Below, one piece after another: positions 1 to 30,555 of a DNA stretch of 30,555 nt. The notes under the pieces are model-generated. The model saw only the letters and a program-made list of their open reading frames with translations, was not told where the DNA came from and made no database searches. The DNA comes from a virus. The DNA is taken from positions 1 through 30,555 of the IMG/VR virus record IMGVR_UViG_3300017744_001974; one strand, written 5' to 3'. Position 1 is the stretch's first letter, and every line of letters begins with the position of its first letter. Made by a program: the position numbers and the translations under genes.

Positions 1-168
1 ACTGTATTAACTCCAATTATAGCAGCTAACTTAGAAGAGGAGCAAATGGTGCTTACAAACTGGATTCTTGCAGCAGTAATAATAAGAAACTTTTACTTGT
101 ATGAAGAGGCTTCAGAATGCAGAGATTTTAATTACCATCATATTACAGGCGTAAATGTATCGTGCTAA
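1..168 (+). CDS. 3' end of an unidentified gene (5' partial)
   Basis: Frame 1 is open from the window edge to TAA at 166-168, giving the last 55 residues of a protein that starts upstream. The visible part has an acidic stretch (LEEEQ), then a hydrophobic helix-like segment (NWILAAVIIRNFYLY), and ends in VNVSC. I recognise no family. Its stop overlaps the GTG start of the cyclase gene by 7 nt, so the two are probably translated from one message by coupling. A lysis or structural role cannot be argued from this fragment. Confidence 0.55.
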   Translation, partial: TVLTPIIAANLEEEQMVLTNWILAAVIIRNFYLYEEASECRDFNYHHITGVNVSC

Positions 169-1946
169 ATAAAGTTATCACAATAGTACTGTTTATGGGA
201 TTGCTTATATGGAATCCTGGTGTCATGCAAAGAGTCGAACTAATTGGTTACGACTACTTAATCATGAATACCGAACCAGTACAGAACGAGAACATTCTGA
301 TAGTTGATCTTGATGAAGATTTTCTACAGACTTATGGCGGATGGCCGTTACCTAGGTCAGTGTTTGGTGACTTAATCACTACTACACAGGCCGTACCAGG
401 TTTTACAATCTTGATGCCAAACCCCGACATTCGTGGTAAAGATTATGATAATTACTTTGCTATGCGAATGCAATACATACCAACAGTCCTTGCTTCAGCA
501 GCATCGACACAAGTAACTGGGACAAACCCTCATGTAGGTACTGCTCAGTTAGGAGAGGACCCATTACCATGGCTATTCGAACTACCAGGAATTTTACCTA
601 CCGCGTCTACGCTGGAGTCAAAAACAAAGGGAATCGGAGTAGTAACCGCTACGCCGGAAATAGACGGGGTTACTCGTCGCATTCCCCTAGTCGTAAACGT
701 GCAGTCAAAACTCTACCCGAGTTTCGCCTTGGAACTCTTAAGAGTCGCCGTAAACGATCCTTCGTACCAGCTAAAAACAACACCAGAAGGTATTGATTGG
801 ATAAGAATCCCAAACTACCCACTGATGAATACAGATGCGAATGGTCGTATCTTTTTAAATTGGAATACGAAGTTTTACAAACAAAGCGGACTGGAGTTTC
901 TTAAGAAACCAATAGAAGCTCCGTTCGTTATATTCGGCACGACTGCAGAGGGTATAACTAACCCAGTGCCGACCCCTGCGGGGGCTAAATACCCACACGA
1001 AATCCAAGCGAACATTCTACACAATCTAATTACAGGAACCGCACCTAGCCAACCAACTTGGGCTACAGGAGCAGAAATCATCGCAACACTACTAGCACTG
1101 ATAATACTTGCTTTTGCATCAAGGTCAGTCTGGCTTTCCGTTCCCGCACTATTACTGATAACTGGAGGAAGTTTATATGGAGCCTGGCATCTATATAAAT
1201 CTTCTTACTTGCTTGACGTTAGTGGAATCGTAATTATATCCGTTCTCTTTTGGAGTATTCATACCTTTCTGAGTTTCCTATCGGAGTATCAACAGAAACT
1301 TCGAATCAAACAACAATTTGGGACATACGTTAGTCCCGACTTAGTAAAAAAATTACAGGACGACCCAACATTACTGAGATTGGGTGGGTTAACTTCACGA
1401 CTCACTTTTCTTTTTTCTGATATACGAGGATTTACCCCGATTTCGGAAAAATACCAAAAGAATCCACAAGGACTTACGAGCCTCATTAATCGTTTCCTTG
1501 ATAATCAGACTGAGATTATTCTCAAGCATGGGGGAACAATAGACAAATATATGGGAGATTGCATCATGGCATTTTGGGGAGCGCCGTGTCCAGACGAGAA
1601 TCATGTCGAAAATGCAACAAAGGCAGCTCTCGAAATGAGAGTGGCATTGGAGGAGTTAAATGAAAAACTCAGAGAAGAAGGCTTGGATGAGATTAATACA
1701 GGAGCGGGAATCAACACCGGGGACTGTGTCGTTGGAAACTTTGGCAGCAGCACTCGCTTTGATTACAGCGTTCTTGGTGATAGCGTCAATTTGGCTGCTA
1801 GACTAGAATCTAGCTGTAAAGAATATGATGCTGACTTAATTATATCTGAGCACAGTTTAGTAGATGGTTATGATTATGAGTTTCTTGACGAGGTAACTGT
1901 AAAAGGTAAGTCAGAACCTGTAAAAATCTATACCATACGAAAATAG
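162..1946 (+). CDS. CHASE2-domain membrane adenylate cyclase (class III)
   Basis: Predicted to make cyclic AMP from ATP at the inner face of the host membrane, under control of an extracytoplasmic CHASE2 sensor. Residues 5-20 are a membrane segment. Residues ~35-300 match CHASE2, with opening motif IVDLDEDFL, GGWPLPR and closing motif HEIQANILHNLITG. Three membrane helices follow (~304-373), then a class III cyclase domain (~410-594). Catalytic residues look complete: metal-binding D420 (FSDIRGFT) and D466 (YMGDCIMAFWG), purine-recognition pair K462/D534 (DYSVLGD), and transition-state N543/R547 (VNLAARLE). The K/D pair favours ATP over GTP. The 594-residue length is normal for bacterial CHASE2 cyclases. 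The GTG start overlaps the preceding stop by 7 nt. G+C is clearly higher than in the phage genes to the right (53% in 601-660 against 27% in 8401-8460, my counts), suggesting acquisition from a bacterium. Family assignment is firm; the role in infection is inference. Confidence 0.92.
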   Translation: MLNKVITIVLFMGLLIWNPGVMQRVELIGYDYLIMNTEPVQNENILIVDLDEDFLQTYGGWPLPRSVFGDLITTTQAVPGFTILMPNPDIRGKDYDNYFAMRMQYIPTVLASAASTQVTGTNPHVGTAQLGEDPLPWLFELPGILPTASTLESKTKGIGVVTATPEIDGVTRRIPLVVNVQSKLYPSFALELLRVAVNDPSYQLKTTPEGIDWIRIPNYPLMNTDANGRIFLNWNTKFYKQSGLEFLKKPIEAPFVIFGTTAEGITNPVPTPAGAKYPHEIQANILHNLITGTAPSQPTWATGAEIIATLLALIILAFASRSVWLSVPALLLITGGSLYGAWHLYKSSYLLDVSGIVIISVLFWSIHTFLSFLSEYQQKLRIKQQFGTYVSPDLVKKLQDDPTLLRLGGLTSRLTFLFSDIRGFTPISEKYQKNPQGLTSLINRFLDNQTEIILKHGGTIDKYMGDCIMAFWGAPCPDENHVENATKAALEMRVALEELNEKLREEGLDEINTGAGINTGDCVVGNFGSSTRFDYSVLGDSVNLAARLESSCKEYDADLIISEHSLVDGYDYEFLDEVTVKGKSEPVKIYTIRK

Positions 1947-1949
1947 TAC

Positions 1950-1978
1950 TTGACATCAGGTTGGTAATTTGATATAAT
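1950..1978 (+). promoter_or_regulatory. Full-consensus sigma70-type promoter
   Basis: A perfect TTGACA (1950-1955), a 17-nt spacer, and a perfect TATAAT (1973-1978) preceded by TGA, which also gives an extended -10 (TGnTATAAT). It lies in the 74-nt gap between the cyclase stop and the next gene. Transcription would start near 1985 and read into the small-gene block. No operator-like repeat overlaps it, so it may be active early or constitutively (inference). Confidence 0.85.
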
Positions 1979-2020
1979 TATCATGTATTTAATACAAAAG
2001 TTAAGAAAAGGGAGTAACAA

Positions 2021-2218
2021 ATGGACGCTGAACAAGTGGCAAACGATCTAGCTAGGCATGAAGCAGTCTGCGCGGAGCGATGGAAAACTGCATTTAACCG
2101 CTTTGACGACATGGATAATAGCTTAAAGCGTGTAGAAACAATACTGATTTCTGCAGCTGGTGGGGTTATTGTCGGAGCAGCAACCGTCATATTTACAATA
2201 TGGAGTATGCACTCATAG
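2021..2218 (+). CDS. Small single-pass membrane protein, XhlA/holin-like
   Basis: A 65-residue protein. Residues 1-38 are charged and probably helical (AEQVANDLARHEAV, then RFDDMDNSLKRVET). Residues ~40-62 are one membrane helix (SAAGGVIVGAATVIFTIW) followed by a very short tail. This amphipathic-helix-plus-one-helix layout is that of XhlA-type haemolysin/holin accessory proteins, but small phage membrane proteins of other roles look similar. The ATG has a good ribosome site (GGGAG, 6 nt upstream) and is the first gene after the strong promoter at 1950-1978. Product class is moderately supported; a lysis function is inference because no endolysin is visible nearby. Confidence 0.75.
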   Translation: MDAEQVANDLARHEAVCAERWKTAFNRFDDMDNSLKRVETILISAAGGVIVGAATVIFTIWSMHS

Positions 2219-2227
2219 GAGAAAACA

Positions 2228-2410
2228 ATGGAATTAGATTATTCTAAAAAAGATATAACAAAAGCACCTAAAATGAAAAAGGTAAAAACAGAAGTACCTG
2301 AAGGTGTAGAACTTTATGAAAAAAGAGGACTATGGCATCTAAAAGGAGATGGAATAGACCACCAAATATTTAAAACTAAACAGGAAGCACTTACATGGCT
2401 AACGAAATAA
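2228..2410 (+). CDS. Hypothetical small protein
   Basis: A 60-residue, Lys-rich protein preceded by AGGAG at the right distance. The second half (ELYEKRGLWHLKGDG, then FKTKQEALTWL) reads like a small beta-beta-alpha domain, but I cannot name a family. It begins 9 nt after the preceding stop, and its end overlaps the start of the next small ORF by 16 nt. It is therefore a middle member of the small-gene operon downstream of the 1950-1978 promoter. Confidence 0.7.
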   Translation: MELDYSKKDITKAPKMKKVKTEVPEGVELYEKRGLWHLKGDGIDHQIFKTKQEALTWLTK

Positions 2411-2553
2411 AAGAAGCCTTGAAAAAGGCAGTGGAGCACTCAGAAGAAAAGAATGAGTCTCCAGAACTTACTAGCAGAATGAAAAGATTACTTGCTAGAA
2501 AGAAAAATTTAAAGAGAAGATCACACAACCCTAATCGTAAAAGAACAAGATGA
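2395..2553 (+). CDS. Small basic hypothetical protein
   Basis: A 52-residue ORF. The N-terminal half is a charged helix (NEIKEALKKAVEHSEEKN). The C-terminal half is very basic (RMKRLLARKKNLKRR, ending NRKRTR), so RNA or DNA binding is plausible. Its ATG lies inside the end of the previous gene, and its stop overlaps the next ATG as ATGA (2550-2553), a usual sign of coupled translation. No family is recognised. Short length limits confidence, but the exact overlaps on both sides support a real gene. Confidence 0.6.
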   Translation: MANEIKEALKKAVEHSEEKNESPELTSRMKRLLARKKNLKRRSHNPNRKRTR

Positions 2554-3053
2554 TCGATAAGGAAAGACTTGCTAAAGAGTATGTCTGGGTTCATGAAAAC
2601 ACTACTACAATGAGTGGTAGAACAACAGTAAAGAACAAAGATATAATTAAGAAAGTTATAGACAGAGTAAATCCTGTCAATGTTTTAGACTTTGGTTGTG
2701 GTAAAGGTTGGCAGTACACTCGACAGAATGTACACGAAGATTGGGGTATACCAATGCCAACACTATACGATCCTTACGTAGCTAAGTATAATAAACTAGC
2801 AGGATATAAATGTAACTTTTTCGATTTAGTACTATGTGTAGATGTGATGGAACACATACTACCAGAAGAAGTCGATAGTGTACTACACTCAATATTCTTT
2901 TTAGGAAACTCTGTGTATTTTCATATTGATACTAAACCAGCAATTAAAAAGTTTAGTGATGGTACTAATTTTCATGTAAGTCTACATAACGAAGAATGGT
3001 GGACTAATAAATTAAATGAGTATGGAACGAATTGGTACGCGGACTTCGAATAA
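2550..3053 (+). CDS. Class I SAM-dependent methyltransferase-like protein
   Basis: A 167-residue protein with the Rossmann-type SAM-binding signature VLDFGCGKG (residues 45-53), a plausible motif II acidic region (LYDPY, ~70) and a motif IV/post-IV region FDLVLCVDVMEH (~92-103), ending in a strand-like HFD/VYFHIDTKPA segment. It resembles the small Methyltransf_23-type proteins found in phages. The substrate is unknown: no target-recognition domain and no DNA-methylase catalytic motif (NPPY or PCQ) is visible, so a DNA methylase is unlikely; a protein or small-molecule target is possible. It starts by a 4-nt ATGA overlap with the preceding basic protein, and its end overlaps the following gene by 38 nt. 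Confidence 0.82.
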   Translation: MIDKERLAKEYVWVHENTTTMSGRTTVKNKDIIKKVIDRVNPVNVLDFGCGKGWQYTRQNVHEDWGIPMPTLYDPYVAKYNKLAGYKCNFFDLVLCVDVMEHILPEEVDSVLHSIFFLGNSVYFHIDTKPAIKKFSDGTNFHVSLHNEEWWTNKLNEYGTNWYADFE

Positions 3054-3204
3054 AAAGTCACATAAAGAAAGATTAAAGATTTGTGAACAGTGTCCAAACT
3101 ATAGTAAGTTTTGGAAAACTTGTAAGATTTGTCACTGTTTTATGCCCCTCAAAACAAAACTACGATGGGCTGAGTGTCCAGACGAGCCACCTCGTTGGAC
3201 TTAG
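3016..3204 (+). CDS. Cys-rich zinc-ribbon-like small protein
   Basis: A 62-residue protein with six cysteines: C23-x2-C26, then C36-x2-C39-x-C41, then C54. The arrangement CEQCPNY, KTCKICHCFMPLKTKL and ECP recalls a small protein family common in marine and T4-like phages (from memory), of unknown function, presumably zinc-binding. The start is uncertain. ATG at 3016 or 3022 gives a 38- or 32-nt overlap with the methyltransferase gene and no clear Shine-Dalgarno; the conserved cysteine part begins only at residue 23. The gene is well supported even if the start is not. Confidence 0.78.
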   Translation: MSMERIGTRTSNKKSHKERLKICEQCPNYSKFWKTCKICHCFMPLKTKLRWAECPDEPPRWT

Positions 3205-3215
3205 GGAGATGAAGT

Positions 3216-3389
3216 ATGCCAAGAGGCAAAGGAACTTACGGCTCTAAAAGAGGCCGACCAAAGAAGAAAGGAAAAGGTAAAAAGAAAAAAGGTATGAGCG
3301 GACTCAAACCTTGTTTATCTGCAGCGCAGAAGAAATTACCAAAAGCTTTACAGTCAGGAATTCGTAAAAGAAACAAACCCTGCAAGTAG
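3216..3389 (+). CDS. Very basic small phage protein
   Basis: A 57-residue ORF with a good ribosome site (AGGGAGATGAAGT before ATG). The N-terminal part is a Gly/Lys/Arg tail (RGKGTYGSKRGRPKKKGKG), and the C-terminal part contains LKPCLSAAQKKLPKALQSGI and ends NKPCK. The strongly positive charge suggests nucleic-acid or anionic-partner binding. The start MPRGKGTYGSK is, from memory, typical of small proteins in marine phages with no assigned role. It is one of six basic proteins in this block. Confidence 0.75.
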   Translation: MPRGKGTYGSKRGRPKKKGKGKKKKGMSGLKPCLSAAQKKLPKALQSGIRKRNKPCK

Positions 3390-3395
3390 TTTACC

Positions 3396-3407
3396 GAGGA
3401 GGTGATC
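3396..3407 (+). promoter_or_regulatory. Exceptionally long Shine-Dalgarno-like sequence
   Basis: AGGAGGTGATC at 3397-3407 is complementary over 11 nt to the 3' end of 16S rRNA, far longer than any other ribosome site in the window. No long ORF starts just after it. Codons that could use it open only mini-ORFs: GTG at 3402 (16 residues, to 3452) or TTG at 3420 (10 residues, same frame). Confidence 0.55.
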
Positions 3408-3447
3408 AACAATTTAGGATTGGATGACCTTATACTAAACGCAAAAG

Positions 3448-3464
3448 CATGATATTATATCATG
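3448..3464. promoter_or_regulatory. 17-bp palindrome, possible operator
   Basis: CATGATATTATATCATG is a perfect 8+1+8 palindrome in the 124-nt gap between two genes. It is the largest intergenic gap of the small-gene block. It could be a dimeric repressor site or a small RNA hairpin. No clear -35/-10 pair with correct spacing overlaps it. Confidence 0.4.
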
Positions 3465-3538
3465 ACACGGAAAAATATCGAGGGGTCTCCAATCCGCCCT
3501 TCTACAAAGAATTATGCAAAAAACACCATATCAAATAG
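3449..3538 (+). CDS. Possible 29-residue mini-ORF
   Basis: ATG at 3449 overlaps the stop of the 16-codon mini-ORF at 3402-3452 (ATGA) and runs to TAG at 3536-3538, overlapping the start of the next gene (3514) by 25 nt. The peptide is polar and aromatic (LYHDTEKYRGVSNPPFYKEL). The nested start/stop chain after the long Shine-Dalgarno suggests a leader peptide or coupling device. It may equally be chance: 29 codons is short and no family is recognised. Confidence 0.3.
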   Translation: MILYHDTEKYRGVSNPPFYKELCKKHHIK

Positions 3539-4089
3539 CAAGAGCATTTTACAACGATAACGCAGTTCCAAATGATAGGGAAGTGCCAGTGTTGTATGGT
3601 GACTTATTCTCTAGAAGAGGAAATACTAGATTCTTCAAAAAAGAAACATGGGAAAAATTAGAAGGACAAAGCAGAACTAACCAACAAGCTATAGGTTTAC
3701 AACCGTTCTGTATCTGGGCTGATGCACATACAATTAGCGTTCGTAATGAAGTAATAACGATCACTCGAGACGCAAATAACAACGCACAGTCATTTCAATT
3801 TGGACATGACACTTTCAATACCATTTGTGTTAAGAATTTAGACGAAGCAAGAAAATTAGAAAATAATGACGGCCTGTTTGGCGGTTTATATGTTGTCGAT
3901 TACAGTTGTAAAAAGCTGTATAGATGCACAGTGAAGATAGAGCATAAAACTCGACTCGAGAGGATCTTAAATACTTATGTTACTGGGTTACCTTGGTTTT
4001 TTAGCCATGGAAACAAAGTGAATAAGGAAGGTCTGTGGAGAGGTCAATTAGACACTTTGCAGGATAATCCAGGTGGCCAAGGCTACTAG
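3514..4089 (+). CDS. Hypothetical 191-residue protein
   Basis: No family recognised. The protein is soluble with mixed charge and no membrane segment. It contains an aromatic C-terminal part (TGLPWFFSHGNKV, then LWRGQLDTLQDNPGGQ) and two central cysteines (YSCKKLYRCT) that could form a pair. The start is the first ATG in an open frame that extends back only to 3466; the upstream AAAGAA is a poor ribosome site, so translation may depend on coupling with the mini-ORF that overlaps it. It lies between the basic protein genes and a small membrane protein. Confidence 0.75.
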   Translation: MQKTPYQIARAFYNDNAVPNDREVPVLYGDLFSRRGNTRFFKKETWEKLEGQSRTNQQAIGLQPFCIWADAHTISVRNEVITITRDANNNAQSFQFGHDTFNTICVKNLDEARKLENNDGLFGGLYVVDYSCKKLYRCTVKIEHKTRLERILNTYVTGLPWFFSHGNKVNKEGLWRGQLDTLQDNPGGQGY

Positions 4090-4110
4090 GACGCGTATAC
4101 ATCGCAAGGA

Positions 4111-4124
4111 GTACTTTTTAGTAC
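4111..4124 (+). other. Small hairpin in leader of next gene
   Basis: GTACTTTTTAGTAC forms a 5-bp stem with a TTTT loop just before the ribosome site (ATAGGAG) of the gene at 4139. It is too weak for a terminator and has no following T-run. It may tune translation. Confidence 0.3.
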
Positions 4125-4138
4125 GATAGGAGATAAGT

Positions 4139-4315
4139 ATGTTAGGATTCTTTGAATGGCTCCAAGCATGGATAGCAGTATTACCAACAATAGTAATGAT
4201 CTGTTCTCTAATAGCAGCTTTAACTCCAACCCCTATAGATGACGGTTGGATGAAGAAAGTCTATAAACTAGTTGACTGGTTTGCCTTAAATGTTGGCAAA
4301 GCGAAAGATAAATAA
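4139..4315 (+). CDS. Small membrane protein, second holin-like candidate
   Basis: A 58-residue ORF preceded by ATAGGAGATAAGT, a good ribosome site. Residues ~8-32 form one hydrophobic helix (WLQAWIAVLPTIVMICSLIA). A Pro-rich turn (TPTPIDDG) and a basic, aromatic amphipathic tail follow (MKKVYKLVDWFALNVGKAKDK). One membrane helix with a positive tail fits phage holins and spanin-like or superinfection-exclusion peptides; none can be chosen from sequence alone. Confidence 0.68.
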   Translation: MLGFFEWLQAWIAVLPTIVMICSLIAALTPTPIDDGWMKKVYKLVDWFALNVGKAKDK

Positions 4316-4328
4316 ACATTTCGGGGGT

Positions 4329-4352
4329 ATAGTGGGCTGAAACGCCCACTAT
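4329..4352 (+). terminator. 9-bp hairpin before the basic-protein block
   Basis: ATAGTGGGC and GCCCACTAT form a perfect 9-bp stem around a TGAAAC loop. It ends 16 nt before the ATG at 4369, with the Shine-Dalgarno GAGGAG just after it. No T-run follows, so it is more likely a processing/stability hairpin or leaky attenuator than a full terminator. Confidence 0.45.
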
Positions 4353-4368
4353 GCATTGAGGAGATTCA

Positions 4369-4566
4369 ATGGCAAGAAAAAGAAGAAAGGCCGCTAAGAA
4401 AAGGCCAGTACCTACAAACCCTACTCTTTATGCAAGAGTAAAAGCACAAGCAAAGAGAAAGTTTAAGGTATACCCATCAGCATATGCTAATGGATGGCTA
4501 GTAAAAACTTACAAAGCCAAAGGCGGAAGGTATCGTATGGGTACTGGACGTAAAAGAAGGAAGTAA
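4369..4566 (+). CDS. Basic small phage protein, NPTLYARVKAQAK type
   Basis: A 65-residue protein starting with a basic tail (ARKRRKAAKKR). A compact segment follows (NPTLYARVKAQAKRKFKVYP, then SAYANGWLVKTYKAKGGRYR) and the end is basic (GRKRRK). The motif 'NP-LYARVK-A-KKF-VYPSAYAN-WLV--YK--GG-Y' recurs, from memory, in small proteins of marine phages and large DNA viruses of unknown function. It is probably nucleic-acid binding (inference from charge). Ribosome site GAGGAG lies upstream. Its stop overlaps the next ATG by 1 nt (TAATG). Confidence 0.85.
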   Translation: MARKRRKAAKKRPVPTNPTLYARVKAQAKRKFKVYPSAYANGWLVKTYKAKGGRYRMGTGRKRRK

Positions 4567-4853
4567 TGGCAAAACCTAAAGGTGGACTAACAAAATGGTT
4601 CAAAGAAGGTTGGGTAGATATTTCTCGTAAGAGAAAAGGAGGAGGACATCCTCCGTGTGGAAGAAAATCCGCACGAAGTAAGGGAGGCTATCCCAAATGC
4701 GTACCAGCTAGTAAAGCTCGAAGAATGACTTCGGCGCAGAAACGATCTGCAGTAACACGCAAGAGGAGAGCAGGTAATCCTGGTGGCAAACCTAGAAACG
4801 TATCAACCTTTGTTAAACGAAAAAGAAAAACAACACGAAGAAGGAGAAGGTAA
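4566..4853 (+). CDS. Basic phage protein, GLTKWFKEGWVDI type
   Basis: A 95-residue protein. Its order of motifs is GLTKWFKEGWVDISRKRKGG, PPCGRKSARSKGGYPKCVPASKA, MTSAQKRSAVTRKRRAGNPG, and an Arg-rich end (TTRRRRR). I recall this as a conserved family in phages and giant viruses (a DUF whose number I will not assert). Two conserved cysteines flank a Lys/Gly loop. Function is unknown; a role in packaging or condensing DNA is plausible from charge. It overlaps the previous gene by 1 nt and is followed directly by the next ATG. Confidence 0.85.
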   Translation: MAKPKGGLTKWFKEGWVDISRKRKGGGHPPCGRKSARSKGGYPKCVPASKARRMTSAQKRSAVTRKRRAGNPGGKPRNVSTFVKRKRKTTRRRRR

Positions 4854-5051
4854 ATGAACAGTCGCACACTAGCTAAAAAGTTTGAAATGACTCAACAGCT
4901 TTCGGCGATTGAAAAAACCGTGGCTACTGTAGTAATAACAAGACGCAGAGCCCTCTCCCAATTAGTAAAAATGAAAAATTACGCAACTATGCAGGAGTGT
5001 AATTTTCGGGATAAGCAAATTAAAAAGCTTATAGGAGAAAGAAATGGCTAG
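4854..5051 (+). CDS. Hypothetical small helical protein
   Basis: A 65-residue, mostly helical protein (KKFEMTQQLSAIEKTVATVV, then RRRALSQLVKMKNYATMQE, then FRDKQIKKLIGERNG), probably a short coiled coil. No family recognised. A good ribosome site, GAAGGAGAAGG, lies within the end of the previous gene. Its end overlaps the next gene by 8 nt, so it is translated as part of the basic-protein cluster. Confidence 0.72.
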   Translation: MNSRTLAKKFEMTQQLSAIEKTVATVVITRRRALSQLVKMKNYATMQECNFRDKQIKKLIGERNG

Positions 5052-5316
5052 AACAGGTTCATTTTTAAGCGGCCCTACTGGTGTACATGGTACTCAGAAG
5101 ATTCGTAAACATAAACTAAAAAGAGGACTAACCAGAGATTTGAATGCAGCAGCAGGAACTTTTGTTAATACAAAAAGCCCGTTGTCTAGCTCAGCAGGAT
5201 TTTATGGTGCAGCTCCAAAGGCAATTGGTCCAAGATTTGGTAAAACACTAAATCCAAAAAGAGCAACCTTTGGCAAAAGGTCAGCAGGAAGAATACTACC
5301 TAGACGAGGAAGATAA
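5044..5316 (+). CDS. Basic Gly/Ser-rich hypothetical protein
   Basis: A 90-residue protein of low complexity rich in Gly, Ser, Lys and Arg. It contains SFLSGPTGVHGTQKIRKHKL and SSSAGFYGAAPKAIGPRFGK, ending ILPRRGR. There is no membrane helix and no cysteine. Probably disordered and nucleic-acid binding (inference). Ribosome site ATAGGAGAAAG precedes ATG; its stop overlaps the next ATG (TAATG). No family recognised. Confidence 0.75.
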   Translation: MARTGSFLSGPTGVHGTQKIRKHKLKRGLTRDLNAAAGTFVNTKSPLSSSAGFYGAAPKAIGPRFGKTLNPKRATFGKRSAGRILPRRGR

Positions 5317-5876
5317 TGTTAAAATACACTGAGAACGCACTATCAAAAGAACGCTGTCAACAGATAATAAACTCTGTTGAAAGCTGGGAAGATGATATAT
5401 ATAAAAGAGATATAAACTTTGATGTTGATGCACAGAACATGACAAAAGATGAGCTGGAAGCAAATACTGTCGTTCTCAAAAAAGGTGGCAGAGGCAGAAG
5501 CGTACAGCAATCTGAATTAAGTTGCTTTGATACTTGGGACGGTTTACCTGTCTACAGAAGTAAAGTAATGAAGTATGAGGAAGGAGATTTTACCAATCCT
5601 CACAGAGATAGTATGTGGATGTGCCAGAGTAATTATTGGAAAGAAGGAACTAACAAAACTGCAAAAGATATTGTTATTATTCCTTTAAATGATGATTATG
5701 AAGGTGGTAATCTTTCACTAGGTAAGAATAAAGAGCAACCTTTAGAACAAAAAGTTGGTCAAGCTATACAGTTTCCACAAGACGGCTTAGAAATAAAAGC
5801 TAAATGGTGGCACGGTGTAGATAAAGTGACCTCAGGGACAAGATACGCACTAGTATTTTGGAATTTTAGAGACTAA
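5316..5876 (+). CDS. 2-oxoglutarate/Fe(II)-dependent oxygenase (prolyl 4-hydroxylase-like)
   Basis: A 186-residue enzyme of the double-stranded beta-helix fold that would hydroxylate a substrate using 2-oxoglutarate and O2. The iron triad is complete: H96-x-D98 (NPHRDS) and H166 (WWHGVDKV). R176 (SGTRYALVFW) is ten residues after the distal histidine, as expected for 2-oxoglutarate binding. The region IIPLNDDYEGGNLSLG (~110-125) matches the 'LN--YEGG-L' strand of P4Hα/PKHD-type enzymes. Such genes are frequent in marine phages, with mostly unknown substrates. It lies between genes for very basic proteins; whether these are its substrates is speculation. Confidence 0.92.
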   Translation: MLKYTENALSKERCQQIINSVESWEDDIYKRDINFDVDAQNMTKDELEANTVVLKKGGRGRSVQQSELSCFDTWDGLPVYRSKVMKYEEGDFTNPHRDSMWMCQSNYWKEGTNKTAKDIVIIPLNDDYEGGNLSLGKNKEQPLEQKVGQAIQFPQDGLEIKAKWWHGVDKVTSGTRYALVFWNFRD

Positions 5877-5877
5877 T

Positions 5878-6168
5878 ATGCCCCGTAAGCGCGACCCAAG
5901 ACTCAAAAGAGCAGGTGTCAGAGGATTCAACAAGCCCAAAAGAACCCCTAGCCACAGAACCAAGTCACACATAGTAGTGGCAAAAGTTGGAAATAAAATT
6001 AAAACTATTCGTTTTGGACAAAAAGGAGCTAAAACAGCAGGGAAACCTAAAGCTGGAGAGTCTCGTAGAATGAAGATGAAGCGTAAGAGTTTTAAGGCTA
6101 GACATAGAAGAAATATTGCCCGAGGCAAGATGTCAGCAGCATACTGGGCAAATAAAGTTAAATGGTAG
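5878..6168 (+). CDS. Basic phage protein, KIKTIRFGQKG type
   Basis: A 96-residue protein starting 1 nt after the oxygenase stop. After a basic N-terminus it has a beta-hairpin-like segment, HIVVAKVGNKIKTIRFGQKG, then a basic helical segment, SFKARHRRNIARGKMSAAYW, ending ANKVKW. From memory this 'VVAKVG-K-KTIRFGQ-G ... SFKARH--NIA-GKMSAAYWANKVKW' pattern is a widespread conserved phage protein near terminase or tail genes, of unknown function. The charge suggests nucleic-acid contact. Confidence 0.87.
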   Translation: MPRKRDPRLKRAGVRGFNKPKRTPSHRTKSHIVVAKVGNKIKTIRFGQKGAKTAGKPKAGESRRMKMKRKSFKARHRRNIARGKMSAAYWANKVKW

Positions 6169-6180
6169 AAAGGAGAAAAT

Positions 6181-6417
6181 ATGGGATTACCCACAACTGA
6201 CGGAAGAAAAGTATGGTTAGATGAAAGTCAAATTCATGCACATAATTTTTTAGCAAAAATGTTAGAGGTAGCAGATAAACGAAACCTCTCATCATCAGAA
6301 AAAAACTTAAAACAGATGTCAGCCTCCTTTTTATACCTTTACGAAAAAGCCAAAGAGGCGGGTCTTCTCGATGACGAAGACGATACATTATTATTTTTCA
6401 ACGAGACAATACATTGA
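6181..6417 (+). CDS. Hypothetical protein in small-terminase position
   Basis: A 78-residue acidic, helical protein (IHAHNFLAKMLEVADKRNL, then MSASFLYLYEKAKEAGLLDD). Ribosome site AAAGGAGAAAAT is strong. It lies directly upstream of the large terminase and overlaps it by 4 nt, the usual place for the small terminase subunit. However, it is short and I see no clear helix-turn-helix, so a TerS call would be positional only. Confidence 0.7.
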   Translation: MGLPTTDGRKVWLDESQIHAHNFLAKMLEVADKRNLSSSEKNLKQMSASFLYLYEKAKEAGLLDDEDDTLLFFNETIH

Positions 6418-7712
6418 TAACCATTAGCAGAAAAGATGTCCTTAGTGATGAACTAATGACATTTGATGAAAGAAAATTTATAAAGTTACCTATTAATGGT
6501 TACATGGACTTACTAGGCGTTCAGCCTAATTCATCACAAACAGCGTTGATCAACGCTATAAACAACCCCAAATATAGATTTGTATGTGCTGCGATTTCTC
6601 GTAGGCAGGGCAAAACTTATATTGCAAATATCATAGGACAATTAATCACATTAGTACCAGGTTCTAATGTTTTACTTATGTCGCCTAACTACTCTTTATC
6701 ACAAATCTCATTTGATTTACAAAGACAACTGATTAAACACTTTGATTTAGAAGTTACTAGAGATAATGCAAAAGATAAAGTTATTGAGCTATCAAATGGC
6801 TCAACAATTCGTATGGGTTCTGTTAACCAAGTAGACTCTGTGGTAGGTAGAAGTTATGATCTCATCATATTTGATGAAGCTGCTCTTGTTGATGGCAGAG
6901 ATGCTTTCAATGTAGCACTAAGACCTACACTAGATAAAGAAAACTCTAAAGCTATATTTATCTCAACTCCACGGGGTAGAAATAATTGGTTTGCAGAGTT
7001 TTGGCATAGAGGATTCAGCGATGAGTTCCCAGAGTGGGCTTCAGTACGAGCAACTTATCACGAAAATCCTAGATTATCACAAACAGATATTGACGAAGCT
7101 AAAAAGACGATGTCAGAAGCTGAATTTAATCAGGAATATATGGCTGACTTCAATGTTTTTGAAGGTCAGGTATGGGCATTTAATCATGAAACACAGATTG
7201 CAGATTTATCCGAACTAGAAACTGGAAGAATGGATATTTTTGCAGGAATGGACGTAGGGTACAAAGATCCTACAGCTTTCTGTGTGATTGCGTATGACTG
7301 GGACGCAGATAAATACTATTTAGTAGACGAATATTTAGATAGTGAACGAACTACTGAACAGCATGCAATAGAAATTAACAAACTTATAATTAAGTGGGAC
7401 ATAGACTACATTTACATAGATTCTGCAGCTCAACAAACAAGATTTGACTTTGCACAAAACTATGATATTAGCACTATTAATGCCAAAAAGTCAGTACTAG
7501 ATGGCATCGGAGCAGTAGCAGGTATAGTAGATAATGACCAACTTTTCGTTCATCAAGGTTGTAAAGAATCATTACTTTGTTTAGACCAATATCAGTGGGA
7601 TCCAAATCCAAATCTATTAAAAGAAAAACCTAAACATAACTATGCGTCTCACATGGCAGACGCGATTCGATATGCACTCTATTCGTTTGAAACAAGTGCC
7701 ACTACCTTTTAA
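6414..7712 (+). CDS. terL: Terminase large subunit
   Basis: The ATP-driven DNA packaging motor and headful/site nuclease. The ATPase part has a Walker A-like SRRQGKT (62-68), a Walker B IIFDEA with D154-E155, and a coupling segment AIFISTPRGR (~175). The RNase H-like nuclease part has D280 (GMDVGYKDPTA), D336 (YIYIDSAA) and D416 (SHMADAIRYAL). A length of 432 residues is normal. The start is TTG at 6414, overlapping the previous stop as TTGA; the next in-frame ATG (residue 15) would still keep both domains, so the start is not certain. Downstream 70 nt hold the second strong promoter. Confidence 0.95.
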   Translation: MITISRKDVLSDELMTFDERKFIKLPINGYMDLLGVQPNSSQTALINAINNPKYRFVCAAISRRQGKTYIANIIGQLITLVPGSNVLLMSPNYSLSQISFDLQRQLIKHFDLEVTRDNAKDKVIELSNGSTIRMGSVNQVDSVVGRSYDLIIFDEAALVDGRDAFNVALRPTLDKENSKAIFISTPRGRNNWFAEFWHRGFSDEFPEWASVRATYHENPRLSQTDIDEAKKTMSEAEFNQEYMADFNVFEGQVWAFNHETQIADLSELETGRMDIFAGMDVGYKDPTAFCVIAYDWDADKYYLVDEYLDSERTTEQHAIEINKLIIKWDIDYIYIDSAAQQTRFDFAQNYDISTINAKKSVLDGIGAVAGIVDNDQLFVHQGCKESLLCLDQYQWDPNPNLLKEKPKHNYASHMADAIRYALYSFETSATTF

Positions 7713-7734
7713 TTATACCTATCAAAAATAGTTC

Positions 7735-7763
7735 TTGACATGAGCTAAAATTTTTGTTACAAT
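7735..7763 (+). promoter_or_regulatory. Strong sigma70-type promoter for virion genes
   Basis: TTGACA (7735-7740), a 17-nt spacer, then TACAAT (7758-7763) with TGT just before it, making an extended -10. It sits in the 71-nt gap between the terminase and the HNH gene and shares the CTTGACAT -35 context with the promoter at 1950. It would drive HNH, portal, capsid and tail genes. Late phage promoters often need an activator; this one looks host-readable without one (inference). Confidence 0.83.
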
Positions 7764-7783
7764 TCTAATATACAAGTAGGTTT

Positions 7784-8158
7784 ATGACTTTAAAAAGAGA
7801 TTTAGTTAAATATGTTCGTGACAAGGCCAAGTCTAAATATAAAAAAGAGACGGAATGTTACATCTGTGGAAGTACAGAGAATCTGGACTTTCATCACTAT
7901 AACGGACTAACTGAATTACTTGAATGGTGGATGAAACAAAAAAATATCACCATTAAGACAGAAGAAGAAATACTAGCACTTCGTGAAGATTTCATAAAAG
8001 AAAACGAAGACGAAGTTTATAACCAAGCTGTTACTTTATGTCATATGCACCACCTGAAACTGCATAACATATATGGAAAACGACCAAAGTTATTAACAGC
8101 AAAGAAACAACAACATTGGGTGGATATACAGAGACAAAAATATGGCATGGTACGATAG
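7784..8158 (+). CDS. HNH-type endonuclease (packaging-associated)
   Basis: A 124-residue protein with a zinc-knuckle pair C25-x2-C28 (CYICGS), the catalytic-type HH at 37-38 (LDFHHYNG), and a second metal pair in C86-H-M-H-H (TLCHMHHLKLHNIYG). This is the beta-beta-alpha-Me (HNH) layout. In HK97-type phages an HNH protein next to the terminase stimulates cleavage during packaging; the position between TerL and portal fits that role, while a free-standing homing nuclease is the alternative. First gene after the strong promoter. Its end overlaps the portal start by 17 nt. The middle (WWMKQKNITIKTEEEILALR) is a helical insert. Confidence 0.85.
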   Translation: MTLKRDLVKYVRDKAKSKYKKETECYICGSTENLDFHHYNGLTELLEWWMKQKNITIKTEEEILALREDFIKENEDEVYNQAVTLCHMHHLKLHNIYGKRPKLLTAKKQQHWVDIQRQKYGMVR

Positions 8159-9353
8159 ATTTTTAGGCAGAGATAAACAGGAAAAAGAAAATCCTGCACA
8201 ATATGTGATTTCCCGTGATGAGGGAATGACTATTGATAGCCGTGAAAATATTATAACTTATCGAAATGCTTACGAATCATTAGAAGTGGTAAATAGAGCG
8301 GTCAACATGATTGTGGATGATTCAGCTGAAGTACCATTTGATGTAGGAGAAAAGATAATAGGTGTACAACCTATAAAGAAAGACATAAGAAGAAGTAGAG
8401 TAGACTTACTACTAAATAAAGAACCAAATCCATTTCAAGATGTAAGCACATTTAAAAGAAATCTTTTGATAGACTTACTGATTGATGGAAATATCTTTGT
8501 TTATTTTGATGGTAGACATCTCTATCATCTTCCAGCAGATCACATGACTATACATAGTGACGAGAATACTTACGTAGAGAAGTATACTTATGACCACAGT
8601 ATAGATTATAGTCCTTCAGAAATTATACACATAAAAGAAAACAGTTTTAACTCTATTTATAGAGGAGTACCTAGACTCAAACCAGCTCTTAGAACTATGC
8701 AGTTACTATCGAGCATGAGAAGATTCCAGGATAACTTCTTCAAGAATGGAGCAGTGCCAGGATTGGTACTGAAATCACCAAACACACTCTCTGAGAAAAT
8801 CAAAGAGAGAATGTTACAGGCTTGGGTTGCAAGATACAATCCACAGTCTGGTGGAAGACGACCATTATTTTTAGATGGTGGTTTAACAGTGGAAAACTTA
8901 ACAGAAGTTAATTTTAAGAACTTAGACTTTCAAGATGGCATCGCCACTAATGAAAAGATAATACTTAAAGCGTTAGGTGTACCACCAATTTTGATGGATA
9001 GCGGTAATAATGCAAATTTACGACCAAACCATAGATTATATTATTTAGAAACCATACTACCAATCACTAACAAGATTAGGTATGCTTTCGAGAGATACTT
9101 CGGTTTCAAACTTGATGAGAATGTGTCTGGAATTCCAGCACTTCAACCAGAGTTAAGAGACCAAGCAAGCTACTATGCTACACTTGTGAACTCAGGTATT
9201 ATGACACCGAATGAAGCAAGGGAGGCATTAAGACTTGAAGAAATCTCAGGATTTGATAAACCAAGAGTTCCTGCGAATATCGCAGGTTCAGCCGCAAATC
9301 CCGAAGAAGGTGGTAGGCCACAAGAGACCCCACCAAGCGAGGAGCAAGAATGA
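8142..9353 (+). CDS. Portal protein (HK97 family)
   Basis: A 403-residue portal forming the dodecameric DNA gate of the head. Family features include the N-terminal YESLEVVNRAVNMIVDDSA core helix (~47-65), the ERYFGFKL stretch near 325, the central FKRNLLIDLLIDGNIFVYFD region, EIIHIKENSFNSIYRGVP, the long FQDNFFKNGAVPGLVL tunnel-helix region, and ALGVPPILMDSGNNANL typical of HK97 portals. The C-terminal tail is Pro/Glu-rich and probably disordered. Length is typical. Weak ribosome site; probably coupled to the HNH gene, which it overlaps. Its stop overlaps the next ATG by 4 nt. Confidence 0.93.
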   Translation: MAWYDRFLGRDKQEKENPAQYVISRDEGMTIDSRENIITYRNAYESLEVVNRAVNMIVDDSAEVPFDVGEKIIGVQPIKKDIRRSRVDLLLNKEPNPFQDVSTFKRNLLIDLLIDGNIFVYFDGRHLYHLPADHMTIHSDENTYVEKYTYDHSIDYSPSEIIHIKENSFNSIYRGVPRLKPALRTMQLLSSMRRFQDNFFKNGAVPGLVLKSPNTLSEKIKERMLQAWVARYNPQSGGRRPLFLDGGLTVENLTEVNFKNLDFQDGIATNEKIILKALGVPPILMDSGNNANLRPNHRLYYLETILPITNKIRYAFERYFGFKLDENVSGIPALQPELRDQASYYATLVNSGIMTPNEAREALRLEEISGFDKPRVPANIAGSAANPEEGGRPQETPPSEEQE

Positions 9354-9628
9354 CAAAAGACATGATGGTAAAGGCTTTATCCGATTTCATAGCCAGCAAA
9401 GGCGTTGAAACTATGGATTTAGTAACCTATAAAAGTTTTGGCAACGATGTACCTGTTAAAGACTTTATGCTTAAAAGAGCATTTGGTTCTTGGAATAGAG
9501 TACTGTCAGTTGTTAAGAAAAGATATCCTGTCCAAGTAGCAGTTGCAAAACCTAAGGTAAAGGAAGTTAAGAAACCTGCACCTAAGAAAGCACCTGTAAA
9601 AAAGGAAGTTAAAGATGTCAAAAAATAA
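9350..9628 (+). CDS. Small protein with homing-endonuclease-associated-repeat-like motif
   Basis: A 92-residue protein. Residues 1-60 (LSDFIASKGVETMDLVTYKS, then LKRAFGSWNRVLSVVKKRYP) resemble the short helical 'homing endonuclease associated repeat' found beside HNH nucleases ('...FGSWN-AL...'). Residues 65-92 are a Lys/Pro-rich tail with repeats of the KPAPKKAPVKK kind, histone H1-like in composition. No nuclease domain is present, so it may be a DNA-binding relic or a head-associated DNA-binding protein. Ribosome site GAGGAG lies inside the portal end; it overlaps the protease-capsid gene by 14 nt. Confidence 0.75.
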   Translation: MTKDMMVKALSDFIASKGVETMDLVTYKSFGNDVPVKDFMLKRAFGSWNRVLSVVKKRYPVQVAVAKPKVKEVKKPAPKKAPVKKEVKDVKK

Positions 9629-11672
9629 CGAAAAGATATATCAATGGACTAGCACTTTTAAATCATTAGGTGAAACTGATGATGGCGGAGTTAATATCAA
9701 AGGGTCTGCAAGTACAAACGGACTAGATAGAGCTGGAGATATTATCGAATCAGAAGCGTGGATGAAAGGCGGATTGGAAAACTATAAAGGTAATCCAATT
9801 ATTCTTTTTAACCATGATTACAATAAACCAATTGGTAGAGCCAGTGGTTTAGAAGTAACCGATAAAGGCTTAGAGATAACTGCAAAGATATCTAAAGCTG
9901 CCGGCGATGTAACTCAATTAGTTAAAGATGGAGTCCTTGGAGCATTTTCTGTTGGTTTCAGATGCAAGGATTCAGAATATATGACTGAAACCGATGGATA
10001 TAAAATAAAAGATGCGGAGCTTTTTGAAGTTTCAGTAGTCTCAGTGCCTTGCAACCAAGGGGCAACCTTTGGATTAGCAAAATCATTTGATTCTATGGAA
10101 GATTACAGAAGCTACCAGAAAGAAATTTTACAGGCTAACTCAACCGCAGCAGCAGACGCTGTTAAAATTGAGCAGCCAAGCGAGGAGAAATCCTCATCAA
10201 CGGAGACTGATATGTCAGAAGAAAGAAAATCTCCTGAAACTTCAATCGACCTTGAAGCATTTGCAAAAAAAGTAGCAGAAGATACTGCGACTAAAATTGC
10301 AATGAAGCAAGCCGAAGCAAAGGCAGCTGAAGTAAAGCAAGTACAAGAGCAGGCTGAAAAGCTAGCTCAAGTAGAAGCTGAAGAAAAAGCTGCTCAAGAA
10401 GCAAAACAGGAAGAAACAAAGACTATAGTGGAAGCAGGTTTAACAGGAGCTGAAAAGCTAATGAACGACCTAGAAACTAGAGTCAATGAAAAGAATGAAG
10501 ATCTGAAAACAGTTGTCGATTCCCTTGAAAAACAATTAGCAGAAAAATCTGAAGAAATCATGAGTATTCGTGATTCTAAAAGACATTTTGCTGATAGACA
10601 AGGAAACGGTAATTGGAAGAAGGAATTCGAAAACGATATTATTGATGCAAAATTTGCTGGTTTAGCTACTGGGAAAGGATGGGACAATGACTACTCAAAA
10701 TCAATTATGCAAAAAGTGAACGAACACTCAGGTGTTCAAGTATCTTCAGCAGACTTTGAGCAAATCGTTTCAACAAATATTGAAAGAGATATTCAAAACG
10801 AGCTAGTCTTAGCGCCTCTATTTAGAGAAATTGCTATGACTTCTGCTAATATGATTATCCCAATCATGCCAGATGCTGGTTATGCTGAATTTGCTTCAGC
10901 TCAAACAGCTTCAGGTAGTTCACCACATGGTAACTTAGCCCAAAGAGGCGACACATTAGGTTCACCTTACGGTGGTGTAGACTTAGCTGAAAGAACACTT
11001 TCAACAGTTAAGTTGATTTCACAATCATACTTAGGTAATGAGACTGAAGAAGATGCAATCATGCCAATACTTCCTTTAATTAGAGAGTCAATGGTAAGAT
11101 CACACGCAAGAAGTATCGAAAATGCTATTTTAGCTGGTAACCACGACAATGGTGTTTATTCATCAGGAGCGTTTGCTGGGCTATTAAATATGGCTGACGG
11201 TGATAACCACGAAACTTCAGACGGTGCTTCTGGATTCGCAGCAACTGATGCAGTTACAGCAGCTGACCTATTAGCCATGAGAAAGAACATGGGTAAATAT
11301 GGTATCAATCCTTCAGAAATTGTTTACATTGTCTCACAAGACGTGTACTACAACTTACTAGAAGATGCTGAGTTCCAAGATGCTAACCTAGTTGGCGACA
11401 TGGCAACAAAACTATCAGGCGAAATCGGACAAGTATTCGGATCAAGAGTAATCATGTGTGATGAATTCGCAACTAAAGCAGCTGGTAAATATGGCGCAAT
11501 CGCTGTATACCCAAGAAACTATGTAATGCCAAGATTAAGAGGTGTTACAATAGAATCTGACTACGAAGTAGCTAATCAAAGAAGAGTCCTAGTGGCTTCT
11601 CAGAGATTAGGATTCACTGACTTAATTGACGGTGCAACTTCTAAGTGGGCATTTGCTTATAAAGGTAGCTAA
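9615..11672 (+). CDS. Prohead protease-scaffold-major capsid protein fusion
   Basis: A single 685-residue ORF joining three functions usually encoded separately. Residues 1-165 are an HK97-type (U35/S78) prohead protease with H67 (FNHDYNKPIG), S112 (GAFSVGF) and E138 (ELFEVSVVSVP). Residues ~166-320 are a long Ala/Glu/Lys helical segment like the HK97 delta domain or scaffold (KVAEDTATKIAMKQAEAKAA and following). Residues ~325-685 are an HK97-fold major capsid protein (PIMPDAGYAEFASA, VRSHARSIENAILAG, AIAVYPRNYVMPRLRGV). The protease would cleave itself and the helical arm from the shell after assembly. An in-frame ATG at 10212 with its own GGAG could make the scaffold-capsid part alone. Ribosome site for the full ORF is AAGGAAG. 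A hairpin follows the stop. Confidence 0.93.
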   Translation: MSKNNEKIYQWTSTFKSLGETDDGGVNIKGSASTNGLDRAGDIIESEAWMKGGLENYKGNPIILFNHDYNKPIGRASGLEVTDKGLEITAKISKAAGDVTQLVKDGVLGAFSVGFRCKDSEYMTETDGYKIKDAELFEVSVVSVPCNQGATFGLAKSFDSMEDYRSYQKEILQANSTAAADAVKIEQPSEEKSSSTETDMSEERKSPETSIDLEAFAKKVAEDTATKIAMKQAEAKAAEVKQVQEQAEKLAQVEAEEKAAQEAKQEETKTIVEAGLTGAEKLMNDLETRVNEKNEDLKTVVDSLEKQLAEKSEEIMSIRDSKRHFADRQGNGNWKKEFENDIIDAKFAGLATGKGWDNDYSKSIMQKVNEHSGVQVSSADFEQIVSTNIERDIQNELVLAPLFREIAMTSANMIIPIMPDAGYAEFASAQTASGSSPHGNLAQRGDTLGSPYGGVDLAERTLSTVKLISQSYLGNETEEDAIMPILPLIRESMVRSHARSIENAILAGNHDNGVYSSGAFAGLLNMADGDNHETSDGASGFAATDAVTAADLLAMRKNMGKYGINPSEIVYIVSQDVYYNLLEDAEFQDANLVGDMATKLSGEIGQVFGSRVIMCDEFATKAAGKYGAIAVYPRNYVMPRLRGVTIESDYEVANQRRVLVASQRLGFTDLIDGATSKWAFAYKGS
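10202..10214 (+). promoter_or_regulatory. Internal ribosome site and in-frame start for capsid part
   Basis: GGAG (10202-10205), 6 nt, then ATG (10212-10214), codon 200 of the 685-residue fusion and in the same frame. The product would be 486 residues: the helical arm plus the major capsid domain, lacking the protease. This is the same idea as lambda C/Nu3 nesting. Confidence 0.55.
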
Positions 11673-11690
11673 TACCTAATTACGGTTTTT

Positions 11691-11712
11691 GGTGGGTTAC
11701 CTATAACCCACC
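11691..11712 (+). terminator. Hairpin after capsid gene
   Basis: GGTGGGTTA and TAACCCACC form a perfect 9-bp stem with a CCTA loop, 19 nt after the capsid stop, followed by ACTTTATT. The T-run is broken, so it is probably a partial terminator or 3'-end stabiliser that gives more capsid message than downstream message. Confidence 0.6.
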
Positions 11713-11720
11713 ACTTTATT

Positions 11721-12317
11721 ATGGCAGATTTAATTACAGTAGCAGAATACAAAGATGCAGAGGGTCTCAGAGGAGAGAAGGATGACGACCGTCTTGCAGT
11801 TATAGTACCTCAGGTATCTGACTTAGTAAAGAAATATTGTGGAATAAGTTTTATAGATTTTTATAGCACAAGCAAAGTTGAGACTTTCTCAATGAACGAT
11901 ACAGCGACAACAACCGTAATTACGAGTGAGAGTCCGCTAGTAGAGGTTTCAAAAGTAGAAGAAAGAACAGCTTACTCAGAACCTTATGTAGAATTGACGA
12001 CAGGTAACTATGAATACTATGTTGATACTGAATCTGATGCGATAATCAGAACACATACGAGTGGAAATCCCAAAAATTGGGCAAAAGGTATGGGGGCAGT
12101 CAGAATTACATACAAAGCTGGATATGCCACTACTCCTAAAGATTTACAATTAGCACTCTTTGACTTAGTAAATTACTATATGAGAGACGAACACAAAGAA
12201 AGAAGAACATTAGGTGGCGCGCAAGTACAAAATCAAGGAACTTCGGGTATAAGAACTTCTTCAGATTTTCCAGACCACATAAAAAGAGTACTGGATTTAT
12301 ATAGAGTAGTAATTTAA
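11721..12317 (+). CDS. Head-tail connector/adaptor (HK97 gp6-like)
   Basis: A 198-residue protein starting LITVAEYKDAEGL, with DDRLAVIVPQVSDLVKKYCG, the typical N-terminal helices of gp6/Phage_connect adaptors. A beta-rich middle follows (YEYYVDTESDAIIRTH, then VRITYKAGYATTPKDLQLAL). The C-terminal helices (LFDLVNYYMRDEHKER, then FPDHIKRVLDLYRVV) complete the pattern. It would form the ring under the portal. There is no Shine-Dalgarno: only 8 nt separate the capsid hairpin from its ATG. Its stop overlaps the next start (TAATG). Confidence 0.85.
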   Translation: MADLITVAEYKDAEGLRGEKDDDRLAVIVPQVSDLVKKYCGISFIDFYSTSKVETFSMNDTATTTVITSESPLVEVSKVEERTAYSEPYVELTTGNYEYYVDTESDAIIRTHTSGNPKNWAKGMGAVRITYKAGYATTPKDLQLALFDLVNYYMRDEHKERRTLGGAQVQNQGTSGIRTSSDFPDHIKRVLDLYRVVI

Positions 12318-13984
12318 TGGCTCTTGATACAATGTTTGGAGAAATTGATAAATTTCTCGCACATTATCCAGGGTCTAAAGTATCTACAAAGAATCAGAGT
12401 AAAAGATATATTACAGAAAGCTTTTATACTCAAGAATGGATAGTTAATTATATTGTAACAGAAGTAGCACTATATTTGAGAAAACAACCTAGAGGATTAA
12501 ATGCTAAAGAATGGCGACTAATAAAACCTAGATTAGAAAGAATAGCGGCGCAGGGTTACACTAAAAGAATGGGTGTGAACTTGTTAAAAGGGAAGTACAA
12601 ATCTGCAGGATTTGATGTTTTAGCAAGTACTCTAAAAAAGGATAAAGCTACGGGAGTTGATTTACCTATAGACAGAAGGTACGATCCATCTGCTGGTAAT
12701 CAAGTTACTATTCATTCTCAAGGTAGAGACTATAAAGTAAGATTTTATCAAAATTTTACTATGTATAAGTCACCTTCAGACGCTGATTTACCGATAATTA
12801 AAGATGTTCTGAAAATGATAATGGGACATACTGCTAATGGACTGCATGCGGATGCAAAGAAATATGCAAATCAGTATCAAGATGACTCGGGAACAGATGC
12901 TTCTCAACATTTTAATACTACAAAAGGGGCAAGAAGATTTATTCCTGTTAGAGCGGCACAGCATCAAAGACACCATGCTGTTACAAAAGCCCAAGCTTCT
13001 AACGCAGGGTTTGCAGGTAGCGATGCAGGAGCAAGAAACGATTCTACTGCAAGACTAGTAGACTTTTTAGAATCAGCTTTTGATCCTCTTATGAAAGGTG
13101 AAATATCAGCTAGGCCTGGAAGTAAGAAAGAACTAGCACTAAATAAAGTTCAGTATGATATTAATACTGCTTTTAACTCTGCATATAAGTTAAGAGGTAT
13201 TAACAAGATTGATATATTTGATAGGCAGGGAGAAGGTGTTGTAGCACTAAAATCTGTAATTATTACTGTTGTTTTAGGACACCAAGATAAAAAAGCTCTA
13301 GCAAAATATGCTGATAAAGGGGATGGATTAGATGGAACAGGGTTAGATGGATTTTTTGCAGATTTATATACTAAATTAGCGAAAAATTATAATCCTACTG
13401 AAAAAGGCTCACTTTCTTTAGTAGAAATGGCTGAAAGAGGTGTCTTTGCAAAAGTAGCAATGAGTATGAAAACTTCAAGTGGTATGCCCGACATGCGCTT
13501 TAAGATAAATAAAAAACTTTTTGCAGATGCAAAATATAAACACAAAGAAGAAAGTAAAGCAAGAGGTGTTACTGGAAAAGGGAAGAAAGCAAAGAAAAGA
13601 GTAGTATCGGGAGCAGCGTTAAGACAGGTTAAGTACGGAGGCGGCAAGGAAGCAAGAATGCGTACTGAAGATAATCCTTTAGCATTAGAAGCCTTGTTAA
13701 ATGAAGCACTACCAAAAGTTGTTGCTTCAAAAATGACAAGCCCTGCACTAAACTTTAGGTCAGGAAGATTTGCAAGTAGTGCAAGAGCAGAAGATGTTAT
13801 GGTAGGCCCAAGAGGCGGTGTAAATGTAAACTATACTTATATGAGAGACCCATATGAGACTTTTGAACCAGGCAACGCACAAGGTAGCACACAAAGAGAC
13901 CCAAGAAAGATTATTGGGGAGTCTGTAAGAGAAATCGCACAGAGTATAATAGGAGATAGATTCCTTAGAGTTAGGAGAGTATAA
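12317..13984 (+). CDS. Large unidentified head-tail region protein
   Basis: A 555-residue protein between adaptor and tail-terminator genes, where lambda-like phages usually encode only a ~130-residue head-closure/neck protein. The N-terminal half has mixed alpha/beta character (WIVNYIVTEVALYLRKQPRG, YDPSAGNQVTIHSQGRDYKV). The middle includes a His-rich patch (RAAQHQRHHAVTKAQASNAG) and a strongly basic linker (KARGVTGKGKKAKKRVVSG). The last ~100 residues (PALNFRSGRFASSARAEDVM, YTYMRDPYETFEPG, DPRKIIGESVREIAQSII) look like the C-terminal domain of virion proteins in other marine phages, from memory. A structural role is inferred from position. It overlaps both neighbours by 1 nt. Confidence 0.75.
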   Translation: MALDTMFGEIDKFLAHYPGSKVSTKNQSKRYITESFYTQEWIVNYIVTEVALYLRKQPRGLNAKEWRLIKPRLERIAAQGYTKRMGVNLLKGKYKSAGFDVLASTLKKDKATGVDLPIDRRYDPSAGNQVTIHSQGRDYKVRFYQNFTMYKSPSDADLPIIKDVLKMIMGHTANGLHADAKKYANQYQDDSGTDASQHFNTTKGARRFIPVRAAQHQRHHAVTKAQASNAGFAGSDAGARNDSTARLVDFLESAFDPLMKGEISARPGSKKELALNKVQYDINTAFNSAYKLRGINKIDIFDRQGEGVVALKSVIITVVLGHQDKKALAKYADKGDGLDGTGLDGFFADLYTKLAKNYNPTEKGSLSLVEMAERGVFAKVAMSMKTSSGMPDMRFKINKKLFADAKYKHKEESKARGVTGKGKKAKKRVVSGAALRQVKYGGGKEARMRTEDNPLALEALLNEALPKVVASKMTSPALNFRSGRFASSARAEDVMVGPRGGVNVNYTYMRDPYETFEPGNAQGSTQRDPRKIIGESVREIAQSIIGDRFLRVRRV

Positions 13985-14445
13985 TGGAAAGCAGTTTAGC
14001 AAGGAAACACACCACGCGTAGACGCGCCATTGTAGAAGCTCTAGCTATGGAACTAGAACAAATAAACGGAAGCCCACCATTTAGGTCAGCTGTTTCTAAA
14101 GTAGAACGCAGACTAAAATTTTGGGATGAAGTTACAGAGTTCCCGACTATACATATAGGAGCAGGAGCCGAAACTCGTGAATATGACGGTGGTGGGTTTA
14201 GGTTTAGATTTTTAAGATTAACAGTTCGATGTTATGTTTCTGATGATGATGATGTCATTGAAGCACTCGAAGAATTGTTAGAAGATGTTGAAACAGTACT
14301 AGAGGATAAAGATCCCTTAACGTACTACGACTCAACAGGAGCATCTCAAGGAACAGTTCAAACAACTATTGGAACTGTTACTACAGATGAAGGAGTACTC
14401 GAACCTCTCGGTGTAGGTGAAATTACAATCGAGATTCGATATTAA
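13984..14445 (+). CDS. Tail terminator / tail completion protein
   Basis: A 153-residue protein, a normal size for lambda gpU-type tail terminators. Helix RRAIVEALAMELEQINGSPP is followed by FPTIHIGAGAETREYDGGGF, the beta-strand FLRLTVRCYVSDDDD, a helix IEALEELLEDVETVLED, and a final strand GVGEITIEIRY. This alpha-beta order and the position just before the tail-tube gene are those of terminators that cap tail length and join tail to head. It overlaps the preceding stop by 1 nt. Confidence 0.82.
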   Translation: MESSLARKHTTRRRAIVEALAMELEQINGSPPFRSAVSKVERRLKFWDEVTEFPTIHIGAGAETREYDGGGFRFRFLRLTVRCYVSDDDDVIEALEELLEDVETVLEDKDPLTYYDSTGASQGTVQTTIGTVTTDEGVLEPLGVGEITIEIRY

Positions 14446-14459
14446 ATAGGAGAAAAGAT

Positions 14460-15683
14460 ATGGCATTTTTCTTTAGTAGAGATACCAAAGTATTTATGGA
14501 ATGGTCAGAAGATGGAACTGCCGGAACTACAGCGTTATTTGAATTACCTGTATTAGACGGTTTCTCTTTTAGCCAAGGAACAAATACTTCGGAAGTCACA
14601 CTGAACGAAGCCGCAAACTCATCAGGCTACAGTAAAAGAGGTAGAGCAATGTTTACTGACTCTTTTGCACCAGCTGAATGGAGCTTCAGTACATATATGA
14701 GACCTACTAAGTCAGGCAGTAATGCTAAAATGGCTAGTGGAGATCATGCTGATAGTGGCGCACATTATGCAGTCGAGGGTCCTTTATGGGCCGCTATGTC
14801 TGCAAATACTTATGACAAGGCTATGGGTGGCGACTATGCAGGCGACACGGCAAAAGCTGAGTTTAACTTTGCCAACTCTAACCAAGTAACTCTTGGCGAC
14901 TTCAACATGTACTTTGTACTTGGAGCAGCTAAGGATACTAATACAGAAGTGTATGCAACAGGAACAGAAGGCGTAACAGTTTATAAACTAGCTAATTGTT
15001 CAGTTGGGTCAGCATCAATTGATTTTGATATTGACGGTATTGCACAAGTTGGATGGTCAGGAAATGGTAAAACAGTTGAAGAAGTTGCAAGTATTAATAC
15101 AGCAGCGACTGGAACAACAACCAAAGGTTTAATTAGAGAAGGAGTTGATACAACTACTAACTATATTAGACAAAAATTAACAGACTTAGCAATCAGCTTC
15201 GATGTATCAGAATCAACAGGTACATTAGGCGCATTAAATGTTGACGGTAGTGATGTAACTTACGGTGTTACATTAACAGGTGGTAATATTACAATTGAAA
15301 ATAATCTTACTTACCTAACCCCAGATACATTAGGTTCTGTTAATGTCCCATTAGGACACGTAATGGGCACAAGATCCGTATCAGGTAACTTTACTTGTTA
15401 CTTAAATGATACAGCAAATGGATCATTAGATTTATTTGAAAGATTACAGGAATCAAGAGGAGTTATTACTAACGCTTTTGACTTAACATTTAGTATTGGT
15501 GGCTCAGGCCAGACACCTAGATGTAATGTTGAAGTAGGGAAAGCCCACCTTGAATTACCACAGCATAGTTTTGACGATGTTGTATCTGTTGACGTAGCCT
15601 TCCATGGTTTACCATCAGATTTATCATCAGGAACTGCTGCTAGCGCAACAAACGAAGTAAAAGTTACTTACGTAGGTGCGTAA
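14460..15683 (+). CDS. Major tail tube protein
   Basis: A 407-residue, beta-rich protein forming the stacked rings of the tail tube. The N-terminus FFFSRDTKVFMEWSEDGTAG, then LPVLDGFSFSQGTNTSEVTL and PAEWSFSTYMRP, resembles major tail proteins of marine siphoviruses. A length of 407 is longer than lambda gpV (~246), suggesting an added surface domain, perhaps in the Thr/Gly-rich second half (TPDTLGSVNVPLGHVMG, SFDDVVSVDVAFHGLPSD). Strong ribosome site AGGAGAAAAGAT. A perfect UUCG-loop hairpin follows the stop, as expected for a highly expressed gene. Confidence 0.87.
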   Translation: MAFFFSRDTKVFMEWSEDGTAGTTALFELPVLDGFSFSQGTNTSEVTLNEAANSSGYSKRGRAMFTDSFAPAEWSFSTYMRPTKSGSNAKMASGDHADSGAHYAVEGPLWAAMSANTYDKAMGGDYAGDTAKAEFNFANSNQVTLGDFNMYFVLGAAKDTNTEVYATGTEGVTVYKLANCSVGSASIDFDIDGIAQVGWSGNGKTVEEVASINTAATGTTTKGLIREGVDTTTNYIRQKLTDLAISFDVSESTGTLGALNVDGSDVTYGVTLTGGNITIENNLTYLTPDTLGSVNVPLGHVMGTRSVSGNFTCYLNDTANGSLDLFERLQESRGVITNAFDLTFSIGGSGQTPRCNVEVGKAHLELPQHSFDDVVSVDVAFHGLPSDLSSGTAASATNEVKVTYVGA

Positions 15684-15698
15684 TTAAATTAAACTAAC

Positions 15699-15716
15699 GG
15701 GAGGCTTCGGCCTCCC
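15699..15716 (+). terminator. UUCG-tetraloop hairpin after tail-tube gene
   Basis: GGGAGGCTTCGGCCTCCC: a perfect 7-bp GC-rich stem closed by C(UUCG)G, the most stable common tetraloop, 15 nt after the stop. It is followed by ACTTTATA rather than a full T-run. Probably a partial terminator or mRNA-stabilising end. Confidence 0.7.
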
Positions 15717-15733
15717 ACTTTATAGGAATAAGA

Positions 15734-16165
15734 ATGGAAGAAAAGAAAGTAAAATCAGTATCACTGAAGAGTTTGTTAACTCCAAGCAAAACAGTTGGTA
15801 TCGAGTTTCCAGGAATGGAAGGTTTCGAAATCAGACTAACATATTTAGCAAGAGAAGAATTGCTAAAACTCAGAAACAGAAGTGTAAAACAGGTTCTAAA
15901 TAAAAGGACAAGGGCTTACGAAGAACAGCTTGATAATGACAAATTCTTAGTAGAATATTCTAAGGCAGTCATCAAGGGCTGGACAGGCTTAAAATATAAG
16001 TACTTAGAAGAGCTTCTATTAGTAGATATTAGTGCGGTAAACCCAGAAGATACACTTGAGTTTTCAGTAGAAAACGCAGAACTTATGGTTAAGAATTCTA
16101 GCGAATTTGATAACTGGGTATCTGAAATGTTGGGCGATCTAGAAAATTTTACAAAGAGCAAGTAG
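15734..16165 (+). CDS. Tail assembly chaperone, gpG-like
   Basis: A 143-residue protein with the features of lambda gpG-type chaperones: a beta-like N-terminus (VGIEFPGMEGFEIRLTYLAR), then a helical region (EELLKLRNRSVKQVL, EYSKAVIKGWTGLKYKYLEE, NAELMVKNSSEFDNWVSEML). It lies between tail-tube and tape-measure genes and ends just after a -1 frameshift signal. It would coat and protect the tape measure while the tube polymerises. Ribosome site ATAGGAATAAGA. Confidence 0.87.
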   Translation: MEEKKVKSVSLKSLLTPSKTVGIEFPGMEGFEIRLTYLAREELLKLRNRSVKQVLNKRTRAYEEQLDNDKFLVEYSKAVIKGWTGLKYKYLEELLLVDISAVNPEDTLEFSVENAELMVKNSSEFDNWVSEMLGDLENFTKSK

Positions 16166-16542
16166 AATATATACTTGCTCTCATAAAAAGACAATATAAA
16201 GATAAAAATATTGACATAGATAAATACCTCGCTATTTGTGAGCAAACAGGAGAAGAACCTGACCCTGATAGAATGCCACCTGCCATGGATATGTATCCAT
16301 ACGAAGTGCAGATGGCATTTTTTATATACAGTATGTTACAAGATGTATGGGAAGGGATGAATGGTATGTACATGGGTAAAAGCATGGCAGGACTCATGGA
16401 TTTGCTCGATATTTACGAAATCGAAGATAAGAAAACTGTAGTCTATTTTGTGAAAGCAATAGACGGAGAACGCGGAAGTGCAATAAACGAAGAAGTTAAA
16501 AGAAAGCACGACGCCGATAAAAGAAAAGCGAGAACAAAGTAA
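15734..16542 (+). CDS. Frameshifted tail chaperone, gpGT-like
   Basis: Predicted -1 frameshift product. Ribosomes read 139 codons of the G frame, slip back one base on A AAT TTT (16144-16150), and continue at TAC 16150 to the TAA ending at 16542, giving 269 residues. The T part (YKEQVEYILALIKRQY, LAICEQTGEEPDPDRMPPAM, MLQDVWEGMNGMYMG, then a Lys/Arg-rich end) is open from 16126 and has no good start of its own; the ATG at 16273 lacks a Shine-Dalgarno and would lose the conserved helix. In lambda the T part binds the tape measure or tube subunits. The next gene, the tape measure, begins immediately after its stop. Confidence 0.85.
16144..16181 (+). promoter_or_regulatory. Programmed -1 ribosomal frameshift signal
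   Basis: Slippery heptamer A AAT TTT (16144-16150) in the G frame is followed 4 nt later by a perfect 10-bp stem (AGAGCAAGTA 16155-16164 with TACTTGCTCT 16172-16181, 7-nt loop). The zero-frame stop TAG (16163-16165) lies in the stem/loop. Confidence 0.85.
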
Positions 16543-19500
16543 ATGGCAGGAAAGAAAACAAAAGGCGGTTCAGTTGATTTTAAGGTCACTGCTAGTGGCC
16601 TTAATAAGGTTGATAAAGACGCTAAAAAAGCAGGTAGTTCATTTAATACCTTAGACAAAAATGCAAGGTCGGCAGATAGAGGCATGAAAGGTGCTTCTAA
16701 TATGTCATCTAATGCAACCAAAAACTTCAGTAAAATGTCACAAGGCATCACTGGAGGGCTTGTTCCTGCATACGCTACTTTAGCCGCTCAGTTATTTGCA
16801 CTTGATGCTTTATTTAGATTCTTAAGAGAAGCCGCTGACTTTAGAGTATTACAACAAGGTCAAGAGTTGTTTGCAGCTTCAACAGGTAGAGCAATGAGAA
16901 CTCTATCTAGAGATATTCAAGCAGCAACTTCCGCTCAAATTACCTTCAAGGAAGCTTCACAAGCTACCGCGATAGGTTTGTCCGCAGGACTCTCCCCAAG
17001 TATGTTAAAAGAACTAGGACAAGCAGCTAGAACGGTTTCTGTTGCTTTGGGTAGAGATACAACAGACTCTTTTAACAGGCTTATTCGTGGTGTGACTAAA
17101 GCGGAACCAGAACTCTTGGACGAATTAGGTATCATACTTAGATTAGAAGAAGCTACAACTCGTTATGCCGCATCTCTGGGGCTTAACAAAAATCAATTAA
17201 CCACTTTCCAAAAATCACAAGCAGTTGCAAATGAAGTACTCAGACAGGCAGAAAGCCGTTATGGTGCTATTGCAGATAGAATAGGAGACGATTCAGTTAA
17301 CCAATTGAACAAACTAATGGTCGCCTTTGACGAGGTTCTAAATAAAGCAAGAGAATTTATAGGCCCAATTGCAGAATTTTTTGGTAAATTCTTAACAGAA
17401 AATATTGAATCAGCAACAGCTGCTATTGGTGTATTTGCGGCTTCAATCACTGGAGGACTAATAAGTCAGGCTTTACCCAATCTTGGAACTGAAGCAGTAA
17501 AACAAGCAACAGCTGTAGCAGGGTCAGGAGATTTGAGAGTATCTAAGATGATGTCTAAAAAGAGAATCAAAAGACTATCATCTGGCACAGGAACAAAAGC
17601 AGATATTGCAGCTTATTCTAAAGCTGTTAGTGCTAAAGAATCTATAATGATTAAGTTCGAAAATAATAGTCGTGCAGAACATTTAAAAACAGTAAAAATT
17701 CTAAGAGCACAAAATGCTAGAATGGTTGCAGATCAGAGTAGAGGTTTTGAAAGAATGAAAAATAATTTCAAAGCCGACCTTTATGAAATGCAAGCAGTAC
17801 ACGGTCAAGTCATGGGATCTATGAAGATGGCAGGTGTGGCGTTTGGTAGAGCTATGAATGGTATTATGAGAATGGCAGGTTTTATTGGTATCGCTGTTAT
17901 GATATTTCAAATGGGTAAACAACTCGTTGATATGTTTAGAGATATAGATGAAGAACAACAAAAAGCAATAGAAAAAACTGAAGAACATACTGAATCTATG
18001 AAAAGTCTGTCTGAAGAAATAGGTAAAACTGCTAATTTTTTCAGAGAAGATTTATTTGCAGGAGCAGAAGAAAGAATAAGAGCAGTTGGCGGAGCTTTCC
18101 AAAGTGCTGATATCGCTGCTCAAATAGATCAAACAGAAAGATCGTTTTATGTACTTGGTCGTGATAGTGATGCTGTCAAAGAAAATATAGGCGGACTTCA
18201 GATGGTCGCTTTACAACTAGGACATTTTGATGAAAGATTTATAGAGTTTGCAAGATTACTAGAAACAAACCCTGTAGCTGCTTTCAATATGGCTAATGAG
18301 TTAAAACTATTCTCTGACGATGCAATAAGAGCAGGGCAGTCAGTAGATAGTATGACTAGAGCCCAAGCTAACTTTACAAAACAATTTAATGCTTTCGTAC
18401 AAAAAGGAACAAAGATTCCTTTCCAAGATATTGTAATGTCTTTAAATGAATATCAAAAAGAACAATATGCATTTAAAGAGTCAACTCAACTTTCAACAGA
18501 AGAACAAGCTAGAGCAAATGCAGAATATCAAATAACTCTACTAAGACTAGAAGGATTTGTTACCATGTTTAAACTTGCAACAGCTAGACAGATGGAGTTT
18601 GTAGAAGCTCAAAGAAGAGGTCTTACTGCAGGAACTGCATTATTTGGTGCTAAACAAGATATTAAAAACTCATTAAAATTAGCAGGACAAATTAATACTA
18701 TACTAGCTCAAAGAGAAGATATTATGGGCAAACAAATGGCAATAGAGAACATGAACGAAAGCATGGAAAAAGACTTTGCCAAACAAAAATTAAAATTTGC
18801 AGAACAACAACTAAAACTAGAAAAAGAAAGACTTGCTATGATGATAGCAGAGCAGAACAAATTTATAAGTGCTTTTGGAAAAGCAGCCGAAGCTTTTGGA
18901 AACGAATTTGGAACCACATTAGGAAAAGTATTTAGAGGCGAAAGCGTCAGTATGAAAGAATTTGGTAAGAGTATGGTAAAAGTACTTACAGATTCTTTAG
19001 GTAAAGCACTAGCAGATAGAATTATGAGAATCTCTTATAGAGGAACTCCATTAGACCCTGATGTACAAATGAAAAAATACTCTACACAAGTAGAAGAAAT
19101 GCTTGAACAAAAAGGAAGAGATACTGCAAAAAAAATGCAAGCAGCTGGAAATGATAATGCTAATAATGCTTATAAAGCTTTAGATACAGGCGGTAAAGAT
19201 GCAAGTGTAAATCTATATAAAGCATTTGACGAAGGCGGTGCAGATGCTTCAAAAAGTATTTACGATAGAATGATAGCTGCTGCAAACTACCATTCATACA
19301 AAATAAAAACTGCCGAAAGAGACATCATGATAGCAGAAAGAAATAGACTTGAGTTAACTAAAAAAGATATAGACAACGAAATTGCTACGAATAATGTTCT
19401 GCTAGGTTCAGGTGGTATGGAAGGCATGAGAAAGGAACAGTACGACATACGAACAGCCATTGAGAAAGCCGCCCATGGTGTATACGGGGACTACACATCT

Positions 19501-20682
19501 ACTGCTAATTCAAAGTACGGAGATAGGAACTATTCAGGCTCTATCATAAAGATGATTAACGCCCAGTTCGACTCAGTAAGAGACTTTGAAGGATATTCAG
19601 GTGGATTCGGAGATAAGCGAAAATCTCTTAACAACGATATTACTGCTGCTAAGTTGGATGCTGTACTTGGAATACAGAGTGGTGATATGGGGAGGGCAAG
19701 ATCAGGATTAGAATCATACCAAAATCTAGACCCAAGAATCCTTGATGGATTAAAAGATACAAAAATTGGCCAATTCTTTGCGGTGGTAGAAAAACATTTA
19801 AGCACTTATGAAGCCAACGAAAGGGCACTAAAGGGAGGAGTAAAAACTGCTAAAGAGTACGAAAAAATTAATAGCGATTTAACAAAAACATCCCTTAACC
19901 TAGACAACTCTATAAAAGACTTAGACACTAGAATAGACAAAACTGGACTCAAAGATCTTGAGTTTTCAGATCCAAGTAATACTAGCAGAGAGTTTAATCC
20001 AAACACTGGAGACTTTAATACAACTAATGAATCTACTGGTAACGAAGCAGGGGACGCTTATTCAGGTGGAGCTATAGGTGGTGGGGGTGCTGCAACTTTC
20101 ATGGATCAAACTAAAGCTATGTTCCCTGCTCTAATGGGAACAGCAGAAGGATCAACACCAGCTTTTGGACAGTTTGGACAATCAGTAATGGAGTTTGGAA
20201 CAGTTATAACTCAATTTGCTACTTTAACCGCACAAGGATTAGCACTAGCAGGAAAACAAGAAGAAGCTGCAGACATAATGATGGAAGTAGCAAAAATACA
20301 AATGGCACTAGCAGTTGCAGAAATGGCTATGAAAATAGGACAGTATCTAGACTTTATACCTGCTAGATATGGTGGAGTATTTAATGGTCAATCATTTGCT
20401 GGGGGAGGAATAGCAGAAGGACCAGAAGCTGGTTATAAAGCAACTCTTCACGGAACAGAAGCAGTAATTCCATTAGGAAATGACAGAAGTGTCCCTGTAA
20501 AAATGCAAGGCTCAGGTGGAAATAACAATGTAAATGTTACTGTAAATGTAGACCAAAATGGTAATGCAGATACTCTATTAACTGGAGATGGTGCAAGAGA
20601 ACTAGGCAAAGTTATTGCATCAGTAGCACAAGATACAATTGCAAAAGAGCAACGATCAGGAGGACTTTTAAGTAGTATATAA
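16543..20682 (+). CDS. Tape measure protein
   Basis: A 1379-residue protein that sets tail length and enters the host membrane with the DNA. The N-terminus is charged (KVTASGLNKVDKDAKKAG). A hydrophobic segment sits near 72-95 (LVPAYATLAAQLFALDALF) and another near 437-457 (MAGFIGIAVMIFQMGKQLV). Long helical, coiled-coil-prone stretches fill the middle (for example KDFAKQKLKFAEQQLKLEKE). The C-terminus has the typical GGVFNGQSFAGGGIAEGPEA and HGTEAVIPLG end domain. At ~0.15 nm per residue the tail would be roughly 200 nm (inference). It begins 1 nt after the GT-frame stop. Confidence 0.95.
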   Translation: MAGKKTKGGSVDFKVTASGLNKVDKDAKKAGSSFNTLDKNARSADRGMKGASNMSSNATKNFSKMSQGITGGLVPAYATLAAQLFALDALFRFLREAADFRVLQQGQELFAASTGRAMRTLSRDIQAATSAQITFKEASQATAIGLSAGLSPSMLKELGQAARTVSVALGRDTTDSFNRLIRGVTKAEPELLDELGIILRLEEATTRYAASLGLNKNQLTTFQKSQAVANEVLRQAESRYGAIADRIGDDSVNQLNKLMVAFDEVLNKAREFIGPIAEFFGKFLTENIESATAAIGVFAASITGGLISQALPNLGTEAVKQATAVAGSGDLRVSKMMSKKRIKRLSSGTGTKADIAAYSKAVSAKESIMIKFENNSRAEHLKTVKILRAQNARMVADQSRGFERMKNNFKADLYEMQAVHGQVMGSMKMAGVAFGRAMNGIMRMAGFIGIAVMIFQMGKQLVDMFRDIDEEQQKAIEKTEEHTESMKSLSEEIGKTANFFREDLFAGAEERIRAVGGAFQSADIAAQIDQTERSFYVLGRDSDAVKENIGGLQMVALQLGHFDERFIEFARLLETNPVAAFNMANELKLFSDDAIRAGQSVDSMTRAQANFTKQFNAFVQKGTKIPFQDIVMSLNEYQKEQYAFKESTQLSTEEQARANAEYQITLLRLEGFVTMFKLATARQMEFVEAQRRGLTAGTALFGAKQDIKNSLKLAGQINTILAQREDIMGKQMAIENMNESMEKDFAKQKLKFAEQQLKLEKERLAMMIAEQNKFISAFGKAAEAFGNEFGTTLGKVFRGESVSMKEFGKSMVKVLTDSLGKALADRIMRISYRGTPLDPDVQMKKYSTQVEEMLEQKGRDTAKKMQAAGNDNANNAYKALDTGGKDASVNLYKAFDEGGADASKSIYDRMIAAANYHSYKIKTAERDIMIAERNRLELTKKDIDNEIATNNVLLGSGGMEGMRKEQYDIRTAIEKAAHGVYGDYTSTANSKYGDRNYSGSIIKMINAQFDSVRDFEGYSGGFGDKRKSLNNDITAAKLDAVLGIQSGDMGRARSGLESYQNLDPRILDGLKDTKIGQFFAVVEKHLSTYEANERALKGGVKTAKEYEKINSDLTKTSLNLDNSIKDLDTRIDKTGLKDLEFSDPSNTSREFNPNTGDFNTTNESTGNEAGDAYSGGAIGGGGAATFMDQTKAMFPALMGTAEGSTPAFGQFGQSVMEFGTVITQFATLTAQGLALAGKQEEAADIMMEVAKIQMALAVAEMAMKIGQYLDFIPARYGGVFNGQSFAGGGIAEGPEAGYKATLHGTEAVIPLGNDRSVPVKMQGSGGNNNVNVTVNVDQNGNADTLLTGDGARELGKVIASVAQDTIAKEQRSGGLLSSI

Positions 20683-21077
20683 TGGCTTTAGGAATAATGC
20701 AAAATGATGGTTCAAATATCACTGGATTCTCTAGTGCTGTACAACCAGACAAATCACTAACAAGAACTAATAACCCAAGAACTTTTACAATTCAGTTTGG
20801 AGATGGTTATGAACAAAGAATAGCAAATGGTATAAATAATTTAGCACAAGAAATGGAAGTAACTTTTCAAACTCGACCAAAAGCAGAGATAGATGATCTT
20901 GTTGCTTTCTTTGAATCTTTGCAAGGAGTAAGTAAATTTAGATTTGACTTAGCGGATTCTAATGCAGGAAGCAATACTGAAACTATAAAAGTTGTATGTC
21001 AAGAATGGAGCCAAACTTGGGAGTATGATGACTATTACTCTTTAAATGCGACATTCAGGAGAGTTTACGAAGCATAA
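20682..21077 (+). CDS. Minor tail protein, lambda gpM-like
   Basis: A 131-residue protein matching the Phage_min_tail family: NPRTFTIQFGDGYEQRIANG (residues ~28-47), FQTRPKAEIDDLVAFFES, and the C-terminal CQEWSQTWEYDDYYSLNATF end with RRVYEA. In lambda, gpM acts in building the tail tip around the tape measure. It overlaps the tape measure and the L-like gene by 1 nt each (TAATG), in the lambda order M-L-K-I-J. Confidence 0.92.
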   Translation: MALGIMQNDGSNITGFSSAVQPDKSLTRTNNPRTFTIQFGDGYEQRIANGINNLAQEMEVTFQTRPKAEIDDLVAFFESLQGVSKFRFDLADSNAGSNTETIKVVCQEWSQTWEYDDYYSLNATFRRVYEA

Positions 21078-22315
21078 TGTCAGAGAAAATAATAGTAAAG
21101 GACTTGCAAAAACAAGACCCAGGCTCAGCATTGGTACATCTATACGAGATAGAGTACAAAGATGATGAGTTTGCATATTTTCATGATGGATTAGACGCAA
21201 GTCTAAGTGAAGTAACTATGCTTGATTATAGTAATAATAGTCAAACAAATACTTACAAAGCACTACCTATAGAATTTAAGGGACTAGATAGAACAGCGGC
21301 AACAAAGCTTCCAGCACCTACAATGGCTTTTGCAAATGCTTTATCAGTATTTGGTTTAGCAGTAGATAGTATAGACTATGAAGATTTTGCAGGAAAAAGA
21401 GTTGTAAGAAGAACTACTTTACGAAAATATTTAAAAAGTGAAGGAGATAGTAATTCACCACCTATTGAATACCCAAGAGATGTATACTATATTGATTCTC
21501 TAAAACAAAGAACAAAACAAGTTCTTGTATTTCAATTGCAAGTTCCTTTTGATTTACAAGGAGTAAAATTACCAAAAAGAACTGTTGTACCTAACAGATG
21601 TCCATGGATATATCAAGGAGCAAGTGAACACACAGAAAATCCTGAATATAAAAGAGCAAGAAGTGGGTGTACTTGGCATATAGAAAGCAAATATAATCCA
21701 AGTTATAATAATACTGTAGCAGGACAAAATGTAGAGTATACAGTATATGTAAATCAAGATGATGAGTATCTAGTACCAAGTAGTACTAGTTTTTCTACTA
21801 GCGTAGGAAATATAACTAAGGGAAACTATTATAGCACTACTTCTAGTATAAGAAGATTTAACCTAGATGGAACGGTATCTACTGTAACTGTAAATAATTA
21901 TTGGCAGGCAACAGTAACAAATTCTAGTCCAGGAACGGTTTCCGATACTAATAGTAATTTTAAGAGAGTAAGAGTCTATGGCGCTTATTCTCATGGTACA
22001 ACTTATTTTGCTTATGAAGATGATAAGTATAATGATTATGTCACTTTTACTGATAATACTGCAGCAGCAGGGCATGAAACATATCAAAAAACATTACTAT
22101 GGAAAACAAGAAAGACTAATGATAGTATTGCACCTGCCCACAGTTTACAATGGGAAAGAGGAGATATATGTAGTAAATCCTTAGACGGATGTGGAATGAG
22201 ATTTGGATTTAATCCAAAAACAGCAAGTAGTTCAAGTACTACTGGTAATCCAGATTTTAGTACAACAGTTGTAATTCCTTTCGGGGGATTTCCAGGGACA
22301 AAGGCGTTCAACTAA
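21077..22315 (+). CDS. Minor tail protein, lambda gpL-like with a large insertion
   Basis: A 412-residue tail-tip protein, much longer than lambda gpL (~232). The N-terminal domain includes ALVHLYEIEYKDDEFAYFHD and IEFKGLDRTAATKLPAPTMA. Four cysteines are placed as in gpL, which binds an iron-sulfur cluster there: C175 (NRCPW), C198 (SGCTW), C365 and C372 (ICSKSLDGCG, 7 apart). Between C198 and C365 lies an extra ~150-residue Ser/Thr/Tyr/Asn-rich segment. The end (RFGFNPK, then VVIPFGGFPGTKAF) is the usual gpL C-terminus. The insertion probably loops out at the tail tip. It overlaps M by 1 nt and is followed directly by the K-like gene. Confidence 0.9.
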   Translation: MSEKIIVKDLQKQDPGSALVHLYEIEYKDDEFAYFHDGLDASLSEVTMLDYSNNSQTNTYKALPIEFKGLDRTAATKLPAPTMAFANALSVFGLAVDSIDYEDFAGKRVVRRTTLRKYLKSEGDSNSPPIEYPRDVYYIDSLKQRTKQVLVFQLQVPFDLQGVKLPKRTVVPNRCPWIYQGASEHTENPEYKRARSGCTWHIESKYNPSYNNTVAGQNVEYTVYVNQDDEYLVPSSTSFSTSVGNITKGNYYSTTSSIRRFNLDGTVSTVTVNNYWQATVTNSSPGTVSDTNSNFKRVRVYGAYSHGTTYFAYEDDKYNDYVTFTDNTAAAGHETYQKTLLWKTRKTNDSIAPAHSLQWERGDICSKSLDGCGMRFGFNPKTASSSSTTGNPDFSTTVVIPFGGFPGTKAFN

Positions 22316-22623
22316 TGTTAGATTCAATATATGAAGCAGCTAAAGAAAGAGCACCAGAAGAAATGTGTGGAATTGTTACTGTTGATAATGAATTTATCGA
22401 ATTTGAGAATATTGCAGATGATAAAAAATCACACTTTAAAATGGACGCAATAGCTTTCGGTATATATCAATTAAATTCAAAAATAAAATATGTTGTCCAT
22501 AGTCACTACGACTCAAAATGTAATCCGAGTCAACATGATATTGATAACTGCAACTCGGTAGGTATACCATATTTAATCGTGTCCTACCCAGAAAAAGACT
22601 ACTGCATAGTGGAGCCAAAATGA
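22315..22623 (+). CDS. JAMM/MPN metalloprotease, minimal gpK-like
   Basis: A 102-residue protein with a complete JAMM zinc motif: PEEMCG at 14-19 with the catalytic-type glutamate, then H62-S-H64-x7-S72-x2-D75 (VVHSHYDSKCNPSQHDIDNC). Lambda gpK carries this domain plus an NlpC/P60 cell-wall hydrolase domain; here the second domain is absent, and the protein ends with YLIVSYPEKDYCIVEPK. It would process a tail-tip partner or help local peptidoglycan entry. Overlaps of 1 nt upstream and 4 nt (ATGA) downstream tie it to L and I. Confidence 0.9.
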   Translation: MLDSIYEAAKERAPEEMCGIVTVDNEFIEFENIADDKKSHFKMDAIAFGIYQLNSKIKYVVHSHYDSKCNPSQHDIDNCNSVGIPYLIVSYPEKDYCIVEPK

Positions 22624-23276
22624 CAAAAGTACATTTATTAGGAAAAGCTGGAAAGAAGTTCGGCGAACATTTTAACTTAGAAGTAAAACATACTAAGCAA
22701 TTGCTTAGGGCTATTGCTGTCCAAAGAAAAGGGTTTTACAACTTTTTTACTGAAGAAAACGAAAAAGGTATAGACTATGTAATAAAAAGAGGAAGTGAAT
22801 TTTTAAGAGAAGGAGAGGAAACTCTAAGTTTTGGTAGTGATGATGTGTTCATCATGCCAGTTCCTCAAGGTTCTCTTAGTGACGGAGCAAAAAGAGACTT
22901 AGGTGCAATACTAACAGTAATTGCAGTAATACTTGCATTCTTTGTAAACCCTGCCTTTTTAGCTTTAGCAGCTATAGGTAGTTATATTATGTTTGACGGA
23001 ATGTTAGGACTACAAATGGATGATACACCTGCAAAAAATGATGAACCAGCAATATTTGGTGGACCACCAAATGTTGTAAAACAAGGTGTACCTATTCCTT
23101 TATGTTATGGTAAATTAGAAGTAACAGGCGCTCCAATAAACTTTGGGTTTACGGGAACAAGAATAAAACAAAATGGCGGTTGGGTAAATATTAATAACCC
23201 AGATCAACAAGATTATGGTAGCAGCGTAGGCGGCGGCGGTGGCGGCGGTGGTAATGCTGCAGTAAAGAGGCACTAA
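22620..23276 (+). CDS. Tail assembly protein, lambda gpI-like
   Basis: A 218-residue protein. It starts VHLLGKAGKKFGEHFNLEVK, a typical gpI ubiquitin-like opening, with KHTKQLLRAIAVQRKGFYNF. A hydrophobic region follows at ~98-128 (ILTVIAVILAFFVNPAFLAL). After it come FGGPPNVVKQGVPIPLCYGK and TGAPINFGFTGT, characteristic of gpI ends. The C-terminus contains a run of eight glycines. gpI acts in tail-tip assembly with gpJ. The next ATG follows its stop without a gap. Confidence 0.88.
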   Translation: MTKVHLLGKAGKKFGEHFNLEVKHTKQLLRAIAVQRKGFYNFFTEENEKGIDYVIKRGSEFLREGEETLSFGSDDVFIMPVPQGSLSDGAKRDLGAILTVIAVILAFFVNPAFLALAAIGSYIMFDGMLGLQMDDTPAKNDEPAIFGGPPNVVKQGVPIPLCYGKLEVTGAPINFGFTGTRIKQNGGWVNINNPDQQDYGSSVGGGGGGGGNAAVKRH

Positions 23277-26200
23277 ATGAGTACAAGTAGAGATAAAGAT
23301 AGTACAGCATCAGGAATAGGCAGCGGCAAAGGGCCACTGCAAGATACTAACAGACAGTCTTTTATAGACCAGTCTGCGATTGTTTATGATGCTATTTCAG
23401 AAGGAGAAATTGAAGGTTTAGTAGATGGTGCATACACTATCTATTTAAATGGAACTCCAGTACTAGATAAAACTTATAGTGTTCAATACTCAGCAAAACA
23501 AAGTTCAAATATATCATATACTGCAAGTACAGGTACTATTACAGATAATGAAACCGCAAACATGTTTACAGGATTATCAACTGATGACGGTTCTAGATTT
23601 ATAAGAATAGATGGGGGAGCTGCAGTAGGTAACTCCAATGTAGTAGCAAATACAGTAACTATAACACCTAGTTCAAGTAGTGGAATAACTTTTGCAAATA
23701 CTCATGTAGACGGAAATATTACTACTCTAGTTGATATGCAACCTAAGATAAGAATCACAGGTGCAGGTCAAGACGGAGGAGTTCATGTAGCAACTATCAC
23801 TTCTTTTAATTCAGGTAATGGAACAGTAAATATATCTCCACCACCAAAAACTACAGTCAATAACGCAACCACTACAATAGATTTAGTAGACCAAATAGCA
23901 TCAATAGCAGGTAGTAATGCTACTATATCTCCTTCAGGACAAGGAGTAGATAGAGCAAATGTACCAGCTACAATGAGTTCTCCTGTTTTATCAGAAGATA
24001 GTAAACCTATATACAACTTTCAAAACTTTTCATATGCCTTTAGAACAGGTCATAGAAACCAAGACTTTGTAGTAACTCCTCAAGGAATAGGAACAGCAGC
24101 AGTAGGAATATCAGTAGGTCAAGACTTACCAGCCTCTACTCAATCTGCACTAGGAATGACAAGCGACCCTAGAAATGAAGCTGTATTAGATGATTTTGAT
24201 GGAGATACATTAGATGCTCCAACACACGCAGGTATAAATATATCTTCAAGTCAATTTAATTTATCAGACCCCTCTATTATTGATCAACTTAAAATAACTT
24301 TTAACCATCCAACTGGACTATATAATAGTGACTCCGAAGATGGAGATAGTGGTCCTGCTTGGATAGAATTACGAGTAGTATTTTCTTACGAAAGGGATGG
24401 ACAAACATTTGAAGAAACCATATTTGGATTAGATGATATGGCTGCCTTAAATAGAGAGAAAGGTGGAACAAGACCACATGGTAGCGGATCATTTAGTGGT
24501 GCAGCAAACTATAGCGCACACAATGGCATAATATACGATAAAATATCAACTCAGTTTGCAACTACCTTTAGTTTTGATACTGAAAAATTTCAACCCTTTG
24601 ATAACTTTACAATAAAATTAAGAAGGTACACTCCTCTAAACTATGAAATAAGTAATAAATCTTATCATAATGCACTTCAGGTAGGTTTTATAGAGGCTAT
24701 TGTAGAAGATAAACTAAATTACCCATATACTGCGTATGCAGCTGTAATGGTAGATTCTAAAGATAATACGACAGTTCCTAAAAGAAGCTATGAAGTTAGA
24801 GGAATTAAATGTAAAGTTCCAACTAATTACATTCCAAGCGATGTATTAGATGCAAATGGAAATAGAACTGAAACAGCTTCTTATAATAGAAATATTACTA
24901 CAGGAGTAGCAGAAAGTACTTATCAAGATTGGGATGGTAAATTTAGAGGAGATAAAAAAGCGTTTCCAACACCAACAGACCCTAATCATAATTCTGTATA
25001 TACAAATAATCCAGCATGGATTTTTTATGACTTACTAACTAATGAAAGATATGGACTAGGTCAGTATATGTATAAAGATTATACAGATAATTTAATAGAT
25101 ACATACCAATTATTCGAACTTGCAAAATACTGTGATGAACTTGTACCAGACGGAAAAGGCGGAACAGAACCAAGATTCAGTGCTAATATTTATATTTCAA
25201 AAACTACAGAAGCTATAAAAGTAATGAAAGATTTACTTACTGTATTTAGAGGAATATTAATATGGCATGATGGAGAAGTATCTATAAACATGCAACAAGA
25301 AAAAGCTCCTCTATATACTTTTACTAAAGGCAATATAGTAGCAGGAGAGTTTGCATATTCATACCCTTCTAGACGAGTACAAGCCAATCAAATAAGAGTG
25401 ACTTGGAATGACCCAGATAATCATTATTTACAAACAGTAGAACTAGTAGAAGATACAACAAATATTGCTGAAACCAGGCAAATAACATCTAAAGCAACAG
25501 TTGCTTATGGGTGTACATCACAAGCACAAGCACATAGAGTTGGTAAATTCCACTTACTAACAGAAACTCGAGATAGCGAAATTGTAAGTTTTGCTTCAGG
25601 CATTGGCGGACAATTACTAAGACCAGGAGATTTAATTGAAATACAAGACTCAGATAGAGATAATGTTCAATTAAGTGGTAGAGTATCAAGCGGAGCAACA
25701 ACAACAGTTATTCCTGTAGATAGAACAGTAGCATTAAGCAGTGCTGCAAATGCTGATTTAACTTTAATATTCCCTAAATCAGGGGCGTATCTTGCACAAC
25801 CAAATGCAACTATAGGTAGTGTTACTTATAATCAGGGAGACTTAATTCTTCAAGGAAAAAATGTGTCAGATGCTCTATACAATTTAGATTCGCAAGAAGA
25901 CTCTGTAAATGCACGAGACGATAGTGGAAATGTATTAGACATCGCATGGTCAGAAGATACTAGAATAGAGACAAAAGCAATTAGTTCTTACAATGCAACT
26001 CATGTAGTTGTAGGTTCAGCATTTAGTTCTGCACCAACTGAGGAAGTAATTTTTGCTATATCACAGACAACAGCAGCAGGAGAAAAATTAGCAGGGTCAC
26101 CAAAACAATATAGTATTGTTGAAATAAAAGAACAAGAAGATAAATCTTTTGCTATTTCAGCAGCTAGACAATCAGAGGGTAAATTCGATGAAGTAGATAG

Positions 26201-29200
26201 AGGGTGGAAACTTTCTAATATTCCTGATGTATTAAGACCTCCTAAATCCGAAGATGGAGTACCACAACCAAGAAGTTATCAATTAAAATTAGTAAAAGGA
26301 ATACGAGATAATGATGATGAAACAAGGGTAACTAGTTCGGATGAACAAAGATTTACACCTCCTTCATTAGATGTATATTGGTCACCACCATTAAGTCAAA
26401 GAAAAGATTTAAATGATGTTCAGATAGAAACTCCTTACGAGCATATTCAACACTATGAGATAGAACATAATTTATATACTAACTCTGTAACAGCGGGTAA
26501 AGAAAGTTTTCAAAAGGTTGCAGTATCTCCTGATGTAAGAAGTTTTACTTTTGATAATATACCAAAAGCAGGTACGTTTATAGTAAGAATCAGAACTGTA
26601 GCAACGAATGGAGCACCTTCTCCATATGTTCAAAGAAGAATAACTATTAACCCTGAAAAACCAGCAAAAAATTTAGAGCCATATGTAAGAAAAGGCGGAA
26701 TGTTAACAACTGGTTTTAATATAGACAGTTCAAATGCATTAGTGCAGTTTACAGAAAGCACTTATAATTTTACTCCAGCAGAATCAGATTTACAAACAAT
26801 AACAGTCACAAGCGGTACAACTGCTCAAACTTCATGTAGCTTTTCAAACTTAGCTAGTGGAAAGACTGGTTATCTATTGTGGGATTATAGTGATACTACT
26901 GACCCACTAAAAGCGATAGAATATGTAAAAGATAATACTGGTGCTGACTTATTCAGATATTCAAAAAATTTAGACGCAACTGCTTTTGTACAAAAGACAG
27001 GAACAGCAAATGTTGTTGCAGGAAATACAGTTGTTATAGGAACAGGAACAAATTTCTTAACAGAGTACGAAGCTGGAGATATGTTCATATATGATAGTGG
27101 AACTACAAGATTTATAGCAACAGTTAACCATATTCATAGTAACACAGCTCTTGAAGTAGCGTATACTCCAACAGCAAACTTAACAAACAAAAATGTATTC
27201 TCACAAAGAATACAACCAAACTTTATCAAAGATACTATTATTGGAGAAGTAGCTAATACAAGCGGTACTTTCTCTATAGTAAACTATGCTAGTGGTAACA
27301 AGGGTACAGATGCATACTCTGTAAATGGTACAAATGAAAACCATAACTTCCCTTCAGCTTCAAACGGAACAGTAAGTGATTTCTCTAGTTTCTCAAATAT
27401 CTACTCAATCAAAAAAGGCTCAGTAACATTAGCATTTGCAAGTAGTGGTACTGCCCTTAATACTTTTGGGTTATCAAAGGCAGATACAAATTGTACTTCA
27501 GCAATCAACTCCTCAACAGGAGAAATAACTGTTAGTGCAATAACACAAACAACAGCTAAAATTACAGTCACAATTACGGATAGATACACAGGTGAAACAA
27601 TCGGAACAAGAGTTATTTCACTAGGTAAAAGTATACCAGGAGCAGCTGGAGCAGGTACAGATTCAAGAACTGTTAACCTAACAGCGTCAGACTTCTCTAT
27701 TATTTACAACTCTGGTGGAACAAGTCCAAGCCCAAGTAGTACAATTACTTTGACAGCAACATCACAAAACTTTGATGACCCTTACTTTAAATTTACAGGG
27801 GATGGTATAAGTGATGAAACTTCTTACACAGATGGCTCAGGTGCGCAAGATACTTTTACATTTAGTGTACCAGCAAGCATAAATACTAGCCCTCAAACAG
27901 TTAGAGTAGGAGTAGCGGACGGTAACCAAGTAGAACTTGCTTTTGATAGTATTACTATCGCATCACTACAACAAGGAAGTGCAGGATATACTCCAATACT
28001 ATCTAATGAAGCTCATACTTTTCCAGCAACAAAAGCAGGTGCAGTATCAGATTTTACAAACTCAGGAACATCAATAGAAGTATACAGAGGAGCAACAAGA
28101 CTTACTCCAGTAGCAAACACAGGTACACCGGGAACAGACCAATTCTCAGTTACAACTAACTCTGATACTAATATTACAGTAGGTAGTTATACACTTAACA
28201 CTGCATCAGCACATGCTAATGTAACGATTGGCAATCATAGTTCTTTCACAACCTCAGCTAATACTGCAGAGATAGAATACTCTATAAATATAGAAAATGA
28301 ACTCACAGTAACAAAAGCACAAACTTTCACAAAATCAAAAGAAGGAGATGATGGAGCTGCAGGGGGCACTGGCCCAAGAACTGCTACTGGTTACATTTTC
28401 TATCAATCATCAAGTTCGAGTTCACCAGGTAATCCTTCAAACGCAGGAATATCATACAGCTTTAGCACTAGCTTATTAAGCGGTGGTGTAATTGGTACAG
28501 GTGGTACAAATTGGAATCAAATACAACCTACATACACAGGTAGCAACTCTAATAAATATTGGTATGCATACTTTAGTGTTGTTGAAGATGAATTTAATGA
28601 TAGTACACCAACGATTACATTCTCACAAGCCTATCAAGGACAGAACTTTACAGGTCTTGTAACATTTACAGGAACTAACTCAATAACAGATGGTACTAAC
28701 ACTCATACAGGAATCACATCTTCAGATCTAGGTTCAAGTGGTACTACTACAATTGATGGGGGAAGAATTACAACAGGAACAATTGATGCTGCACGAATAA
28801 ATATTGCAGGTAAAGATATATCTGACCTAAATAACGATTCTGGATTTACAGACGATGATAAAGCAAATTCAGCCTTTACACAAGCTAACTCAGCATTTTC
28901 CAAAGGTAATACAGCACATACAGCAGCTAACTCAGCATTTGGACAAGCAAACTCAGCATTTTCCAAAGGTAATACAGCACATACAGCAGCTAATTCAGCA
29001 CATGCTGCAGCAAACACAAAAGTAACCCATGCCGCAGTTAACTCATCATCAACTATAGTAGGTGGTGGAATAGGTGGATGGAGCATAACAACTTACCATA
29101 TAGCAGGTGGAGGTATTGTAGGAAACTTTACAACAAACGATAACACACAAGGCAATGCTTCATTCTTAAACACAGGGGGCCTTTTACTAGGGTCAGACGG

Positions 29201-30555
29201 TTTTATTTCTGCAAATCAATTTTATATAGACACTGCAGGTAACGCTAAATTTAAAGGAGAACTACAAGCTGCAACAGGAAGTTTTAGCGGAAGTATATCA
29301 GTAGGTGCATTTAACACAGCAGCTGGAAGTTCCACTTTATCAGGCACAGTTAATAGTGCATTTACACAAGCAAACTCAGCCTTTACACAAGCTAACTCAG
29401 CATTTGGACAAGCAAACTCAGCTTTTGGTCAAGCAAATTCAGCTTTTGGTCAAGCAAATACTGCTACAACAAATGCCGCATCAGCAGATACAAAAGCGGG
29501 CAACGCTTTTACACAAGCTAATACTGCTACTACTAACGCAGCCTCGGCTGATACAAAAGCAGGTAATGCTTTCGGTCAAGCTAACACGGCTACGACTAAT
29601 GCAGCCGCGGCTGATACAAAAGCGGGCAATGCATATGGGCAGGCTAACACAGCTACTACCAATGCTGCCTCGGCAGACACAAAAGCAGGTAATGCTTATG
29701 GACAAGCCAATACTGCAACAACAAATGCAGCAGCTGCAGATACAAAAGCAGGCAATGCATACGGTCAAGCGAATACTGCAACTACCAATGCAGCAACTGC
29801 TCAAAGTACCGCAGACTCAAAAGTTACTCACGCCGCAGTAAATGCTTCATCAACAGTAGTTGGCGGAGGTATTGGTGGTTGGTCAATCAGTCAATATCAC
29901 TTAGCAGGTGGTGGAATCGTAGGTAACTTTACTACTACTGATAGTACGCAAGGTAATAATGCTTTCTTAAATACAGGTGGTATATTACTAGGATCGGATG
30001 GATTTATATCTGCTAATACATTTATGATTGATACAGCAGGTAATGCAAAATTCAAAGGTACACTTGAAGGAGATGACATAGTAGTAAATGGTACACTTGT
30101 AGTGCCTTCATCTGGTGCCAATGTATCTGGTAGTACTGTAGGTAGCTGGTCTACCAACACTATGGATAACAAACATATTGTAAGTGTAGGTAGTGGCCCG
30201 GGCTTTTATCAAGGATTTGTAAGATTGACTGGTGGAACAAACCATGTTAAGACTATTAGTATTCAAGCAAGAACAGGTAGTTCTACTGCAAGTGACGGAA
30301 CATTAATTTATGAAACTCCTAGGGTAGACCAATATACAGCAGGTAACTTATCAGAAGGTAGACTATTCTCTAGTGCACAAACAGCTAATATGCCGATTGC
30401 ATTTACATATACAGGCTCCGGTAATGTATCAATGTTTATAAGAGCTCAAGCAGATACGGGGCCAGATACAGTAGGTTCAGCGGAAGCAAGATTTATCAAG
30501 TTTGGAACAACAGATCCAGTATTTAGTTTTGCAAACCAAACAGGTGTAGCATTAA
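23277..30555 (+). CDS. Tail tip/host-specificity protein, gpJ-like with fibre (3' partial)
   Basis: ATG at 23277 opens a frame I followed to the window edge without a stop: at least 2426 residues, about twice lambda gpJ (1132). Residues ~25-900 are the conserved gpJ hub (FIDQSAIVYDAISEGEIEGL, NPAWIFYDLLTNERYGLG, YPSRRVQANQIRVTWNDPDN). Residues ~1025-1125 read as a fibronectin III-like domain. Residues ~1350-1680 hold Ig-like and Ser/Thr-rich fibre modules (TASDFSIIYNSGGTSPSPSS). GDDGAAGGTGPRTATGYIFY follows near 1690. Residues 1864-2263 contain two heptad stalk plus glycine-rich domain modules. It would bind the host receptor and trigger DNA ejection. It follows the I-like stop directly. Confidence 0.93.
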   Translation, partial: MSTSRDKDSTASGIGSGKGPLQDTNRQSFIDQSAIVYDAISEGEIEGLVDGAYTIYLNGTPVLDKTYSVQYSAKQSSNISYTASTGTITDNETANMFTGLSTDDGSRFIRIDGGAAVGNSNVVANTVTITPSSSSGITFANTHVDGNITTLVDMQPKIRITGAGQDGGVHVATITSFNSGNGTVNISPPPKTTVNNATTTIDLVDQIASIAGSNATISPSGQGVDRANVPATMSSPVLSEDSKPIYNFQNFSYAFRTGHRNQDFVVTPQGIGTAAVGISVGQDLPASTQSALGMTSDPRNEAVLDDFDGDTLDAPTHAGINISSSQFNLSDPSIIDQLKITFNHPTGLYNSDSEDGDSGPAWIELRVVFSYERDGQTFEETIFGLDDMAALNREKGGTRPHGSGSFSGAANYSAHNGIIYDKISTQFATTFSFDTEKFQPFDNFTIKLRRYTPLNYEISNKSYHNALQVGFIEAIVEDKLNYPYTAYAAVMVDSKDNTTVPKRSYEVRGIKCKVPTNYIPSDVLDANGNRTETASYNRNITTGVAESTYQDWDGKFRGDKKAFPTPTDPNHNSVYTNNPAWIFYDLLTNERYGLGQYMYKDYTDNLIDTYQLFELAKYCDELVPDGKGGTEPRFSANIYISKTTEAIKVMKDLLTVFRGILIWHDGEVSINMQQEKAPLYTFTKGNIVAGEFAYSYPSRRVQANQIRVTWNDPDNHYLQTVELVEDTTNIAETRQITSKATVAYGCTSQAQAHRVGKFHLLTETRDSEIVSFASGIGGQLLRPGDLIEIQDSDRDNVQLSGRVSSGATTTVIPVDRTVALSSAANADLTLIFPKSGAYLAQPNATIGSVTYNQGDLILQGKNVSDALYNLDSQEDSVNARDDSGNVLDIAWSEDTRIETKAISSYNATHVVVGSAFSSAPTEEVIFAISQTTAAGEKLAGSPKQYSIVEIKEQEDKSFAISAARQSEGKFDEVDRGWKLSNIPDVLRPPKSEDGVPQPRSYQLKLVKGIRDNDDETRVTSSDEQRFTPPSLDVYWSPPLSQRKDLNDVQIETPYEHIQHYEIEHNLYTNSVTAGKESFQKVAVSPDVRSFTFDNIPKAGTFIVRIRTVATNGAPSPYVQRRITINPEKPAKNLEPYVRKGGMLTTGFNIDSSNALVQFTESTYNFTPAESDLQTITVTSGTTAQTSCSFSNLASGKTGYLLWDYSDTTDPLKAIEYVKDNTGADLFRYSKNLDATAFVQKTGTANVVAGNTVVIGTGTNFLTEYEAGDMFIYDSGTTRFIATVNHIHSNTALEVAYTPTANLTNKNVFSQRIQPNFIKDTIIGEVANTSGTFSIVNYASGNKGTDAYSVNGTNENHNFPSASNGTVSDFSSFSNIYSIKKGSVTLAFASSGTALNTFGLSKADTNCTSAINSSTGEITVSAITQTTAKITVTITDRYTGETIGTRVISLGKSIPGAAGAGTDSRTVNLTASDFSIIYNSGGTSPSPSSTITLTATSQNFDDPYFKFTGDGISDETSYTDGSGAQDTFTFSVPASINTSPQTVRVGVADGNQVELAFDSITIASLQQGSAGYTPILSNEAHTFPATKAGAVSDFTNSGTSIEVYRGATRLTPVANTGTPGTDQFSVTTNSDTNITVGSYTLNTASAHANVTIGNHSSFTTSANTAEIEYSINIENELTVTKAQTFTKSKEGDDGAAGGTGPRTATGYIFYQSSSSSSPGNPSNAGISYSFSTSLLSGGVIGTGGTNWNQIQPTYTGSNSNKYWYAYFSVVEDEFNDSTPTITFSQAYQGQNFTGLVTFTGTNSITDGTNTHTGITSSDLGSSGTTTIDGGRITTGTIDAARINIAGKDISDLNNDSGFTDDDKANSAFTQANSAFSKGNTAHTAANSAFGQANSAFSKGNTAHTAANSAHAAANTKVTHAAVNSSSTIVGGGIGGWSITTYHIAGGGIVGNFTTNDNTQGNASFLNTGGLLLGSDGFISANQFYIDTAGNAKFKGELQAATGSFSGSISVGAFNTAAGSSTLSGTVNSAFTQANSAFTQANSAFGQANSAFGQANSAFGQANTATTNAASADTKAGNAFTQANTATTNAASADTKAGNAFGQANTATTNAAAADTKAGNAYGQANTATTNAASADTKAGNAYGQANTATTNAAAADTKAGNAYGQANTATTNAATAQSTADSKVTHAAVNASSTVVGGGIGGWSISQYHLAGGGIVGNFTTTDSTQGNNAFLNTGGILLGSDGFISANTFMIDTAGNAKFKGTLEGDDIVVNGTLVVPSSGANVSGSTVGSWSTNTMDNKHIVSVGSGPGFYQGFVRLTGGTNHVKTISIQARTGSSTASDGTLIYETPRVDQYTAGNLSEGRLFSSAQTANMPIAFTYTGSGNVSMFIRAQADTGPDTVGSAEARFIKFGTTDPVFSFANQTGVAL
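28866..29033 (+). repeat. Heptad (21-bp) repeat array 1 in the J-like gene
   Basis: Eight 7-residue units of the type NSAFxxA/NTAHTAA, each 21 bp, coding for an alanine-spaced heptad stalk. Within it a 44-bp segment is repeated exactly 63 bp apart (28887-28930 and 28950-28993). Confidence 0.85.
29037..29264 (+). repeat. Glycine-rich fibre domain, copy A
   Basis: 76 residues (VNSSSTIVGGGIGGWS to AKFKGEL), repeated as copy B at 29838-30065 with about 63 of 76 identical residues by my count. Likely a small beta-rich fibre knob or interruption after the stalk. Confidence 0.8.
29352..29834 (+). repeat. Heptad/63-bp repeat array 2 in the J-like gene
   Basis: Five NSAFxQA heptads (29352-29456), then six 63-bp units starting at 29457, 29520, 29583, 29646, 29709 and 29772. 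Each unit codes for three heptads (NTATTNA, ASADTKA, GNAFGQA type); the last is degenerate and ends in DSKVTHA. The array predicts a long, probably trimeric coiled-coil stalk. Confidence 0.88.
29838..30065 (+). repeat. Glycine-rich fibre domain, copy B
   Basis: Second copy of the 76-residue module (VNASSTVVGGGIGGWS to AKFKGTL), directly after repeat array 2, as copy A follows array 1. After it the sequence changes to a new beta-rich region (VSVGSGPGFYQGFVRLTGGT) that continues past the window. Confidence 0.8.

Follow-up and report, generated by a model that had tools for sequence, protein, structure and literature searches.

A predicted CHASE2–class III adenylate cyclase linked to a curli–FecR cassette in a phage lineage with T5-like head and tail genes

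Described curli cassettes and CHASE2 receptors

Curli genes have been described in several groups of phages. According to the available text of PMC9599517, Pelagibacter podo- and myophages carry genes for CsgF, CsgG, CsgA/B, FecR, an adenylate cyclase and a 'histidine kinase'. The same text reports expression of the cassette in metatranscriptomes, proposes its transfer between podo- and myophages and describes it as widespread in marine viral data; the word CHASE2 is absent from that paper. Accessible parts of other papers describe curli genes in pelagimyophages (PMC7029224), in a T4-like virus with a predicted Bacteroidetes host (PMC7198788) and, as csgGF, in temperate viruses of sediment (PMC9636769). 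For the phage Melnitz, a role in lysis (a pinholin/secretin idea) was proposed from gene neighbours and a modelled pore, and its authors observed no clumping in culture (PMC9004378, available part). The function of the cassette is disputed, and the accessible text of three papers puts forward sibling capture, superinfection defence and a lysis pore (PMC9599517, PMC9004378, PMC7029224).

The DNA analysed here, called the window throughout, is an IMG/VR record of 30,555 bp, linear and unclosed, with a gene for a CHASE2–class III cyclase at its left end. The cultured phages HTVC008M and Melnitz-3 have the same gene order and an annotated cyclase, the FecR gene of HTVC008M being recognized by a profile derived from L002, the locus of the closest relative of the window. 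Together with the published cassette, these phages show that a phage with such a cyclase is not new. The window represents a further phage lineage, with T5-like head and tail genes, that carries the published cassette. No report of the cassette in phages with T5-like genes was found in the open-access literature searched, including the available siphovirus parts of PMC9599517.

The cassettes of Pelagibacter and OM43 phages (HTVC008M, Melnitz and HTVC023P-type podophages) resemble those of the relatives of the window in their csgF–csgG–curlin–FecR–…–cyclase order, and the cyclases of HTVC008M and Melnitz are full-length homologues of the window protein (38.4% and 36.2% identity, respectively). 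The differences concern the phage itself, which has T5-like head and tail genes whereas the other carriers are T4-like myophages or podophages; a DUF5658-like gene, which in the window's relatives often replaces or accompanies the second curlin gene; and a promoter located 3 nt after the cyclase stop codon in the window lineage. The Melnitz cyclase has Ser at both 534 and 543 (window numbering), so that its activity may be lost or changed.

Bacterial CHASE2 systems offer a second comparison. In the available text of PMC13001267, CyaD1, CyaD2 and CyaK of Sinorhizobium meliloti combine CHASE2 with a class III cyclase and receive their signal from the envelope; Sinorhizobium CHASE2 cyclases are there described as fed by the outer-membrane β-barrel NsrA. 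Unlike these proteins, the window-type cyclase is phage-encoded and curli-linked, and no receptor for it was found in the phage records. Clusters of a CHASE2 cyclase, a PDE, FecR and TPR proteins are described for Campylobacterota (PMC9239204, in part), and an operon of FecR and a CHASE2 histidine kinase, linked to biofilm, for Burkholderia (PMC5192318, in part). In both, a secreted FecR-domain protein adjoins the CHASE2 receptor, as in the phage cassette; unlike the phage cassette, neither is associated with named curli genes in the accessible parts of these papers, and no phosphodiesterase gene was noticed beside the phage cyclase. Finally, the Pycsar cyclases (PycC) have the class III catalytic fold in common with the window cyclase, which differs from them in its ATP-type residue pair, in its CHASE2 domain and in the lack of a PF00027 protein in the records searched.

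The cyclase gene, its product and its phage setting

The features at the left end of the window are listed in Table 1. The initial annotation had described an intact CHASE2 cyclase gene separated by 74 nt from the next gene. The open reading frame, the Pfam domains, four predicted membrane helices and six catalytic residues all agree with this description, as does the start of the downstream gene.

Table 1. Features at the left end of the window (all on the plus strand).
Feature	Position	Strand	Remarks
3′ end of upstream gene (encodes a small membrane protein that resembles DUF5658 in some relatives)	1..168	+	Stop codon at 166–168; overlaps the cyclase start by 7 nt
CHASE2–class III adenylate cyclase gene	162..1946	+	GTG start; open reading frame of 594 aa
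CHASE2 sensor domain, residues 8–315	183..1106	+	Pfam PF05226, E = 4.8e-32; predicted periplasmic; Pfam limits reach into membrane helices 1 and 2
Three C-terminal membrane helices, residues 301–386	1062..1319	+	AlphaFold2 model and hydropathy; the last continues as linker helix
Cyclase catalytic domain, residues 413–592	1398..1937	+	Pfam PF00211 (Guanylate_cyc), E = 9e-21
Consensus sigma-70-type promoter, TTGACA-17-TATAAT	1950..1978	+	3 nt after the cyclase stop, directed into the downstream phage block
65-aa protein	2021..2218	+	First gene past the promoter; C-terminal hydrophobic stretch (by eye)

An AlphaFold2 model of the protein (mean pLDDT 89.2, pTM 0.67; alignment of 30 sequences) contains a helix at residues 2–17, an alpha/beta sensor domain, helices at 301–319, 323–346 and 354–386, and then the cyclase domain. 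Four membrane helices are thereby predicted; by hydropathy alone, the third mostly stays below the threshold of 1.6 along its length. The layout of a CHASE2 receptor, with CHASE2 flanked by one helix on the N-terminal side and three membrane helices on the C-terminal side, is present according to Pfam and the model, and the CHASE2 domain would be located on the periplasmic side of the membrane. The PHROG family phrog_35576 (function unknown) matches residues 4–593 (E = 1.6e-160) and thus covers nearly the whole cyclase, which means that phage copies had already been clustered.

Residues D420, K462, D466, D534, N543 and R547 were all found in the window cyclase. We take D420/D466 to be the metal-binding Asp pair, K462/D534 to be the substrate pair, presumably of the ATP type, and N543/R547 to be the transition-state residues. 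The six positions are kept in 78–79 of the 80 viral copies examined (the best 80 of at least 599), the remainder being gaps and one H at 534; K462–D466 fell within the search pattern KYMGDCIM, so that conservation of these positions is partly built in. Solved relatives of the catalytic domain include 3r5g (adenylyl cyclase CyaB), 6fht and 2w01, which is titled guanylyl cyclase Cya2. As a guanylyl cyclase is among the nearest solved structures, ATP as the substrate rests on the residues, from which the window protein is predicted to make cAMP from ATP. All 47 matches in a solved-structure search with the cyclase start at residue 370 or later, i.e. at the catalytic end, and no CHASE2 cyclase is named in the best 50 of 799 Foldseek matches of solved structures. 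The closest viral model among the matches was A0A6J5RWB7 from an uncultured member of the Caudovirales (TM-score 0.93 when normalized to the query length).

Comparison of the window gene with 10 chosen relatives gave dN/dS values of 0.08–0.19 for the whole protein and 0.03–0.13 for the catalytic domain, with some dS values near saturation; by this measure the cyclase is under purifying selection. A quick tree of 65 rows, with SH-aLRT support in place of bootstrap and rooted on the cellular rows, comprised the window, 25 of the 80 viral loci, two named myophages, five phage-like loci from MAGs and 32 of the other 75 loci from the genome_contigs set. It separates 33 phage or phage-like rows from 32 cellular rows by a branch with an SH-aLRT of 100. 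The window cyclase belongs to the phage clade, apart from the cellular CHASE2 cyclases. Three loci from Bacteroidota MAGs (L083, L084 and L127) fall into the same clade and have further genes in common with myophages.

The initial annotation had treated the gene as part of the phage while allowing for a chimera to the left of position ~1946. An independent IMG/VR record (G001, 64,873 bp) matches window positions 2–13351 at 99.91% (13,350 bp), straight through the junction between the cyclase and the phage genes. Close relatives likewise adjoin phage genes: 78 of the 80 best viral loci extend more than 400 nt downstream of the cyclase, a homologue of the 65-aa gene follows within 600 nt in 73 of these 78, and a relative of TerL is present in 76/80 loci; in the four loci without one, the sequence ends no more than 1,897 nt downstream. 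The cyclase is a phage-owned, intact and selected gene. To the left of position ~2000, G+C is 0.40–0.43 with a GC skew near zero; the next 20 kb are mostly at 0.33–0.41 with a positive skew. A G+C of 0.42–0.43 is seen again at the right end of the window.

The promoter following the cyclase is the sole zero-mismatch match to TTGACA-17-TATAAT in the window. A TTGAC[AT]-17-TATAAT sequence occurs exactly at stop+3 in 74/80 sequences, namely the window and 79 loci, some of them near copies (L060, with too little DNA, was left out). The remaining six have a similar site, by a looser pattern, 10–311 nt downstream. When 74 gaps were scored with a spacing penalty, 68 reached 10/12, compared with 1.2 expected from shuffles; the six gaps without a promoter match are just 3 nt long, owing to a gene call that extends further. 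The conserved site, which is new in this analysis, suggests that the cyclase probably closes one transcription unit and that a sigma-70-type promoter opens the next, toward the TerL, portal and capsid genes. The 65-aa protein encoded directly behind it weakly matches phrog_38642 (function unknown; E = 4.9e-5) and has no match in Pfam or NCBIfam.

Searches against 50,697 phage records identified T5-type genes for TerL, portal, major tail and tape measure proteins in the window. The top matches include My1, DU_PP_V and Slocum, which we take to be T5-like phages. TerL is 47.9% identical to that of phage My1, and the top phage matches reach about 40% for the portal, about 32% for the major tail protein and 31–33% over 19–22% of the length for the tape measure. 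On this evidence the head and tail genes are T5-like, which is not to claim that the phage belongs to the family. These four genes point to a long-tailed phage, probably of a further kind, whose shape would be that of a siphovirus. The three longest relatives are linear, possibly incomplete records of 64.9, 75.5 and 75.6 kb, compared with ~110–120 kb for T5-like phages. Megablast of window positions 1–25000 against the 50,697 phage records returned no match, and so no cultured near relative. Matches to the window TerL further include 28 records of Pelagibacter phages. The phage is probably marine. A SAR11 host, by way of HTVC008M, was considered and not adopted for the window lineage.

The upstream cassette and its divergent curli types

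The window begins inside the gene preceding the cyclase, and the sequence left of position 162, omitted in the initial annotation, is coding. The cassette was therefore read in L002, which lies in G001 and is 99.91% identical to the window over the shared 13,350 bp, and in other relatives. In L002 the order into the cyclase is CsgF (Pfam E = 3.2e-19), CsgG (3.7e-49), a curlin-like protein, FecR (2e-11) and a 180-aa protein without a family, followed by the cyclase. The curlin repeat in the curlin-like protein has an E-value of 0.032, below the Pfam cut-off. The 180-aa protein (L002:9465-10007) is the full-length copy of the gene truncated in the window; it has no Pfam match, and its homologue in L008 weakly matches DUF5658, below the cut-off. 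A 'histidine kinase' upstream of csgF was not seen in L002, where the 87-aa gene at this place has no Pfam kinase match; a further small open reading frame lies at 5781–6020.

Relatives of the cyclase are common in IMG/VR, with at least 599 found (599 of 600 matched stretches). Among the best 80 loci, wherever the upstream DNA suffices, the cyclase is preceded by FecR (44/44), curlin (37/37), csgG (35/35) and csgF (30/30), and a DUF5658-like gene lies between FecR and the cyclase in 30 of the 55 loci with enough DNA; the profiles were built from L002 and iterated on the 80 loci searched, so that these counts are not independent of that set. A reciprocal search with a CsgG alignment headed by the myophage HTVC008M gave the same picture where DNA suffices: among the best 80 of at least 568 loci, csgF was found in 76/76, curlin in 58/58, FecR in 45/45 and the cyclase in 32/32. 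These loci have no sampled 60-mer in common with the first 80; both sets consist of the best-scoring relatives and leave distant ones unsampled. In the relatives, the cyclase is the last gene of a csgF–csgG–curlin–FecR–(variable gene)–cyclase cassette. The earlier view of an isolated oddity beside structural genes is not supported, given this curli (type VIII secretion)–FecR cassette, the large number of relatives and the description of the cassette in the available text of PMC9599517.

The csgG and csgF profiles match 3/80 genome_contigs loci (L082, L083 and L127), all of them in the phage clade. A FecR-profile match near a CHASE2 cyclase was obtained in 8/58 genome_contigs loci with enough flank, with a profile that had been iterated on those same open reading frames; two of the eight (L082 and L127) are the curli cassettes of the phage clade. 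With such a low count, the idea that bacteria generally encode FecR beside their CHASE2 cyclases was rejected.

Protein distances were compared for the 25 of the 80 viral loci with complete csgG, curlin, FecR and TerL genes. CsgG distances follow those of FecR (r = 0.91; partial Mantel on uncorrected distances r = 0.92) and curlin (r = 0.82). The correlation of CsgG is 0.21 with CHASE2 and 0.04 with the catalytic domain, and co-evolution of the whole cassette with the cyclase, as in a mirror-tree, is unsupported by these values. The catalytic domain follows TerL (r = 0.54). With catalytic-domain and TerL distances removed, FecR and CHASE2 give a partial Mantel r of 0.34 (p = 0.0005), and FecR and the catalytic domain one of 0.13 (p = 0.03). 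The FecR–TerL correlation (r = 0.34, p = 0.0005) is as strong as that between FecR and CHASE2, and the latter could arise from map distance alone because, of the two cyclase domains, CHASE2 is the one encoded closer to FecR.

Catalytic domains are more than 88% identical in 51 of the 300 pairs, and in 31 of those 51 pairs CsgG is less than 55% identical. For L002 and L028, identity falls from 95% in the catalytic domain to 64% in CHASE2, 46% in CsgG, 44% in FecR and 32% in curlin. Thus, the catalytic domain stays nearly constant while the curli–FecR types next to it appear to have been exchanged; the CHASE2 half is intermediate, a gradient that could also stem from map distance. Such divergent types beside nearly constant catalytic domains are new in this analysis. 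That the histories of CsgG–FecR–curlin and of the cyclase partly differ argues against a strict one-to-one co-adaptation.

Proposed role of the cassette cyclase

We propose, while evenly divided on the matter, that a curli (type VIII secretion) cassette carried by the phage signals through the cyclase, with FecR as periplasmic input and a host protein as cAMP receptor. CsgG and CsgF, made on infection, would provide curlin with a channel through the outer membrane. In the periplasm, a secreted protein with a FecR domain would relay the state of curli or CsgG to the CHASE2 domain, and the cyclase would respond by making cAMP in the cytoplasm. A host CRP-type receptor might then alter transcription of the infected cell, the traits affected being most likely surface or adhesion ones accompanying curli, such as aggregation or the exclusion of other phages. 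The idea of a periplasmic sensor, raised in the initial annotation, is plausible; the FecR and curli proteins of the cassette seem a likelier input for CHASE2 than a free external ligand.

This proposal is favoured by the presence of the cassette genes upstream in every one of the best 80 loci with enough DNA, with which the reciprocal CsgG search agrees, and by the kept catalytic residues and a dN/dS well below 1. The step from FecR to CHASE2 is favoured by the partial Mantel correlation and, by analogy, by the bacterial FecR/CHASE2 pairs and the NsrA-fed cyclases (PMC9239204, PMC5192318 and PMC13001267, in their available parts). It is weakened by the equally strong FecR–TerL correlation, by the possible effect of map distance and by the few FecR matches in genome_contigs loci. 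The Ser residues of the Melnitz cyclase and the lack of clumping of Melnitz in culture (PMC9004378, in part) speak against the proposal as a whole.

A receptor was sought with the cNMP-binding domain PF00027, which was found in 0/17 relatives' records and not in the window (0/18 phage records); two of these records are named phages annotated complete and 15 are linear IMG/VR records, maybe fragments. The control search was positive in 10/14 genomes. A phage-encoded cAMP receptor was rejected on this basis, so that cAMP would have to act on a receptor of the host. E. coli-type CRP sites with up to two mismatches are below chance in the window (9 compared with 15.95 expected). Control of the phage promoters by such sites was rejected for lack of enrichment. 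Both results speak against a use of cAMP internal to the phage.

A bolder version of the same proposal is a complete signalling device from envelope to cytoplasm, in which an exchangeable outer part (CsgF/CsgG, curlin and FecR), swapped among phages in divergent types, would sit on a near-constant cAMP output with a CHASE2 half that partly tracks the FecR type. With it the infected cell might sense contact, siblings or rival phages. We offer this tentatively and would not expect it to hold in full. To our knowledge, no phage is known to sense contact, siblings or rivals via phage-made curli and to answer with cAMP.

Alternatively, the cyclase could raise cAMP generally and reset host catabolism for phage production, with the curli genes as mere neighbours. 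Resetting of catabolism was the main idea of the initial annotation, which also named a bias between lysis and lysogeny, a block on superinfection and interference with nucleotide-based defence as effects that cAMP might have. Such reprogramming is in keeping with the complete set of catalytic residues, with the strong purifying selection seen for the catalytic domain and with the observation that this domain tracks the phage backbone (TerL) and not the curli block. On the other hand, among the best 80 loci of each search the cyclase never occurred without curli–FecR genes where upstream DNA suffices (FecR 44/44), nor csgG without the cyclase where downstream DNA suffices (32/32). For an enzyme acting alone there would be no need to stay at the end of a curli block, and we consider this explanation unlikely.

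Still less likely is a function in the timing of lysis, in which CsgG and CsgF would be a pore in the envelope, with the CHASE2 cyclase as sensor of envelope change. This would extend the pinholin/secretin idea for Melnitz, itself drawn from gene neighbours and a modelled pore (PMC9004378, available part). Small proteins with hydrophobic stretches (by eye) flank the cassette, the 65-aa protein downstream in 73/78 relatives and the 87-aa protein upstream in L002, but neither flanking gene matches a holin in Pfam or NCBIfam. Moreover, curlin-like proteins, needless for a lysis pore, are kept with the pore (37/37 and 58/58). It can also be argued that swapped, divergent types of CsgG, curlin and FecR fit surface-exposed parts better than a simple lysis pore.

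Poorer still is the prospect that the cyclase serves counter-defence or competition, by flooding or mimicking a nucleotide-signalling defence such as Pycsar or by helping to exclude superinfecting phages by means of cyclic nucleotides. The catalytic domain is indeed hit by PADLOC profiles of Pycsar cyclases (best E = 1.5e-29, PDLC00734), but the best match spans only residues 413–550, i.e. the common class III fold, and the protein has the ATP-type pair K462/D534. We know of no CHASE2 or curli genes as parts of Pycsar. Identity as a Pycsar defence cyclase was rejected, as there is no adjoining cNMP-binding effector (PF00027 is absent from the 17 relatives' records and the window) and the neighbours are curli/FecR and phage genes. 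An assembly chimera, or a host flank joined to a phage contig, could account for the shift of G+C and GC skew near position 2000 in a linear, unclosed record, but is ruled out by the independent record G001, 99.91% identical through the junction, alongside the stop+3 promoter (74/80) and the TerL relatives (76/80 loci).

Through cAMP signalling of its own, an infecting phage would be able to sense what lies outside the host cell. Since the cyclase keeps a constant position and an intact active site next to a swapped curli–FecR part, the disputed function of phage curli genes is open to direct tests. The interest lies chiefly in the arrangement of a constant cyclase with an exchangeable curli part, which cultured phages allow to be tested directly.

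Phage genes in the window and in MAG contigs

The left part of the window carries, before the terminase gene, a run of very small Lys/Arg-rich proteins, one of which matches DUF5872. A further small protein, with a Cys/His pattern that by eye resembles an HNH endonuclease, is encoded between TerL and portal. The frame that runs past the right end perhaps encodes a giant tail or receptor-binding protein. Myophage-type genes together with the curli cassette or its cyclase were found on L083, L084 and L127, three contigs binned into Bacteroidota MAGs; these are probably mis-binned phage contigs.

Coordinates of features in the window and in related loci (L002, closest relative; L163, Melnitz-3)
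Feature	Position	Remark
Class I methyltransferase-like gene	window 2550-3053	
Small Lys/Arg-rich proteins	window 3216-3389, 4369-4853, 5878-6168	
DUF5872 match	window 4369-4566	
2OG-Fe(II) oxygenase-like gene	window 5316-5876	
HNH-looking small protein	window 7784-8158	
Open frame	window 23277-30554	at least 2426 aa
NifU_N/IscU-like scaffold gene	L002:5071-5487	upstream of curli cassette
A-type Fe-S carrier gene	L002:5534-5851	upstream of curli cassette
Melnitz-3 cyclase	L163:7971-10022	

The Melnitz-3 cyclase

Serine occupies both the D534 and the N543 positions in the cyclase of the cultured myophage Melnitz-3, which also has a C-terminal extension. On account of these features the enzyme may be inactive or altered; the gene has nevertheless been kept.

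The region upstream of the curli cassette

Of the 80 viral loci, the best-scoring of at least 599 cyclase relatives, 18 have matches to both Fe-S profiles (NifU_N/IscU-like and A-type carrier), and many of the remaining loci are too short to show whether they carry these genes. A second sigma-70-type site with a 17-nt spacer lies at L002:4384, and similar sites occur in other loci. In an inspection without a shuffle control, each of 17 hand-picked loci had such a site (17-nt spacer) on the upstream side of csgF, at a distance of 0.7-3.1 kb; it scored 12/12 in 14 of them and 11/12 in L008, L045 and L055. The curli cassette may be a single unit flanked by two phage promoters.
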